A stretch of DNA of 64,000 nucleotides from Pseudopedobacter saltans DSM 12145 (lineage in GTDB: Bacteria; Bacteroidota; Bacteroidia; Sphingobacteriales; Sphingobacteriaceae), in assembly GCF_000190735.1 (NCBI RefSeq), contig NC_015177.1:806001-870000 (forward strand), written 5' to 3'. Shown in pieces: positions 1 to 64,000 of the stretch. The notes under the pieces are model-generated. The model had not been told where the DNA came from. It ran no database searches and saw nothing but the letters and a program-made list of their open reading frames with translations. Made by a program: the position numbers and the translations under genes. Numbering within the stretch: position 1 is the stretch's first letter; each line of letters starts with the position of its first letter.

Positions 1-276
1 ATGATGTATTTATCCAGCTATTTTAGAAAATCTGCCGTAAGGGTGAACGCTATTTCGGCGGGGTTGGTAATGACTACTTCAGCTGGTGGAATTAATGGAG
101 TTAGGAAATTGAGAAAAGTAGGGAAGTTTACAGCACCATTAGGCAATGTTGATGCAAGTGATGTGGCTGATACCGCACTTTACTATTTTTCGGACTTATC
201 TAAGAAAGTGACAGGGAATATTCATTATGTAGATGGCGGATTCAATATAATGGGAGTTTCAAAAGATGAAGAGTAA
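1..276 (+). CDS. FabI-like enoyl-[ACP] reductase, C-terminal part (cut by window start)
   Basis: This is the last 91 residues of a short-chain dehydrogenase of the FabI type. FabI reduces the trans-2-enoyl-ACP made in the last step of each fatty-acid elongation cycle, using NAD(P)H. The RVNAISAG block and the ending GNIHYVDGGFNIMG match the C-terminal FabI signature. FabI proteins are about 260 residues, so roughly 170 N-terminal residues, including the cofactor-binding glycine motif and catalytic Tyr/Lys, lie upstream of base 1; the Met codons at the edge are internal. The stop overlaps the next gene by 11 bases. The downstream phosphopantetheinyl transferase, hydrolase and acyltransferase suggest a dedicated acyl or polyene/resorcinol-type pathway rather than housekeeping fatty-acid synthesis; this is inference from neighbours. 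Confidence 0.8.
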   Translation: MMYLSSYFRKSAVRVNAISAGLVMTTSAGGINGVRKLRKVGKFTAPLGNVDASDVADTALYYFSDLSKKVTGNIHYVDGGFNIMGVSKDEE

Positions 277-670
277 TCAGGTAAAGGAATTCATAACTTC
301 ATTATCTACGGGTTTAGACCTGACTGTTGGAAATGATTTGGTGTTTTTACCGGATTTTGAAAAGTCTTTTAATGAACTTTTTAAAAAGAAAGTTTTCACT
401 ACGAGGGAAATTGCTTATTGTGAACAATTCGATAAACCTATTTTACGATATGCATCAACCTGGGCGGCTAAAGAAGCTGTATATAAGAGTATTAAGCAAT
501 TGTCAGATACTTCACTGCCTTTTAATAAGATAGAAATAGTTAGGGAAAAGATTCAGGGTAAACCAACAGTTTCTTTGCCAGTATTATTTTCAGATTTTCA
601 GATTAGTTTATCTATTTCGCATGACGGCTCATACGTTTGGGTAATAGCCATTTCAAAAAGAATTATTTAA
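266..670 (+). CDS. acpS: 4'-phosphopantetheinyl transferase, AcpS (holo-ACP synthase) type
   Basis: A 134-residue protein, the usual length for the small AcpS class, which transfers phosphopantetheine from CoA to a serine of acyl carrier proteins. An N-terminal GLDLTVGNDLV segment carries the Asp of the metal site, and WAAKEAVYKSI (about residues 71-81) is the second AcpS signature with its metal-binding Glu. The ATG overlaps the end of the FabI-like gene by 11 bases, so the two are probably translationally coupled. A PPTase embedded in a biosynthetic operon usually serves its own carrier protein, which would lie upstream of this window. It could instead be the genome's only AcpS; the sequence alone cannot tell. 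Confidence 0.82.
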   Translation: MKSNQVKEFITSLSTGLDLTVGNDLVFLPDFEKSFNELFKKKVFTTREIAYCEQFDKPILRYASTWAAKEAVYKSIKQLSDTSLPFNKIEIVREKIQGKPTVSLPVLFSDFQISLSISHDGSYVWVIAISKRII

Positions 671-733
671 AATTATAACGGATACGGGGAGGACTTTTAG
701 TTTCTCTTTCGTATTTATACTATATACGCCATT

Positions 734-1561
734 ATGACGGATCATTATTTCGGGAATGAATTTGTTTCAATGCACTATTATAAATTTGGTTCGGGGGACC
801 AAAATATGCTCTGCTTTCATGGCTACGGGATGCATGGTAAGCAGTTTAAGATTTTAGAAGAGAACTTTGGACATCAATACACTTTTTACGGATTCGATCT
901 GTTTTTTCATAAAGAAACCAAATTAAAAAACCAGACTTTAGCTATTGTTAAGCAAGGAATATCCAAGAAAGAATTATCGGAATTATTTGTAGATTTTTGT
1001 GATAGTGTGGGAATAGATAAGTTTTCAATGATTGCTTATTCCATGGGGTCTCATTATGCTACAACTCTGGTCGAAGAAGTTCCCCACAAAATAAATGAGA
1101 TAATAATTGCTGCACCAGCGAGTTTTAGACCGGGAAAGATAATCACATTTTTGAGTTTAAATACCATTGGAAACAGGCTATTGGAATATCTGGCCCTAAG
1201 TGATAAAGGGATGATCAGGTTACTTTCTGTTTTAAAGAAAATTTCTGTGGTGGATAAAACTTCTTATGAAATACTTTATAAGGAAATTAGTACGTTTGAT
1301 TTACGCTTTGCTTTTTATGCATGTTTAAGTTATAAGCGGTTTCTTACACTGGACACTACTAAGTTTATTAATGCAATTAATGCTCATCAAATAAAAAGCT
1401 ATTTTGTTTTTGGAGAAAGAGATCGAAACTATCCTCAGAAGATCGGTAAATCAATTATTCCAAAAATTTCTAACGCCCGGCAAGTTGTAATAAGCGAAAA
1501 TCACGATATGATTAATCAAAAATTCGCTGAAATTTTATTAGAATTGTTGAATGATAATTAA
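734..1561 (+). CDS. alpha/beta hydrolase
   Basis: A 275-residue alpha/beta-hydrolase-fold protein without a signal peptide, so probably cytoplasmic. The oxyanion-hole segment FHGYGMHG is at about residues 28-35. The nucleophile elbow is AYSMG (Ser103), a variant of GxSxG with Ala first. The likely acid is in GERDRNYP and the catalytic His is His257 in ENHDM. It follows the PPTase gene by 63 bases and overlaps the acyltransferase gene by 11 bases. In this operon it may act as a thioesterase or acyl hydrolase releasing a chain from a carrier protein (inference); the substrate cannot be read from the sequence. Confidence 0.75.
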   Translation: MTDHYFGNEFVSMHYYKFGSGDQNMLCFHGYGMHGKQFKILEENFGHQYTFYGFDLFFHKETKLKNQTLAIVKQGISKKELSELFVDFCDSVGIDKFSMIAYSMGSHYATTLVEEVPHKINEIIIAAPASFRPGKIITFLSLNTIGNRLLEYLALSDKGMIRLLSVLKKISVVDKTSYEILYKEISTFDLRFAFYACLSYKRFLTLDTTKFINAINAHQIKSYFVFGERDRNYPQKIGKSIIPKISNARQVVISENHDMINQKFAEILLELLNDN

Positions 1562-2204
1562 AGCAAAGCCACTTCCTCCGTTTCTTGTTAAAGGAGCCTT
1601 CCTTTTTTTGAAATTAATTATCAAATTCCGCTTCAATAAATTGGTGATTAAGGATATCGAAATAAAGCCAGGCCATTCTTATTTATTAATGTGCAATCAT
1701 TTTAGTTTTTGGGATGGTTTTTTGGCTACTTATCTATGCTTGAACACGATCTATAAGCACAATAAAATGAAGGGATTTTATTATATGTCTCTTAAGAAGC
1801 AAATGCAGAAAAATCCCTGGTTAAGATATTTTGGTGGTTTTTCCATAGCTCCGGGGACGCCATCTGTTAATAAAAGCCTGGAACACGCAGCAGAGCTTTT
1901 GAGTAAGCCAGGAAACGTACTCATTTTATTTCCGCAAGGCAAACTTGAATCTAATCACGTTAGAAAAATAGAAATGCAAGATGGAATAAGCTATCTTTTA
2001 CCAAAAGTGGGATGTAAATGCCAACTTATTTGGACTTCAATGCTAGTGGAATTTTTCGAAAGCCTTAAACCATCTGTTTATTTCCATATGCTGGATTGTG
2101 GAGATAACAACGATTTCGATTTCGTAGCGGTACAAAGTAAAATAAATTCATTTCATGAAAGTTCTGTTTACAAACAGTTTCGATTTACAGAAGAAAACGC
2201 ATAA
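1551..2204 (+). CDS. lysophospholipid (PlsC-type) acyltransferase
   Basis: A 217-residue membrane-associated acyltransferase of the LPLAT/AGPAT family. Motif I, HX4D, is seen as NHFSFWD (His50, Asp55), and the acceptor-binding motif as FPQGKLES (residues 127-134, Gln in place of the usual Glu of FPEG). A hydrophobic stretch at about residues 11-26 could anchor it. The ATG lies inside the end of the hydrolase gene (11-base overlap), so it is the last gene of this operon; the next gene is on the opposite strand. It probably acylates the product of the upstream pathway or a lysolipid. This is a shorter relative of PlsC, and the exact acceptor is unknown. Confidence 0.8.
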   Translation: MIIKAKPLPPFLVKGAFLFLKLIIKFRFNKLVIKDIEIKPGHSYLLMCNHFSFWDGFLATYLCLNTIYKHNKMKGFYYMSLKKQMQKNPWLRYFGGFSIAPGTPSVNKSLEHAAELLSKPGNVLILFPQGKLESNHVRKIEMQDGISYLLPKVGCKCQLIWTSMLVEFFESLKPSVYFHMLDCGDNNDFDFVAVQSKINSFHESSVYKQFRFTEENA

Positions 2205-2258
2205 ATAACTATAATACCTAATCTGCTGTTTGCTATTGAAACTGTTTTATTTACTCTT

Positions 2259-3740
2259 TTAGTATCCTATCCGCTTCAAACCATCTTTCGCTTTATTTTC
2301 AATACTGGTTTCGTATTCGTGGTTTTTCATAGCAATAGCCTGTTTATAAAAAGAAGCGGCTTTGGCTCTGTCATTTCTTTTCTCGTAAATGTTGCCAATA
2401 CTCAGTGCTGCGTTTGCCGCATAATAATATGAGGTTTGATGTCCAACATTGATTGCCTGCTGATAATTGGTAATGGCGTCGCTGTCTCTATTTGTTTCAT
2501 CATACAGCCTTCCTAATCTGTAATAGAATTCTATTTTATCTCTTAGTAATTTAAAATCATCTTTGTCTTTATTGGCTAGTAAAGCGAGTGCTTTATTATA
2601 ATATCCACCGTCAAAGAATAATCGGGCTTTTAATAATATAAGATCGGGTGGAGCATCATTTGCTTCTCTTAAAGCCTGCTTGTCTTTCTCATCATATAAA
2701 TTTCCTTTGCTGCTTACATTTTTTATAAATGATTGGTATCGATTATTATCACCTCTTAAATAATAAAAGTAGGCTAGTTTTAGGTAGGCATCTTTTATAT
2801 AATTGACGCCTTTGGTATGGTTTAAGAAGTTTGCTAAATATACATTGGCATTAGAATCCATTCTGTTTAGTTTGACATTCCCTAAAAGATAGTCTAGAGC
2901 AGGGAAGGGAATATAGTTATTTCCCTTAGGTCTATTTTGCAAATACATAATGGCTTTATCATTCTGTGCATTTTTTAACGAAATATAGCCTTGTAAATAA
3001 CTCCTCAATAAGCTGGAATCCCCCAAAGATTCAGCATAGGTCATGATTTTGTTATAGTTAGATTTGTTATGAACCAATTCAACCTCGATATAACACAAGA
3101 AAAAAGCAACTTCATCCTTATAAAAACTGTAAGCTGTTTTAGGCAACGTGGTGGCTAAGTTTTCCAGGGTTTTTATACCATTATTTATATTCCCTTTAAA
3201 ACCAAAAGTTGAGGTTATACCTCTTAAATTAGCAGGAATGGAACCAAATATCACGTCTATTAATCCTGAACTTTTTTTATTAGGGAGAAACGCCGGGAAC
3301 TTATCTGCATTGTTACTCAACAATTTGTCTGCTTTTCTGATATCCATTGCTGAAGAAAAGTAATCTTGAAATCGGCTTTGGAGAAGACCCCATTGCAAAT
3401 AAATCTCTGCTTGAGAGAACAAATAATAAGGAGAAGACTTATCTTGTTTCTCCAGCGTACTGATTCTATTGGATTTCAGTGCTTTTAAACGTTCATAATC
3501 GTTTTTATTCTCCGACGCCAATAAACTAAAATAATCGACATAATTTTCCAGAAGAATAGTTATACCGTTATTAGGGTTTTGAGTTTTCTCTTGCTGAATT
3601 AATGATTTGGCGTCTTGAAGGCGCAGGTCGAAAATTGCCTGATAGGCTTGTTTGCAATTATTATTAAAATCAAAATTGGCTCTCGAATGGAAACTGAAGA
3701 ATAATAAAGTTAGGGCTAATAAGAAAAATTTTCTAGTCAT
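2259..3740 (-). CDS. secreted tetratricopeptide-repeat protein
   Basis: A 493-residue protein with a clear signal peptide (MTRKFFLLALTLLFFSFHSRA) and no lipobox, so probably periplasmic. It is mostly helical. Recognisable TPR pairs occur near the C-terminus, around residues 405-475, for example YYRLGRLYDETNRDSDAI and SIGNIYEKRNDRAKAASFY. The start is the ATG at 3738-3740. It is convergent with the acyltransferase gene and stands alone, separated from the metal-efflux operon by a terminator. TPR proteins are scaffolds; no enzymatic domain is visible and no specific function can be assigned. Confidence 0.75.
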   Translation of the reverse strand: MTRKFFLLALTLLFFSFHSRANFDFNNNCKQAYQAIFDLRLQDAKSLIQQEKTQNPNNGITILLENYVDYFSLLASENKNDYERLKALKSNRISTLEKQDKSSPYYLFSQAEIYLQWGLLQSRFQDYFSSAMDIRKADKLLSNNADKFPAFLPNKKSSGLIDVIFGSIPANLRGITSTFGFKGNINNGIKTLENLATTLPKTAYSFYKDEVAFFLCYIEVELVHNKSNYNKIMTYAESLGDSSLLRSYLQGYISLKNAQNDKAIMYLQNRPKGNNYIPFPALDYLLGNVKLNRMDSNANVYLANFLNHTKGVNYIKDAYLKLAYFYYLRGDNNRYQSFIKNVSSKGNLYDEKDKQALREANDAPPDLILLKARLFFDGGYYNKALALLANKDKDDFKLLRDKIEFYYRLGRLYDETNRDSDAITNYQQAINVGHQTSYYYAANAALSIGNIYEKRNDRAKAASFYKQAIAMKNHEYETSIENKAKDGLKRIGY

Positions 3741-3853
3741 TATTAATTATATATGGCAAACTCCAAAAAGCAAGATACCGTCCAATTCTAGTGCCATAAA
3801 AGTAAGAATTATACCAAATGATTACAAAATAGCTAAAGGTTCTAAACAACAAA

Positions 3854-3889
3854 AAGGGATATCCTTATTATTATCTTCGGATATCCCTT
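3854..3889 (-). terminator. intrinsic terminator of the metal-efflux operon
   Basis: An 11-bp perfect stem (AAGGGATATCC at 3854-3864 with GGATATCCCTT at 3879-3889) and a 14-nt loop. Read on the minus strand the stem is followed by a T run (CCCTTTTTGTTG). It lies about 20 bases after the stop of the DUF3347 gene, the last gene of the minus-strand operon. Confidence 0.85.
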
Positions 3890-3910
3890 ACTTTATGATA
3901 TTTTGATGCT

Positions 3911-4480
3911 CTACATCTTAATTTCAGAAACATTTGTTCCGCATTTTAACATATTGTCTCCGTAATAGGGGTTACTAACCTGTTTTTCATTGGAAAGCCA
4001 AACACCTCCTGCATCATTATTTGCCATAGGGCAATTTTGAACATAAATTACTCCCGAACTTGGCTTGTTAGCAGTAAAATAATCTACTAGCTGGTTGCTT
4101 AATTTATCTAAATAACTTCTTCTTGTTTCCAGATCAGAAGCTTCCTTTATTAATTTGGCCTGATTGGCAATCTCCGCATTATTTACAGCATATAATGCGT
4201 TTTCAAGTTCTGCAGCGGCATTTTCTGCTTCGTTATCATTAGCGCTTACCAGTGAGTTTTTTAAATGGATGTAGTGGTGATATACATTTCCTATTTTTTC
4301 ATCGGAAAATGAAGGAACATTTGCACCAGATTCAGCGTGTTCATGTCCTTCATGACTGTTGTCATGAACGTGGTTTTCCTGGTTTTGTCCAGAATTAGCT
4401 GTTTTATTGGAATTGTTGCAGGCAGCAAGACTCAGTGAAATTGCTACAAAAGATACTTTAAAAAGGTTTTTTAAATTCAT
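3911..4480 (-). CDS. DUF3347 lipoprotein, His-rich, metal-efflux associated
   Basis: A 189-residue lipoprotein: signal peptide with lipobox SLAAC (Cys21). A histidine-rich linker follows (His37, 39, 43, 46 and 48 in ENHVHDNSHEGHEH), then a DUF3347 domain from about residue 65, with the Cys-containing C-terminal signature NCPMANNDAGGVWLS. DUF3347 occurs in Bacteroidota next to or fused with Cus-type adaptors, and the His cluster suggests metal binding in the periplasm (inference). It is the last gene of the operon, 49 bases after the adaptor gene and just before a strong terminator. Confidence 0.82.
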   Translation of the reverse strand: MNLKNLFKVSFVAISLSLAACNNSNKTANSGQNQENHVHDNSHEGHEHAESGANVPSFSDEKIGNVYHHYIHLKNSLVSANDNEAENAAAELENALYAVNNAEIANQAKLIKEASDLETRRSYLDKLSNQLVDYFTANKPSSGVIYVQNCPMANNDAGGVWLSNEKQVSNPYYGDNMLKCGTNVSEIKM

Positions 4481-4529
4481 GATGATTTGTTTGTTGTTTT
4501 ATATTTTAAAATTTAATGACGTTGTAATA

Positions 4530-5717
4530 TTATAGAACCAGATGTCCTTTTTTTAATTTATACTCGCTATAAAGTAAATAGGCACCGCTGTAAACTATCT
4601 GTTCTCCAGAATTTAAACCAGACTTTACGATTGCAAAGTTCTCGTTTTCTTTGTCAGTTTCAATTTTTCTTGGTTCATAAGTGTTTTTTTCGGTTTGAAC
4701 CCAAACATGCTTTTGATTTTGATGTCTGACAATCGCATCTACAGGAATGCTTAAAACTTCATTTTCTGCTGCTTTATTGATAATGACCTTTGCAAGCATG
4801 CCTTCCTGAAAGTTTAAATCAGGGTTTTTAATAGAGGCTCTTATTGTTACAATTTGCTGAGCATCGTTATATTGTGGGTTAATGAAATCTACTTTGCTTG
4901 CAATTGCCTGATCTTCAAAGCCGGGGATAACTACCTGAATGGTTTGACCTGTTTTGATGTTTTTTAGTTCGTGAGGATAGACATCAGCTTCTACCCATAA
5001 GTTATTCGAATTCTCTATTCTGAACAAAGCCATTCCCGTATTTATATAGGATCCCTCTATCAAATTAATCTCCTTTACGATCCCCGAAATTGGTGCATAC
5101 ACAGTTAGAAGTGCATCTGTTTTTTTTCTGCTTTTTAATTGAGCAATTTGTGTTTCACTCCATCCGTATAATGCCAGTTTGTGTTTTGCTGCTTCAGTTA
5201 ATTTCTTGTAAATACTTTCGTTCGGAAATTCGTCTTGTTGTTTTAAGTTTAGCAGGTAATCGGTCTGAAGTGCCAAAAGTTCCTCACTATAAATACTGTA
5301 AAGTTTTTGACCTTTTTGTACAGGCGATCCAATTTCTTTAACGTAAAGCCGGTCTACATGGCCATTATAACGAGCCGAAATAATTTCAATTCCATTGGCG
5401 TCGGTAACGATTTTTCCTTTAATTTCCATCTGATTTTGAAAGGTGCCGGAGCCAACCGTCATCGTTTTTATATTTGCCAATTTAATCTGACTATCGCTGA
5501 GCATCAAAACAGGGCTTTCTGTTTTTGTAACCGGAACAAGATCCATGTGACAGATAGGACAGGAACCCGGCTCATCGCGGATAATCTCGGGATGCATAGG
5601 ACAAGTATATTTTATACCCTGCTTAGCTGCGGGCTGTTCTTTCTTTTGTTCTGAGCAAGAGAAGTTAAGTAGTGATAAGCCTGCAATAATTATCGAAAAA
5701 TATATCCTGAATTTCAT
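4530..5717 (-). CDS. CusB-like RND periplasmic adaptor with heavy-metal-binding domain (adaptor 1)
   Basis: A 395-residue membrane-fusion protein of a heavy-metal RND efflux system; it links the inner-membrane pump to the TolC-like channel. Signal peptide with lipobox LNFSC (Cys21). A heavy-metal-binding domain at residues 37-62 has Cys39, Met41, His42, Cys53, Cys56, His57 and Met58 (pattern YTCPMHP...CPICHMDLVP). Lipoyl/barrel-sandwich and beta-barrel regions follow (for example VYAPISGIVKEINLIEGSYI and LWVEADVYPHE). It is 10 bases downstream of a second adaptor with the same domain order. The predicted cargo is Cu(I)/Ag(I), from the family rather than from direct proof. Confidence 0.85.
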   Translation of the reverse strand: MKFRIYFSIIIAGLSLLNFSCSEQKKEQPAAKQGIKYTCPMHPEIIRDEPGSCPICHMDLVPVTKTESPVLMLSDSQIKLANIKTMTVGSGTFQNQMEIKGKIVTDANGIEIISARYNGHVDRLYVKEIGSPVQKGQKLYSIYSEELLALQTDYLLNLKQQDEFPNESIYKKLTEAAKHKLALYGWSETQIAQLKSRKKTDALLTVYAPISGIVKEINLIEGSYINTGMALFRIENSNNLWVEADVYPHELKNIKTGQTIQVVIPGFEDQAIASKVDFINPQYNDAQQIVTIRASIKNPDLNFQEGMLAKVIINKAAENEVLSIPVDAIVRHQNQKHVWVQTEKNTYEPRKIETDKENENFAIVKSGLNSGEQIVYSGAYLLYSEYKLKKGHLVL

Positions 5718-5727
5718 TGTGATATTT

Positions 5728-6978
5728 TTAGTTTGTTCTGATTGTTCCTTCAGAATCGATTAAATAAGCTGCATTTTCTGCAATTCTATCATTTTCTGTT
5801 ATTCCTTGCGAAACACCAACCAGGTTGCCCGACGAATATCCATTAAGAATAACCTTATACGGTTGTAAAGATTTTCCTTTTTTTAGAAATACAATCGTTT
5901 CGCTGCCTTTGGCGTAAATGGATGTTTTAGGGATCCAAATCCCGTCTTTAGGCTCAGTTATAGATTTTCCCGTTATCAATTCGCCAATATGATGTGTTTT
6001 TTCTTTGATATCTACTCTAACAATAGCAAAGGCGGCCTCATCTTTGAAGTAAGGAATATAACTTGATATACGGTATGCTTTCCCACCTATCCAGATTTTT
6101 TTTGTTTCTTTTATCTCTTTAAGATATTCCGGATTGATATAAAATTCTGCCCAGTAATCGCTGTTGTCATAAACAGAAAAGACAGTTTCACCGGCATTTA
6201 CATACATGCCTTCTCGAATTTGCAATGGATTATTATTTGCAACGGGAGAAGAGCCAGAACTCGTATTTCCATTTTCCATTCCCATTACATCACCGGGTTC
6301 TGACTCATCGGGTTTAGCTACAGATGAAGAAAAATCTGCAATATAACCGCTCCTTTTACTGTAAACAGGAAAACGATACATCACTTTTCCGGTTTTGATG
6401 AGCGAATTAATCTGAGCATCATTGGCGCCAAGTAGTTTAAGCTTGCTTTTTGCCCTGTTTAATAATTCCTGATCCTGATTTTTTACGAGATAAAGAACTT
6501 CCTGTTGTGCATTAACCAGATCAGGACTGTAGATTTCAAAAATCAACTGTCCCGAATTAATTTTCTGGAAGTTATATTTTATATACATTTTTTCAATCCG
6601 ACCACTTACGAAAGAAGCTATAGCACTTTTTTTATTAGGATTAAAAGTTATTTTTCCATTCAAAGTTATCGTATCAGACAGCACCAGCTTTCGCGGATAA
6701 ACTGTCTTTACATCAGAAAATATTACCTCATTTACGTTATTTAATAAAGGTTCAACTTCTTCTGAAACTTCTGCGTTGGCACCGGAATGGACAGGAACCA
6801 AATCCATGGAGCATATTGGACAGGTTCCCGGTTCGTCTTTTATTATTTCAGGATGCATTGGGCAAGTATATTTGCTTTCTCCCGATGAAGTGCTTTTATT
6901 GCGATTACATGCTGTTATCAAAATAAAAAAACTAAACATAAAGACCAATAGACTATTATTTTTCAATGCTTTTTTCAT
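5728..6978 (-). CDS. CusB-like RND periplasmic adaptor with heavy-metal-binding domain (adaptor 2)
   Basis: A 416-residue paralogue of the adjacent adaptor. Lipobox ITAC (Cys24), then a heavy-metal-binding domain at about residues 37-62 with Cys39, Met41, His42, Cys53, Cys56 and Met58. The membrane-fusion core is interrupted at about residues 216-250 by a flexible Ser/Gly/Asn- and acid-rich insert (ENGNTSSGSSPVANNN) absent from adaptor 1. The start overlaps the end of the TolC-like gene by 23 bases. Two adaptors for one pump could form a mixed ring or have divided roles in metal loading (inference). Confidence 0.84.
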   Translation of the reverse strand: MKKALKNNSLLVFMFSFFILITACNRNKSTSSGESKYTCPMHPEIIKDEPGTCPICSMDLVPVHSGANAEVSEEVEPLLNNVNEVIFSDVKTVYPRKLVLSDTITLNGKITFNPNKKSAIASFVSGRIEKMYIKYNFQKINSGQLIFEIYSPDLVNAQQEVLYLVKNQDQELLNRAKSKLKLLGANDAQINSLIKTGKVMYRFPVYSKRSGYIADFSSSVAKPDESEPGDVMGMENGNTSSGSSPVANNNPLQIREGMYVNAGETVFSVYDNSDYWAEFYINPEYLKEIKETKKIWIGGKAYRISSYIPYFKDEAAFAIVRVDIKEKTHHIGELITGKSITEPKDGIWIPKTSIYAKGSETIVFLKKGKSLQPYKVILNGYSSGNLVGVSQGITENDRIAENAAYLIDSEGTIRTN

Positions 6979-8215
6979 ATTCGATAATCATTTTGTACAA
7001 AGTCCCCAATTGACTAACATAATCCTGCTGGGCTTTATTGAGTGTTTCCCATGCATCAATAACCATTGGTAATTCTTCTTTATTTTCCTGATAATTCAGT
7101 AACAAAACATCCAGATTTTTCTGCATAGCCGGAACTACTTTATTTTTGAAAGTATTTGCCCGGTTCTCCATCGCCAGAATATTTCTTTCCATACTTTTTA
7201 TCATTCCAAGCATATTGACAAGCATAGCCTGTTTTTCTTGTTGCATTGCGGTAACCTCCAGCTTATTGGCTTTTAAATTCGCTTTATATTTTTTAGCAGA
7301 CCATGGCGCAATAGGAATACTTAACATCGCCATAGCCGAATATTGCCGAGGCATCATCGCCGAAAATGAAGACATATGGTCGAATTTTAATTTGATCTCG
7401 GGGTTTGCCTCTTTTTTTATCATCTCGGCATCCAATTTCATGCTCCCGATTTCGTTATCCATCATTTTAATTTCACTAATATTATGGTTAAGATAAGTGG
7501 AGTCAAGATTAGCAACGGGGGTGAATTGCAGTTCCGTAGATTCATCTATCTCGAAATTTAATTGTGGATTCCTGTTCATCAATACATTTAAATTGATTTT
7601 AGCAATGTCAACACTACTCTCAATTTCGTTCAACATAGATTCCATCTCGAATATCCTGCCTTCCGCTTTGTAAATCTGACTTAAATTTCCTTTGTTGTAC
7701 TGATATCTGATCTCACCCAATTTTTTCATGGTTTTCATGATCTCGATATTCTTCTCCAGATAAGCCAGCTTTTTTCGGTTAATGATGATATCAAAGTAGT
7801 TCTGTTTGGCAAGATTCTTCAATTCGTTCATGGTCATACCTTTTTGAGCTTCTGTAATTGAAGAAAGTGAAGCCAAATACTTCTCTGTAGCTTTATTCAT
7901 ACCTATCATTGGAATAGACTGTTCTACAGAAAGCATCCATGCGCCTTTATCGTTATCAGACATGATTTCCTGTCCGGGATATGGAGTCATAAAAGTTCCT
8001 GCACCAATCATAGGGGCCATCCATGATCTTGCACTTTCTGTTTTCGCTTTCTGGCTACCGATTTTCTGATCGTAAGATTTCAGTTGTAAGTTTTCTTTCG
8101 AAATCTCCGCTATAATTTGTTCAAGACTTAACTTCTCCTGTGCAAAAACAGGGAAGGAGTACAAGCCGAGTAATATTATTATACTACACAGAATATTATG
8201 TGAAATCTTTTTCAT
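6956..8215 (-). CDS. TolC-family outer-membrane efflux channel (CusC role)
   Basis: An outer-membrane efflux protein of the TolC family, 419 residues from the chosen start. An upstream in-frame ATG at 8242 would add nine residues and overlap the cusA fragment. The ATG at 8215 is preferred because a standard signal peptide (MKKISHNILCSIIILLGLYS, then FPVFAQ) begins there. The body is long amphipathic helices typical of the TolC barrel/coiled-coil (SLEQIIAEISKENLQLKSYD; LAKQNYFDIIINRKKLAYLE). It lies between the pump and the adaptors in one operon and would form the exit duct. Confidence 0.82.
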   Translation of the reverse strand: MKKISHNILCSIIILLGLYSFPVFAQEKLSLEQIIAEISKENLQLKSYDQKIGSQKAKTESARSWMAPMIGAGTFMTPYPGQEIMSDNDKGAWMLSVEQSIPMIGMNKATEKYLASLSSITEAQKGMTMNELKNLAKQNYFDIIINRKKLAYLEKNIEIMKTMKKLGEIRYQYNKGNLSQIYKAEGRIFEMESMLNEIESSVDIAKINLNVLMNRNPQLNFEIDESTELQFTPVANLDSTYLNHNISEIKMMDNEIGSMKLDAEMIKKEANPEIKLKFDHMSSFSAMMPRQYSAMAMLSIPIAPWSAKKYKANLKANKLEVTAMQQEKQAMLVNMLGMIKSMERNILAMENRANTFKNKVVPAMQKNLDVLLLNYQENKEELPMVIDAWETLNKAQQDYVSQLGTLYKMIIEYEKSIEK

Positions 8216-8228
8216 GCCGGTATTATTA

Positions 8229-10172
8229 TTAATGTTTAACATCTAGCACCTCCATTTTTCCGAATTTTTTCAATTCATATTCTTTAGTCATTAAAAAGAT
8301 TAATGGTGTTACCAGTAAAATATGTGTAGAGGAAGTTAATACACCACCAATCATAGGGAGTACAATGGGTAACATTACATCACTTCCCACTCCGGTAGAC
8401 CACAGAACAGGCGTTAATCCGAATAGCGAAACACAGACTGTCATGATCTTTGGCCTTAATCTTTTAGCGGCACCGTGAATAACATATTCTTTAATTTCCT
8501 CAGGACTAATAGTTTCTGCGCTATTTCCTTTTTTTGCTACCAATTGTTGCATAGCATCGTTTAAATAAATTACCATAACAACGCCGGTTTCTACCGCAAT
8601 TCCAAATAATGCAATAAAACCAACAGCAACGGCTACAGATAAATTTATTCCGTAAAAATAGACAAGGACAGCACCACCTATTAAGGCAAAGGGGATGGTT
8701 ATAAGACTTAGGAATGCTTCTCTTATAGATTTAAAAGCGAAATATAAGGATAGAAATATAATAACAAGAACTATCGGAGCAATCATCATTAATGTTCTTT
8801 GTCCGCTGATTAGTTGTTCATATTGTCCGCTCCATTCCAGAAAATAACCGTTTGGAAGCTTAAGTTCTGCGTTGATTTTATCTATTGCATCCTGAACAGT
8901 GGTACCAATGTCTCTGTCGCGAACATTGAACATCACAGCTCCACGGAGAATAGCATTGTCCGACGTAATCATTGGAGGACCATCTACAAAATTGATATCA
9001 GCTACGCTTTCAAGTGGAATAATTCCAGCGTCGTTTGTATTTAATGGAATTCTTTTTAATCTGTCAATGCTGTTTCTATAATCTTCAGCTAATCTCACCT
9101 GAATGCCGAAACGTTGCCTGCCTTCAGTAGTATTGGAAATAACGGCCCCACCCAGAGCAGTTTCAATAGTCATATTTACATCGTCTACGCTAAGACCGTA
9201 ACGTGAAAGCTGGTCTCTTTTGATATCAATTTCCAGATAACTTCCTCCCGTAACAGGTTCTACGTACAGGTCTTTCACACCGTCAATGCTTTTTAATACT
9301 TGTTGGGCTCTTTCGGATACCAATTGGATGCTATCCAGACGTTGGCCATAAACCTTTATTCCTACGTCCGTTCTAATTCCTGTTGCCAACATGTTTATTC
9401 TGTTGATAATAGGTTGCGTCCACCCGTTTACAACACCCGGGATCTGCAGCTTGCTATCCAGCTCTTCAATGATCTTCTTCTTGGTCATTCCTTCACGCCA
9501 TTCGCTCTTAGGTTTTAGCATAATAATGGTTTCTATCATGCTAAGTGGCGAATTATCTGTTGCGGTATTAGCTCGCCCTGCTTTCCCCAAAACCTGCTCT
9601 ACTTCTGGAACCGATTTGATGATCTTATCCTGAACTTGTAAAATCCTTTTGATTTCTGAGTTTGAAACATCAGGTAAAGTTACTGGCATGAAGAGAATAG
9701 ATTGTTCATCTAAAGGTGGTATAAACTCTTTTCCTAAACTAAAAAGCATTGGAATGCTGACTACCAGAGCAAGAATATTTATACCAATTGTTGTTTTTCT
9801 GTATTTCATGCAGGCTCTGATGACAGGTTCGTAAACTTTTTCCAGAAACCTGTTTATAGGGTTGGACTGTTCTGGTTTAAACTTTCCTTTCATGAAGAAA
9901 GAAATTAAAACAGGAGCCAGGGTTACAACCAAAATCGCATCAATAGTCATGATGAACGTTTTGGTATAAGCCAGTGGGTGAAATAGCTTTCCTTCCTGAC
10001 CTTCCAAAAGGAAAATAGGAAGAAAGGACGTAATGATAATTACGGTTGAATAAAAGACACCCCTGGAAACCTGTTTGCAGGACTTTTCTATAATAGATAA
10101 TCGTTCCTTATTATCCAGTTCTACATAATCCTTTTCTCTTTTAGAGAATATATTTTTAATACGTTGCCACAT
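8229..10172 (-). CDS. cusA: CusA-type heavy-metal RND pump, C-terminal fragment (split gene)
   Basis: 647 residues matching the second part of a CusA/HME-RND transporter, from just before TM5 to the C-terminus. Landmarks: LEGQEGKLFHPLAYTKT (about residue 56 on), the porter-domain segment LATGIRTDVGIKVYGQ, and GFIALFGIAVETGVVMVIYL, which carries the TM10-region acidic residue (Glu) of the proton relay. The C-terminus is intact (FGKMEVLDVKH). The frame starts at an ATG after an in-frame TGA, so it cannot be read as an extension of the N-terminal half. The N-half lies 137 bases upstream. Either this is a pseudogene, or the pump is made from two chains joined in the membrane; split points in cytoplasmic loops can be tolerated in transporters, but nothing here proves it. 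Confidence 0.88.
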   Translation of the reverse strand: MWQRIKNIFSKREKDYVELDNKERLSIIEKSCKQVSRGVFYSTVIIITSFLPIFLLEGQEGKLFHPLAYTKTFIMTIDAILVVTLAPVLISFFMKGKFKPEQSNPINRFLEKVYEPVIRACMKYRKTTIGINILALVVSIPMLFSLGKEFIPPLDEQSILFMPVTLPDVSNSEIKRILQVQDKIIKSVPEVEQVLGKAGRANTATDNSPLSMIETIIMLKPKSEWREGMTKKKIIEELDSKLQIPGVVNGWTQPIINRINMLATGIRTDVGIKVYGQRLDSIQLVSERAQQVLKSIDGVKDLYVEPVTGGSYLEIDIKRDQLSRYGLSVDDVNMTIETALGGAVISNTTEGRQRFGIQVRLAEDYRNSIDRLKRIPLNTNDAGIIPLESVADINFVDGPPMITSDNAILRGAVMFNVRDRDIGTTVQDAIDKINAELKLPNGYFLEWSGQYEQLISGQRTLMMIAPIVLVIIFLSLYFAFKSIREAFLSLITIPFALIGGAVLVYFYGINLSVAVAVGFIALFGIAVETGVVMVIYLNDAMQQLVAKKGNSAETISPEEIKEYVIHGAAKRLRPKIMTVCVSLFGLTPVLWSTGVGSDVMLPIVLPMIGGVLTSSTHILLVTPLIFLMTKEYELKKFGKMEVLDVKH

Positions 10173-10190
10173 TTTCTTAGTTCATTAGTA

Positions 10191-10227
10191 GCCTCACCCC
10201 CAGCCCCTCTCCGAAGGTGAGGGGAGC
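10191..10227. repeat. GC-rich palindromic repeat between the cusA halves
   Basis: A strikingly GC-rich 37-bp block in AT-rich surroundings: CCTCACCCCCAGCCCCTCTC followed by GAAGGTGAGGGGAGC. It folds as an imperfect hairpin. Blocks of this kind (CTCACCCC...GAGAGGGG) are dispersed intergenic repeats in many bacterial genomes. A shorter look-alike (AGGGGAGAGGTG) is at 11698-11709, between cusA and the upstream Cys-rich gene. Confidence 0.7.
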
Positions 10228-10306
10228 TAGGTAGTATTGCTATGTACCTTTTTTCTTCATTTTAATGTTACTGCTCCTAAATAGTCATTGAACATAGTAC
10301 ATATGT

Positions 10307-10332
10307 ACTTTAGTCCTTAGACTTTAGTCCTT
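10307..10332. repeat. 12-bp direct repeat at the cusA break
   Basis: ACTTTAGTCCTT occurs at 10307-10318 and again at 10321-10332, a 14-bp period. The stop codon of the N-terminal cusA fragment lies in this repeat. Removing one copy in thought shifts the frame and gives about 18 more codons before a TGA, so the duplication alone does not explain the split. Confidence 0.7.
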
Positions 10333-11602
10333 CATTCAATTGCTTTTGCCTTTCAGAAAGATGCTTATAAGCATTTTCTGTCATAATAATGCCGTTGTCC
10401 ACAATAACGCCAATTGCTAAAGCTATTCCTGTTAGCGACATGATATTCGAGCTGATATCAAAATAGTTGAGCAAAATAAAGCTGGCAGCAATAGTAATAG
10501 GGATCTGAATAATGATGCTCATGGCACTTCGCCAATGCATTAAAAAGAGAAACACGATTATACAAACCACAATAATTTCTTCAATTAAGGTATTCCTTAT
10601 TGAAGCGATAGATTCTTCTATAAGTCCGCTGCGGTCGTAGACAATATTGAAAGAGACTCCTTCAGGTAAACCCTTAGAAACTTCTTCCATCTTTTGTTTA
10701 ACATTTTTAATAACCTCATCTGCATTTTCGCCATATCGCATCACGATAATACCGCCTACAGTTTCTCCCTCGCCATTTAAATCAAAAATACCCAGTCTGT
10801 TTTCGCTAGACATTTGAACTTTCGCAATGTCACTTACTTTTATTGGAATGGAGTTTTTTGTCTTTACGGAAATATTGTTCAGTTCGTCTATGTTTTTGAC
10901 ATATCCGTTAGTTTTTATAATATATCCTACATCATTTAATTCAAATTTTCTACCACCGGCTTCATTATTATTGCTTCTTACAGCTTTAATAACTTCATCT
11001 ATAGTAATGTTATAATAAGAAAGTTTATTCGGGTCTACGCTAAGCTCGTAAGATTTGACAAAACCACCGAATGAAGCAACTTCGCTGACTCCGGGAACAT
11101 TTTGCAACCCAAATTTGACGTACCAATCCTGAATAGCCCTTTGCTCACCTAAATCCATTCCTTTTGCATTTAGGGTGTACCAAAGAACATGACCAACGCC
11201 TGTTCCATCAGGCCCAAGAGTAGGAGATACACCTTCAGGAAGGCTTTTTCCAATACTTGCTAATCTCTCCAAAACACGAGAACGAGCCCAGTAGGTATCT
11301 ACATCATCTTCAAAAATGACGTAAATAAAGCTCATTCCAAACATAGAATTCGCCCTAACATATTTTACTTTAGGAATTCCCTGTAAGTTAGTAACCAATG
11401 GATAAGTGACCTGATCTTCGATAATCTGAGGACTTCTGCCCATCCACTCTGTAAATACTATGACCTGATTTTCTGAAAGATCAGGAATTGCATCTATCTT
11501 ATTTTTCTTTACTGCATAAATCCCGGCAGCAAATAAAAAGCATGCAGTAAGTAGAACTAAATACCGGTTTCTCAGCGAAAAACCTATTAGGTTCTCAATC
11601 AT
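10310..11602 (-). CDS. cusA: CusA-type heavy-metal RND pump, N-terminal fragment (split gene)
   Basis: 430 residues of an HME-RND pump: TM1 (NRYLVLLTACFLFAAGIYAV), porter subdomains (DQVTYPLVTNLQGIPKVKYV; GPDGTGVGHVLWYTL), and TM2-TM4 ending with LTGIALAIGVIVDNGIIMTE, which holds the conserved Asp of the proton relay. The frame stops at LNEGLKSKD in the cytoplasmic loop between TM4 and TM5. Together with the downstream fragment the two total 1077 residues, close to a full CusA. The start ATG at 11600-11602 is at the normal family N-terminus (MIENLIGFSLRNRYLV). Confidence 0.88.
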   Translation of the reverse strand: MIENLIGFSLRNRYLVLLTACFLFAAGIYAVKKNKIDAIPDLSENQVIVFTEWMGRSPQIIEDQVTYPLVTNLQGIPKVKYVRANSMFGMSFIYVIFEDDVDTYWARSRVLERLASIGKSLPEGVSPTLGPDGTGVGHVLWYTLNAKGMDLGEQRAIQDWYVKFGLQNVPGVSEVASFGGFVKSYELSVDPNKLSYYNITIDEVIKAVRSNNNEAGGRKFELNDVGYIIKTNGYVKNIDELNNISVKTKNSIPIKVSDIAKVQMSSENRLGIFDLNGEGETVGGIIVMRYGENADEVIKNVKQKMEEVSKGLPEGVSFNIVYDRSGLIEESIASIRNTLIEEIIVVCIIVFLFLMHWRSAMSIIIQIPITIAASFILLNYFDISSNIMSLTGIALAIGVIVDNGIIMTENAYKHLSERQKQLNEGLKSKD

Positions 11603-11714
11603 CTTTTAATGATATAAGTTTAAACAAGAAATAATTTGATAAGACAGAGATATAATCTCTAATTGACATTCTCTAGCCGAAATTGTTAGACCAGAAAAGG
11701 GGAGAGGTGTAATG

Positions 11715-12167
11715 CTAATTACGGAATTGGCCTAAAAGGATATATAAACCTTCTTTGAGCATGGGAAAGAGAGAGACTTCTGGTTTCTCGTCATCCTCAG
11801 AATCTTCAGTGTTAAAATTAAGGAAACTTAAAACGTAGCTTTTTAAGAATACTAAGGATTGGGCAAAAGAGCTTTCCTTTTTTGAGCTGGGATTATCTAC
11901 TTTTACCGGATTTTTAGTAGCTACTTTAGATTCTTTACAACAAGATTTACCTGATTTCCCGTCACAATGTTTCTGGCCGTTTTTATTACACTCTTTGTGA
12001 TTTTCTTTCTTTTCTCCAGATTTTTTTTGACAACACGATTCTGTCTGTTGTAAACTAACTGTCTTTAATTCGTTTGCACAAAAATGAAGATTAAGCGTCA
12101 TGCCAGTAGATGCGATAAAGATCATCGCAATCATGAATAGTGACAATATTTTGTGGCTTAATTTCAT
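11715..12167 (-). CDS. small Cys/His-rich secreted protein, HYC_CC_PP-like
   Basis: About 150 residues, with an N-terminal hydrophobic signal segment. The open frame reaches a TTG at 12176, but the ATG at 12165-12167 (MKLSHKILSLF) is preferred. Counting from that TTG, cysteines are at 33, 48-49, 63, 71 and 79-80, within HFC, SCCQKK, CNKNGQKHC and SCCKE. The HFC...CC pattern resembles the Bacteroidota HYC_CC_PP family, often found next to Cus-type efflux genes. It is the first gene of the operon, 112 bases before cusA, and probably binds or senses copper in the periplasm (inference). Confidence 0.7.
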   Translation of the reverse strand: MKLSHKILSLFMIAMIFIASTGMTLNLHFCANELKTVSLQQTESCCQKKSGEKKENHKECNKNGQKHCDGKSGKSCCKESKVATKNPVKVDNPSSKKESSFAQSLVFLKSYVLSFLNFNTEDSEDDEKPEVSLFPMLKEGLYILLGQFRN

Positions 12168-12241
12168 CGGTAACAAACTTATAATAAATTAATGAAATTT
12201 AAAAGTACAGAATGAATGTAACAGTTAATTTACTTTTATCT

Positions 12242-12423
12242 AAGAGCCTGTTTAAATTTCATTGAAATATTTATTACAGCTAGAGATTGCTTCGTTCCCG
12301 AACCAAGTTCGGGACAGGCTATACCTTCTCGTAATAAACGAAAATAGGGGCATCACTGCGAGGTACGAAGCAGTCTCTATACCATCTGTACTTCCAATTA
12401 TACATTTTTAAACAGGCTTTTAC
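12242..12423. mobile_element. MITE-like nested palindromic element, non-coding
   Basis: A roughly 180-bp element with three nested inverted repeats. The outer arms share TAARAGCCTGTTTAAA (left about 12241-12256, right complementary at about 12408-12423). The middle arms are AGAGATTGCTTCGTTCC (12282-12298) against the complement of GGTACGAAGCAGTCTCT (12362-12378), with two mismatches. An inner perfect 8-bp hairpin, TCCCGAAC / GTTCGGGA, is at 12295-12302 and 12306-12313. Segments such as ATTGCTTCGT and CACTGCGAGGTACGAAGCA resemble a dispersed repeat known in many bacterial genomes. There is no ORF. It fills most of the gap between the Cys-rich gene and the MG2/plug gene. Confidence 0.65.
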
Positions 12424-12446
12424 AATATCAATAAATACTGATTAAG

Positions 12447-12481
12447 TTCCGGAAGTTTGATGTCTTCTCTAACTTTCGGAA
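12447..12481. terminator. possible terminator hairpin after the MG2/plug gene
   Basis: An 11-bp stem with one mismatch (TTCCGGAAGTT at 12447-12457, AACTTTCGGAA at 12471-12481), 14 bases past the stop of the minus-strand gene. There is no clear U tract, so the call is weak. Confidence 0.35.
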
Positions 12482-12494
12482 ACGTTATTCTATG

Positions 12495-15200
12495 CTATTT
12501 TACCTGATATCTGTAAACTCCGCGACCTATATTTCCATCCATATCTATTCCTTCAACAACAACTTTATAGGTACCTTTTCCATCACCGTTAAAGTATTCC
12601 AGAGCAGTTTTTCCATCTTTGTCCGTATTGATTATTGGATTCCAGAAAATTGTAGTTCTTAAATCTTCTGGTTGGGTTGCAGCTCTGGGGCCAGTATATT
12701 TTGGAGCATAGAATTGTCTTTCCACAGAATAACCTTTAGGTTTATAAGTTAATATATTAGCAGGGGGGAATAATTCCTTTAATTGATCTTTAGAAATAGG
12801 AGTTTTTTTGATTTCTTTTAAGTTTATTACCAAAACACCCTGTGTATTTGTCCTTCTATTAATGCCGCTTAAACCATCGTTGTTAAAAACTTCAATAGAT
12901 TCAACACCATTGGCATCTATGCTTGCAAGATAATTTACGTCTACAGGCATGTCATTAACATAAATTTCTACAGGGACTCTGCTTCCTTGATTGTATGTTC
13001 TGGTTAAATAAAGCATGTTATCTATGTAGGTAATTCCGGATCCAGATAGACAATTCAACAAATTTGCACAACCTTGTAGCTGTTCGCTTGGAGTCACTCT
13101 GTCTGCCATCATATTTAAACCAGATAAGGCAGAATGGTCTAAATGGCTGGGCTTACGTTCTGCACTCGCTTTTACTACAACCTCTTTCAGCATAAAGGCG
13201 TTACTATATTGTTGCTTTGCATTTTTTAAGTAGGTATTTAAAGTGCTGTCGAGATTTAGAATTTCATCGGGTTTATTAATGTTTGAATAAATAGCAGGGT
13301 AGGGCTCTCCATCTAGCATAATTCTAATGTCTTTTGCAGAATTTACATTATTTCTCGCGTTGATTATCACATCCGAGGAGTCTTTGAAAACAACATTAGG
13401 GAATTTAAACTTACCTTCTTTGTCTGTAGTTGCCGGAGCCGTGAAATGTCGGTCGGGGATCTGCAATAAAAGTCTAGCCCCAGGCCAGGTCATACCGTTT
13501 GCTCTGCGTATGGTTCCTGTAATGTCTATGCCTTGTTCGGGAAGGTATGTTATTTTTGGAACTTTGCCTTCTATAGCGTCCTTGTACAAAAACTTTCTAT
13601 AACCTTGTGTTAGCATCAATAGATCCAGATCGCTTTCTTTTTTAATATCTGTTTTGTTAAAATAATAGTTTGGTTTTTCTATATATCCGGCTAAATCCGA
13701 GCTCAATAACAAATTGCTTAAGATAGTTGTTTCGGTGTCTTCGTTAGAAGGAACCTTGGTTTCATCTATAACAGATATCGAATAATTTCCTTCCTTTGCA
13801 GCCTCGCCATTTTTTGCAAGAATATTAAGTTTTACTTTCTGCCTCCCACCATAGGTCGACAGATCAGAATTGATTTTTATATCTAACAAGTCATTCCTTT
13901 TAATAAACGTTAATCTTTCACTAATAGGAGAGCCGTTAGAAGCTAACAAACTAATTTGTAAAATACCAGAAGGAAATTTGTTTTTAGGGATTTCTGCATT
14001 AAAACTTTGTCCCCGCAAGATACTTTGAGCAGCGTAGTATACAATTCCGGCATTTTGAGCTATAATATAAAATCCCTTATTCAAATTGGCTTTAAAGTAG
14101 TTGTCATTGGCATTGACTCTTAGGACCACGTTTTCCTGATTTTGTGAGACAGAAACATTCATGCCCGTGTTTTTTACCGGAGGAAGATCGAAATTCTTTG
14201 AAGAACCATCTTTAAATGTAACGTTCGCTTTGTATGCATTGCCAGGTTCTGGAGTAAAAGAAATTAGTCCCATTCCCAGGTGCTGTGAGTCGCCTGAAAC
14301 AATGCTTTTTCCATTTTTATCTACAATAGAAACCTTTGCATCAATACCCAATCCATCCGATCTGATCGCTTTAAAGGCAACTTTCGACGGAATTCCGGCA
14401 ATTAAATCTCCGCCTTCCGGAAAGAATTGAATATCATGTTCTAAAATTGCGGTTTTCAACGGAAAGGTTGCTGTTAAAGGTTTTATATTCCCTGTTTCCA
14501 GCGAGGTGTTTAATTGCCCGCGATTAATATCTACCTTCGAAGGGGCAGTAAAGGAAATGTCTAAATAACCATTTCCATCAGTAGTTCCCTTTCCTTTTGC
14601 CACTCTTTCATAATCTGCAATTACCTCCCAGCTTACCTTTTTATTCATTAAAGGAATTCCCTTTTCATCCTTATATAATATCTTCGTGTTTACTTTAGCG
14701 CCTTTTTCACTTCTGCTGCCATCAAAAGTAATATGGGTATTAAGTTCTTTATTAATACCGTCTCCAATGATTATATTTTTAGTGAAAAAATAGGTCGGAT
14801 CGAAATTCAGCATCCATTTGGTGTAGGCCCTTAACTGATAGGTACCCTGTGCGAATTTAGGGCTATAGAGCACAATATTTCCGGAAGAAACAGCATTTGT
14901 AACCGGAATTTTTAAACTCTCTACCAATGAATCTTTTGCAGAAATTACATCTACATATAGAATTTTGCTTAGAGGGGAGGGAGACCTTTGCTCTAAGGTG
15001 ACGTAAGCTTTAAACCAAATGGTATCGCCAATAGCGTAATAAGGTTTATCGAAGTGAAGATGTACCTTTTCTGAAGGATAATCATGAAAAAGCTTACCTT
15101 TTTTTTCTAAGATAGTATTTAATGAAATACTGTCCGTTTGTGCATATATATAGTTGGACGATACAAGTATAGTAAACAATAGGAACTTAATATATTTCAT
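12495..15200 (-). CDS. MG2-like and TonB-plug-like domain surface protein
   Basis: A 901-residue exported protein (signal peptide MKYIKFLLFTILVSSNYIYA). An N-terminal macroglobulin-like MG2 region (KVHLHFDKPYYAIGDTIWFK, about residues 45-64) is followed by several beta-sandwich repeats. A carboxypeptidase-regulatory-like segment (GIDITGTIRRANGMTWPGAR) lies near residue 555, and a TonB plug-like domain lies at about 670-800 (LKEVVVKAS ... VESIEVFNNDGLSGINRR). There is no 22-strand barrel, so it is not a transporter. Such proteins are common in Bacteroidota and of unknown function, perhaps handling surface or periplasmic proteins. It is not obviously connected to either the metal operon or the PUL. 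Confidence 0.75.
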   Translation of the reverse strand: MKYIKFLLFTILVSSNYIYAQTDSISLNTILEKKGKLFHDYPSEKVHLHFDKPYYAIGDTIWFKAYVTLEQRSPSPLSKILYVDVISAKDSLVESLKIPVTNAVSSGNIVLYSPKFAQGTYQLRAYTKWMLNFDPTYFFTKNIIIGDGINKELNTHITFDGSRSEKGAKVNTKILYKDEKGIPLMNKKVSWEVIADYERVAKGKGTTDGNGYLDISFTAPSKVDINRGQLNTSLETGNIKPLTATFPLKTAILEHDIQFFPEGGDLIAGIPSKVAFKAIRSDGLGIDAKVSIVDKNGKSIVSGDSQHLGMGLISFTPEPGNAYKANVTFKDGSSKNFDLPPVKNTGMNVSVSQNQENVVLRVNANDNYFKANLNKGFYIIAQNAGIVYYAAQSILRGQSFNAEIPKNKFPSGILQISLLASNGSPISERLTFIKRNDLLDIKINSDLSTYGGRQKVKLNILAKNGEAAKEGNYSISVIDETKVPSNEDTETTILSNLLLSSDLAGYIEKPNYYFNKTDIKKESDLDLLMLTQGYRKFLYKDAIEGKVPKITYLPEQGIDITGTIRRANGMTWPGARLLLQIPDRHFTAPATTDKEGKFKFPNVVFKDSSDVIINARNNVNSAKDIRIMLDGEPYPAIYSNINKPDEILNLDSTLNTYLKNAKQQYSNAFMLKEVVVKASAERKPSHLDHSALSGLNMMADRVTPSEQLQGCANLLNCLSGSGITYIDNMLYLTRTYNQGSRVPVEIYVNDMPVDVNYLASIDANGVESIEVFNNDGLSGINRRTNTQGVLVINLKEIKKTPISKDQLKELFPPANILTYKPKGYSVERQFYAPKYTGPRAATQPEDLRTTIFWNPIINTDKDGKTALEYFNGDGKGTYKVVVEGIDMDGNIGRGVYRYQVK

Positions 15201-15697
15201 CTGCTTATTAAATTAAATATCTGTTCAAATTCCTGCATGTTGGCATGCAGAGCCGGTATATAAACATTGTTAGTGTATTTATTAGAACATTTAAGTTTTT
15301 TAACTAATAAAAGCCCGAATGTTTATTGAACTGATAAATATATTTAAAATATAGAGTTGGCGTAGCATTTTAACAAAAATTTACAAAAGGAAATGAAGTT
15401 GAAAAGTATATTCTCGTTTTAAATTTTAGGTATTATACTTTTCAACAAATCATAAAGCATTGAAAATCCTGAAACCTAAATTTATTCAAGCAAACTTTCT
15501 GAATATAAATTATTATGATAATAGAATCAAAGATGGAGATATAATTAATATTGGTAGCTATAATGGAAGATTTATAATGTATTTACACATGGTTAGATTA
15601 TTAACCTAATCAGGAATCAAGCAGGTGAGGTATGTTTGGTTTTTATGACTTTTTTAAGAATAACAGATATAAAAAGCAATATTTTCATTGATACAAA
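15201..15697. other. intergenic region with two inverted repeats
   Basis: A 497-base gap with no supported gene. It holds a 7-bp perfect stem (CTGCATG 15233-15239 / CATGCAG 15244-15250) and a 13-bp perfect inverted repeat (GTTGAAAAGTATA 15398-15410 / TATACTTTTCAAC 15434-15446) with a 23-nt spacer. Neither has a T run. The first lies in the leader of the MG2/plug gene, the second between that gene and the DUF6266 gene. Short frames here are random. Confidence 0.6.
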
Positions 15698-16342
15698 TTA
15701 TCCTTCGCACAATATACTCCCCAGATAAATACTATCTGATTGTCTGCTTCGGTCTGCAGCTACAAAAGCGATGTAAACTTCTACCTGTTTTCCCCTAAAA
15801 CTATTTGGTATTATCAACTCGTCATGCCCCGATTTTCTAAAAGCGCCTGTGGTAATAAATATCGCCCTCCCCAACTCCACACAGTAGGCCATTAGCATAG
15901 CCTGATCCTGCATAGATGTATCCAGCATCTTTTCGGTTCTCCAGGTAAAATCAATGCTGCCGTTAGCAATATTAAAAATTGCTGCTGTCTCAGCAGGAAG
16001 GGGAAGTTCTCCAACACTAAGTTTCATTTTTTTAGGAATTATCCGAAAATCAGAATCGATAGCTTCTATAGCATTTTTTAACAGGTATGATTTTGCAGCA
16101 ACAAAGCCTTCCGAAGTTGGGCTATAATTTTTAAAACCTGTCCTTAAAAAAGGAGTCAATGGTTTTAGCCATGCCTGCGCCTGCGCAAAACGTTTCCTAT
16201 TAGCCATTTCTGCATCAGACACTTTTCCTGTTCTTTTTTTGGGCAGTGCCCGCATATAAGGAATACCCTTCCAAGTACAACCTACAACTGTTCCTACTTT
16301 ACCCGTAAAAGGGCCATTTATTCCAGAAGTAAATTTAGCCAT
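15698..16342 (-). CDS. DUF6266 family protein
   Basis: A 214-residue protein without a signal peptide. The N-terminus (GINGPFTGKVGTVVGCTWKG), with the conserved YMRALPKK that follows, is the DUF6266 hallmark. The C-terminal half looks beta-rich (VEVYIAFVAADRSRQSDSIY), perhaps an Ig-like or fibronectin-like fold. DUF6266 proteins are Bacteroidota-specific and uncharacterised, and small phage-like or structural roles have not been shown. The gene stands alone, with a 497-base gap after it and a 650-base gap before it. No function can be given. Confidence 0.75.
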   Translation of the reverse strand: MAKFTSGINGPFTGKVGTVVGCTWKGIPYMRALPKKRTGKVSDAEMANRKRFAQAQAWLKPLTPFLRTGFKNYSPTSEGFVAAKSYLLKNAIEAIDSDFRIIPKKMKLSVGELPLPAETAAIFNIANGSIDFTWRTEKMLDTSMQDQAMLMAYCVELGRAIFITTGAFRKSGHDELIIPNSFRGKQVEVYIAFVAADRSRQSDSIYLGSILCEG

Positions 16343-16802
16343 ATATTCTTTTCTATAAATATACTAATAATACATTATTTAAAGTAAAATTACAGGAAAA
16401 TAAAAAAGACTTAATAGGAATAAAGTCCGTATAATTTTCCTGTTATATCCGAGTAATGTCCCTGTAATATCCCTGTTAATATAAAACAAATTTAAAATAT
16501 GTATAAGAGGATTTGAAGAATTGCAAAAGGAAAGCAAACCGGCAGAATTACATTTCGATAAAACAACTAAATATTGTTTTAAATTATTTGTTCAGGCAGA
16601 TCAACCATTATTCAGGTAAATCAAGCTATTAATATTTGTGCTTTTTACAATTAATCAGCGGTTCTTAAATCTTAATTAGCGTACAATATAGAATTGGCTT
16701 TGCATACCATGATGGGGTGTAGTAAGCATGCACTAGAAGCGTAAGGATTAATCAAAAAAAATCATAAAAAATTTGGATTGGTAAAAAAAATATCTACTTT
16801 TA

Positions 16803-16814
16803 GGTAACGTTACC
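16803..16814. promoter_or_regulatory. LacI-type operator, distal site for the first susC operon
   Basis: The perfect 12-bp palindrome GGTAACGTTACC, followed by CGTAAAG, which makes a second overlapping half-site match (GTTACCGTAAAG). Its centre is 147 bp, almost exactly 14 helical turns, from the centre of the proximal operator. Confidence 0.55.
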
Positions 16815-16946
16815 GTAAAGTAGATATTATAGGTAATAAATGCACACCAAAATATAAACTTATTATCATGAAAAAACAATGTTCTATAATAAAAGAGCCC
16901 GTTAACTAGATCTGGCACAAAGGTTAAAAGTTTTATTTATTCAAAT

Positions 16947-16964
16947 AACGTTTACGTAAACGTT
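16947..16964. promoter_or_regulatory. LacI-type operator, proximal site for the first susC operon
   Basis: The perfect 18-bp palindrome AACGTTTACGTAAACGTT. The centre lies about 41 bp upstream of the susC ATG and just upstream of a candidate -7 box at 16973-16980. It is the best match to the window-wide motif GKTWACGTWAMC. Confidence 0.75.
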
Positions 16965-16996
16965 GCAGTTTTTAGGTTTTTATTTAAGTATTGATT

Positions 16997-19900
16997 ATGT
17001 TATCAAAGTATTTACAAAAAAAAGTAGGTATTGGACTGGCAATTTTGATCTTTCTGCCTTTTTTTATTAAGGCGCAAGAATTGAGAAAACTGTCTGGGTC
17101 TGTAATAGACGAAAGTAATAAAGAGCCTTTAGTAGGCGCAATAGTAAAAGTTCAAGGGACCAATAGGAACGTGGTAACCTCAGTGAGTGGCGGCTTTCAG
17201 ATATCGGCAAAAACAGGAGAAGTATTGGAGGTTTCGTATATGGGTTATAAAACACATACCGTACGAATAGGAGCTAGTTCTAATTATAACATTGCCATGA
17301 AGCTGGACGAAAGGTCGCTAAGTGAAGTAGTTGTAATAGGATACGGAGCAGTAGCGAAACCAGATTTGACAGGGGCGGTTTCCCAGGTCAAATTGCCAGA
17401 TCTGGAAAAGGCACCAGTTGGGTCTTTCGAGCAAGCTTTACAGGGGCGTGTTGCAGGGGTAGTAGTCTCTTCTACAGACGGGCAGCCTGGAGACGCGATG
17501 AATATTGTGATTAGAGGAGGTAATTCCTTGACTCAAAGTAATGCTCCTTTATATGTAATTGATGGATTTCCAGTAGAGGATGCCAGTAATTTAAGCATTA
17601 ACCCGGATGATATAGAATCAATGAATATATTAAAAGACGCATCTTCTACCAGTATCTATGGCGCCAGAGGAGCCAATGGTGTAATAGTGATTGAGACAAA
17701 GAAGGGTAAAGTTGGCGCTCCGGTAGTAACTTTTAACAATACTATAGGATTGCAAACTGTTCAGAAAACTATAGATATGATGAGTCCCTATGAGTTCGTC
17801 AAATATCAAATTGAAATGGATCCGGTTAAGGCGGATCAATATTATCTTGCAGGATATGGGAAAACCTTAGAAGATTATAAAAATATAGAGGGTATCGACT
17901 GGCAGGACGAGATATTTCGTACCTCTTTAAACCGTATACATAATATTGGAGTACGTGGAGGAAATACGCAGACCAAATATTCTATTTCTGGCTCTATTTA
18001 TAGTCAAAATGGTATAATTCTAAATTCTGATTACGATAGATACCAGGGACGCATCACTTTAGACCAAACGGTGAATAAGAAACTAAATGTAGGGATTAAT
18101 GTAAATATCTCTCGAAGAATAGCTAATGGAACTGTAGTAAGAGAAGGGGATGTCGGAAATACTATTACTTCTAATTTATTAACCAGAGCGTGGGCCTATC
18201 GTCCGGTTACTGGATCTGGAGTCAATTTACTAGAGGAAGAAGATGATGACGAAGTTATCAACCAATACGATGCGCGTTTCAATCCAGTAAGTGTAGCCTT
18301 AAATGCAAGTGATAAGAGAAGAAATACAGATATCAGTACAAATGCTTATCTACAATATAAGTTTACCCCAGCTTTAACTTTTAAGAGCGTGGGGACTATG
18401 TACAATGCCACCTCAGGTACAGAGAATTTTTACAGTTCGAAAACACCTCAGGGCACTAGTAAGAGTTATTTCAATTCAAAAGGTGTAAACGCCTATACAA
18501 TGTTTGGTGAAAGATTAACTTTATCTAATAACAGTACCTTAACTTATAACAAAACCTATAATAAGGCACATAAATTCACGGCCATGGGAGGAGTGGAGTT
18601 TCAATCTTCTCAATACAAGGCCTATTCTTATTCTACCCAACAAATACCAAATGAAGAATTAGGTATGGCAGGTATGGACCAAGGTAATCCTTTAGCTACA
18701 ATGTCTACATTTTCGGAATATTCCTTATTCTCCTTATTCGGAAGATTAGATTATAACTATAAGTCTAAATACATTTTTACCGCAACAATGAGATCTGACG
18801 CATCATCTAAGTTCTCAAATAGTAACAGATGGGGATACTTCCCAGCTGTGGCAGCTGCTTGGAATATGCACACTGAAAAATGGTTTAAAGATAATATGCC
18901 TTTTGTAAGCTCTTCTAAGCTAAGAATTAGTTACGGTTTGAACGGCAATAACAGGGTATCTGACTATACACGATTCTTAAGTTTAGATATGCCTATTTCC
19001 AGTGCCTATTCCTGGGGAAATTCTAGCCCTACTGTCGGCGGATATATTACCAGTTTGCCAAATAGAAATTTGAAATGGGAAACAACAGAATCTATGGATT
19101 TGGGTTGGGATCTTAGCTTTTTCAAAGGTAAATTAGATTTTGTAATAGATCTTTACAGAAAAAACACTAGAGATCTATTGTTAAATGCGAATATAGCCCC
19201 AAGTTCCGGCTATAGTGTTGCTTATAAAAATGTAGGCAGTGTACGTAATGAAGGTATTGAGTTTACTGTAAGCAGTATTAACCTAAAAACCAGGAAATTC
19301 TCCTGGACTACTGATTTCAACATCAGTTTTAATAGAAATAAAGTGCTAGCATTAAATGAGGCTCAAGAGAGACTCTTTAATACACCTTCATTTATTTCTC
19401 AGTATTCTACCAATCCTCTATATATCTCAGAAATAGGAAAGCCAGTTGGACTATTTTATGGTTTTATATGGGAAGGAACCTATAAACAGGAGGATTTTAA
19501 CGGCACAATATTAAAGCCAAATATAGCCGGAAACGGAGATCCAAGAGAACAAATTCAGCCTGGAGATATTAAGTATAAAGATTTGAACGGTGATGGAACT
19601 ATTGATGCCGGAGATTTAACCATTATAGGTAGAGGTTTGCCGATACATACAGGAGGGTTAAATAACAATCTTAATTACAAAAACTTTTCATTCAATGTGT
19701 TCTTCCAATGGTCTTACGGTAACGATGTTTATAATGCCAATCGTCTAACTTTTGATGGAAATGGAAATGAACGGATATTACTTAATCAGTATGCTTCTTA
19801 TATAGATAGATGGTCTCCTGAAAATCCTACATCAAACAATTATAGGGCTCGTGGGCAGGGGCCTTATGGTTATCATTCTACCCGGGTACTTGAAGATGGT

Positions 19901-20140
19901 TCTTACATAAGATTGAAAACTGTCTCTTTAGAATATAGTATCCCGTTTAAGTATATTAAGTATTTGAGTATGAGTAAACTGGATTTAGGGGTGGCAGGTC
20001 AGAACTTATATACTTGGACTAGATATTCAGGTATGGATCCAGAGGTTTCAACAAGGAATGTGACACTAATGCCTGGATTCGATTATTCTGGTTATCCATT
20101 AGCAAGGACAATGGTATTCTCATTAAAGGCAACATTTTAA
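16997..20140 (+). CDS. SusC-like TonB-dependent glycan transporter (SusC-1)
   Basis: 1047 residues from the ATG at 16997 (a TTG two codons earlier is less likely). Outer-membrane TonB-dependent transporter that imports oligosaccharides with its SusD lid. Order: signal peptide, carboxypeptidase-regulatory-like domain (about 30-98, LSGSVIDESNKEPLVGAIV), TonB box region SEVVVIGYG, plug (about 115-230, with PLYVIDGFPVED and ILKDASSTSIYGARGANGV), then a 22-strand barrel ending in MVFSLKATF. There is no N-terminal STN domain, so no anti-sigma signalling is expected. SusD-1 follows after 10 bases. The promoter carries LacI-type palindromes. It is a paralogue of the susC genes at 32859 and 35983. Confidence 0.95.
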   Translation: MLSKYLQKKVGIGLAILIFLPFFIKAQELRKLSGSVIDESNKEPLVGAIVKVQGTNRNVVTSVSGGFQISAKTGEVLEVSYMGYKTHTVRIGASSNYNIAMKLDERSLSEVVVIGYGAVAKPDLTGAVSQVKLPDLEKAPVGSFEQALQGRVAGVVVSSTDGQPGDAMNIVIRGGNSLTQSNAPLYVIDGFPVEDASNLSINPDDIESMNILKDASSTSIYGARGANGVIVIETKKGKVGAPVVTFNNTIGLQTVQKTIDMMSPYEFVKYQIEMDPVKADQYYLAGYGKTLEDYKNIEGIDWQDEIFRTSLNRIHNIGVRGGNTQTKYSISGSIYSQNGIILNSDYDRYQGRITLDQTVNKKLNVGINVNISRRIANGTVVREGDVGNTITSNLLTRAWAYRPVTGSGVNLLEEEDDDEVINQYDARFNPVSVALNASDKRRNTDISTNAYLQYKFTPALTFKSVGTMYNATSGTENFYSSKTPQGTSKSYFNSKGVNAYTMFGERLTLSNNSTLTYNKTYNKAHKFTAMGGVEFQSSQYKAYSYSTQQIPNEELGMAGMDQGNPLATMSTFSEYSLFSLFGRLDYNYKSKYIFTATMRSDASSKFSNSNRWGYFPAVAAAWNMHTEKWFKDNMPFVSSSKLRISYGLNGNNRVSDYTRFLSLDMPISSAYSWGNSSPTVGGYITSLPNRNLKWETTESMDLGWDLSFFKGKLDFVIDLYRKNTRDLLLNANIAPSSGYSVAYKNVGSVRNEGIEFTVSSINLKTRKFSWTTDFNISFNRNKVLALNEAQERLFNTPSFISQYSTNPLYISEIGKPVGLFYGFIWEGTYKQEDFNGTILKPNIAGNGDPREQIQPGDIKYKDLNGDGTIDAGDLTIIGRGLPIHTGGLNNNLNYKNFSFNVFFQWSYGNDVYNANRLTFDGNGNERILLNQYASYIDRWSPENPTSNNYRARGQGPYGYHSTRVLEDGSYIRLKTVSLEYSIPFKYIKYLSMSKLDLGVAGQNLYTWTRYSGMDPEVSTRNVTLMPGFDYSGYPLARTMVFSLKATF

Positions 20141-20150
20141 TAAATAAGAT

Positions 20151-21995
20151 ATGAAAGGAATTAAATATATTGTTTTATTGGTGATGTTGTTGAGTACAAC
20201 ATCATGTGAAAAATTCTTAGAAAAGAATCCTCATGATTTTTTATATGATACAAATAAATTATATGCTACCGAAAAAGGATTGGAATCTGCGATGGCAGCA
20301 GTTTATGATCGGTTAGGGGCTTTACATGGTACTTCGTGGTTGTATTCTTTAGGTCTTGAAGCAGATGAAGGTTACTTCGCCAGAGATGGCTATGCAGGCG
20401 CTCAGCATTTCGACTTTCCAACTAGTGATTCTGGAGTTCTATTTGTTTGGCGAACTTTATATGAAGGTATAGAAAGAGCTAACGTGTTTTTAGAGAATTT
20501 GGATACCAATCCGAATATTTCTGAAAGCTTCAGAAATAGACTTAGAGGAGAAGCTTTATTTTTAAGAGGGTACTATTATTTTATATTAGTTCAATCTTAT
20601 GGAGGTGTACCATTGAGAACAACCTCAACGGGTGATGCTACAGATAATATGGAGAAACCCAGAAATACTGTTGCAGAAGTGTATGCCCAGATTTTAGAGG
20701 ATATGGAAGCTGCGGAAAAATTGGTTCCAGAGATTACTGAAATTGGGCATGGAGGTAGAGTTAGTAAATCTGCAGCTAGAGGTTTGTTGGCTCGAGTGTG
20801 TTTAACTATGGCTGGTTACCCACTAAAAGACGAAAGTAAATATAAGGTAGCACTAGACTGGGCTTTAAAGGTAAAGAATAGTGGTATACATTCACTCAAT
20901 CCTGATTTTACCGATGTTTTTGTGAAATATGCTCGTGATGAATATGATATTAAAGAGAGCATTTGGGAAGTAGAATATTGGGGAAATAAAACTGATATTT
21001 ATACTGAAACAGGATACGTTGGTTATGTTGGGCAACCTCAAAATTCAAATACTAATACAGGTAATGGTTTTGCAGGAGTAAAAGCAACTCCTTATTATTA
21101 TAGAAAGTTTAATGATTTTGATATAAGGAGAGATTGGACCATAGCTAATTTTACTTATGGTAACACCGGCCCCAATGGATTCAAGACCGTTTTAACTACT
21201 ATTTCAGATGCTAATATATACAACAGGGCTGTTGGTAAATGGAGGAGAGAGTTCGAAAAGCTAACACCTAAAACAAATGGAGCAACTCCTCAAAATTTTC
21301 CACTACTGCGCTATTCCGATATACTTTTAATGATTGCGGAAGCAGAAAATGCCATTCATGATAAACCAACAGAATTGGCTTATGATTGTATTAATCAGGT
21401 ACGCAGAAGGGCATATGGTACGGGCTTTAGATTAAAAACGTTTACCAGATCTGCTGCAGGTAGTGGTTATACTAATTCTCCTGTACCTTGGATAGTGATA
21501 AAGAATACTGAAGGACATGAAGGAGCGAGAGCCTTAGTTCATATCAATATGACTAGTGGTGGATTGGGTACTACCTTAACTTATAGTAACTACGGAGCCT
21601 TTTACAGTTCTACAGCACCAGAAGTAGAAGTAATTAGTTTTGATGGCAAAGGATCGGGGGCTAAAGTTACCGCAACTGTAGAACCTATTGATCCTACAGT
21701 TGCTAATTTGCCTAATAATTTAGATAAAAGCGACTTTTTAAAAGAACTTCAGGATGAAAGGAGCAGGGAGTTAGGCTTTGAGCAAATGAGAAAGTTCGAT
21801 CTGATTCGTTGGGGTATATTTTTCACTGTGATGAATGAAGTTTACAATCAAGCCATTTCTATACCACCGTCAACACTGGCTAATGTTATTACAAATCGGT
21901 TCTATAATGCTCGATTAGAAAAGAACTTATTATGGCCTATTCCAGCTACAGAAATGTTAGTGAATAGGAACATGGTTCAAAATCCAGGTTGGTGA
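20151..21995 (+). CDS. SusD/RagB-like glycan-binding lipoprotein (SusD-1)
   Basis: A 614-residue surface lipoprotein (lipobox STTSC, Cys19) that caps the SusC barrel and binds glycan. The N-terminal CEKFLEKNPHDF is the usual SusD beginning. The RLRGEALFLRGYYYFILVQSYGGVPL segment is the family's conserved helical TPR-like block, and the C-terminus LLWPIPATEMLVNRNMVQNPGW is typical. An extra beta-rich segment at about 440-520 (GSGYTNSPVPWIVIKN) is shared with SusD-3. It lies 10 bases after SusC-1 in one operon. Confidence 0.95.
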   Translation: MKGIKYIVLLVMLLSTTSCEKFLEKNPHDFLYDTNKLYATEKGLESAMAAVYDRLGALHGTSWLYSLGLEADEGYFARDGYAGAQHFDFPTSDSGVLFVWRTLYEGIERANVFLENLDTNPNISESFRNRLRGEALFLRGYYYFILVQSYGGVPLRTTSTGDATDNMEKPRNTVAEVYAQILEDMEAAEKLVPEITEIGHGGRVSKSAARGLLARVCLTMAGYPLKDESKYKVALDWALKVKNSGIHSLNPDFTDVFVKYARDEYDIKESIWEVEYWGNKTDIYTETGYVGYVGQPQNSNTNTGNGFAGVKATPYYYRKFNDFDIRRDWTIANFTYGNTGPNGFKTVLTTISDANIYNRAVGKWRREFEKLTPKTNGATPQNFPLLRYSDILLMIAEAENAIHDKPTELAYDCINQVRRRAYGTGFRLKTFTRSAAGSGYTNSPVPWIVIKNTEGHEGARALVHINMTSGGLGTTLTYSNYGAFYSSTAPEVEVISFDGKGSGAKVTATVEPIDPTVANLPNNLDKSDFLKELQDERSRELGFEQMRKFDLIRWGIFFTVMNEVYNQAISIPPSTLANVITNRFYNARLEKNLLWPIPATEMLVNRNMVQNPGW

Positions 21996-22017
21996 TAATC
22001 AAATAAATTCTAAACTC

Positions 22018-23013
22018 ATGAAAAGGAAATTTTTGTTTTATTTAATGTCCTTAATAATGTTGATCACATCTTGTGATAACGTTTTGGATGTAGAAAAACT
22101 TGACTTTGATGTTCAAGTAGAAAAAACCACTTATAAAGTAGGTGAGAATATATTATTTAAATTGCAGGGGGAACCCAGATATATAAACTTTTTTTCCGGA
22201 GAAGTAGGAAACGACTATGATTATTTAAATAATTCCAGGTACGTAAAAAATAATTTCTTTAGTTTTTATTTTACATTACAATACCAATATCCTACAACTG
22301 AACAGCAAGTAGAAGTTTTTTTACTAAAAGATTTTGATGGAGATAGAAGTGACTATAATGTTATTAGTAATCTCGGATCGGATAAAAAAATAGACGTTAC
22401 GAATAGATATCCCTTGGTTACAGCCAGAAATGGAGAATCAGGCATTAGTAATAAACCAAATTTAATGGACTTAGTAAAACCTGGAGATAAATTTAATATA
22501 GCTATAAGGTATAGAAAGCGAGCACCTAATACTGCTGGAGCCACAATTTGGTTTAGTAATCTAAAGTTATATTACTCAAACGGAGTTAATTCTTCTGAGA
22601 CAGCTTTGTCACTAAAAAATGACTTTTTGCAATATTGTGCTTGCAATGAAAATAAAATTCCAACTCGCTCTGAAAACAGAAGCTATAATACAGCACCTAC
22701 TCAGTATATTATTATGTGGCCTAATACTACAGCTACCGTGAATACAGCTAATACGGCAGCGGGATATACCAAATATAGCGTAGCATCTGAGCAAGATGAG
22801 TATTGGGTTACTAAGCAATACACTGTTGAAGATGGCTTTGAGATAAAGGACTGGTCAAAACCTATAAAGTCATATACTGATCCAAAGCTAACTTTTTATA
22901 ATTATGTATACCAGAATCCTGGTACTTACAAAGTCGTTTTTGAAGCAAAAAATGCTTCTGCTAAGGGAATGAAAAGTCTTACAAAAGAGGTCATCTTAAC
23001 CATTACCGAATAA
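22018..23013 (+). CDS. DUF5017 surface glycan-binding lipoprotein
   Basis: A 331-residue lipoprotein (lipobox LITSC, Cys19). The N-terminal Ig-like part (VQVEKTTYKVGENILFKLQG) and the INFFSGEVGNDYDYLNNSR segment are diagnostic of DUF5017, and a PKD-like end (YQNPGTYKVVFEAKN) is present. Proteins in this operon position, after SusD, usually act as extra surface glycan-binding proteins (SusE/F role); the ligand is unknown. It is a paralogue of the protein at 41213, so the SusC-SusD-DUF5017-lyase order has been duplicated. Confidence 0.85.
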   Translation: MKRKFLFYLMSLIMLITSCDNVLDVEKLDFDVQVEKTTYKVGENILFKLQGEPRYINFFSGEVGNDYDYLNNSRYVKNNFFSFYFTLQYQYPTTEQQVEVFLLKDFDGDRSDYNVISNLGSDKKIDVTNRYPLVTARNGESGISNKPNLMDLVKPGDKFNIAIRYRKRAPNTAGATIWFSNLKLYYSNGVNSSETALSLKNDFLQYCACNENKIPTRSENRSYNTAPTQYIIMWPNTTATVNTANTAAGYTKYSVASEQDEYWVTKQYTVEDGFEIKDWSKPIKSYTDPKLTFYNYVYQNPGTYKVVFEAKNASAKGMKSLTKEVILTITE

Positions 23014-23031
23014 GCTAATTAAAAATATATT

Positions 23032-25749
23032 ATGAATATTTTAAAGTCTTGTTGTCTTTTTCTGTTACATGTTTTAACATTAAATCTAAAAGCTCAAATT
23101 AGCTCTCCAGGCGACACAGCAAGTATTAACAAATATATAATACCTTCATCATTGATGGAGCTTGATGCAACAAGAATAGGAATCGTAGAAGATAACAGGG
23201 TTCAAAATCAAAAAGGTATATCACTTAAAGAGGGTAGTAAAAGTTATATAGAAGCGCCCGATGCCAGGCCGGATATCACTATTAATCTGCAAGATGTAAA
23301 ATCAGGAAGGTATAGAATGCATACTGTTGCGTACACTAACGCGTATGGAGCAGAGCTAATGAAAAAGGCTAAAGGTAAATACGAGTCTTTATTTATGAAG
23401 ATTCAAATAGATGATCAAAGGCCGACTAAAAGGGTAGTATATGTACCGTGGGACCGTCCCAGACAAGAGACTGGAAAATTTGATATCGATAAAAATAAAA
23501 CCATGAAAATATGGCTCCCAAAAGGAGTCATATTTGATAGGGTTGAGCTATCAACTTATACACCTCCAAAGGTTCCTTCACAGGCAGTTAATTATTCACC
23601 AAAAGTTGTTCCTTTAAATACAAGACCAAGACTTTGGGTAAATAGTGAATCGCTACCAATTGTAAAATCCCGTTTAGAGAAAGGAGAGAACAAAGCTTAT
23701 TGGGAAAAGGTAAAGAATTCAGCTTTACGACCTTTCGAATTTAAATTTGATCCGAAAGAGGAAGTCGCTTTCAATGAAGAATTGGAAAAAGCGGCAGAAT
23801 TAAAAGCATTTTATTACTTGATGACAGGTGATAAAAAAATTGGTAGAGACGCTATCGGGTTAATAAAAGACTACATTTCTCATGTTGAATTTGGTAATAT
23901 TCTCGATATTACAAGAGAGATTGGAAGAACGATTTATATTTCATCGGAAGTTTATGATTGGTGTTACGATATAGTTACTCCGGAAGAGAAAAAGATTATT
24001 GTTAGCAATTTAATGAGATTGGCTGATGATATGGAAATTGGCTGGCCACCGTTTCTTCAAAGCGTCGTAAACGGACATGGTAATGAAGCTCAGGTAAATA
24101 GAGATTTATTAAGTATGAGTATAGCTATTTATGACGAGAATCCACAGCCTTACCAATATGTTTCTTATGCGCTACTGGAAAACCTGGTTCCCATGAGAAA
24201 ATTTGAGTATCAGTCTCCCAGACATAATCAAGGTGTGAATTATGGTTCATATAGATTTACGTGGGATATGCATGCTGCCTGGTTGTTTTATAGAATGACG
24301 GGTAAACCAGTATTTGATGACAATATTAAAAATGTACCTAAATTTTGGCAGTATATGAGGTTGCCTGACGGGGAAATGTTTAGAGATGGCGATGGGTTTG
24401 GTAGTGCTGCTCCGGGAAAATCCTATTATTGGAAATCACCGCTATGTATGTTTTTATCCTATAATTATTCCGGAGATCCAAAAATAAAAGGAGAATTTGA
24501 AAGACAAGGAGGGGTGTTGGACAATTCGGTTTTGTATCTTTTATTGAATGACCCGGCTATTAAAGCAGATAAAGACTTAAATTCTTTGCCTTTAACTATG
24601 GATTTTGGTCCGGTTCTGGGATCTATGGTAGCGAGGACGGGTTGGAATATGGGCAATACCAGTAATGATGTAGTGGCAGAGATAAAAGGTGGTGGATATC
24701 ATTTTGGAAATCATCAACATGCAGATGCCGGCGCTATGCAATTGTACTACAGAGGACTTCAGTTTGGTGATATAGGTGTATATAAGTTTTATGGCACACC
24801 TTACGATTATAATGTAAGCAAGCGGTCTGTAGCTCATAGCATGATGCTAGCATTAGATCCTAAGGAGAAATTTGATAGAACAGACGGAAATGATGGAGGG
24901 GCCCGCTTTATTCAAATTCATCCTAAAACACCGCAGGAAGTAACAGGAAATCCTGTCTTCAACTATGGTGAAATAATTGCTAAGGATTATGGGCCTTCAT
25001 TACAAAAGCCATTCTATAGTTATTTTTCTGCAGATTTAACTAAAGCATATAGTAAAAAACTCGAATCCTATAAAAGAAGCTTTTGTTTTTTGAACCTGGA
25101 GCGAGCGGATATTCCCGCTATGATTGTGGTATATGATAATATGGTTACCAGTGATGCCACTTTTAAAAAGTACTGGCAAATAAATGCTTTCGAAGTCCCT
25201 GAGATTAAATCGGATGAAATTGTATTGCATAGTCAAAAAGGTGAATTAACAGGAAATACTTATGTAAATATGTTACTTCCAAATGCATCTGACAGAAATA
25301 TTGTTGTAAAAGGAGGAAAAGACGCAAATGAGGTCTTTGGAAAGAAATACACAGCTCCAATTGTCAATAGAGAATCTTCGGCTAATAGAATCATGATTTC
25401 GCCAAAGAAAGATCAGAAGAAAGACCAATTTTTAACTGTATTTCAGGTAACTGCAGATTCTATTAAACCTATGCCTTTAAAACATTATGATACAGGGCGT
25501 GTGAGTGTGATAGTGGCGGATAAATATGTTGTATGTATCAATAAAGATGATCAGTTTATATCTGAATCTTTTCAGATAGATATTCCGGAAAAGAAAAACT
25601 ATAAAATAGTGCTTACAGGGCTTCGTTCGGGCAAATGGGGCGTCATGAATTCAAAAGGAAAATTAATTGCAAGTATAGAAGTAAAGGAAAATAAAAATTG
25701 TGGGTTTTTTGAGGCCATTCAAGGAAAATACATTATAAAGCCTATTTAG
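23032..25749 (+). CDS. heparinase II/III-fold polysaccharide lyase (probable)
   Basis: A 905-residue exported enzyme (signal peptide ending about LKAQ). An N-terminal beta region precedes an alpha/alpha toroid (about 200-520), which includes NGHGNEAQVNRDL and HNQGVNYGSYRFTWDMHAAW. A heparinase II/III-type beta-sandwich follows, with the hallmark HFGNHQHADAGAMQLYYRG at about residue 556, whose His residues match the catalytic and metal region of that superfamily. These lyases cleave uronate-containing chains by beta-elimination. The exact PL family (12, 15, 17, 21, 33 and others share the fold) cannot be set by eye. It is the fourth gene of the first Sus operon, ending at a strong terminator. 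Confidence 0.82.
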   Translation: MNILKSCCLFLLHVLTLNLKAQISSPGDTASINKYIIPSSLMELDATRIGIVEDNRVQNQKGISLKEGSKSYIEAPDARPDITINLQDVKSGRYRMHTVAYTNAYGAELMKKAKGKYESLFMKIQIDDQRPTKRVVYVPWDRPRQETGKFDIDKNKTMKIWLPKGVIFDRVELSTYTPPKVPSQAVNYSPKVVPLNTRPRLWVNSESLPIVKSRLEKGENKAYWEKVKNSALRPFEFKFDPKEEVAFNEELEKAAELKAFYYLMTGDKKIGRDAIGLIKDYISHVEFGNILDITREIGRTIYISSEVYDWCYDIVTPEEKKIIVSNLMRLADDMEIGWPPFLQSVVNGHGNEAQVNRDLLSMSIAIYDENPQPYQYVSYALLENLVPMRKFEYQSPRHNQGVNYGSYRFTWDMHAAWLFYRMTGKPVFDDNIKNVPKFWQYMRLPDGEMFRDGDGFGSAAPGKSYYWKSPLCMFLSYNYSGDPKIKGEFERQGGVLDNSVLYLLLNDPAIKADKDLNSLPLTMDFGPVLGSMVARTGWNMGNTSNDVVAEIKGGGYHFGNHQHADAGAMQLYYRGLQFGDIGVYKFYGTPYDYNVSKRSVAHSMMLALDPKEKFDRTDGNDGGARFIQIHPKTPQEVTGNPVFNYGEIIAKDYGPSLQKPFYSYFSADLTKAYSKKLESYKRSFCFLNLERADIPAMIVVYDNMVTSDATFKKYWQINAFEVPEIKSDEIVLHSQKGELTGNTYVNMLLPNASDRNIVVKGGKDANEVFGKKYTAPIVNRESSANRIMISPKKDQKKDQFLTVFQVTADSIKPMPLKHYDTGRVSVIVADKYVVCINKDDQFISESFQIDIPEKKNYKIVLTGLRSGKWGVMNSKGKLIASIEVKENKNCGFFEAIQGKYIIKPI

Positions 25750-25811
25750 CGTAATAGGTTCTTAAAAATGACAGCTCAAAAAGTCTAAAATGTTTCATTT
25801 CCGCGGCTTTA

Positions 25812-25859
25812 AAAAGAAAGATCCCATTTAGAATAGCTTCTGAATGGGATCTTTCTTTT
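25812..25859. terminator. bidirectional intrinsic terminator
   Basis: A very long stem: AAAAGAAAGATCCCATT (25812-25828) pairs with AATGGGATCTTTCTTTT (25843-25859). The pairing continues inward (AGAA/TTCT, one G-T wobble) to a TAGC tetraloop. It has A and T runs on the two sides and lies between the convergent lyase and AGE epimerase genes, so it can stop transcription from both. Confidence 0.92.
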
Positions 25860-25930
25860 ACTCGCCCGGATAAACTGGCGAAGAAGAGCGATACAAGAGC
25901 TTTTAAATAACCCTCTGACCGTATTTATAA

Positions 25931-27142
25931 TTACTTGCCATACGATTCATCCCACTTAGCCTTGATTTTATTTAGTAATTGAATATTTAACATCAAATGT
26001 CGGGGTGTATGGTAATTCTCTATGCGAATACCCTCTTTCTGGAAAGTCATTTTTCTATCGCCCCCTATGTTCCATAATCTATATCCGTGTTTTTCTAGAG
26101 GATAGGTGTTTATTACATGGTTATAAGCTTTATCAAACCATCTATAGGCCCATTCATCATCGGTGAATTCAATAATCATCATTAATCCTATTAAGACTTC
26201 CTGTTGTGCCCACAGGACCTTTTCAAGCAGCCATTTGTTCTCGTTTACATTTTCCAGTCCATGAAAAACGCCTCCGTAAACGTCATCCCAGGCTACTTCT
26301 ACATGATATTTGAATAAATCACAGGATTTATTAAACAGAGCATGATCGTTCCTTCTAATGGCCTCATCCATAATCATCCACAGAGATTCTATGGCATGCC
26401 CTATGTAAACAAATTGGTCTAAACCGTCTTTGGGAAGCGAAAGATCTTTTTCGAGAAACTCTACCATCAGACCAAATTCAGGATTAAGGTGATGGTTGAG
26501 CAAAGCGTCTAAACATCTGTCTGATAACGCCTCTATATCTGCATCATATTCATGTTTAAGTATGCTTTTTGATAGACTTAACATAATCATCCAGTGTCCT
26601 AAAACTCTTGGTTTCCTTATGGTAGATACATCAGGTCTGTAGTCAAAATCATATAGATAATCTTCGCTGTCGTATAATTTTACACAATTAAAAAGAATGT
26701 TTTTTGCCTGGTGCATGTAAGAAACATCGCCTGTTGCAATGCTATATTCAATTAGTCCTTCAGCAACAAATAAGTTTCCATAAATATCAGGGCTACGCTC
26801 TTTTAAATCATTGCCAAATTGGTCATAAGACCATGGCCACAACTCGGAGTCAGTTTTAGCTTTGAAAAGTAAGTCGATAGTCTTGTTCGCTATTTCTAAA
26901 TATTTAGGGGCTTTTTTAAAGTTGTTGTATAAATAGGAATATACCCAAACTCCACGTCCATCAAACCAAGTGCGTTTATTATTAGTAATATTATTTCCGC
27001 TCCTATCTGTATTGCATTTGAATCCACCATATTGATGATCTATAATGTATTCATCCATAAAAGGTAGAAAATCGTTAAATAAATTTTCCTGATATTGCTT
27101 TAATAGTTCATCGGCTGAAAATCCCGCTATTTTTATATGCAT
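25931..27142 (-). CDS. AGE-family (N-acylglucosamine 2-epimerase-like) epimerase/isomerase
   Basis: A 403-residue cytoplasmic (alpha/alpha)6-barrel enzyme. Family signs are WFDGRGVWVYSYLYN (about residue 58), GNLFVAEGLIEYS, YIGHAIESLWMIMDEA with a catalytic-type His, and the C-terminal HTPRH. The family interconverts C2 epimers or aldose/ketose forms of free sugars (GlcNAc/ManNAc, cellobiose, mannose). It lies 11 bases after the symporter in the same operon, so it probably acts on the sugar that the symporter imports (inference). Sialic-acid catabolism uses a similar pair, but no lyase of that pathway is in the window. Confidence 0.88.
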   Translation of the reverse strand: MHIKIAGFSADELLKQYQENLFNDFLPFMDEYIIDHQYGGFKCNTDRSGNNITNNKRTWFDGRGVWVYSYLYNNFKKAPKYLEIANKTIDLLFKAKTDSELWPWSYDQFGNDLKERSPDIYGNLFVAEGLIEYSIATGDVSYMHQAKNILFNCVKLYDSEDYLYDFDYRPDVSTIRKPRVLGHWMIMLSLSKSILKHEYDADIEALSDRCLDALLNHHLNPEFGLMVEFLEKDLSLPKDGLDQFVYIGHAIESLWMIMDEAIRRNDHALFNKSCDLFKYHVEVAWDDVYGGVFHGLENVNENKWLLEKVLWAQQEVLIGLMMIIEFTDDEWAYRWFDKAYNHVINTYPLEKHGYRLWNIGGDRKMTFQKEGIRIENYHTPRHLMLNIQLLNKIKAKWDESYGK

Positions 27143-27153
27143 ATATTTAAGTG

Positions 27154-28623
27154 TTAATTGTCTTTTTCTAATGCCTTTAACATATTCTCTGCTTCTGGTT
27201 TTACATTCTTAAATAGAAGTCCCCATCCAACGTAAATAATCATAGAAACGATGATAGGAGAGGATATATCTACTGCCAGACTTACAGTAGCAAAACTCTT
27301 TAGTAGTATAAAAGTTAACAGACCTCCGAATATAGAAAGCAGGGCAGCTCTGCTGTCACTATATTTAAAGGCAGGTAATAAACCTAATATCATAGGAACG
27401 GCGGTTGGTCCAACTAAAGCGGCAAACCATGATATGATTAATCCAAACACTCCCCCGAAAGATTTAGATTCAAAGGCTATAATTATAGTAACAAGAACAA
27501 ATAAGAAGGTTGTTATTCTGGCAATAAATAACATCTTTCTTTCATTAAATGAGGTTATTTTTTTATATAAAACGGGTAAAATATCCCTTGTTATTACAGC
27601 AGATATGGTATTTGCATCAGCTGCGGTCATTGCCAATGTATTTCCAAACATAGATGCTAACAGCAAACCTACTAAACCATGTGGTAAAAATTTCATGGCC
27701 ATTAATGCATAAGATTGTGTAGGATCAGCTAAATCCTTCAAAAAAATAGGCGAGGCAAACATCGGAAAGAATAGTACTAAAGGCCAAATCAAATACATTA
27801 ACATAGAAAGCATAGCCGCTTTTTTTGCTTCTGAACCTGAGGGAGAAGATATAAACCTGGTTGCTAAATGCCATGTACCACCACTATAGCTAAAAAAGCT
27901 GATAACCATATATGATATTGCAAAGCCTAATGTGTAAGGTGAATTAAAGGCATCGGAGTGACTTTTTGGTAATCTGTCCCACATGGTGAAAATTCCGGAA
28001 GCACCGTCGCCTAAATTAATTAAAACCATTACCAATAGCGTAATGCCTGCAACAAATTGAATAATAAAAGATGCCAGATCATTTATTACATCAGCCCACA
28101 ATCCACCAATTGTTATGTAGATCATACTTACAGTTCCGGCTAATAAGATTCCATGAGCAAATGAAAGTCCGGTAAAAGCATTTAATAAAATTCCTATAGC
28201 GGCCCATTTTGCGCCCACATCGAAAATTTTTATGATGACACCACTCCATGCCATTACTTGTTGAGTAGGTAAATTGTATCTAAGTGCAAGGTATTCCGTA
28301 GGCGATTGGATTTTTAGCTCTGATCTTAATCGCGCCCATCTGGGAGCAATAATAAATGTTGTGCCAATCATAGCGATCGAAATACTTAACGCCCACCATA
28401 TGTAAAGTGTGAACCCGTGAGTATATGCTATCGCTGCGTAGGCAACAAAGACAGCTCCACTGTACCCAGAAACGTGATGTGAAATGCCAGAGAGCCACCA
28501 TGGGAGTTTCCCTCCTGCGGTATAGAAATCTGCTGATGACTTGATACGCATGTATCCCCAAACCCCCATAGCCAGAAGGACAAAGAAATAAGTAAAAAGA
28601 ATGATGTAGTCTAAATTTGCCAT
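27154..28623 (-). CDS. sodium:solute symporter (SSS family)
   Basis: A 489-residue inner-membrane protein with about 13 hydrophobic segments. The SSS signature is seen as GNTLAMTAADANTISAVITRDI (about residue 325), and the N-terminus YFFVLLAMGVWGYMRIKSSADFYTAGGKLPWW is typical. It would import a mono- or disaccharide, or a uronate, with Na+ after periplasmic degradation. It is the first gene of a minus-strand operon with the AGE epimerase. A LacI-type operator is centred about 36 bp upstream of its ATG, and a second one 154 bp further out. Confidence 0.92.
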   Translation of the reverse strand: MANLDYIILFTYFFVLLAMGVWGYMRIKSSADFYTAGGKLPWWLSGISHHVSGYSGAVFVAYAAIAYTHGFTLYIWWALSISIAMIGTTFIIAPRWARLRSELKIQSPTEYLALRYNLPTQQVMAWSGVIIKIFDVGAKWAAIGILLNAFTGLSFAHGILLAGTVSMIYITIGGLWADVINDLASFIIQFVAGITLLVMVLINLGDGASGIFTMWDRLPKSHSDAFNSPYTLGFAISYMVISFFSYSGGTWHLATRFISSPSGSEAKKAAMLSMLMYLIWPLVLFFPMFASPIFLKDLADPTQSYALMAMKFLPHGLVGLLLASMFGNTLAMTAADANTISAVITRDILPVLYKKITSFNERKMLFIARITTFLFVLVTIIIAFESKSFGGVFGLIISWFAALVGPTAVPMILGLLPAFKYSDSRAALLSIFGGLLTFILLKSFATVSLAVDISSPIIVSMIIYVGWGLLFKNVKPEAENMLKALEKDN

Positions 28624-28650
28624 TATAGTGGTATTGTTATGTTATTTATA

Positions 28651-28668
28651 ATTGTGTACGTTAACGAA
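28651..28668. promoter_or_regulatory. LacI-type operator of the symporter/epimerase operon
   Basis: On the minus strand it reads TTCGTTAACGTACACAAT. The core is centred about 36 bp before the symporter ATG. The stretch TAACGTACACAAT is identical to that in the operator of the enolase-family gene 34 kb away (62621-62636). Confidence 0.75.
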
Positions 28669-28806
28669 GTTAAATGGTTTAGGTTTAAATTCAAAATTAT
28701 ATAGAAAGAAAAAAAGAAGGAGGTATTTGCAGCATCTTAAGAAAGACAGGTTCCGGACGACTATTTTCATAAAATATTTAAAGTTGAATTTGAAAAATAT
28801 TTCATA

Positions 28807-28822
28807 TGTTTACGTTAACGAA
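28807..28822. promoter_or_regulatory. second LacI-type operator in the divergent region
   Basis: TGTTTACGTTAACGAA, whose core GTTTACGTTAAC differs at one position from a perfect GTTTACGTAAAC palindrome. It is 154 bp centre to centre from the symporter operator. It could serve looping or the rightward oxidoreductase operon. Confidence 0.6.
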
Positions 28823-28987
28823 GGAATGATGATAGCTTGGATTTACCTTATAGGAGACGGTGGATTTTTACCAATTATTGTTTAACCACTTCTTCTTATA
28901 CAGCATGTCAAACAATAATGTGTTATTTCGAATTGTCGGATGGTAAGTCCTATTCAAGTAGTCTTTAATATGGTGTCCGTTATAAGT

Positions 28988-29033
28988 GGTCATCGGAGAC
29001 AAAATTTTCAGATGAAATTTTGTCTCGATGACC
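28988..29033. other. long stem-loop in the leader of the oxidoreductase operon
   Basis: GGTCATC (28988-28994), one bulged G, and GAGACAAAATTT (28996-29007) pair with AAATTTTGTCTC (29015-29026) and GATGACC (29027-29033), making a 19-bp stem with a 7-nt loop. There is no coding gene immediately upstream to terminate. It may be an attenuator, the terminator of a small RNA, or a palindromic repeat. Confidence 0.6.
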
Positions 29034-29192
29034 GATAATAAATGACAGCAATTATGTACCGTTTATGAATACTGCATTATAAAGATTGTGGATTTATAGC
29101 CAGTATTGAAAGAGGAATAATGACATAAATATACCAAGACCAATTACTGTTAATTGACGATTGGTTGATCAAACGAAAAATAAGCGATAGTT

Positions 29193-29750
29193 ATGAGAAG
29201 ACGTGATTTATTGAAGTCATTGGTGATTTTTGGCGTAGGATCCATTATAAATCCTATAAATGTGTGGGGGTGCAACATGAGTTTGAATGATGGACATATT
29301 AATGAGCAACACATATTGCTACTTGACGAAATTGCTGAAACAATTATTCCACGTAATAAAAAGGTACCTGGAGCTAAAGATGCCGGAGTCGCTTCCTTCA
29401 TAGCTAGTCATATAAAAGATTGCTATACTGTTGACGAAAGAAGGCACTTGATAGCAAGCATTTTGACGATAAACGAAACAGCTAATCAACGATTTAAAAA
29501 ACCTTTTGCCAGATTAGGGAATAAACAAAAAGAAGAATTGTTAAAAGCCTTTGATAAGGAAGCTACTAATAATAGTGATTCAAAAAATATTGCTTACCTA
29601 AACTACACAAAGCTTAAAAACCTTATAGTGTTTGGTTTTTTTACCTCGGAATTGGGGGCGACTACATGCTTGCGTTATTTATCTATTCCCGGATACTACA
29701 AGGGAGAAATAGCATATAAAAAAGGCGATAAAGCCTGGGCGTTAAATTAG
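29193..29750 (+). CDS. gluconate 2-dehydrogenase subunit 3-like, Tat-exported small subunit
   Basis: A 185-residue protein with a twin-arginine-type start (MRRRDLLKSLVIFGVGSII), followed by the subunit-3 region (LDEIAETIIPRNKKVPGAKD; FIASHIKDCY). In glucose/glucoside/gluconate dehydrogenases such small subunits carry the folded flavoprotein partner across the membrane through Tat and stabilise it. The GMC flavoprotein gene begins 10 bases later, which fits a two-subunit periplasmic dehydrogenase. No cytochrome c partner gene is present here. The start is the ATG at 29193. Confidence 0.88.
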   Translation: MRRRDLLKSLVIFGVGSIINPINVWGCNMSLNDGHINEQHILLLDEIAETIIPRNKKVPGAKDAGVASFIASHIKDCYTVDERRHLIASILTINETANQRFKKPFARLGNKQKEELLKAFDKEATNNSDSKNIAYLNYTKLKNLIVFGFFTSELGATTCLRYLSIPGYYKGEIAYKKGDKAWALN

Positions 29751-29760
29751 AAGTGTCTTT

Positions 29761-31476
29761 ATGATAAATTTGAATATCAAAGGAAAAGAACTGCATACAT
29801 ATGATGCTATTGTAATAGGATCAGGCATTAGTGGTGGATGGGCAGCAAAGGAATTTTGTGACAAAGGGTTTAAAACTTTAGTTCTGGAACGAGGCAGAGA
29901 CATAGAACATATAAAGGACTATCCGACCGCATTAAAAAATCCGTGGGATTTTCCCAATAGGGGAAGAGTTCCATTGAAATTAAAAGAAGACAATCCCATT
30001 ACATCAAAATGCTATGCTTTTGGTGAGGATACTAAGGATTTGTTTGTAGAAGACAAGAAGCATCCCTATATACAGGACAAGCCTTTCGATTGGATAAGAG
30101 GATATCAGGTTGGAGGAAAATCGTTAATGTGGGCAAGACAAACACAGAGATGGAGTAAATACGATTTTGAAGGTCCGGCGAGAGATGGATTTGCAGTAGA
30201 TTGGCCGATACGGTATGCCGATTTAGCACCTTGGTATAGTCACGTTGAAAAATTTGCTGGCATAAGCGGAAATCGAGATGGCCTGGATACCCTGCCAGAT
30301 GGTGAGTTTTTACCACCATGGGAAATGAATGCGGTAGAAAAGTTCATACAACAAAGCATCATGACAAACTTCAAGAATCGTAACGTGATTATAGGACGTT
30401 GTGCGCATCTTACTGAACCGAAAGAAATACACCTGCAACAAAACAGAGGAAAATGTCAATCTAGAAATTTATGTCGCAGAGGCTGCCCTTTCGGAGGTTA
30501 TTTCAGTTCTAATTCATCGACACTTCCCTGGGCAGCAAAGACTGGTAATCTAACGTTACGCCCCGATGCAGTTGTTCATTCCATTATTTATGATGAAAAA
30601 AAAAGTAAAGCAGCCGGCGTTAGAGTAATTGACAGAATTACGAAAGAAGTTACTGAATATTATGCCAAAGTAATATTTGTGAACGCCTCAGCATTAAATA
30701 CAAATCAGATTTTGCTTAACTCGATTTCTTACAGATTCCCCGAAGGCTTAGGAAATGATAATGGGCTGTTAGGTAAATATATCGCATTCCATAATTATTC
30801 AGGAAGTGTATCTGCTGATATTGATGGATTTGAAGATACATATTATTATGGAAGAAGACCTACTGCTGTGATAATGCCTAACTTCAAGAATGTACATAAA
30901 CAAGAAACAGATTTTCTAAGAGGGTATATGGTTTTTTATAGTGCTTCGAGAGCTTCATGGGGACATATGGTTAGTGGAGATCAGATAGGCAGTAATTATA
31001 AAGAAGAAATAGCGGAGCCAGGAAAATGGAATGTTTATATGATGATGCAGGGAGAAACCATACCGAAAGAACAAAACAAAGTACAGCTAAGTAAAGAAGA
31101 AAAAGATGAGTGGGGAATACCGTTATTGAAAATTGATGTTGGATATGATGACAATGACAGAAAATCCAAAGAAGATTTCTTTAAAGAGGCCTCAGATATG
31201 ATGGAAAAGGCAGGTTGTAAAAACATCAAGGCAAAAAATAGAAATCAAAATCCTGGACTGGATATTCATGAAATGGGAGGTGTAAGAATGGGTAGGGATC
31301 CTAAAACTTCATTATTGAATGGTTTTAATCAATTGCATACATGTAATAATGTATTTGTTACAGACGGGGCATGCATGACTTCCACGGGAACTCAAAACCC
31401 ATCTTTAACTTATATGGCATTAACTGCAAGAGCAGTAGATTTTGCGATTAAAGAAATGAAAAAGAATAACTTATAG
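29761..31476 (+). CDS. GMC-family FAD oxidoreductase (sugar/glycoside dehydrogenase type)
   Basis: A 571-residue flavoprotein. The FAD motif GSGISG is at residues 20-25, and GYQVGGKSLMWARQTQRWS at 114-132. Cys232, Cys238 and Cys242 (KCQSRNLCRRGCPFGG) form a cluster like the Fe-S site of FAD-dependent glucose/glucoside dehydrogenases. The C-terminal GMC signature includes HEMGG and QNPSLTYMAL with the catalytic His/Asn pair. It lacks its own signal peptide, which fits co-export with the Tat subunit just upstream. Known relatives oxidise sugars at C1, C2 or C3. With the Gfo/Idh/MocA protein downstream, a 3-keto-glycoside type route is a reasonable inference. Confidence 0.9.
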   Translation: MINLNIKGKELHTYDAIVIGSGISGGWAAKEFCDKGFKTLVLERGRDIEHIKDYPTALKNPWDFPNRGRVPLKLKEDNPITSKCYAFGEDTKDLFVEDKKHPYIQDKPFDWIRGYQVGGKSLMWARQTQRWSKYDFEGPARDGFAVDWPIRYADLAPWYSHVEKFAGISGNRDGLDTLPDGEFLPPWEMNAVEKFIQQSIMTNFKNRNVIIGRCAHLTEPKEIHLQQNRGKCQSRNLCRRGCPFGGYFSSNSSTLPWAAKTGNLTLRPDAVVHSIIYDEKKSKAAGVRVIDRITKEVTEYYAKVIFVNASALNTNQILLNSISYRFPEGLGNDNGLLGKYIAFHNYSGSVSADIDGFEDTYYYGRRPTAVIMPNFKNVHKQETDFLRGYMVFYSASRASWGHMVSGDQIGSNYKEEIAEPGKWNVYMMMQGETIPKEQNKVQLSKEEKDEWGIPLLKIDVGYDDNDRKSKEDFFKEASDMMEKAGCKNIKAKNRNQNPGLDIHEMGGVRMGRDPKTSLLNGFNQLHTCNNVFVTDGACMTSTGTQNPSLTYMALTARAVDFAIKEMKKNNL

Positions 31477-31486
31477 CTTATTTAGA

Positions 31487-32554
31487 ATGAAGATCAGAGT
31501 TTTAATTGTCGGGTGCGGAAATATGGGGACTTCTCATGCGCTGGCATACCATAATATAGAGGAGTTTGAAATATGTGGCTTGGTTTCAACAGGAGAAAGT
31601 AAGGTTGTACTTAATAATAAGCTTGGCGGTAAATATCAATTATTTTCGTCTTACGATGATGCCCTTGAAGAGACATTACCTGATGCAGTGTGTATTTCAA
31701 CTTATCCGGATACACATGAAGAATACGCTATAAAAGCAATGGAATGCGGCTGTCATGTGTTTCTGGAAAAACCAGTAGCAGATTCAATTAGCGGAGCCGA
31801 AAACGTAGTTCAGTTTGCAAAGGCGCATAACAAAAAATTGGTAATTGGCTATATTTTAAGGCATCACCCTTCCTGGATAAAGTTTGTCGATATTGCTAAA
31901 ACTTTAGGGCGTCCATTAGTAATGAGAATGAATTTAAATCAGCAAAGCTCGGGGAAGAATTGGGAAACGCATCAAAATATAATGAAGAGTTTAAGTCCTA
32001 TCGTAGATTGTGGAGTACATTATATTGATGTAATGTGTCAGATTACCAGGTCAAAACCTATTTCGGTACACGCGATTGGGGCCAGATTAACTGAAGATAT
32101 TCCGCAATGGAATTATAATTATGGTCAATTACAGATAAAATTTGAGGACGGGTCAATCGGATGGTATGAAGCTGGCTGGGGACCAATGATGAGTCAGACC
32201 GCTTTTTTTGTTAAAGACATCATCGGTCCAGATGGCTCTGTTTCCATAGTCGCCCAGAAAGCGGAAAATGAAGGTAAATCAGACTCTGTAGCTGCTCATA
32301 CAGCGACAGAATCACTAAGGATACATCACTCAAATCTAAATGCTAATAAGGAGTTTGACTTGGCAGACGAATGGGTCAATTTAGAAGATGAACCCAACCA
32401 TAATGAATTATGTGAAAGAGAGCAAAGGTTCTTCTTAAAAGCAATTATAGAAAATGTTGACTTGACAGAACATAACCAAGATGCAATAAACAGCCTTAGA
32501 ATAGCCTTTGCTTGTGACGAGTCAATAAGGGAAAATCAGGTAGTCAAATTTTAA
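31487..32554 (+). CDS. Gfo/Idh/MocA-family NAD(P)-dependent oxidoreductase
   Basis: A 355-residue cytoplasmic oxidoreductase. The Rossmann motif GCGNMG is at residues 9-14 and the family Lys motif EKPVADS at 94-100. A catalytic-type His is in CGVHYIDVM (about 180). Members oxidise or reduce sugars and cyclitols at ring hydroxyls, and some act with 3-keto-sugars. It lies 10 bases after the GMC gene, the last gene of a three-gene operon ending at a terminator. It may process the keto-sugar produced by the periplasmic dehydrogenase (inference). Confidence 0.88.
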   Translation: MKIRVLIVGCGNMGTSHALAYHNIEEFEICGLVSTGESKVVLNNKLGGKYQLFSSYDDALEETLPDAVCISTYPDTHEEYAIKAMECGCHVFLEKPVADSISGAENVVQFAKAHNKKLVIGYILRHHPSWIKFVDIAKTLGRPLVMRMNLNQQSSGKNWETHQNIMKSLSPIVDCGVHYIDVMCQITRSKPISVHAIGARLTEDIPQWNYNYGQLQIKFEDGSIGWYEAGWGPMMSQTAFFVKDIIGPDGSVSIVAQKAENEGKSDSVAAHTATESLRIHHSNLNANKEFDLADEWVNLEDEPNHNELCEREQRFFLKAIIENVDLTEHNQDAINSLRIAFACDESIRENQVVKF

Positions 32555-32576
32555 TGTTTAAGATACTAACATTTAT

Positions 32577-32615
32577 AAAATTCTTCTTTTCTGAATTTTA
32601 GGAAAGAAGAATTTT
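32577..32615 (+). terminator. intrinsic terminator of the oxidoreductase operon
   Basis: A 13-bp perfect stem (AAAATTCTTCTTT 32577-32589 / AAAGAAGAATTTT 32603-32615) with a 13-nt loop, 22 bases after the oxidoreductase stop. Confidence 0.8.
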
Positions 32616-32806
32616 AGGTAAAATGCAAGGTTATCTTTACAACTTAAGAGATAAATCAGCGAGCTTTTCTTTTGAACTTTTAAGATCTTACCTTATATCT
32701 TGATACGATATAAACCTACAATTACCGTGACTTTTGCAATATTGAAGCTCTCCAAAGCTAAAATATGAAAAAATAATTTTGATTTTAAAATTATACTCTA
32801 TATATT

Positions 32807-32820
32807 CGGTTACGTAACCG
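32807..32820. promoter_or_regulatory. LacI-type operator of the second Sus operon
   Basis: The perfect 14-bp palindrome CGGTTACGTAACCG. It ends 4 bases before a perfect -7 box at 32825-32832 and is centred about 45 bp upstream of the ATG at 32859, so a bound repressor would cover the promoter. The rest of the gap between 32616 and 32806 shows nothing I can support. Confidence 0.8.
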
Positions 32821-32824
32821 TAAA

Positions 32825-32832
32825 TAAGTTTG
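32825..32832 (+). promoter_or_regulatory. Bacteroidota -7 promoter box (TAAGTTTG)
   Basis: An exact match to the TAnnTTTG consensus of Bacteroidota promoters, 26 bases upstream of the SusC-2 ATG. The usual -33 TTTG element is not seen at the expected spacing; the operator occupies that place. Confidence 0.6.
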
Positions 32833-32858
32833 TAAACCATTCTATAACTATTTTTCAA

Positions 32859-35800
32859 ATGATGTATAATTTCTCTTTTAGATGGGGTAATCCCAAATTA
32901 TTACTGAATCCTCTAGTATATCTGTGTATAACTATAATTCTTAACAGTTTAATTGTTAGTAAGAAGAGCTTCGGTCAGGCTCCAAGTACATCTTTGGTCG
33001 GAAGGGTCACTGATGTCGACGGACGTGAAATCCCGGGAGTGGAAATCTATACCAGAGAGTCAGCAAGATCATCAATATCACAAAAATCAGGTTTGTATAA
33101 TTTGAATATCGGAAAATCGGATTCCACAATCATATTCAGTAAAGTTGGTTATATACAGTTAGAGCTGGCAATAGGAGATAGAAAGGTTATAAATGTTAAG
33201 TTACAACGTGAAAAAACTGTGTTTAACGAAACAATTAATTTAGGATATGGATCCGGTTCTTATCAAGAAGTGGCGGGGTCCCTGGTGCAAATTAAGCCAG
33301 AAGACTTTATAAAAGCTCCTGTTAGTGATTTTATTGAAGCATTATCTGGAAGAATAGCAGGTGTGAAAATAAGTTCGCTGACAGGGCAGCCGGGTGAAGC
33401 GATGGATGTAGTTGTCAGAGGAGCGAATTCTTTATATAAAAATTACTCTCCCTTATATGTAATTGATGGTGTTATTGTAGATAATATTGGTAACGTAACC
33501 GTTAATCCTGAAGAAATATCTTCTTTAACTGTTTTAAAAGATGCTTCGTTGACTTCAATATATGGTGCCAGAGGAGCGAATGGAGTGTTAATAATTAATA
33601 CTAAAAAGGGACTTCCTGGTAAATCGACAATTTCATTCAATACTACAGTCGGCTTTCAGCAATTTACAAATAAGATCAAGATGATGGATAGCTATGATTT
33701 TGTGAAATATCAAACCGAAATTAATCAGCAAAAAGCAAATGAGCTTTATAACAGAGCTTCTTTAAATCTGTCGGATCCCTTATACAATGCCTCTGGGCGC
33801 ACTTTATCGAGTTATAAAAACATAGAAGGAATTGACTGGCAGGATGAAATTTTCAGAAGCAGCCCCATACAGATTCATAATATAGGGATAAGAGGTGGAG
33901 ATAAAGATACCCGATATTCTTTATCAGGATCAATTTTTGATCAAAACGGAGTAATTATAAACTCAGGTGCAAATAGGTATCAGGGAAGAGCAACATTAGA
34001 CCAAATAATTAGTAAGAAAATTAGAATTGGTTTAACGGCGAACTACGGACGTTATAGTAAAAATGGCTATGCTGTTAATGGTGAAGATGTGTCCAATTCT
34101 ACAAATTATGCTTTATTCCGAGCTTGGGGAGCAAGACCGGTGTCCGGAGAATCTAACATTAATTTATTAGACTATGCCATAGATCCAGATTACAAAACAT
34201 CTCCCTTAGTGAAATATAATCCGATAATATCAATAGAAAATGAAAGTAAAACTTATACTACTTCCAATTTATTAACAAGTGCATATTTTGAGTTAGATAT
34301 TCTCAAAAATTTAAAGTTTCGTTCTATAGGATCGTTAAATGCTGATAGAAACAGGCTGGATATATTTTATAATTCTAATACTCCCGGCGGTAATTCTGCT
34401 TTAGCTGCTAATGGGGCTTTCAGGTATATGAAAAGCAAATATTTTACTAATGAGAATACTTTAAACTATGCCAACGTTTTTAAAGGGGCACACTCTTTAG
34501 AAGTATTAGCCGGTTTTTCATATTATAATGGAATGAGGGAGTTATTTGGTTTTAGTGTATCTAATTTGCCAAATGAAGATATTGGAATTTATGGATTGGA
34601 CGAAGGATTGCCTTATGCAACGGAATCTAATATGTCAAAATATTCATTCAGGTCATATTTTGGTAGAGTAAATTATGACTATAAATCTAAATATTACTTG
34701 TCTGCGTCTTTAAGAGCCGAAGAATTACCATTTACAAATAATATTTTCTCTTATTCACCATCTTTTTCGGTAGGATGGAATATGATGGCCGAAAATATAT
34801 TAAAAGGTTCTAAAATAGTTTCCACGTCTAAACTGCGTTTTGGCTACGGTCAAATTCAAAGCTGGGCATATGAGCCATTTGATTATATAAGCACTTTTGG
34901 AAAACCAGATGCTGCTTTTAATGGATTGTTAAATTTAGACGGTAGACGTGAAACTATAGAACAATATAATATCGGATATGACTTTGGTCTTTTTAAAGAC
35001 AAAATTGCATTAAGCCTTGATGTATACAGAAAAGAAAATGTAGGTACTCCTTACCTTGCTTCTATAAGAAACGAAGGTTTAGAAGTTTCTTTAAGCACAA
35101 ACAATATCCAGGCAGATAATTTTAAATGGACGTCTCATTTTAATGTCGCATTTAACAAAAACAAAATATTATCTATAAATAACACTGATGCCATCTATTC
35201 GCAAGTGGGTAGTGATTTAACTTCTCCCTTATATGTCAGCAAACCAGGATATTCCGCAGGGATGTTTTATGGATATGTATTTGATGGTATTTATCAGGTA
35301 GAGGATTTTGATATGACCGGCGGGGTTTATATCTTAAAATCAGATAGACCTGACAATGGTTCACCACGAAGTAGCATTCAACCTGGCGATATCAGATATA
35401 AAGATTTAGATGGTAATCTTAGTATCAATCAAGATGATCAAACTATTATCGGAAGAAGTGCTCCGAAGCATTTCGGAGGATTATTAAATAACTTTAACTA
35501 TAAAGCTTTTGATTTGAGCGTATTATTCCAATGGTCTTATGGTAACCAGATATATAATGCCAATAGAATGTTATTCGAGGGGAATTATTCTAACCTGATG
35601 GGCTTAAATCAATATGCTTCTTATAATGACAGATGGACAGCCGAGAAACCTTCTAATGAACTTTTTAGAACCGGCGGGCAAGGGCCAACAGGTTTCCAAT
35701 CCAGTAGAGTGCTAGAGGACGGATCTTACTTAAGATTAAAAACCATTTCTATAGGATATGCTGTTCCTAAGAGGCATATAAAATCATTGTATTTAAGTCA

Positions 35801-35963
35801 GCTAAATGTGCGTTTTTCAGCGCAGAATTTATTTACAATAACTAAGTATTCTGGTTTAGATCCTGAGGTTTCTGCAAGACATTCGGTACTTACTCCTGGA
35901 TTTGATTATGCGGCTTATCCTCAAGCAAAAACAATTTCATTAGGGCTTCACGCTACTTTCTAA
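32859..35963 (+). CDS. SusC-like transporter, divergent orphan copy (SusC-2)
   Basis: A 1034-residue SusC-type protein with carboxypeptidase-regulatory-like domain (LVGRVTDVDGREIPGVEIYT), plug (PLYVIDGVIVDNIGNVTVN) and barrel ending ISLGLHATF. Unlike its paralogues it is followed directly by another susC gene rather than a susD gene. The TonB-box region is eroded (FNETINLGYGSGS, against SEVVVIGYG in SusC-1), and the otherwise conserved RSDASSKF / RADGSSKF barrel motif reads RAEELPFTNN. The frame is intact throughout, so it is not an obvious pseudogene. It may share SusD-3, or bind without active transport (inference). Confidence 0.92.
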   Translation: MMYNFSFRWGNPKLLLNPLVYLCITIILNSLIVSKKSFGQAPSTSLVGRVTDVDGREIPGVEIYTRESARSSISQKSGLYNLNIGKSDSTIIFSKVGYIQLELAIGDRKVINVKLQREKTVFNETINLGYGSGSYQEVAGSLVQIKPEDFIKAPVSDFIEALSGRIAGVKISSLTGQPGEAMDVVVRGANSLYKNYSPLYVIDGVIVDNIGNVTVNPEEISSLTVLKDASLTSIYGARGANGVLIINTKKGLPGKSTISFNTTVGFQQFTNKIKMMDSYDFVKYQTEINQQKANELYNRASLNLSDPLYNASGRTLSSYKNIEGIDWQDEIFRSSPIQIHNIGIRGGDKDTRYSLSGSIFDQNGVIINSGANRYQGRATLDQIISKKIRIGLTANYGRYSKNGYAVNGEDVSNSTNYALFRAWGARPVSGESNINLLDYAIDPDYKTSPLVKYNPIISIENESKTYTTSNLLTSAYFELDILKNLKFRSIGSLNADRNRLDIFYNSNTPGGNSALAANGAFRYMKSKYFTNENTLNYANVFKGAHSLEVLAGFSYYNGMRELFGFSVSNLPNEDIGIYGLDEGLPYATESNMSKYSFRSYFGRVNYDYKSKYYLSASLRAEELPFTNNIFSYSPSFSVGWNMMAENILKGSKIVSTSKLRFGYGQIQSWAYEPFDYISTFGKPDAAFNGLLNLDGRRETIEQYNIGYDFGLFKDKIALSLDVYRKENVGTPYLASIRNEGLEVSLSTNNIQADNFKWTSHFNVAFNKNKILSINNTDAIYSQVGSDLTSPLYVSKPGYSAGMFYGYVFDGIYQVEDFDMTGGVYILKSDRPDNGSPRSSIQPGDIRYKDLDGNLSINQDDQTIIGRSAPKHFGGLLNNFNYKAFDLSVLFQWSYGNQIYNANRMLFEGNYSNLMGLNQYASYNDRWTAEKPSNELFRTGGQGPTGFQSSRVLEDGSYLRLKTISIGYAVPKRHIKSLYLSQLNVRFSAQNLFTITKYSGLDPEVSARHSVLTPGFDYAAYPQAKTISLGLHATF
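33489..33500. promoter_or_regulatory. operator-like site inside the SusC-2 coding region
   Basis: GGTAACGTAACC, one mismatch from the GGTTACGTAACC core of the promoter operator 681 bp upstream. The encoded residues (GNVTVN) are not conserved in the SusC-1 or SusC-3 paralogues, so the match is not forced by protein sequence. Chance is still possible. Confidence 0.4.
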
Positions 35964-35982
35964 ATAACCTAAACAGAAAATT

Positions 35983-38900
35983 ATGTGCAATTATTATATA
36001 AAGCCTGGTTTGGCAACTCAAAGTAAATTGAAGACAGTGTTTAATTTCAAATTAATCTTAGGCTTGTTGTTGTTGTTTGCAATTAAGCAAACAAAAGTTT
36101 ATGCAAGTATTAATACAGCACTTGGTAATACTTATCTCATTCAAAATCAAAAAATATATATAACAGGTAAGGTAACGGATGGTTCTGGTGTTGCATTGCC
36201 AGGCGTAAATATTCAGGTTAAGGGAGCTGGTTTTAAAACAATTTCAGACCTGAATGGAAATTACCGAATTGAGGTAAGCCAATTAGGTGTTACTTTGGTA
36301 TATAGCTATTTAGGTTTTGCAACGCAGGAGTTCAAAATTAATTCTTTCGTTAGAAATATTGTGATGAAAGAAGAGACGCAAAGTCTTGAAAGTGTGGTTG
36401 TAATAGGATACGGAACCGTTAAGAAAGACGATTTAACAGGCTCGGTGGCGCAGGTAGAAATGACTGATTTGTTAGAAGCGCCTGTAGGTTCTTTCGATGA
36501 AGCATTAGCCGGCCGTGTTGCGGGTGTACAAGTTTCGTCTTCGGACGGCCAGCCAGGTGGTGCTCCGGATATAGTTATCAGAGGAGCGGGGTCTTTAACG
36601 CAAAGTACAACGCCATTATACGTAATAGATGGTTTCCCTATAGAAGATCCTGATAATGCAGCTATTAATCCAGAAGAAATCGAATCCATGAACATCTTAA
36701 AAGATGCTTCTGCAACAGCGATTTATGGTTCCAGAGGATCGAACGGTGTAATCATCATTCAAACAAAAAAGGGAAAAATAGGCAAGCCGATTATCACATT
36801 TAACTCTTCTTTAGGTTTCCATGAAGTGCAAAAGACCATTGATATGATGACGCCGTGGGAGTTTGTTAATTTACAGATGGAAATTAGTCCTAACAGAACT
36901 AAAGAGATTTATACAAGAGCCGAGCTTGATCCATCAGATGCCAAGTATTTAAGTGTAGAAGAAGGAGGAAGAGTGCTAGAGGATTATAGAAATATGAAAG
37001 GTATAGATTGGCAGGGTTTAATGTTCAGGAAATCATTAACTCAAATTCATAATATCGCAATTAGAGGTGGTAATAGAAATACCAAATACTCACTTTCCGG
37101 GTCTATATTTGATCAGGATGGTATTATTATCAATACTGGCTCAAAAAGATATCAGGGACGGATTACTATTGACCAAACTATCAGCAAAAAGCTAAGGGGC
37201 GGAATTACCGCAAATTATAGCGATAATTTAAGAATTGGTCAGGCAGTAAATGCAGGTGCATCCGGGAGCAATTTTACATCTTTTGCTTTATACAGAACGT
37301 GGGCATATAGACCAGTTGCGGGTGTGGGAAATGTAGATTTGGTAGATGATATATATGATGGGGATGAATACGAAAATACGTCTGATTTAAGGTTAAATCC
37401 AATAATCACGAGCCGAAATGATTATACATATAATCTAGGTACAAGTTTCATGACTAATTTATACCTTGAATACGATGTTGTAAAGAAGTTGAAATTTAAA
37501 ACAACATATTCTATATCAAGCAATACGGGCGAAGGAAGGTTTTTTTATAACTCAAATACACCACAGGGTAGCCCACAAAACCGAACGCAGGCATGGCTTA
37601 CAAACGGAAGGTTTTCTACTTCTGAAACCACGGTATGGTCAAACGAGAATATTCTGACCTATAATAATACCTTTAACAAAGCACATAAGATTGAAATGAT
37701 GGGAGGTTTCTCCTTTCAGGAAGGATTATCTGAGTCTTTTGGTTTTACTACTAAATATATACCTAGAGAAGATTTAGGCATTTATGGTCTTGGTTTAGGT
37801 ACGCCGCATGCCAGCGTAGCGACAGCAGGAGAATATAGTCTTGTTTCTTATTTTGGAAGATTAGTTTACGATTTTAAGTCTAAGTATTTTATTACCGCAA
37901 CTTACAGGGCAGACGGCTCGTCTAAATTTAAGAAAGGAAACCGATTTGGATTCTTCCCTTCTGCCGCATTTGCGTGGAATATGAAGAGAGAGGGGTTCTT
38001 GAAATATAACCAATTAATTTCTGAGTCTAAGATAAGAGTGAGTTACGGAGCAATAGGTAACAATAGAATTGGCAACTATGATATTTATACACAAGTTACA
38101 AGTGCTTTAGCTAATACTTATTCGTTTGGAGATGAAGTACCAGTAGGAGGTATAGCCATCTCGAAATTAGGTAACGATAATCTAAAGTGGGAAACTACTA
38201 AACAATTTAATTTGGGTTACGATTTTGGTTTGTTCAAAAGTAGAATAAGCTTAACGTTCGATTACTATAATAAAGTTACTGAAGATTTATTAATTAATGC
38301 TGATATGCCTACTGCAACGGGGTATGAGCGAGTGTTTAAAAATATAGGATCATTAAAAAATGACGGTTTCGAGTTTACTTTAAATACAATTAATATTAGA
38401 AACAAAAATTTTTCATGGAGATCTAACTTTAACATCAGCTTCAATAGAAATGAAATTATTGAGTTAACAAGAAACCAGACCAGCATGTTTTCTAACATGA
38501 CTGTGGGACAAAATACTGCTGCTCTTTACACCTCTAGAATTGGTTACCCGGCAGGAATGTTTTATGGATACATTTTTGACGGCATTTATCAGGTAGAGGA
38601 TTTTGATGTTTCTTCAACAGGAGCATATGTGTTAAAATCAAATTTTTCTGATAATGGTAGCGTAAGAACAAACATTCAGCCTGGCCATATTAAATACAAA
38701 GATTTAAATGGTGATGGTACGGTTGATGATAAGGATATGTCTGTTATCGGGAGAGGACAGCCAATCCATACAGGAGGGTTTACAAATAATTTTTCATACA
38801 AAAATTTCTATCTGAATGTATTTTTCCAATGGTCATACGGTAACCAGATATATAATGCCAATAGGATGATTTTTGATGGTAACTATATTAATTTATACAA

Positions 38901-39261
38901 TGTAAATCAATACGCAACATTTAATGATAGATGGACCCCGGAAAATAGGTCTAACACGATATATAAAGTAGGCGGCCAGGGGCCCGCAGGCTATTTTTCA
39001 GATAGAACTATAGAAGATGGATCTTACTTGCGATTAAAGACTGTGGCCTTAACTTACAGTATACCGTCAAAATTTATAAAACCAGCATATTTAAGTAAGC
39101 TAAGTTTGAGAGTTGCGGCTCAGAATTTATTAACATTTACTAATTATTCAGGGATGGATCCCGAAGTGTCAACCAGGCATTCTGTTCTAACCCCTGGATT
39201 CGACTACTCACCGTACCCGCAGGCTAGGACTATTACTTTTGGATTAAGCGCAACATTTTAA
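35983..39261 (+). CDS. SusC-like TonB-dependent glycan transporter (SusC-3)
   Basis: A 1092-residue outer-membrane transporter with a long N-terminus (signal segment at about 22-42, KLILGLLLLFAIKQTKVYA). A carboxypeptidase-regulatory-like domain is at about 57-125 (GKVTDGSGVALPGVNIQVKG), then the TonB-box region LESVVVIGYG and the plug (PLYVIDGFPIEDPDNAAINP). The barrel has RADGSSKFKKGNRFGFFPS and the ending ITFGLSATF. It is closely similar to SusC-1. It starts 19 bases after SusC-2 and is followed by SusD-3 after 16 bases, forming a complete SusC/SusD pair. Confidence 0.95.
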   Translation: MCNYYIKPGLATQSKLKTVFNFKLILGLLLLFAIKQTKVYASINTALGNTYLIQNQKIYITGKVTDGSGVALPGVNIQVKGAGFKTISDLNGNYRIEVSQLGVTLVYSYLGFATQEFKINSFVRNIVMKEETQSLESVVVIGYGTVKKDDLTGSVAQVEMTDLLEAPVGSFDEALAGRVAGVQVSSSDGQPGGAPDIVIRGAGSLTQSTTPLYVIDGFPIEDPDNAAINPEEIESMNILKDASATAIYGSRGSNGVIIIQTKKGKIGKPIITFNSSLGFHEVQKTIDMMTPWEFVNLQMEISPNRTKEIYTRAELDPSDAKYLSVEEGGRVLEDYRNMKGIDWQGLMFRKSLTQIHNIAIRGGNRNTKYSLSGSIFDQDGIIINTGSKRYQGRITIDQTISKKLRGGITANYSDNLRIGQAVNAGASGSNFTSFALYRTWAYRPVAGVGNVDLVDDIYDGDEYENTSDLRLNPIITSRNDYTYNLGTSFMTNLYLEYDVVKKLKFKTTYSISSNTGEGRFFYNSNTPQGSPQNRTQAWLTNGRFSTSETTVWSNENILTYNNTFNKAHKIEMMGGFSFQEGLSESFGFTTKYIPREDLGIYGLGLGTPHASVATAGEYSLVSYFGRLVYDFKSKYFITATYRADGSSKFKKGNRFGFFPSAAFAWNMKREGFLKYNQLISESKIRVSYGAIGNNRIGNYDIYTQVTSALANTYSFGDEVPVGGIAISKLGNDNLKWETTKQFNLGYDFGLFKSRISLTFDYYNKVTEDLLINADMPTATGYERVFKNIGSLKNDGFEFTLNTINIRNKNFSWRSNFNISFNRNEIIELTRNQTSMFSNMTVGQNTAALYTSRIGYPAGMFYGYIFDGIYQVEDFDVSSTGAYVLKSNFSDNGSVRTNIQPGHIKYKDLNGDGTVDDKDMSVIGRGQPIHTGGFTNNFSYKNFYLNVFFQWSYGNQIYNANRMIFDGNYINLYNVNQYATFNDRWTPENRSNTIYKVGGQGPAGYFSDRTIEDGSYLRLKTVALTYSIPSKFIKPAYLSKLSLRVAAQNLLTFTNYSGMDPEVSTRHSVLTPGFDYSPYPQARTITFGLSATF

Positions 39262-39277
39262 TTAAACACCTAACAAT

Positions 39278-41194
39278 ATGAAAAAGATTGTTTACTCATT
39301 ACTGGTATTTATTGTAATAAGTGCTAGTTCGTGTGAAAAATTTCTGGAAAAAAATCCATTGGACTTCTCGCCGGAGCTGACTGATTACTATAACACTCCG
39401 GAAAAGCTAGAGTCTAATATCAGATCAGTTTATCATTCATTACAAGCATTTTCTCTTTATGGAACATTAATGCATTATAGATTAGGATTTGAAGCGGATG
39501 AGGGTTATTACGCTCGCTCTAGCCCTACCAGTGGGCCTCATGCAAATGATTTTACTTCTGGCCATTCTGATATTAATTCTTTTTGGCGTGATTTATATTC
39601 AGGAGTTGCAAGAGCCAATAATTTTATCGCAAACGTGGATTCTAATCCCTCTATTGATGTGGACTACAGAAATAGACTTAGAGGTGAAGCTCTCTTTTTA
39701 AGAGGTTATTTCTATTTTATGCTTGTAAAAACTTTTGGTGGAGTTCCATTAATATTAGAGCCTTTAGCTGATGTGGATAATATAGATATTCCAAGAGCTA
39801 CAGATAAGGAAGTTTACGACCAGATTCTTGCCGATATGAAAGAGGCAGAAACACTAGTCGCAAGTATTCAGGAAATCGGCCATGGTGGAAGAGTTAACAA
39901 ATCTGCTGTTAGAGGTATATTAGCAAGAGTATGTCTTTACATGGCAGGTTATCCTTTAAGAGATTTAACGAAATATCAGGAAGCTAAAAATTGGGCATAC
40001 AAGGTTATATCAGATGCTGGGGCGGGACACACATTAAATCCAAGCTTTAGCCAGATTTTTATTAATTATGCGCAGGATAAATATGATCCTAAAGAAAGTA
40101 TTTGGGAAGTAGAATTTAAGGGAAATGGACAGGATGCTTTCAGCGAAATGGGGCAGGTTGGTTATGTAAACGGGCCAACAACAACATCGGATGTAATAGG
40201 TCAGGGCTTTGGAGGGGTAAAAGCAACTTCTAAATTATTCAATATTTATATTTTGGGCGATTTAAGAAGAGATTGGACAATTGCAAGTTTTACCTATAGT
40301 GGAACAACTCATAATTTCACTGGTTCTTATACTACTTCTGTAACTCAAACTTATTTAAATAACAGAGAAGCGGGGAAATTTAGGCGTGAATATGAAACTT
40401 TAAAGCCTAAACATAAAACACAAACGCCTCAAAATTTCCCTCTTTTAAGATATTCTGATGTCTTATTAATGTATGCAGAGGCAGATTATGAAACTGTTCA
40501 TTTAGGAAATGAAGGTTCTAACGGAATACCAAGCGATTCTGCTAAATTATTGGTTAATCAGGTTAGATTAAGGTCTTTTAATGTTGGAGGAATTAAGATT
40601 AGAACGAATACTTCTAACCCTACTACTGCGACTAATAATTTAGGTTTTGGTATAAACGCGGGAGGAAGCGGCTATTTATCTGCTCCAACAATTACTCTAC
40701 CTAATACGAATCCAGCAGGAACAACGGCAGGTATTTATGCGAAAGTTTCAACAGCGGGAGTAATTAACTTTTTTGACTTGGAGAGAGACCCGGTAACAGG
40801 ATATAAAATGGGGTCTAAATATACATTACCTAATTTTTCTTATGTGACCATCACGCCGACCAATGGCGGAACTGGAGCTAGAGCAAATGCAAGGTTTTAT
40901 ACAGCTGAAGAAGGTGAATTAACTGCCGCCGAATTGAATGATTTTAGAAAAGCTATTCAAGATGAAAGAATGAGGGAATTTGCTTTTGAAACAATAAGAA
41001 AAGGGGATTTAATTAGATGGGGAATATTTGAATTCGAGATGAGACAGGTAGCAAATATATTAAGCAATGCAGCGCTAACATCAAACTATTACTATAGTTA
41101 TTTCGCAAATGTGAGAGAAAAACATAAGCTGTGGCCAATACCAGCCAGAGAAATGAGCTTGAATAGAAAATTAGTGCAAAATCCCGGATGGTAA
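39278..41194 (+). CDS. SusD/RagB-like glycan-binding lipoprotein (SusD-3)
   Basis: A 638-residue surface lipoprotein (lipobox SASSC, Cys19) with the same opening as SusD-1 (CEKFLEKNPLDF), the family block RLRGEALFLRGYFYFMLVKTFGG and the ending KLWPIPAREMSLNRKLVQNPGW. It has a beta-rich insert near residues 440-560 (NAGGSGYLSAPTITLPNTNP) resembling that of SusD-1. It partners SusC-3, and possibly also SusC-2, which has no SusD of its own. Confidence 0.95.
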   Translation: MKKIVYSLLVFIVISASSCEKFLEKNPLDFSPELTDYYNTPEKLESNIRSVYHSLQAFSLYGTLMHYRLGFEADEGYYARSSPTSGPHANDFTSGHSDINSFWRDLYSGVARANNFIANVDSNPSIDVDYRNRLRGEALFLRGYFYFMLVKTFGGVPLILEPLADVDNIDIPRATDKEVYDQILADMKEAETLVASIQEIGHGGRVNKSAVRGILARVCLYMAGYPLRDLTKYQEAKNWAYKVISDAGAGHTLNPSFSQIFINYAQDKYDPKESIWEVEFKGNGQDAFSEMGQVGYVNGPTTTSDVIGQGFGGVKATSKLFNIYILGDLRRDWTIASFTYSGTTHNFTGSYTTSVTQTYLNNREAGKFRREYETLKPKHKTQTPQNFPLLRYSDVLLMYAEADYETVHLGNEGSNGIPSDSAKLLVNQVRLRSFNVGGIKIRTNTSNPTTATNNLGFGINAGGSGYLSAPTITLPNTNPAGTTAGIYAKVSTAGVINFFDLERDPVTGYKMGSKYTLPNFSYVTITPTNGGTGARANARFYTAEEGELTAAELNDFRKAIQDERMREFAFETIRKGDLIRWGIFEFEMRQVANILSNAALTSNYYYSYFANVREKHKLWPIPAREMSLNRKLVQNPGW

Positions 41195-41212
41195 TTTAAA
41201 AATTTATAAAGT

Positions 41213-42157
41213 ATGAAAATTATAAAACTAGCATTTATTGCATTAATATATTCTTCCATTATTTCTTGCAACAGAGACATTGAAATCTCTCCAGGGCTGG
41301 AAGAATTTGAAGTAAGTACAGACAAAACAATTTATAAAGTTAACGAAGAAGTAAAGTTTAATCTAAAGGGAAACCCGGATATCATCTCTTTTTATTCTGG
41401 AGAACTTTATAGCCAGTATGAATATAAAGAGGCCAGGGAAATTATTTTAGATAAAGCAATCCTGAGTTTTAGCAGCACATATCCGGATGCAACATCCACT
41501 ACCGTTCTACAAAATCCAGACTTCAAAGTGTTGGTATCTACCGACTTTAATAACGTTTATAACTATGAAAGCTTAAATGCTGCCAATTGGATAGATATTA
41601 CTTCACGATTTAATATTCAAACATCTGGAATTGCTGCTGTTGCAGCAGGATCGTACCAAATTTCTGATTTAGCAGTACCGGGAAAGCCATTGTATATAGC
41701 ATTTAAGTACGCAAGTAAAAAGCAAGAGGAATTTGGTAAAATAAGAAGAAGAACAATTACGCTTTTTAATGTAACTGGCACATCAATATTTGGTGATCAT
41801 CTTTTGGGAAATCCATCATCTTCTAATTTCAGGTTAATTGAAAAGAGTGAGGATTCTAAAACCTTATCAAGTATAACTTCAACAACACTTACTTTTAATG
41901 GTTATTCCAGGTCTTTACCTACTGATCCGGATCCCGAGACTGATACCTGGATTGTTTCTAAAGCTTTTGATTTAGGAGTACTAGATAACGGTCCCGATAG
42001 GCCAATCGCTATTAAGGGGAATGTAGATCCGGCTTTAACGACTCACTATCATGCTTTTACCAAAGCAGGCGAATACATAGTTACTTTTGTTGGTATTAAC
42101 GCAAATGTTAGTGGTAGAAAAGAAATTGTTAGACAGGTTAAAATAACAGTAGAATAA
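41213..42157 (+). CDS. DUF5017 surface glycan-binding lipoprotein (second copy)
   Basis: A 314-residue lipoprotein (lipobox SIISC, Cys19). FEVSTDKTIYKVNEEVKFNLKG and ISFYSGELYSQYEYKEAR match the DUF5017 pattern and the paralogue at 22018. The end is a PKD/Ig-like strand (FTKAGEYIVTFVGINA). It follows SusD-3 by 18 bases. Expected role: extra surface glycan binding. Confidence 0.83.
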   Translation: MKIIKLAFIALIYSSIISCNRDIEISPGLEEFEVSTDKTIYKVNEEVKFNLKGNPDIISFYSGELYSQYEYKEAREIILDKAILSFSSTYPDATSTTVLQNPDFKVLVSTDFNNVYNYESLNAANWIDITSRFNIQTSGIAAVAAGSYQISDLAVPGKPLYIAFKYASKKQEEFGKIRRRTITLFNVTGTSIFGDHLLGNPSSSNFRLIEKSEDSKTLSSITSTTLTFNGYSRSLPTDPDPETDTWIVSKAFDLGVLDNGPDRPIAIKGNVDPALTTHYHAFTKAGEYIVTFVGINANVSGRKEIVRQVKITVE

Positions 42158-42243
42158 ATGTATTACTAAATGTTATTTGTGCTTGAAGAAACCATAATAG
42201 CGCTTAGTATCTGAAGATCAGATGTAAACTTATTAACAATAGG

Positions 42244-45200
42244 ATGAAGATAATACTTACTTTTTTGAGTGCAATTTTTTATGCTCTGCCTAGTCCAGCA
42301 CAGCATAAAGAGAAGCAGGTTATACAACAAATAATAACAGAAAAATTACCGACTGGACTAAAACCTTATTATCCAGGAAGTCAGTTTTCATTATTAAAGA
42401 ATAATCTATCAAATGTTGTAATCGTAAAATCAGATGATATAAAAAGAGATGATTTGGCGACACAGATACGGGATTTTTTAAAAAAGAAATGGAAAATAGA
42501 AATACCGATAGTTAACTGGAAAGAAGCACAAAAGTCAACAAAAAATCTTATACTTTTTGGTACCGTTAATGAAAATACTCCCTTAAGACAATTAAATGCA
42601 AATTTTCAATTAGGCGATAATGAATTTGGTTATGAACTGAGGAGTATAGTCAATGCTTTAGATTGGAATAGGAATGTAATTTATATTGGATTTAAAAATA
42701 ATAAAGACTTAGATAAAGCACTTGATATATTAACCACAAAAGTGAAAAATCCTGATAAGATTGAACACTTTATAGCTTGTGAAGGATGGGAAGAGCGACT
42801 TTCTGATAGCCGTTTACAGTCTATGGTTGAAGGAATGAAATCCTATTATAGTAAAAATGCAAGTTATGTACTCACACAATTTGCTATATCAGATTCGTTG
42901 AAATACATATCTAATCTTTATAAGATGACAGGATATGCTCCATATGTTACAACTTTTGCTAAAATGCAAAATATAGTATTTGAAAACTATGGACTAACCA
43001 TTAACGGTCGCACCGAAACAGCACCAAGTTTTTCATTTTATCTGTATCCACAGCTTGTTTACATAATGGAACAATCTCAAAACTTTACTTCTGAAGATAG
43101 GCTGGCGTCAGCTGAGTTCATGAGAAAGATTGTCGAAGAAATGATGGTGCATTGGGAGATGAAAGATCCTCTGAGGTTGTATAACGATGGAAAACAGGAA
43201 TACCTAACCAATCACTCTTGCTTCGCTTCCAGATCAGTTTCGTCGGCTGCAAGATATTTACAAGCGAGATATAACTTCGAGCCAGCGAAGTTTTGGATAA
43301 ACGTTGCTGACAACGCTTTTGCAGGTGTTGCTCCTCATCCTTTTTCTCCGGAGGACGCAGCAGGGTATCAATATTTAGTATACCAAATATTTATTGATTA
43401 TGCATTGGCAAGTGGTGTTTATGACTTAGATTTTTTTGAAAATGATACTTTTAAAAATTATGTAGAATTCTGTAAGTTACAATTTAATCATTTAGGCTAT
43501 ACAGCAGGTTTTGGCGATGCGAATCCCATGGGACATGATGGGGGATACACTGTTTTGAAATATGCAGTAGATATTTTGAGAGATAAAGAAGCTGAGTATT
43601 TAGTTAGTTTAATTGAGTCTCGGAGACAAAATAAATTGAAAGAGTTTCCTTTTACTAATTCTCCGGGAGTCGAAAGTTTGGGGCTAAAGTATCAGGAAGT
43701 AGTGCCTTTTAAACAAGAACAATACGAAGTTGGAAATTATTATAACAAACCTACCTTAGATAAAGCTACATTTAGAAGTGGATGGGACAAAGAGGCTGAT
43801 TTTTTATCAATTACTGGTATAAATGGAGACGGATATAACCACGGTCATTTTGATGCCAATGGAATTAGCCAATATATTTCAGGAAATAAACTATGGTTGT
43901 GGGAGGGAGATTACATTAAGAAATTTCCAAATGACCATAACTCAATAGTAGTTAATAAAGACGGAAAATTACCGGATCAGACTAGGAGTTTGAAAAAAAG
44001 GAGGAAATCTTCGTTATCACAAATACTTGCGGCAGGTAATACCCCAAAAAGAGGAAATTCCTTATTATCTATAATGTTGGAGGATTATAATGGTACCAAT
44101 TGGACTCGTAATATTAATTATATAGCAAAATCCGGTTTTTGGGTAATAGACGAATTAGATATACAGGAAGAGGGAAACTATATTGCAGAAGCATATTGGC
44201 GAAGTACAGGAGCAGTTTCATCGCTAAAGCAGGGATACAAAATAACTCAGAAAAAATCTGATGAGCAGGATGACGCTACGGCATTTTATGTTATAGAAGG
44301 ATCTGGAGCTAACAGATTTAATAGGACAGTGTTCGAAGACATGCATGGCAGAAAAGATGGTAATCTATCTGGTTATATGTTCTCTGACAGAAATACTCAA
44401 TATATTATTCACCGTAAAGATGGTAAATATAAAAAAGGAGATAAGATTTTATTCATAAATTTTATGCAAGCTGCTTCTGGAAAAAATTCTAAATCACCAG
44501 AAATTAGAAAAGTAACCGAAAATATGTTCGTTGCCAATACAGAGGTTTTTAGAGCAGTAATTTTAGGCGCATTTTCTAATAAATTTATGGATATAGATGC
44601 GGATATATGTTTTATAGGTCCAGAGGGGATTGTAGCCAGAGGAGCCAATAAATTGAATATAGGGAGCTTTAAATGGCAGAGTTTAAATAAACAAAATGTT
44701 TTTATAGAGCTTCCAAAGGAATTATCAGTGGAAGACCTACAACAAAGACTTGCAAACTTAAATCAACAAGCTAAATTATCTTTACCTACAGAATATAATA
44801 ACGTAAATGTTCCCAAAAATAATCAGGTTGTTATAGGAGATTATTCCTCAAATATTTCTGTAATGTCTTCATTTGTGGATAGGTATGCTGTTGGAGGACA
44901 AAATGGTTTGTTTTCCATTAGAAATGAAAATGGAGAGGAGTTGGCAAGCCGAAAATTTACAAAAGCAATTAGCGCAATATGTGCAGTGAAAACTTCAAAA
45001 GGAGTGTATTGGGCAGTTGGGGTAGAGCCTGTTAATTCTCGTATTGGTGAAGGAAAGCTCTATTTTTTAGACCAGAATGCAGAAATAGTATGGCAGCAGT
45101 CAATACCTTTATATCAAAAGAGAAATGGAAAGATTACTACACTTTTTACCGCAAAAGTTAAAGACACATCTGAACCATTAATTATAGCAGGAGCTCAATC

Positions 45201-45858
45201 TTGGCACTATTTTGCTTTCTCTACAGCAGGGAAACAAATATGGAAACAAGCGGTCTTTCACGGAGCTACAATTGGTGCAGCGGGAGATATGGATGGCGAT
45301 GGTTCGGATGAAGTGGCGGCAGGAACTGAGTACTATTATCATTCGATCATTAAAGATGGAAAAGTATTACCGCATACAGTTACTTCCCCCTGGGTATATG
45401 CGCTTGCTGTCATGGATCTAAACGGAGACGGGTTAAAAGAAGCTGTATATGGCAGAGGCGATGGTTATTTGTATGTGCAAGCGATTGATAAAAATCCTGT
45501 AAAACCCTGGACTTTAAATATTGGAGGAAAGCCAACAGCTATTGTTCCGATAGAAAAAAATGATATAAAGATCGCCGTTTCTAATGCGCTGGGCAATATA
45601 ACGTTTGTTGATGGAAATGGAAAAGCCATCAAAACAGTAAACTTACCATTGTCAATAGAGGATATGGTTATGTCCAAGCAAAAATTATATGCAGTATGCG
45701 CGGACAATTATATCTATAAGTTAAACTTAAATGGAGATGTATTGGAGAAGTATCCTTACCTTTTAGATAGAGGTTCCATATATACCCCGAAGATAGTAGA
45801 TACAGATAAGGCAATACATGTTTTCTCTGGTAAAAAGATTTTTTCCGTGTCGAAGTAA
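42244..45858 (+). CDS. multidomain heparinase-fold lyase with C-terminal FG-GAP/VCBS propeller
   Basis: A 1204-residue exported protein (signal peptide ending SPAQ). An N-terminal alpha/beta domain at about 40-185 (VIVKSDDIKRDDLATQIRD) resembles the small N-domains of some glucuronidases and hexosaminidases. An alpha/alpha toroid (about 190-500) follows. A heparinase II/III-like beta-sandwich has NGDGYNHGHFDANGISQYIS near residue 531. The final 350 residues look like a beta-propeller with Ca-type repeats (GDMDGDGSDEVAAG at about 1013; MDLNGDGLKEAVYG at about 1056). It is the last gene of the second Sus operon, in the same slot as the lyase at 23032. The domain combination is unusual, and the cleavage specificity is unknown. 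Confidence 0.75.
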   Translation: MKIILTFLSAIFYALPSPAQHKEKQVIQQIITEKLPTGLKPYYPGSQFSLLKNNLSNVVIVKSDDIKRDDLATQIRDFLKKKWKIEIPIVNWKEAQKSTKNLILFGTVNENTPLRQLNANFQLGDNEFGYELRSIVNALDWNRNVIYIGFKNNKDLDKALDILTTKVKNPDKIEHFIACEGWEERLSDSRLQSMVEGMKSYYSKNASYVLTQFAISDSLKYISNLYKMTGYAPYVTTFAKMQNIVFENYGLTINGRTETAPSFSFYLYPQLVYIMEQSQNFTSEDRLASAEFMRKIVEEMMVHWEMKDPLRLYNDGKQEYLTNHSCFASRSVSSAARYLQARYNFEPAKFWINVADNAFAGVAPHPFSPEDAAGYQYLVYQIFIDYALASGVYDLDFFENDTFKNYVEFCKLQFNHLGYTAGFGDANPMGHDGGYTVLKYAVDILRDKEAEYLVSLIESRRQNKLKEFPFTNSPGVESLGLKYQEVVPFKQEQYEVGNYYNKPTLDKATFRSGWDKEADFLSITGINGDGYNHGHFDANGISQYISGNKLWLWEGDYIKKFPNDHNSIVVNKDGKLPDQTRSLKKRRKSSLSQILAAGNTPKRGNSLLSIMLEDYNGTNWTRNINYIAKSGFWVIDELDIQEEGNYIAEAYWRSTGAVSSLKQGYKITQKKSDEQDDATAFYVIEGSGANRFNRTVFEDMHGRKDGNLSGYMFSDRNTQYIIHRKDGKYKKGDKILFINFMQAASGKNSKSPEIRKVTENMFVANTEVFRAVILGAFSNKFMDIDADICFIGPEGIVARGANKLNIGSFKWQSLNKQNVFIELPKELSVEDLQQRLANLNQQAKLSLPTEYNNVNVPKNNQVVIGDYSSNISVMSSFVDRYAVGGQNGLFSIRNENGEELASRKFTKAISAICAVKTSKGVYWAVGVEPVNSRIGEGKLYFLDQNAEIVWQQSIPLYQKRNGKITTLFTAKVKDTSEPLIIAGAQSWHYFAFSTAGKQIWKQAVFHGATIGAAGDMDGDGSDEVAAGTEYYYHSIIKDGKVLPHTVTSPWVYALAVMDLNGDGLKEAVYGRGDGYLYVQAIDKNPVKPWTLNIGGKPTAIVPIEKNDIKIAVSNALGNITFVDGNGKAIKTVNLPLSIEDMVMSKQKLYAVCADNYIYKLNLNGDVLEKYPYLLDRGSIYTPKIVDTDKAIHVFSGKKIFSVSK

Positions 45859-45928
45859 TAGCGTCTTATAAAGAGACAATAATATATTGTTAAGTATATA
45901 TCATAAGCGATAGATAAATATGAAAACT

Positions 45929-45950
45929 AAACTTTTAAAAGTTTTTTTCG
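45929..45950 (+). terminator. possible terminator after the multidomain lyase gene
   Basis: The self-complementary AAACTTTTAAAAGTTT (45929-45944), followed by a T run, 70 bases after the stop. It is AT-only and has no unpaired loop, so it is weak. The rest of the 216-base gap up to 46075 shows nothing further. Confidence 0.35.
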
Positions 45951-46074
45951 CTTTTGTTTGTAGAGAAAAATCAATTAGACAATAAGCATATTTTATGTCT
46001 TTTAATGGGAGTCAATAAGGCGAAATACTGTTTTAAGATAGGACAGTTTCAAGTTACTAACCTTAGTTTTTGAT

Positions 46075-48012
46075 ATGTATAACAAAATTTTATTAACACT
46101 ATTAATACTTTTTCCGGGAAGAGTATTTTCACAGATAAACTATACTAACCTAGGGCCTCAGCTATTTAGTAATACAATAGAAGGCAGTGCTTTTTATAAA
46201 GCTGGTGATGGAAAAATATATATTTATACTGTAGTAAGAGGTCAACCGGCACATTTGCTTGGCTATGACTTAAGCAATAACAGTTTGGTTACAAACATCG
46301 CTTTGGAAGAAATCACAGGTGCTTCCTCTGTTGTGTTTTCAACCGATGGCATTCTTTATATAGGTGGCGGCAATGTATATACTTATATACCCGGGAGCAC
46401 TACGGTTAGCAACCAGGGAAAAGCTTTTGGAACCGAAACGACTCTGTACGATTTGAGAGCGGGAAATAATGGAGCTATATATGGAGGTACTTATCCGGGC
46501 TGCCGGGTATTCAGGTATCATCCGAATGAGGGATTCTCGGATGCCGGGTCTGGACCAATCGTTCCCGGAGAGAACTATGTAAGGTCTATGGCCTACAATA
46601 AAAACACAAATAAGATATACGCCGGTGTTGGTGCCCATGCATCTTTAATAGAACTGGACCTGACAACTGGTAGTAAGCGAAATATCCTACCATCAACCTT
46701 CAGCGACCAGCAGTTTGTATACAGCCTGACTCTTATAGAAGACTTGTCCGGAGGAGACCGACTTTTTATTACAGTCCAAAATGCCGCTATTTCACTGGTA
46801 TACAATATAACTACCGAGACTTTTGAATATCAGGGAAAAGAGGTCTATACAAAAGCCGCAATTAAATCTCCTGCAGGCAATGAGGTATACTTTACACACG
46901 GGAATAAACTTTTATCTTACCCCAATATAGCATTTGGTAATTATGCGCCGGTATTTGTTACGAATATCTCTTCTAACGCCAGAGCATCAGCCTTTATAGA
47001 TGGCACTTTATACACATTAACTACAACCGGAGAGGTAATAAAATATGATCAATCCAATTGTATCGTCTCGAAAAGCAATCTTATTATACCCGGACAACCT
47101 GATGATTTAATTACAGCGCATAAAGGCCCGGCAAATACAATCTGGACCAGCGCACACGTGACAGGAGCAAATTCATCCTACAATCCAGCGACAGGAATAA
47201 GCCAGATTTTTGAAGGGATGAACCAAACCGAGAGCGCGGGACTATACAATGATAAACTTTATTTCGGTACCTATACAAAGTCCCGATTTTACGTTTACGA
47301 CAGCAATTTACCCTGGAATATGGGAAGTAATCCCAAGCTTCTGGGTAGTGCAACGGAACAGGACAGACCATTTGGTGGTTTAGGAATACCGGAAGAAGGC
47401 AAAGTCTTTTTTGGTACTGTACCTGCTTACGGTGCTAACGGCGGGGTATTGGTAGAATTTGATGTCAATAGTAACAACCTAATGACTCAATACACCAATG
47501 TAGTTTCAAATCAATCTATTATTTCTCTAGCCTATAACAATGGCAAATTATTTGGCGGAACTTCAATCTGGGGAGGTCTGGGCAGTACTCCTGTTGCTAC
47601 AGAGGCGAAGCTATTTGTCTGGGACATCGCAACAAAAACAAAAGTTCACGAAATTACACCTGTAAGCGGAGCAAAAGCCATTACCTGTTTAATTAATGGT
47701 AACGACGGATATATTTGGGGATATGCGCAGGGGTATCTCTTTAAGATAGATCGGTCAAATTACAATATTGTCTCCAGTTCAAAAATTCTTAACGACACCA
47801 GGTCAAGTCATTTGTGGAGACCGGACAATCTGGTTTTCAATGCCAAAGATAACATGTACTATGCTAGTATCGCTCACAGAATTTACAAATTAGATCCGCA
47901 GAATATGGTGCTTACGGCATTAGATCGGTTAGGTGCTTATTTAACTCTCGGACCGGATAGTGAAATGTATTTCTTTAGAGGTCCAGATTTATGGAAAATG
48001 GAAATTAATTAG
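46075..48012 (+). CDS. secreted beta-propeller protein, possible lyase (propeller 1)
   Basis: A 645-residue exported protein (signal peptide ending RVFSQ). Repeated four-strand blades run the whole length (KIYIYTVVRGQPAHLLGYDL; GAIYGGTYPGCRVFRYHPNE; NKIYAGVGAHASLIELD; LVEFDVNSNNLM). Blocks such as FGGTSIWGGLG and EAKLFVWD are shared with the paralogue at 56168. Two families of uronate-cleaving lyases (ulvan lyases PL24/PL25 and rhamnose-glucuronate lyase PL42) are seven-bladed propellers, so a lyase role is possible, but no catalytic motif can be asserted by eye. Binding or structural propellers are the alternative. Confidence 0.7.
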   Translation: MYNKILLTLLILFPGRVFSQINYTNLGPQLFSNTIEGSAFYKAGDGKIYIYTVVRGQPAHLLGYDLSNNSLVTNIALEEITGASSVVFSTDGILYIGGGNVYTYIPGSTTVSNQGKAFGTETTLYDLRAGNNGAIYGGTYPGCRVFRYHPNEGFSDAGSGPIVPGENYVRSMAYNKNTNKIYAGVGAHASLIELDLTTGSKRNILPSTFSDQQFVYSLTLIEDLSGGDRLFITVQNAAISLVYNITTETFEYQGKEVYTKAAIKSPAGNEVYFTHGNKLLSYPNIAFGNYAPVFVTNISSNARASAFIDGTLYTLTTTGEVIKYDQSNCIVSKSNLIIPGQPDDLITAHKGPANTIWTSAHVTGANSSYNPATGISQIFEGMNQTESAGLYNDKLYFGTYTKSRFYVYDSNLPWNMGSNPKLLGSATEQDRPFGGLGIPEEGKVFFGTVPAYGANGGVLVEFDVNSNNLMTQYTNVVSNQSIISLAYNNGKLFGGTSIWGGLGSTPVATEAKLFVWDIATKTKVHEITPVSGAKAITCLINGNDGYIWGYAQGYLFKIDRSNYNIVSSSKILNDTRSSHLWRPDNLVFNAKDNMYYASIAHRIYKLDPQNMVLTALDRLGAYLTLGPDSEMYFFRGPDLWKMEIN

Positions 48013-48111
48013 TAAACAATAAAATTATTAAGTATATTATACTAAATTATGAACCATTATAAACATCGTTAAATCAAATTAATCAGAAACTGTGTTTCTT
48101 GTTTAAAAAAC

Positions 48112-48123
48112 GGGTACGTAGCT
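48112..48123. promoter_or_regulatory. LacI-type operator before the five-gene domain array
   Basis: GGGTACGTAGCT matches GGTTACGTAACC at 9 of 12 positions, with an intact TACGTA core, centred 43 bp upstream of the ATG at 48161. A near -7 box, TAAATTTT, is at 48131-48138. Confidence 0.5.
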
Positions 48124-48160
48124 CAAAATATAAATTTTATCAAAATATAAATTAAAAACC

Positions 48161-49078
48161 ATGAGAAAAATTACAACCAGAATTTTCATTGCATTATGTG
48201 TTAGCTCTTTATATTCTTACGCTCAAAAGGGAGAGTGGGAAAAACCGGGAGGTATTTGGGAATATAATATGAGTAAAAAAATGCCTGGACAGGATTCTAT
48301 TAGTGGTGATAATTTACAATTTGCCTCTTCGGCTGGCAAAGAGGCATTTTTAGTTAGTCCTCCATCCGGATCTGCTATGGTTTCTTCTACAAAAGGTAAT
48401 CCTTCCTTTATACGCAAATCTGGCTCAAATGCAGGTTTGAAAATTAGAGGGGCTAGTACAGACGGTTCCCCTACTAAGTTTGCGGTATCTGGTATTAAAG
48501 ATGCTACTCCTGTGATGAGTATTTCTTTTACCATAAAACCAGACCATAACGCAACAAAAACAGATTGGTATTTTGTTTTGGGTAAAAGCTCTCCTATTTT
48601 TACCGACCCAGGTACTATTTTACCGATTAGTAAAACCGGTTCTTCGCCTAACGGGCATATTTTTGCTTCTTTCAGGATACAGTCCAATGCTTCTTTTGGA
48701 GATAAAGCGTCTAACAATTACAGGCTACAGTTAAGACAGCAACCCGAGCTGGAAGAGGATATTACATGGACAAACAACAACACGGCTCTATTTAACAAAG
48801 GGAAAAGCCACCAGGTAGAGATATATGCCAATAATGGGGTTACTGCACAAAAGTATACGTTGAATGGCACCGAACACACCTTGCCTGCCCGTACTTATCA
48901 TTTATGGATTAATTCGACTCAATTTGGAGGTAATCTTCCGGCAAATGCAATCAGACGCAACCAGCCTATAGATGCTTTTCTATTGATGTCCAGAGACGCA
49001 GTTGCGGGCACAGACGGCCCTTCTAATCTTTCAACGCTGGAAATTAATAATGTTAAGGTGAAATATGCTTCGAAATAA
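48161..49078 (+). CDS. secreted protein, single shared beta-rich domain (array member 1)
   Basis: A 305-residue exported protein (signal peptide ending SYAQ), with no lipobox and no T9SS domain, so probably periplasmic. The mature part is one domain of about 280 residues. Elements shared with the next four proteins are GGIWEYNMS near the start, PVMSISFTIKPDHN...DWYFVLG in the middle, HLWIN with a following short-linker strand, and DAFLLMSRDAV...LSTLEINNVKVKYA at the end. The pattern suggests a jelly-roll/concanavalin-like sandwich. It is the most divergent of the five. I do not recognise the family; a carbohydrate-binding or lyase domain is plausible from the PUL context only. Confidence 0.75.
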   Translation: MRKITTRIFIALCVSSLYSYAQKGEWEKPGGIWEYNMSKKMPGQDSISGDNLQFASSAGKEAFLVSPPSGSAMVSSTKGNPSFIRKSGSNAGLKIRGASTDGSPTKFAVSGIKDATPVMSISFTIKPDHNATKTDWYFVLGKSSPIFTDPGTILPISKTGSSPNGHIFASFRIQSNASFGDKASNNYRLQLRQQPELEEDITWTNNNTALFNKGKSHQVEIYANNGVTAQKYTLNGTEHTLPARTYHLWINSTQFGGNLPANAIRRNQPIDAFLLMSRDAVAGTDGPSNLSTLEINNVKVKYASK

Positions 49079-49102
49079 TTTTTAACCTTCAAGATCATAA
49101 CC

Positions 49103-50623
49103 ATGGAAAGAAAAATCATACTAACATTTTCTATTCTGGGACTGTTAGCTATGGCAGCCCAGTCTCAAACTTACTGGAAATCGAGTCTGGGTAAAGGAGA
49201 TGTTATTTGGGAGTATGACTTTACAACAAGTCCCCAAAATATAAGTGGTTATGGTCTTGCAGAGGTTTCAACATCAACATCTCCCACTTTTTTACCCAGT
49301 CCTGTTTCTGGCAATGTAGCCATAACTACTTATCCCCGTTCTGTAAACGCAACGCTAAATTCCCCAGCTACATTTTTATTGAGTGGCAGCTGTGTGACCT
49401 CTTCTTTAACCATGACATCTACAGGCGGCAATGGAGTTGTGGACAATACCGGTGTGAGTAGTTTTGTTATAAATCAGATTCCGGGTTCTACAGAAATCAT
49501 GAGTTTACATTTTAATCTGACTTTAGGTGCAACTTATGGAAATACTAACGCTAACTGGTATTTTATAATAGGAAGGGCTTCGCACAATTTGCTTGGTACT
49601 ACAAATACCAAAAGCTTTGAGCATACCAAAAAACATGATCACGACGACAGGATTTACGCGGTTTGGAGATACATTAAATCTCCAACTTATCCTACAAGAT
49701 TCGCATTTTCAAAAATGGCTCAATCTCCTGCTGATTTCAGTGACGGAAAAGGAAAAACCTGGACAAGTGAATCTTCAGGAAATCTGGAGTCTAATACTTC
49801 CTATGCGATAGATATATACTGCAATAATTCAAGCTCTCCCCAACAATATATACGCAATGAAACATCCGTGAGTTTGGCATCTGGCCAATACGCGATTTAC
49901 GTTGATGGCAGTTTAAAGGACACTTTTGATAAAAATGCTATTGCATCAAGCTCAGCCAGGCCTTTAGACGGATTTGCAATTTTCTCCAGAGACCCGGCTA
50001 AATCGGGTACCGAACAGGACAATTCCTCGTCACTTTCAATTAGTAATCTTAAAGTGGTATATCTGGGTGCTGTTTCCACAACACCGGTAACGCTAACAGA
50101 TTTTAATGGAAATGCAACAAATACTGGCATTGCTTTAAACTGGCAGACCGCAAACGAACAAAATAACGCTCACTTTATACTTAACCGCTCTATAAACGGG
50201 AAAGACTTTTCTTATTTAACCCGTGTAGAAGGAAATGGTACAAGCAATAACGTGAAACATTACAGCTATACGGATAAAAACCCATTTACTGGTACTAATT
50301 ATTACCAGTTGGAGCAAATAGATAAAGACGGGACAAAAACTGTAATAGATAAAATTGTTCCTGTTAAATACCTAGTTTCTGAGGAGGTGTTTAATATTTC
50401 TAAAATATCATCCAATCAGTTAAAAGCTTTTGTTTTTTCTGAAAAAGGTGAAGATGCCGAGCTAAGCATTACAGACATTTCTGGAAAAGTTATTTATAAA
50501 GCAACCAGAACCTTAAAACAGGGAAGCAACCACATCGATTTATTTATCTCTGCTAAGCCCGGTGTTTATGTAGCTACTTTAAAAGGAACAACAGGAACGA
50601 AGAGTGTCAAATTTATTTTATAG
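49103..50623 (+). CDS. T9SS-secreted protein with shared beta-rich domain (array member 2)
   Basis: 506 residues. The signal peptide is followed by YWKSSLGKGDVIWEYDF, which opens the shared domain (about 24-325, including IMSLHFNLTLG, ANWYFIIG and GFAIFSRDPA). A T9SS-type sorting region covers about 327-506 (NWQTANEQNNAHFILNRS; YYQLEQIDKDG; ISGKVIYK; PGVYVATLKG). It should be exported across the outer membrane and anchored on the surface or released. It is in the same run as array member 1, 24 bases downstream. Confidence 0.8.
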   Translation: MERKIILTFSILGLLAMAAQSQTYWKSSLGKGDVIWEYDFTTSPQNISGYGLAEVSTSTSPTFLPSPVSGNVAITTYPRSVNATLNSPATFLLSGSCVTSSLTMTSTGGNGVVDNTGVSSFVINQIPGSTEIMSLHFNLTLGATYGNTNANWYFIIGRASHNLLGTTNTKSFEHTKKHDHDDRIYAVWRYIKSPTYPTRFAFSKMAQSPADFSDGKGKTWTSESSGNLESNTSYAIDIYCNNSSSPQQYIRNETSVSLASGQYAIYVDGSLKDTFDKNAIASSSARPLDGFAIFSRDPAKSGTEQDNSSSLSISNLKVVYLGAVSTTPVTLTDFNGNATNTGIALNWQTANEQNNAHFILNRSINGKDFSYLTRVEGNGTSNNVKHYSYTDKNPFTGTNYYQLEQIDKDGTKTVIDKIVPVKYLVSEEVFNISKISSNQLKAFVFSEKGEDAELSITDISGKVIYKATRTLKQGSNHIDLFISAKPGVYVATLKGTTGTKSVKFIL

Positions 50624-50660
50624 CGGTAAAAAATGAATGAAACAATTCTTATTTAATTGC

Positions 50661-50672
50661 GGGTACGCAACC
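50661..50672. promoter_or_regulatory. LacI-type operator before array member 3
   Basis: GGGTACGCAACC matches GGTTACGTAACC at 10 of 12 positions and is centred 45 bp upstream of the ATG at 50712, in the 88-base gap between array members 2 and 3. Confidence 0.5.
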
Positions 50673-50711
50673 TTAAACGAACAATATTACTAACCATTAA
50701 AAATCACAATT

Positions 50712-52247
50712 ATGAAAAAACTATTACTAATCACAACTTTCATAGGTTTGTTGAACACCGGTAAAGCTCAAACTTACTGGAAAGCGGATGTCGCGAACAG
50801 CAAAGGCGATGTTATTTGGGATTATAGTCTTGCTGTTCCCGCTGCAAAATCAATACAAGAAATTAATGTCAATTCAGAATCTACTCCGGATGCTGAAGGT
50901 TTTTTACCTAAACCTCCTTCCGGTACAGTAGCAGTAAGAACTTATACGAGTACTAATCCCGACCCCAATACCAGTCCTGCTGGTTTTTCTTTAAGTGGAA
51001 ATACTTCTCCTTCTCTGACTATGATAGCAACAAGTGGTCCTTCAAATGCTGGCCCCTCAGCTACGGCTGCAACGAGTAAGTTTGCTGCCTATGGTTTTGC
51101 TAATGCAACAAATGTTATGAGCTTGCATTTTAATATGACATTAGGTGTAGAGCCATCTAATTCTAAGGCTAACTGGTATTTTATGATAGGAGGAAATTCG
51201 TATCCCGGCATACTTACCAATCAAGGCAATATGGTTACATCAACTGCAGAAACGGCTGCAGGGGTATATGCCCATGATAATAGAATTTTTGGTGCTTACA
51301 GGTTAAATAAATCATCTGAAGGTGGAGATTATGTGCACACTACTATGGGAGTAACTTCTATTACCGCCCCTGGAGGTAGAACCTGGTCTGGTGCTGTTGA
51401 TGCAAATTTAGCTGCAAATACAGCCTATAAGATAGATATCTTTTGTAATAACTCTACTGCTACAGTAAAATATATTCATCCTGGAACTGGAGCCGAGACA
51501 GATTTAGCCGCGGGCAAATATGTGATTTATATAAATGAAGATCTAAAAGGCACTTTTAATAAGCTTGAGGTTACAACCAGCCAAAACCTAAGGAGTTTTA
51601 TGATTATGTCCAGAGATGCGGCTCAAAGCGGCTCTGTTCTTGATAATTCAGCGTCACTTACTATAAGTAATTTTAAGGTAGTACATTTAGGAACTATTTC
51701 TACAAACCCTGTTAACCTAACAAGTTTCATCGGAAAAGCAACAAACAGCGGTATAGCTCTAAACTGGCAAACCGCAAGCGAACAAAATAATTCACACTTT
51801 ATACTTAGCCGCTCTTCCAACGGAAAAGATTTTTCTTATTTAACCCGTGTAGAAGGAAATGGTACAAGCAATAACGTGAACCATTACAGCTATATAGATA
51901 GGGCTCCTTTTGCCGGTGTTAACTATTACCAATTGGAACAAGTTGATAAAGACGGGACAAAAACTGTAAATAAATCATTGTATGTGAATTATAAAAGTAC
52001 AGATGCTGATTTTGTGGTTTCCAGATCTTCTAACAACAATTTAAAAACAACCTTAAATGCCAGCAGAATCGAGTGGTCAGAAATTATAATTACTGATATT
52101 GCAGGTAAGGTAATTTACAAAGGGAAACATCTATTGTCAGAAGGTAAGAATGAAATTGAAGTGCCTTTATCTGGTTCCAAACAGATGGTTTCTGTCGTTT
52201 ATGTACAGACAGCAACGGAATCTAAAAGCGCTAAACTGATATTGTAA
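50712..52247 (+). CDS. T9SS-secreted protein with shared beta-rich domain (array member 3)
   Basis: 511 residues with the same plan as member 2: signal peptide (ending GKAQ), YWKADVANSKGDVIWDYSL, the shared domain (FLPKPPSGTVAV; VMSLHFNMTLG; NWYFMIGG; SFMIMSRDAA...SLTISNFKVVHLG) to about residue 330, then the T9SS region (NWQTASEQNNSHFILSRS; YYQLEQVDKDG). The last 70 residues differ more from member 2 than the start of the sorting region does. It is closest to member 2 in the shared domain. Confidence 0.8.
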   Translation: MKKLLLITTFIGLLNTGKAQTYWKADVANSKGDVIWDYSLAVPAAKSIQEINVNSESTPDAEGFLPKPPSGTVAVRTYTSTNPDPNTSPAGFSLSGNTSPSLTMIATSGPSNAGPSATAATSKFAAYGFANATNVMSLHFNMTLGVEPSNSKANWYFMIGGNSYPGILTNQGNMVTSTAETAAGVYAHDNRIFGAYRLNKSSEGGDYVHTTMGVTSITAPGGRTWSGAVDANLAANTAYKIDIFCNNSTATVKYIHPGTGAETDLAAGKYVIYINEDLKGTFNKLEVTTSQNLRSFMIMSRDAAQSGSVLDNSASLTISNFKVVHLGTISTNPVNLTSFIGKATNSGIALNWQTASEQNNSHFILSRSSNGKDFSYLTRVEGNGTSNNVNHYSYIDRAPFAGVNYYQLEQVDKDGTKTVNKSLYVNYKSTDADFVVSRSSNNNLKTTLNASRIEWSEIIITDIAGKVIYKGKHLLSEGKNEIEVPLSGSKQMVSVVYVQTATESKSAKLIL

Positions 52248-52335
52248 TACCTATTAATATTTTCAGGGCGATCTTAATCATAAGTTTCGCTTTTGAAAAT
52301 TAGAGGTTATCTATTAACACTTATATTTTGAAATT

Positions 52336-54987
52336 ATGAAAAGAATATTATCATTATTAAGTTTAGTTATAGGGATTAGTATCGCTACAGAGGCTCAGAT
52401 TATCAGGTATGTAGCCCCAAGCAGCATGGGAACGGCAGACGGATTAACAGCTGCAAATGCTTCGGATTTTTTAGATGCCTCTTTTTGGACAGCTATCCAG
52501 AGTTCTCTACAAACACAACCTGTAGTAGTGAAGTTTATTGCCGGCGACTATATAAGAGCTTATACCGAACAGTCTTTAATCCTAAACGAGATGGGGCATT
52601 ATAGAAATAACTTGATACTCGAAGGTGACGCTGGAAATACTATTTTTACCGCTCCAACCGGGTACGCTACCAAAACAATTATATTCTCTTTAGTGAACTG
52701 TCAGAATATAAGCGTAAAAAACTTTCATTTTACAGGGAACGGCAGTGTAGATTATGTATTTAGGGTTACTTCTACCTCAGGAAAAACAAGTAAAAATATT
52801 TTAATAGAAAATTGTCGTTGGGAAGATATGCGGGGTATTGTCTATGGGGCATCAGGCACTGCATCCGGTACATCTTATGTTACATTTAAAAACTGTACAT
52901 TTAAGAGAATCGGATTAAATGCTGGTTCGCACATGATATATAATGCTTATGATGCGCATCATATCAGCGTTATAGATTCTCATTTTGAAGATTGTACGGG
53001 AGATTACGTAAGGTTCAGAGACAATTTAGATTATGCCATAGTTAAGGGCACAACTTTTATAAGAAACCCTGGTTTTGATAGTTATCCTTTTATCTCCATG
53101 CCTCTTTTTAATGATGTCAATCCGGGTGATGAAATTTTTGCTACCAATTATTCATTTACCGACAACACATTTACTAATGCTACAGCAGCCATACAATTTT
53201 TCAGCCAGGGCTATGATCCTGCAGATCGAAATCATTTACTTACGGCACAGGAAGGTGCTATGCTAACAAGCGGAACAGACCAACAGAAAAAAGATGTATT
53301 GCTAAATAATTATAAAATTAATACCGACTTGGTAAGGATAAATAATAATACTTATAATAATATATCCAAACAGGTAATTTTAGTTAGCAATATTGGTTAC
53401 GGTTCTGTATCTAAGGGGTGGACAGGGGAGGCAAATATCTCGGGCTTGTTTAACAATAGTGATGAACCGTTGCCTTGGGAAGGAGACCAGTATGCTTTCT
53501 CTAAGTGGGTAGAATCAGGGGCTTTAAAAAACATTGAATGGAATTATTATTTTACCGGGGGAACCAGTACTGTATCAGGAACTGGGGGAATAATAAGAAC
53601 CTCTACGACTTCGATTATGGATTTTCTGCCAAAAACTACTTCCGGCGAAGCCTCTATCATGACACATACCAACACGACGGTCAACTCCTCTTCTTTTACG
53701 CTCAATGGCAACGGTTCATCTTTAACTATGGTTCATACAGCCGGGAACGGAACAGCTGTATCTCCTGCTAAATTTTCTGTAAGAAGTTTTGAGGCATCAT
53801 CTAAGGTAATGAGCGCTCATTTTGATGTAACATTAAGTAATACAGCCCAAAACAAACAGGCTATATGGTACATTGCCGTAGGAGATTCAACAGCATTGCC
53901 TATTAAAAACACAGACAGTGCTCCCTCAATTACAGGCTCTACCTCTACCGCTGATAAATTGTATACTGTATTAAGAATAAGGAAAGTAGCTTTCGGTAAT
54001 TCATATGCTGTTCAGGCAAGGCATAATGATGGCAAACAGACAAACCCAACAACTAATTGGGGTTGGCAAACTATAACGGGAGCAACATTAACCAGTGGCA
54101 ACGTAGCTAAAATAGCTTTGTTTTTCAATAATACCGAGAACCAACAGCAATATATCTTTAATGGGGTTACTAAAACTTTAGCGGCTGCATCTTATCATAT
54201 TTATATAGATGATGTGCAAAAAGGAGCAACATTGACTAATTTAGTCAGAAATACATATCCGACAAATGGAAATATAAAGTATACGGGAGACTTATCGGGT
54301 TTTTCTATTATGAGCAGGGAAGGGGCAATGTCATTTACTACTGAAGACACAGGAACTACAGGCCCTTCAGCGTATGACAATTCTGCATCTCTAATGGTAA
54401 CCAACTTTCAAATTGTCCACCTTGCTACTCCAACAACTACACCAGTAACACTAACAGATTTTAGCGGAAGTGCAACAAACACCGGCATAGCTTTAAACTG
54501 GCAGACCGCAAGCGAGCAAAACAATTCTCATTTTATACTTAACCGCTCTATAAACGGGAAAGACTTTTCTCATTTAACCCGTGTAGAAGGAAATGGTACA
54601 AGCAATAGCATAAACCATTACAGCTATATTGATAAAACCCCATTTGCGGGTACTAATTATTACCAATTGGAGCAGATAGATAAAGACGGGGCAAAAACTG
54701 TAATAAATAAAATTGTACCTGTTAAATACTTGGTATCTGACGAAGTGATTAGCATTTCCAAAATATCATCCAATCAGCTAAGAGCCTTTTTTAATTCTGA
54801 AAATGGCGAAAATGCCGAGCTAAGCATTACAGACATTTCAGGAAAAGTTATTTATAAAACAAACAGAGTCTTAAAGCAGGGAAATAACCAGATAGATTTA
54901 TTTGTACCTGTTAAACCCGGCGTTTATGTAGCTACTTTAAAGGAAACAGCAGGAATGAAGAGCGTTAAGTTTACGCTATTAAATTGA
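52336..54987 (+). CDS. beta-helix plus shared domain plus T9SS sorting domain (array member 4)
   Basis: 883 residues in three parts. About 20-385 is a right-handed parallel beta-helix of the pectate-lyase/PL6-like type (IRYVAPSSMGTADG; NILIENCRWEDMRGIVYG; YVTFKNCTFKRIGLN; SVIDSHFEDCTGDYVRFRDN). About 388-695 is the shared domain (WVESGALKNIEWNYYFTGG; VMSAHFDVTLS; GFSIMSREGA). About 700-883 is the T9SS region. The beta-helix is a common fold of polysaccharide lyases and related enzymes, so this fusion ties the unknown domain to glycan processing. Catalytic residues cannot be assigned by eye. Confidence 0.8.
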   Translation: MKRILSLLSLVIGISIATEAQIIRYVAPSSMGTADGLTAANASDFLDASFWTAIQSSLQTQPVVVKFIAGDYIRAYTEQSLILNEMGHYRNNLILEGDAGNTIFTAPTGYATKTIIFSLVNCQNISVKNFHFTGNGSVDYVFRVTSTSGKTSKNILIENCRWEDMRGIVYGASGTASGTSYVTFKNCTFKRIGLNAGSHMIYNAYDAHHISVIDSHFEDCTGDYVRFRDNLDYAIVKGTTFIRNPGFDSYPFISMPLFNDVNPGDEIFATNYSFTDNTFTNATAAIQFFSQGYDPADRNHLLTAQEGAMLTSGTDQQKKDVLLNNYKINTDLVRINNNTYNNISKQVILVSNIGYGSVSKGWTGEANISGLFNNSDEPLPWEGDQYAFSKWVESGALKNIEWNYYFTGGTSTVSGTGGIIRTSTTSIMDFLPKTTSGEASIMTHTNTTVNSSSFTLNGNGSSLTMVHTAGNGTAVSPAKFSVRSFEASSKVMSAHFDVTLSNTAQNKQAIWYIAVGDSTALPIKNTDSAPSITGSTSTADKLYTVLRIRKVAFGNSYAVQARHNDGKQTNPTTNWGWQTITGATLTSGNVAKIALFFNNTENQQQYIFNGVTKTLAAASYHIYIDDVQKGATLTNLVRNTYPTNGNIKYTGDLSGFSIMSREGAMSFTTEDTGTTGPSAYDNSASLMVTNFQIVHLATPTTTPVTLTDFSGSATNTGIALNWQTASEQNNSHFILNRSINGKDFSHLTRVEGNGTSNSINHYSYIDKTPFAGTNYYQLEQIDKDGAKTVINKIVPVKYLVSDEVISISKISSNQLRAFFNSENGENAELSITDISGKVIYKTNRVLKQGNNQIDLFVPVKPGVYVATLKETAGMKSVKFTLLN

Positions 54988-55050
54988 TCCGGTAATACAA
55001 CGTTAAAACTAAAAATTATAAGAAAATATTAACTATTTAAATAAATACAC

Positions 55051-56058
55051 ATGAAAAAAAATACGTTATTTTTATTATCAGCTTTAACCATAGCTAGCTT
55101 TCACACAAAAGCCCAATGGGTTGAATCCGGAAACCAAAAAAACATTGTTTGGGAATACAGTTTTGCTGGTACAACAAGCACAGTGACAAATTCTGGTAAA
55201 GGAATAGAAAAAACATCAACTCCCTCATCTCAGGACTTCCTTCCAAGACCAAAATCTGGAGAGGTTAAAATTATCGCAGGTGAAGAAAACGGAACTGGAA
55301 AATCTTCTTTCACCCTTAATAACGAGGGGAGACCCTCTCTAACCATGGTGCATACCAGCGGACGGGGTTTTGCTCCGGCTGCGGCAAAATTTATTGTCCG
55401 GAATTTCGAAGTTAAATCAAAAGTGATGAGCTTACATTTTAGCTTAAAACCAGGTAATACCGCCGAAAACAAACAAGCTATATGGTATTTTATTGTCGGA
55501 TCGGGGACGAATTCCAGTGTTGGTGGGGCAGGGGCACCAATCATATCGGCAGCTGGTAACGTAGATAAAGGAGTATATACCCTTTTCAGACTTAGAAAAG
55601 CTGCTGTTGGAGGAAAGTACAGTTTACAAGCAAGATATAATGATGGCACTCAACCAAAAGCTGATAATAACTACTGGGGTTGGCAAACAATATCAGGAGT
55701 GAGCCTGACAAGTGATAAGGAAACAAAGTTTGATATATTCTGCAATAACACAGATGAAAGCCAATTGTATACTGTTAACGGAACGCAGAAAACATTACCT
55801 GCAAAAGCTTATCATATTTATATAGATGGAGTGCAAAAAGGTGCAGGTAGTAATGAAGCCGCAAAATTAGTGAGAAATGAAGGTGGAGTTGATAAGGATA
55901 TATATTATACTGGAGATCTAAACGGCTTTAGTATCATGTCTCGTGAAGGAGCACATTCAGATCTAAAGAATGCTGACGGCACCATTAGTTATGACAACTC
56001 TGCGTCATTAATGATAAGTGATTTAAAAATAGTTCATCTCGCGGCAGCAAAAAAATAA
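55051..56058 (+). CDS. secreted protein, single shared beta-rich domain (array member 5)
   Basis: A 335-residue exported protein (signal peptide ending TKAQ). The whole mature chain is the shared domain and it is closest to the middle domain of member 4: WVESGNQKNIVWEYSFAG, TSTPSSQDFLPRPKSGE, SLTMVHTSGRG, VMSLHFSLKPGNTAENKQA, IWYFIVG and GFSIMSREGA...ASLMISDLKIVHL. There is no T9SS region, so it should remain in the periplasm. It ends just before a terminator. Confidence 0.78.
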   Translation: MKKNTLFLLSALTIASFHTKAQWVESGNQKNIVWEYSFAGTTSTVTNSGKGIEKTSTPSSQDFLPRPKSGEVKIIAGEENGTGKSSFTLNNEGRPSLTMVHTSGRGFAPAAAKFIVRNFEVKSKVMSLHFSLKPGNTAENKQAIWYFIVGSGTNSSVGGAGAPIISAAGNVDKGVYTLFRLRKAAVGGKYSLQARYNDGTQPKADNNYWGWQTISGVSLTSDKETKFDIFCNNTDESQLYTVNGTQKTLPAKAYHIYIDGVQKGAGSNEAAKLVRNEGGVDKDIYYTGDLNGFSIMSREGAHSDLKNADGTISYDNSASLMISDLKIVHLAAAKK

Positions 56059-56091
56059 GAATCTGGAATGTCCTTAAAAGTAAAAAGAGAA

Positions 56092-56119
56092 TTAGACGAG
56101 GAATGAAAACCTCGTCTAA
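56092..56119 (+). terminator. intrinsic terminator after the domain array
   Basis: A 10-bp perfect stem (TTAGACGAGG 56092-56101 / CCTCGTCTAA 56110-56119) with an 8-nt loop, followed by ACTTATTTTAAC. It lies 33 bases after the stop of array member 5. Confidence 0.8.
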
Positions 56120-56167
56120 ACTTATTTTAACAAATCTTATTATGCCTGTTAAACCCTAATCTCAATA

Positions 56168-58147
56168 ATGAAAAAAACAATCAATTTACTCCTGTTATCT
56201 TTTTTTGGTATGTCTGTTTCGGCGCAAGATTTAACAATAATTCCGAAAGAAAATTTTAAGGTAACCAATTTGGGCCCTCAGGTAACGGATATCGTTTTGC
56301 AGGGAAGTGTTTTTGCCAAAGATCCGGACGGAAAAATATTAATATATACCGTGATTAGAGGAACTCCAGCTCATTTACTTGCCTTTAATATCGAAACCCG
56401 AAAACTGGTAATTGATTTACCATTACCAAAAACGGATGGATCATGGGATTTAGAAGTTAGCTCAACAGGGATAGTCTATGTTGCTGGTGGCGCTGGAGGA
56501 TTTTTTTATAAACATGTTCCCGGTACAAACAAAGTAGATAATATAGGGAATGTTTTAGGAACAGAAAAATATATATGGGACTTATCTGCAGGTAAGGATG
56601 GTGAAATTTACGGTGCAACTTATCCAAATTGCAGGGTTTTTAGATATCACCCAAATGAAGGTTATACAGATTTCGGAAACGGGCCTTTGGTAGAAGGAGA
56701 AAATTATGTGAGAGGGTTGGTATACAATCACACCAGTAAGAAAATTTATGCCGGTATTGGTTCTCATGCACATCTCATAGAACTGGATACGAAATCTAAA
56801 ACGAAGGTTAGTTTATTGCCACAAGAATATAAGTCGGCGCAGTTTGTATATGACATAGGCCAGGTACAGGACTTAAAATCGGGCGACAGGATTTTCTTTA
56901 CCGTTGCCGGAGCAAAAAAAGTACTTGTTTATAACATCACAAAAAAAAGATACGAAGCAGAAATGCCCGAATTCCCAGTAAAGGCTATAATTAAAGATCC
57001 GGCAACAGAAAAAGTATACTACGTTCATAACAGTAAACTGATGATGCTGGACTATAAAGAAGAAAAGCCAACCCCTGTAGAGCTTTCCAATTTCAGAGGA
57101 AAACCTTTAGCTTCTGTATGGAATGAAAAAGGAGAACTCGTATTCCTGAACAGTTATCAGCAAATCATAACCTTTAATCCAGTGACTTCTCAGCAAAAAG
57201 CACAGTCTTTGATAGATGTCCCTGCTCAACCTATATCCTTAACCTATATAGATATTGGACCCGATAAAAAAATTTGGTCGGGAGGATATTTAGGTGGTAG
57301 TAACGCTGCTTATGACTTAAAGAAGAATAAGGCTACGGTATATAAGGGGCTAAGTCAAACAGAAAGTGTTACAAAGCTAGGTTCTAAGATATACTTCGGT
57401 AATTATCCTAAAGCCAAATTTAATGTGTATGATATTTCAGAGGAATGGAGTATTAAAGATAAAAATCCTAAACAAATAGGGGCTGTTGATGGGCAGGACA
57501 GGCCCTTTGGTGCATTAGCTGTGCCATCTTTAAACAAGGTGTATTTTGGTACAGTTCCGGAATATGGAATCAACGGAGGCGCTCTGGTAGAAATAGATGG
57601 AGCAACTGATAACGTTGTAAGTCTGGGAGAAATCGTTCAAAAACAATCTGTCATTACATTGGCCTTTCAGGGGGATATGCTGGTAGGAGGTTGTTCAATA
57701 TGGGGTGGATTGGGTATTCAACCGGTAGAAAAGGAAGCGAAGCTATTTGTCTGGGATCCCATGAAAAAGCAAAAAGTATTTGAGATTGTACCAGTACCCG
57801 GTGCAAAAGCGATTACATCACTAATAAATGGTCCGGATGGAAATGTTTGGGGGTACGCAGGCGGTACGCTGTTCAAATTTGATTTGAAAAAGAAAGCAGT
57901 AATACTAACTAAACATATTTTTAATGATAAAAGAGATTCATTTCTGTGGAGACCTGATACATTTGTTGTTCATCCAAATGGAATGATATATGCCGCTTTA
58001 GATGGGAATTTAATTTCATTAGATCCAAAAACACTGGATATGAAATCCTTTAATGTCTCAGGATCAGACCTTATTATGGGTTTGAATAAAGAGATGTATT
58101 ACAGGCAAGGTAAAGAAATATGGAGTTTGGATATTATAAAAAAATAA
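56168..58147 (+). CDS. secreted beta-propeller protein, possible lyase (propeller 2)
   Basis: A 659-residue exported paralogue of the protein at 46075 (signal peptide ending VSAQ). Shared blocks include NLGPQVTDIVLQGSVFAKDP, GATYPNCRVFRYHPNEGY, GENYVRGLVYN, KIYAGIGSHAHLIELD, CSIWGGLGIQPV, EAKLFVWDP and PGAKAITSLINGPDG. It is placed directly after the five-protein array, so the array is bracketed by two propellers. It starts a short run with the esterase and SGNH genes (22 and 0 bases apart). As for propeller 1, the PL24/25/42-type propeller lyases are the closest functional idea, unproven. Confidence 0.72.
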   Translation: MKKTINLLLLSFFGMSVSAQDLTIIPKENFKVTNLGPQVTDIVLQGSVFAKDPDGKILIYTVIRGTPAHLLAFNIETRKLVIDLPLPKTDGSWDLEVSSTGIVYVAGGAGGFFYKHVPGTNKVDNIGNVLGTEKYIWDLSAGKDGEIYGATYPNCRVFRYHPNEGYTDFGNGPLVEGENYVRGLVYNHTSKKIYAGIGSHAHLIELDTKSKTKVSLLPQEYKSAQFVYDIGQVQDLKSGDRIFFTVAGAKKVLVYNITKKRYEAEMPEFPVKAIIKDPATEKVYYVHNSKLMMLDYKEEKPTPVELSNFRGKPLASVWNEKGELVFLNSYQQIITFNPVTSQQKAQSLIDVPAQPISLTYIDIGPDKKIWSGGYLGGSNAAYDLKKNKATVYKGLSQTESVTKLGSKIYFGNYPKAKFNVYDISEEWSIKDKNPKQIGAVDGQDRPFGALAVPSLNKVYFGTVPEYGINGGALVEIDGATDNVVSLGEIVQKQSVITLAFQGDMLVGGCSIWGGLGIQPVEKEAKLFVWDPMKKQKVFEIVPVPGAKAITSLINGPDGNVWGYAGGTLFKFDLKKKAVILTKHIFNDKRDSFLWRPDTFVVHPNGMIYAALDGNLISLDPKTLDMKSFNVSGSDLIMGLNKEMYYRQGKEIWSLDIIKK

Positions 58148-58169
58148 TCTCTTATTAATTGATCAAAAT

Positions 58170-59477
58170 ATGTTAAAGGACATTTTTTCGAAATATGGTA
58201 TTGTAGGCATATGGTTAATTTGCTTTTGTATTTCTTTAGGTGCGACGTCTCAGCCTAAACCGCAAGATCTTACAATAGAACTCTCCTTAAATAATAATGA
58301 TTGGATTTATAATATAGGAGAACAGGTATCTGTGTCAGGAGTGGTTAAGTACAAAGGGAAGTCACTTGACAGTGTGAAAGTTAAATATGATATCGGTCCT
58401 GAAATGTTAACTGCGATAATAGCCGATAGTATAATTATTACCAATGGCAGTTTCGTCCTTCAGGCAGGTACCATGCAAAATCCGGGTTTTTTAAGATGTA
58501 CAGTTAAGGTTGAGTATAAAGGGAAAGAATATCGAGAGGTAATAACTGCTGCTTTTGATCCTAATAAAATTGCTCCTACAGTGGATATGCCTTCAGACTT
58601 TATGGATTTTTGGCAGAAGGCTATAAAAGACAACAGGGAAATACCTTTAGATCCTAAAATGACCCTCTTAAAAGATAGATCTACAGAAGAGCTTAACGTA
58701 TATGAAATTTCTTTCCAGAATTACAAACTGGGCAGTAGGATATATGGCATTTTATGTGTTCCAAAATCACCGGGGCGTTATCCGGCAATATTCAACCCTC
58801 CGGGTGCCGGAATACATAAAATTCAGGGCGACCTAACTACCGCCAAAAATGGTTTTATTACATTACAGATAGGTATACATGGAATTCCGTTAAACATGGA
58901 GCCCGAAGAATACAAAAAACTTGCTAACACTACCTTTAAAAGATACAGGGTAGAGGGAATGGAAAATAAAGACACCTATTATTTTAAGAGAGTGTATCTG
59001 GGCTGCGTAAGAGCAATTGACTTTATATATACGCTACCCGAATTTGATGGTGAAAATATAGCAGTAACTGGAGGAAGTCAGGGTGGAGCTTTAACTTTGA
59101 TAACAGCTGCATTAGATAAAAGGATAAAATATTTGGCGGCCTATGCCCCTGCATTATCCGATCTTACTGGATATTTACATAATCGAGCCGGTGGCTGGCC
59201 ACATATGTTTAAAACGTCTATTAATAATAATGAAAAACTAATAAATAGCTTGCAGTATTATGATGCGGTAAATTTTGCTAAACACATACGGGTGCCGGGC
59301 CTGTACAGTTTTGGATATAATGACGAAACTACACCGCCTACAAGTATGTTTTCTGCGTATAATTCAATAATGGCTCCAAAGGAATTATACGTGGTAAAAG
59401 AAACAGGGCATTGGTATAACAGATTACAAACTGAAAAGCGAGCCGATTGGTTACAAAACAAATTAAGAAAAAATTAA
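58170..59477 (+). CDS. acetyl-xylan-esterase-like alpha/beta hydrolase
   Basis: A 435-residue exported hydrolase (N-terminal hydrophobic segment WLICFCISLGATSQ). An N-terminal beta domain (about 30-135) precedes the AXE1/CE7-type catalytic domain. The nucleophile Ser is in TGGSQGGAL (about 302), the acid in GYNDETTPP (about 384) and the His in ETGHWYNR (about 411). Family members remove acetyl groups from oligosaccharides. The next gene, an SGNH hydrolase, is probably a second deacetylase, which suggests an acetylated substrate. Confidence 0.85.
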   Translation: MLKDIFSKYGIVGIWLICFCISLGATSQPKPQDLTIELSLNNNDWIYNIGEQVSVSGVVKYKGKSLDSVKVKYDIGPEMLTAIIADSIIITNGSFVLQAGTMQNPGFLRCTVKVEYKGKEYREVITAAFDPNKIAPTVDMPSDFMDFWQKAIKDNREIPLDPKMTLLKDRSTEELNVYEISFQNYKLGSRIYGILCVPKSPGRYPAIFNPPGAGIHKIQGDLTTAKNGFITLQIGIHGIPLNMEPEEYKKLANTTFKRYRVEGMENKDTYYFKRVYLGCVRAIDFIYTLPEFDGENIAVTGGSQGGALTLITAALDKRIKYLAAYAPALSDLTGYLHNRAGGWPHMFKTSINNNEKLINSLQYYDAVNFAKHIRVPGLYSFGYNDETTPPTSMFSAYNSIMAPKELYVVKETGHWYNRLQTEKRADWLQNKLRKN

Positions 59478-60146
59478 ATGAAGTGTTTAAAGTACGTAGC
59501 ATTAGCTTTTGCTCTTTTTTTGTGTTATGAAAACAGCATAGCACAAAAACCGTCACGTTTTCAAGCTAATATCCAGAAGTTTAAACAACTGGACAGCATT
59601 AATCCACCGGCTAACAGCCCTATTTTGCTAATTGGCAGCTCATCTTTCACTAATTGGAAAGATGTACAATCTTATTTTCCTGAATATACAATTATAAATC
59701 GAGGCTTTGGGGGATCTCAGTTTCCGGATTTGATAAGACATGCAGATGACGTTATCTACCCCTATAAACCTAAACAAATTATAATTTATTGTGGAGATAA
59801 TGACTTGATGACCAAAAATGCTACACCACAAAATGTATTTGATAATTTCAAAACATTGTATAATGGTATCAGGAGTAAATTAGGGAAAAAGGTGAATATC
59901 ACTTTTATTTCTATTAAGCCTAGTCCAAGAAGGCGGCATCTTATCCCTCGAGTAGTAGAAACCAATGCTTTGATAAAGAGTTTTTTAAAAAAAGATAAGA
60001 ATGCCGGATATGTCGATGTCTATAATAAAATGCTGGCTGCGGACGGTGAACCCATAAAGACGATATTTTTAAAGGACAGTTTGCACATGAACGCTTCAGG
60101 CTATGATATTTGGCAAAAAGAGATAAAGCCTGCTTTATTAAAGTAG
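59478..60146 (+). CDS. SGNH/GDSL-family esterase
   Basis: A 222-residue secreted hydrolase (signal peptide ending SIAQ). Block I PILLIGSSSFTNW (about 48-60) has the catalytic Ser. Block II is NRGFGGS, block III YCGDNDL, and block V DSLHMNASGYDIW (about 199-211) holds the Asp/His pair. The family includes carbohydrate acetyl-esterases and rhamnogalacturonan acetylesterase-like enzymes. It starts directly after the stop of the upstream esterase and is surely co-transcribed with it. Confidence 0.87.
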   Translation: MKCLKYVALAFALFLCYENSIAQKPSRFQANIQKFKQLDSINPPANSPILLIGSSSFTNWKDVQSYFPEYTIINRGFGGSQFPDLIRHADDVIYPYKPKQIIIYCGDNDLMTKNATPQNVFDNFKTLYNGIRSKLGKKVNITFISIKPSPRRRHLIPRVVETNALIKSFLKKDKNAGYVDVYNKMLAADGEPIKTIFLKDSLHMNASGYDIWQKEIKPALLK

Positions 60147-60248
60147 TAAAGAACTTTCCCTGCAACTTTAAAGAATTCCAAATTAAAGTCAATTGAGCGA
60201 TACTATTATGTGTTACTCCAAAAAAATCACTTAATAAAAAGACAAACG

Positions 60249-62612
60249 ATGAGATATAAATATATTATTCTTATAATTCTACTCTTCATATCCAGATACG
60301 TAAAATCTCAAAATTTGGCTGTATTAGAAGGGATTGTAAGCTATAACAATTCAATAATTGAAAAAGCTTCAATTTCTTTAATTAATACATCTTACTATAC
60401 AGTTTCAGAATCTTCAGGGCAATTCAAAATATCGAATATTAGACCTGGTAAGTATTTTTTACGTGTACAGACTGATGGACTTTCTGATTTTTTAGAAGAA
60501 ATATCATTAAACGCTGGGACCAACTATAAAGAAATCAATTTACAAAATGTCATAAACCACCTAAGTGAAGTAATAGTAACTGCAGAAAAAAGAGAAACCA
60601 ATATGCAGATGACTCCATCTAGCATTAGTGCTTTAGATTCTAAAGACGTTAGAAATGCCAGGATATGGGATATAAAGGACTTAACCGCTATAGTTCCTAA
60701 TTTGTATGCAGCTAATCCCGGCGATCTCAGAAATGTAGTTAGTATAAGAGGGGTAACTACAACTTCGTACGAACCAGCCGTGGCAACTTATATAGACGGA
60801 GTAAGCCAGTTTAGTTTAGATTCATATATTTCGCAGTTAAATGATATAGAAAGAATTGAAGTTTTAAGGGGGCCACAAAGTACATTGTACGGCAGAAATG
60901 CTACCGGTGGAGTAATTAATATTATTACTAAGCAGCCGGATAATCAGACCAAAGGTTTTGCCGAATTAAACTTTGGAAACTTTGGTCTCCAGCGTTATGC
61001 TGTGGGTGTAAGAACTCCAATAGTTGCTGACAAATTATATTTTGGAGCAACCGGCATATTTACTCGTAAAGACGGTTTTTTCTTTAATGAATTTACAAAT
61101 TCGGCTTATGATGATATGAAGCTGAGTCAGGGCAATTATTTTTTAAAATATCGGACAAATAAACGCTTATCATTTCTTATTAATGTAAAGCATCAGCTGC
61201 AATTAAACAAAGGTACATTTCCTTTGGTTATGGACAAGGAAGAAGCTTTTGAAAAACCTTTCAGGCTAGACCAAAACAGAAGTTCTAGGATGAGAGATCG
61301 GACTTTTAATATTTCTTTGACTGCTAAGTACCAACATGAACATTATGTGTTAAATTCTCAAAGCTCTTATCAGGAAAACTATCGTTTTTACGAAGACCCG
61401 ATAGATGCAGACTTTTCCAGTTATGATATTATAGCTATTGTAAATGATTTTGGCAAAAAATGGAATAGGAATAAAGTCCTTATGCATGAACTTCGGCTTT
61501 CATCTCCTTTGTATTCCACTGCCAAATTGAAATGGAATACAGGTATTTATGGGTTTTTGCTAAGTAGCCCCCTTAAACAAGGCACCTATTATGGAAGCGA
61601 TGCGGGAATGTACGGTTCACCGGTAACCAATTTTACAGATATAAACATAAACAGCCTTAATGGGTATGGCTTTGCCGGATTTGGGCAAATAGATTATCAG
61701 TTATCCTCATCATTATCTTTAATTGCAGGTTTAAGATACGATTATGAACATAAGCAGCAGCAGATAGGAGGTATGGTTATTCCTGAAGGAGGTAAACAGC
61801 TGGTAACAAGAACAGATACCTCCGCTTCTGCAAATTATGGCAACTATAGTCCAAAAATAGCTTTGAACTATAGTCTGTCTGAAAATCATAATTTTTATGG
61901 TGTGTACAGCAGAGGCTTCAGAGCTGGTGGTATCAGCGAGTACTCTTCCGATCCTTCTCAGGCACCTCTTATTTCATATGATTCGGAATATAGTAATAAC
62001 TTTGAAATAGGTACTAAAAATATGCTGGTGGGGAGAAAATTGAAACTTAATGCAGCTTTGTTTTATACCCAAATAACAAATGGACAAATACCTGTTCTCG
62101 TCATGCCAGAAGCATTGACATTGATTCGCAATGCTGCAAAAATGGCAAGTAAGGGTTTCGAATTTGAGTTATCAACCATTCCGGTTAAAGGTATCGAATT
62201 GGCATATAATTTTGGATATACAGATGCTCATTACGAAGATCTGGTAAGTCCAGATAATGATCACGGAGAAAATAAGGACTTAAGCGGCAAAAAGCAGGTA
62301 TTTACGCCTGAAACGACCTCATTTTTATCTTTACAGTATACTTATTATAATCTGTCTTCAAATTCTAAATTTTTTGCAAGGTTAGAATACAGACATATCG
62401 GAAAACAATATTTTGATTTGTCAAATACAATTTATCAGAATGATTATGGTCTGTTAAATTCCCGTTTAGGTTTTCAGTATAAAAGAGCTGAAATAGCTCT
62501 GTGGGGTGCAAATATTATGGACAAAAAGTATATTAGCTACGCTTATGATTTCGGAGCGATACATCTGGGAAATCCAAAAACCTATGGTCTGTCACTAAGC
62601 ATTAAAATTTAA
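60249..62612 (+). CDS. classical TonB-dependent receptor (not SusC type)
   Basis: 787 residues from the ATG at 60249, where a signal peptide begins (MRYKYIILIILLFISRYVKS); an earlier in-frame ATG at 60210 would add 13 unlikely residues. A short carboxypeptidase-regulatory-like domain (LAVLEGIVSYNNSIIEKASI) precedes the plug (SEVIVTAEKRETNMQMTPSS; RIEVLRGPQSTLYGRNATGG) and the barrel ending TYGLSLSIKI. The plug is of the type seen in siderophore/small-molecule receptors, and no SusD gene follows. In this setting it may take up an oligosaccharide or a small product (inference). Confidence 0.9.
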   Translation: MRYKYIILIILLFISRYVKSQNLAVLEGIVSYNNSIIEKASISLINTSYYTVSESSGQFKISNIRPGKYFLRVQTDGLSDFLEEISLNAGTNYKEINLQNVINHLSEVIVTAEKRETNMQMTPSSISALDSKDVRNARIWDIKDLTAIVPNLYAANPGDLRNVVSIRGVTTTSYEPAVATYIDGVSQFSLDSYISQLNDIERIEVLRGPQSTLYGRNATGGVINIITKQPDNQTKGFAELNFGNFGLQRYAVGVRTPIVADKLYFGATGIFTRKDGFFFNEFTNSAYDDMKLSQGNYFLKYRTNKRLSFLINVKHQLQLNKGTFPLVMDKEEAFEKPFRLDQNRSSRMRDRTFNISLTAKYQHEHYVLNSQSSYQENYRFYEDPIDADFSSYDIIAIVNDFGKKWNRNKVLMHELRLSSPLYSTAKLKWNTGIYGFLLSSPLKQGTYYGSDAGMYGSPVTNFTDININSLNGYGFAGFGQIDYQLSSSLSLIAGLRYDYEHKQQQIGGMVIPEGGKQLVTRTDTSASANYGNYSPKIALNYSLSENHNFYGVYSRGFRAGGISEYSSDPSQAPLISYDSEYSNNFEIGTKNMLVGRKLKLNAALFYTQITNGQIPVLVMPEALTLIRNAAKMASKGFEFELSTIPVKGIELAYNFGYTDAHYEDLVSPDNDHGENKDLSGKKQVFTPETTSFLSLQYTYYNLSSNSKFFARLEYRHIGKQYFDLSNTIYQNDYGLLNSRLGFQYKRAEIALWGANIMDKKYISYAYDFGAIHLGNPKTYGLSLSIKI

Positions 62613-62620
62613 ATTATAAC

Positions 62621-62632
62621 GGTAACGTACAC
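62621..62632. promoter_or_regulatory. LacI-type operator of the enolase-family gene
   Basis: GGTAACGTACAC, centred about 37 bp upstream of the ATG at 62664. Together with the following bases it shares TAACGTACACAAT exactly with the operator of the symporter operon at 28651-28668. Confidence 0.7.
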
Positions 62633-62634
62633 AA

Positions 62635-62642
62635 TAAATTTG
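62635..62642 (+). promoter_or_regulatory. Bacteroidota -7 promoter box (TAAATTTG)
   Basis: An exact TAnnTTTG match, 21 bases before the start codon at 62664 and immediately after the operator. Confidence 0.6.
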
Positions 62643-62663
62643 TATATTAACACCAAGCACTAA

Positions 62664-63953
62664 ATGAAAAATATTGAAATTACTGCAGTTGACTCAAATT
62701 TCCAGCGTGAAGAACTAAATCATTATTTTGGATTTAAGGGAGGATACTTAACCGAGCTATGGCAAAATATTGTAAGTATTAAAAGTAAAAAGGGATTCGA
62801 GGGAATCGGTATGGCTACTCAAAGTGTTTTATATGGAGATGCCGATGTATTCACTTCAACTTCGGAGTCCAACGGTAATGCTTTAATGTATGTATTAACA
62901 AACCGGGCCCTAAGAAAAATTGTCAATCGTCAGTTTGAAAATCCAATAGAATTATTAGACCAGATTATTCCGGAATTACATAACGAGGGTAAGGAGATAA
63001 CAGGAAAAGTTGGCTTAAATATCAACTTTCTGTATAACGCATTGCTAAGTGTAGATAACGCGTTATGGTTGCTTTACGCTTACGAAAATGATATCTCTAC
63101 CTTTTATGAAATGATTCCCGAGGCTTATCGACGGGCATTTTCTTTTAGGAATAATAAAGTGGCATTGATGTATTTATTGTCTTATGATACGACATTGGAA
63201 GACATAAAAAAAGCAGTTGCAGAAGGATACTTTATTTTTAAGATAAAAACAGGTTTTCCGGGCAGACCAGAAGAAATGTTGCAAAAAGATATGGATAGAC
63301 TAACGGAAATCTATGCGATTTTGAAAGATGTAAAAACTCCGCAAACACCTGATGGCAAGGTTTATTATACTATGGATGCAAATGGCAGGTATCCTAACAA
63401 AGAATTGTTAGCCAAATATTTAGAACATGCCAAAACCATTGGCGCTTTCTCGCATATTTTATTTTACGAAGAGCCATTTGCAGAGGAAAACAACGAAGAT
63501 GTCTCAGATTTAGGAGTATTAATAGCGGCTGATGAGAGTATCCATACAGAAGCCGATGCTTATAAAAAACTTAGTTTAGGTTACGGTGCTTTTGTGTTAA
63601 AAGGCATTGCTAAAACACTGAGCGTGACTGCTAAAATAGCAAAAATAGCCTATGACCATGCTATACCATGTATATGTGCAGATTTAACAGTAAACCCTGT
63701 ATTGGTAGATTGGAACAAGAATATAGCCGCTACTCTACAACCTTTTCCGGGTTTGAACATGGGATTAATGGAAACGAATGGCGATTTGAATTATAAAAAT
63801 TGGGATGAGATGAAAGCCAGACATCCATATTCAGGCGAAAAATGGGCGAATGTCTCAAATGGAGTATTCGATTTGAACGAGCATTTTTATAAGCATTCAG
63901 GGGGAATTCTTTTAGTACCAGATTATTATAAAAACCTTTTTAAACATAAATAA
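62664..63953 (+). CDS. enolase-superfamily (mandelate racemase/muconate lactonizing-like) enzyme
   Basis: A 429-residue cytoplasmic enzyme with the enolase-superfamily plan. An alpha+beta cap is followed by a TIM-type barrel with a KxK motif (FKIKTG, about 193-195) and Mg ligands in YTMDANG (about 238), FYEEPF (about 269) and AADES (about 290). Superfamily members remove a proton alpha to a carboxylate, which suits dehydration or epimerisation of sugar acids. This fits a uronate or aldonate product of the PUL (inference). The subgroup and substrate cannot be set from motifs. It has its own operator and promoter. Confidence 0.85.
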   Translation: MKNIEITAVDSNFQREELNHYFGFKGGYLTELWQNIVSIKSKKGFEGIGMATQSVLYGDADVFTSTSESNGNALMYVLTNRALRKIVNRQFENPIELLDQIIPELHNEGKEITGKVGLNINFLYNALLSVDNALWLLYAYENDISTFYEMIPEAYRRAFSFRNNKVALMYLLSYDTTLEDIKKAVAEGYFIFKIKTGFPGRPEEMLQKDMDRLTEIYAILKDVKTPQTPDGKVYYTMDANGRYPNKELLAKYLEHAKTIGAFSHILFYEEPFAEENNEDVSDLGVLIAADESIHTEADAYKKLSLGYGAFVLKGIAKTLSVTAKIAKIAYDHAIPCICADLTVNPVLVDWNKNIAATLQPFPGLNMGLMETNGDLNYKNWDEMKARHPYSGEKWANVSNGVFDLNEHFYKHSGGILLVPDYYKNLFKHK

Positions 63954-63973
63954 AAATTATATCACAAAATATT

Positions 63974-64000
63974 ATGTCAAATATGAAACAGATTATTAAA
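63974..64000 (+). CDS. start of a further gene, cut by window end
   Basis: An ATG 20 bases after the enolase-family stop opens a frame that runs to the window edge (MSNMKQIIK). The spacing fits an operon partner, but nine codons are too few to identify it. Confidence 0.3.

Follow-up and report, generated by a model that had tools for sequence, protein, structure and literature searches.

A probable polymer-binding module in Pseudopedobacter saltans: an unnamed family of exported domains with a predicted concanavalin-A-like jelly-roll fold

In the 64,000-nucleotide stretch of Pseudopedobacter saltans DSM 12145 analysed here (the window, to which all coordinates refer unless another locus is named), five consecutive ORFs on the + strand, with intergenic gaps of 24-88 bp, encode proteins of 305, 506, 511, 883 and 335 aa that have in common a domain of ~280-300 residues, here called D. 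The 305-aa protein (48161..49078) comprises a signal peptide and D only (~48236-49063); the 506-aa protein (49103..50623) carries D (~49175-50059) and a T9SS type A tail (~50429-50617); the 511-aa protein (50712..52247) has D (~50778-51683) and a diverged T9SS-like tail (~51684-52244); the 883-aa protein (52336..54987) has a beta-helix-like N-terminal part with a weak DUF4957 match (~52681-52944), then D (~53506-54417) and a T9SS tail (~54787-54972); and the 335-aa protein (55051..56058) is again D only (~55117-56034). The bounds of D in all five were set by iterated HMM. A sequence-only reading had described five tandem genes built on one such domain, occurring alone, with a T9SS domain or flanked by a beta-helix on one side and a T9SS domain on the other; its coordinates were exact and these architectures were borne out.

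With the 335-aa protein as query against its own genome, the other four array proteins were recovered at E 1e-87, 4e-30, 2e-25 and 7e-23, and an alignment of the five domains, which are 29-54% identical in pairs, displayed 29 invariant columns. Judged by this search and alignment, the common domain of the five proteins is one of true homology, as the sequence-only reading had held. The landmark motifs it had claimed for all five copies are found in four of them, with the 883-aa copy reading FLPKTTSG at the FLPxPxSG landmark; the 305-aa copy is worn, having no SLTM, VMSISF instead of VMSLHF and SNLSTLEINNVKV as its end. A sixth copy of D lies ~20 kb beyond the window in the same genome, within a protein comprising PL6 (Chondroitinas_B), D and a T9SS tail.

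All five array proteins start with a signal peptide and have Q at the predicted mature start, which points to export as predicted by the Bacteroidetes Q-rule of a Q at the mature start after the signal peptide (PMC10653852). The 506- and 883-aa proteins have the features of T9SS cargo, with type A tails above cut-off (TIGR04183, NCBIfam) and the machinery present in the genome (core GldM plus 35 T9SS-tail matches). The tail of the 511-aa protein had no library match in NCBIfam and is 59-61% identical to the tails of the 506- and 883-aa proteins. The 305- and 335-aa proteins end with D, with no match for a sorting tail in Pfam or NCBIfam; because they are without such a tail, D-only proteins are probably periplasmic. 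As for the beta-helix of the 883-aa protein, its DUF4957 match (E 2.8e-5) is under the gathering score in Pfam. Some D proteins of other loci (L088:7989-9842, L095:8690-10573, L098:7952-9136 and L135:8261-9442) carry lipoprotein-like signal peptides, not T9SS tails, a second way of anchoring D.

The tails of the 506- and 883-aa proteins share 80% identity at the protein level and 85% at the DNA level, with dS of 0.44, whereas their D domains are 46% identical, with dS above 3; the nearest array relative of the 883-aa D is the 335-aa D (54%). Since its D is closest to that of the 335-aa protein while its tail nearly matches that of the 506-aa protein, the 883-aa gene is, by these comparisons, a mosaic of a D of the 335-type lineage and a tail recently common with the 506-aa gene.

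The array is flanked by a pair of propeller-like proteins, one of 645 aa without family (46075..48012, +) and its 659-aa paralogue (56168..58147, +; 44% identity), and this pair recurs with the window-type locus in other genomes. Neither has a convincing PDB relative, even as profiles; a short match of the propeller profile to Scone-E (2.8e-6) was not counted as a family. The same locus harbors two TonB-dependent transporter (SusC-like) genes with SusD and DUF5017 genes (32859..42157, +), a gene for a 1204-aa protein (42244..45858, +) that is a candidate heparinase II/III-like lyase and carries an FG-GAP region at its C-terminus, and AXE1 acetyl xylan esterase-like and GDSL esterase genes (58170..60146, +). 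For the 1204-aa protein, Pfam yielded no family over the first 1000 residues, the putative catalytic part, and there was no convincing PDB relative, even as profile; it contains a conserved HGHFDANGISQY stretch of heparinase II/III-like look with no family match, has orthologs in the same locus elsewhere (69% and 45% identity), and may be an unclassified heparinase-like lyase. A 905-aa protein (23032-25749) in a neighbouring SusC/SusD locus of the window gave a weak match to the heparinase II C-terminal domain (HepII_C). The next 40 kb contain GH88 and three PL6-type genes. We surmise that the likeliest substrate of the array's locus is a uronate-containing, acylated polymer.

Pfam analysis of the five array proteins returned the T9SS tails, the weak DUF4957 helix and sub-threshold noise, with no family for D, and NCBIfam recognized T9SS tails and no D family in the window copies. 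An expanded set of 63 diverse D domains (mutual identity under 60%) likewise matched no Pfam family and no CBM model, and no sequence relative was found in the PDB with either the window copies or the 63-domain profile. Weak Pfam matches (Glyco_hydro_42C at E 0.1; single matches to Pertactin, fn3 and others) were not repeated across members and were taken as chance, and a weak PDB match to RsgI3 covered one hairpin only. Profile comparison with LamG (PF13385) by hhalign was insignificant (E 0.16), with no Pfam match, and PL7 (PF08787) and PL20 (PF14099) gave no profile match in Pfam or in hhalign with sequences of relatives; hhalign is a weak test here, as it also fails PL7 against PL20 and aligned D with LamG, PL7 and PL20 about as poorly as with SusD. 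When the collection was first scanned with the 335-aa protein, no relative came up, and the five-row D alignment was too diverged for a pattern search; no plasmid match and no literature describing D were found. The sequence-only reading had matched the domain to no named CAZy or Pfam family, and profile searches of Pfam (63 domains) and the PDB for a well-characterised family, together with NCBIfam for the window copies, support the absence of a known family in those libraries. Across Pfam, NCBIfam, the PDB and the literature, D thus represents a real, so far unnamed sequence family of known fold class. To see here a candidate for an undescribed system, as that reading did, was too strong, since the T9SS, loci with SusC/SusD and binding modules added to other proteins all belong to known kinds; the undescribed part is the sequence family.

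AlphaFold2 models built with 19 aligned sequences were all-beta, both for the 335-aa D of the window (pLDDT 79, pTM 0.84) and for a Pedobacter D of another clade (pLDDT 84.5, pTM 0.88). In Foldseek comparison with the PDB, the window model matched legume lectins, Emp47p, PL20, PL18, PL7 and Cip1, and the Pedobacter model matched best the lyases PL36, PL14 and PL18 and also SasG/Aap lectin domains and calreticulin. These matches reached E 5e-6 with TM-scores of at most 0.55, scores that place the fold class of D and not its family. The two models bear out the jelly roll that had been suspected and predict D to be a two-sheet jelly roll of the concanavalin-A-like (ConA-like) class.

D was found in 10 of 18 genomes of its own genus, and in at least 26 of 401 genomes of a family sample and at least 9 of 395 of a phylum sample, both lower bounds as few candidates per genome were scored. 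Hosts include Pedobacter cryophilus, ureilyticus, xixiisoli, chitinilyticus and nanyangensis, Pedobacter sp. ASV17 and Desertivirga xinjiangensis. Among 100 D proteins, classed by length and with tails not all checked singly, 27 were D alone, 42 D with a C-terminal tail, 23 D behind another domain and 8 of other make-up; about two thirds were without an enzyme domain. As is characteristic of CBMs, D occurs as a discrete module on different catalytic domains, namely PL8 (in two architectures), PL7, PL6, GH5 and GH18, and other partners include a DUF4955/pectate-lyase-like beta-helix, Endonuclease I, Exo_endo_phos and Big_2. These enzyme fusions, together with the polysaccharide-utilisation context, uphold the carbohydrate link that had been proposed. 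Fusions to Endonuclease I or Exo_endo_phos occur in secreted proteins (L068:7383-10586, L098:11753-13540 and L135:3812-5611), and from such partners the ligand of D may sometimes be nucleic acid or a phosphorylated glycan.

Around D, the SusC/SusD loci contain PL8, sulfatase and GH88; GH18, GH20 and a CBM96 protein; PL17, PL6 and a SASA esterase; or GH92 and an SGNH esterase. Phylogenetic analysis of 100 D domains joined those of the GH18/GH20 type in a single clade (27 rows, support 95) and likewise those of the window type (support 82). With one D per locus and labels given by hand from neighbouring enzymes, locus type changed only 4 times among 43 loci (minimum possible 3 for four labels) vs. 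a mean of 22 and a lowest value of 18 on shuffling. Architecture changed 23 times, and host genome, with 75 changes vs. 81.8 when shuffled, explains almost nothing. The few changes in locus type and the many in architecture suggest that a D lineage goes with its locus type while the carrier protein is swapped. This pattern in the tree supports polymer specificity of the D lineages and does not prove it, because co-inheritance of whole loci gives the same pattern. Genomes of genus g2 have the same locus as the window with one D each, that of locus L071 matching the 335- and 883-aa copies and that of L072 matching the 305-aa copy (59% identity to this ortholog), so that at least two D paralogues would predate the split from those loci. 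The view that the domain was amplified for this substrate holds in that the five copies group in one clade together with the single D of each of the two orthologous loci, but at least two of the array paralogues are older than the split.

We favor the reading that D is a new family of non-catalytic, CBM-like polymer-binding modules on a ConA-like jelly roll, and consider it probable, with appreciable room left for other explanations. The modularity of D, its context, fold and locus specialisation, the lack of a catalytic set, module exchange and export all argue for such a role. Counting against it are the fold in common with catalytic lyases together with the modest scores (TM at most 0.55), the roughly two thirds of D proteins that carry no enzyme domain, an unusual make-up for CBM proteins, the nuclease fusions, which leave room for ligands other than sugars in some cases, and the match of D lineage to locus that plain co-inheritance would also produce. 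Jelly-roll lyase active sites do occur with a Lys/Asn/Tyr/Arg composition, and D has Y36, K113, G150, N232, N233 and Y240 (335-aa numbering) as near-universal residues, K113 being 94% conserved; PL14/PL36-type lyases use a catalytic Lys with Tyr/Arg in their concave groove. Were D a new catalytic jelly-roll polysaccharide lyase (or hydrolase) family, its clades would differ in polymer specificity, periplasmic and surface forms would work as pairs and the window copies would be five enzymes for one polymer. The lyases PL36, PL14 and PL18 as best matches of the better model (with PL20, PL18 and PL7 for the window model), the retention of K113, N232, N233, Y240, Y36 and often of two Arg, and the many D proteins with no other domain all speak for such an enzyme. 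However, D often sits on a protein that already has a complete enzyme from a different family, the polymers of the D loci and partner enzymes have no single bond in common, and the Arg/Glu positions are not kept: R180 (76%), R195 (86%) and E228 (77%) differ from one locus type to another and also inside a type, with M in place of R195 in 2 of the 7 window-locus rows, unlike what a catalytic site common to the family would show. A Lys/Tyr/Asn site might still be present. No conserved catalytic residue set was found across D; with respect to the PL7-type set (Arg, Gln, His, Tyr), there was no conserved Gln or His set, with Arg positions at 76% and 86%. The missing profile similarity to PL7 and PL20 of relatives adds to this, within the limits of a test that misses PL7 vs. 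PL20. We regard a catalytic D as unlikely but still worth keeping in view, and of the earlier wording, carbohydrate-active or carbohydrate-binding, the carbohydrate link stands while catalysis is weakened by the residue pattern and by the chemically different polymers of the partners.

D might also be a structural or cell-surface docking domain, contacting the cell or a partner protein and not a polymer, as it accompanies secreted proteins of unrelated activity, nuclease-type included, often sits directly before the T9SS tail and keeps its N/N/Y/K cluster constant in all contexts. Yet D lineages track locus (polymer) type and not host genome, which would be needless for a generic docking part; many D proteins have no T9SS tail; and D is present in only a few of the T9SS-tail proteins of the genome, so that we deem this role rather improbable. 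We consider it highly improbable that decay has left the 305- and 335-aa proteins as remnants and that the array is a functionless by-product of recombination: the tail exchange does attest to recombination within the array, but all frames are open, dN/dS for array D pairs is below 1, albeit with dS near or past saturation, and many genomes have a D-only form at the corresponding position of a conserved locus.

As a binding module, D would resemble CBM96 (PF24517), a carbohydrate-binding module of T9SS enzymes (PMC9971899), and CBM113 (UKD), found in Bacteroidota enzymes of several classes with T9SS tails (PMC13235733), in being a non-catalytic add-on module. CBM113 comprises ~127 residues between two Cys (structure 9KVN; PMC13235733) vs. 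~280 in D, and was set apart as the identity of D on size; among the chains of the PDB copy searched, the D profile also matched none of this kind. CBM96 likewise was not matched by any of the 63 domains in Pfam, and both occur in locus L081 as separate proteins. By the models, D belongs to the same fold class as the lyases PL7, PL14, PL18, PL20 and PL36, and in some proteins a PL7-like domain accompanies D, but we found no sequence or profile similarity and no common catalytic set between D and these lyases. The predicted fold class also includes legume-type/L-type lectins, SasG/Aap lectin domains and LamG, the last being similar, by eye, in strand order near the C-terminus; D has no Pfam match to these families, and LamG gave only the E of 0.16 noted above. 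In lying beside SusC/SusD as a presumed non-enzyme binder, D is comparable to SusE/SusF-like and DUF5017 surface glycan-binding proteins. Those glycan-binding proteins are mostly surface lipoproteins, whereas in most D proteins a type I signal peptide is combined with a T9SS tail or with no anchor.

With D as a binding module, we postulate that every polysaccharide-utilisation locus has retained a separate lineage of D, adapted to the polymer of that locus. Following export via the Sec pathway, for which the signal peptide is seen in the sequence, D with a T9SS tail would reach the cell surface and hold the polymer alone or beside a fused lyase or hydrolase, and D without a tail, probably periplasmic, could bind imported oligomers before their cleavage. 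Duplication and tail exchange would have generated the five variants of the window, which, next to the SusC/SusD importer and the candidate lyase, could offer a single complex polymer several binding specificities or several sites. If this is true, roughly half of the genomes sampled from one Sphingobacteriaceae-type genus, and a thin scatter of others in Bacteroidota, contain an add-on domain that has stayed without a name despite its fusion to well-studied lyases and hydrolases. With lineages sorting by locus type, the sequence of D could be read as a marker for polymer specificity, and D could also furnish probes that bind polymers of the glycosaminoglycan, alginate and chitin kinds.
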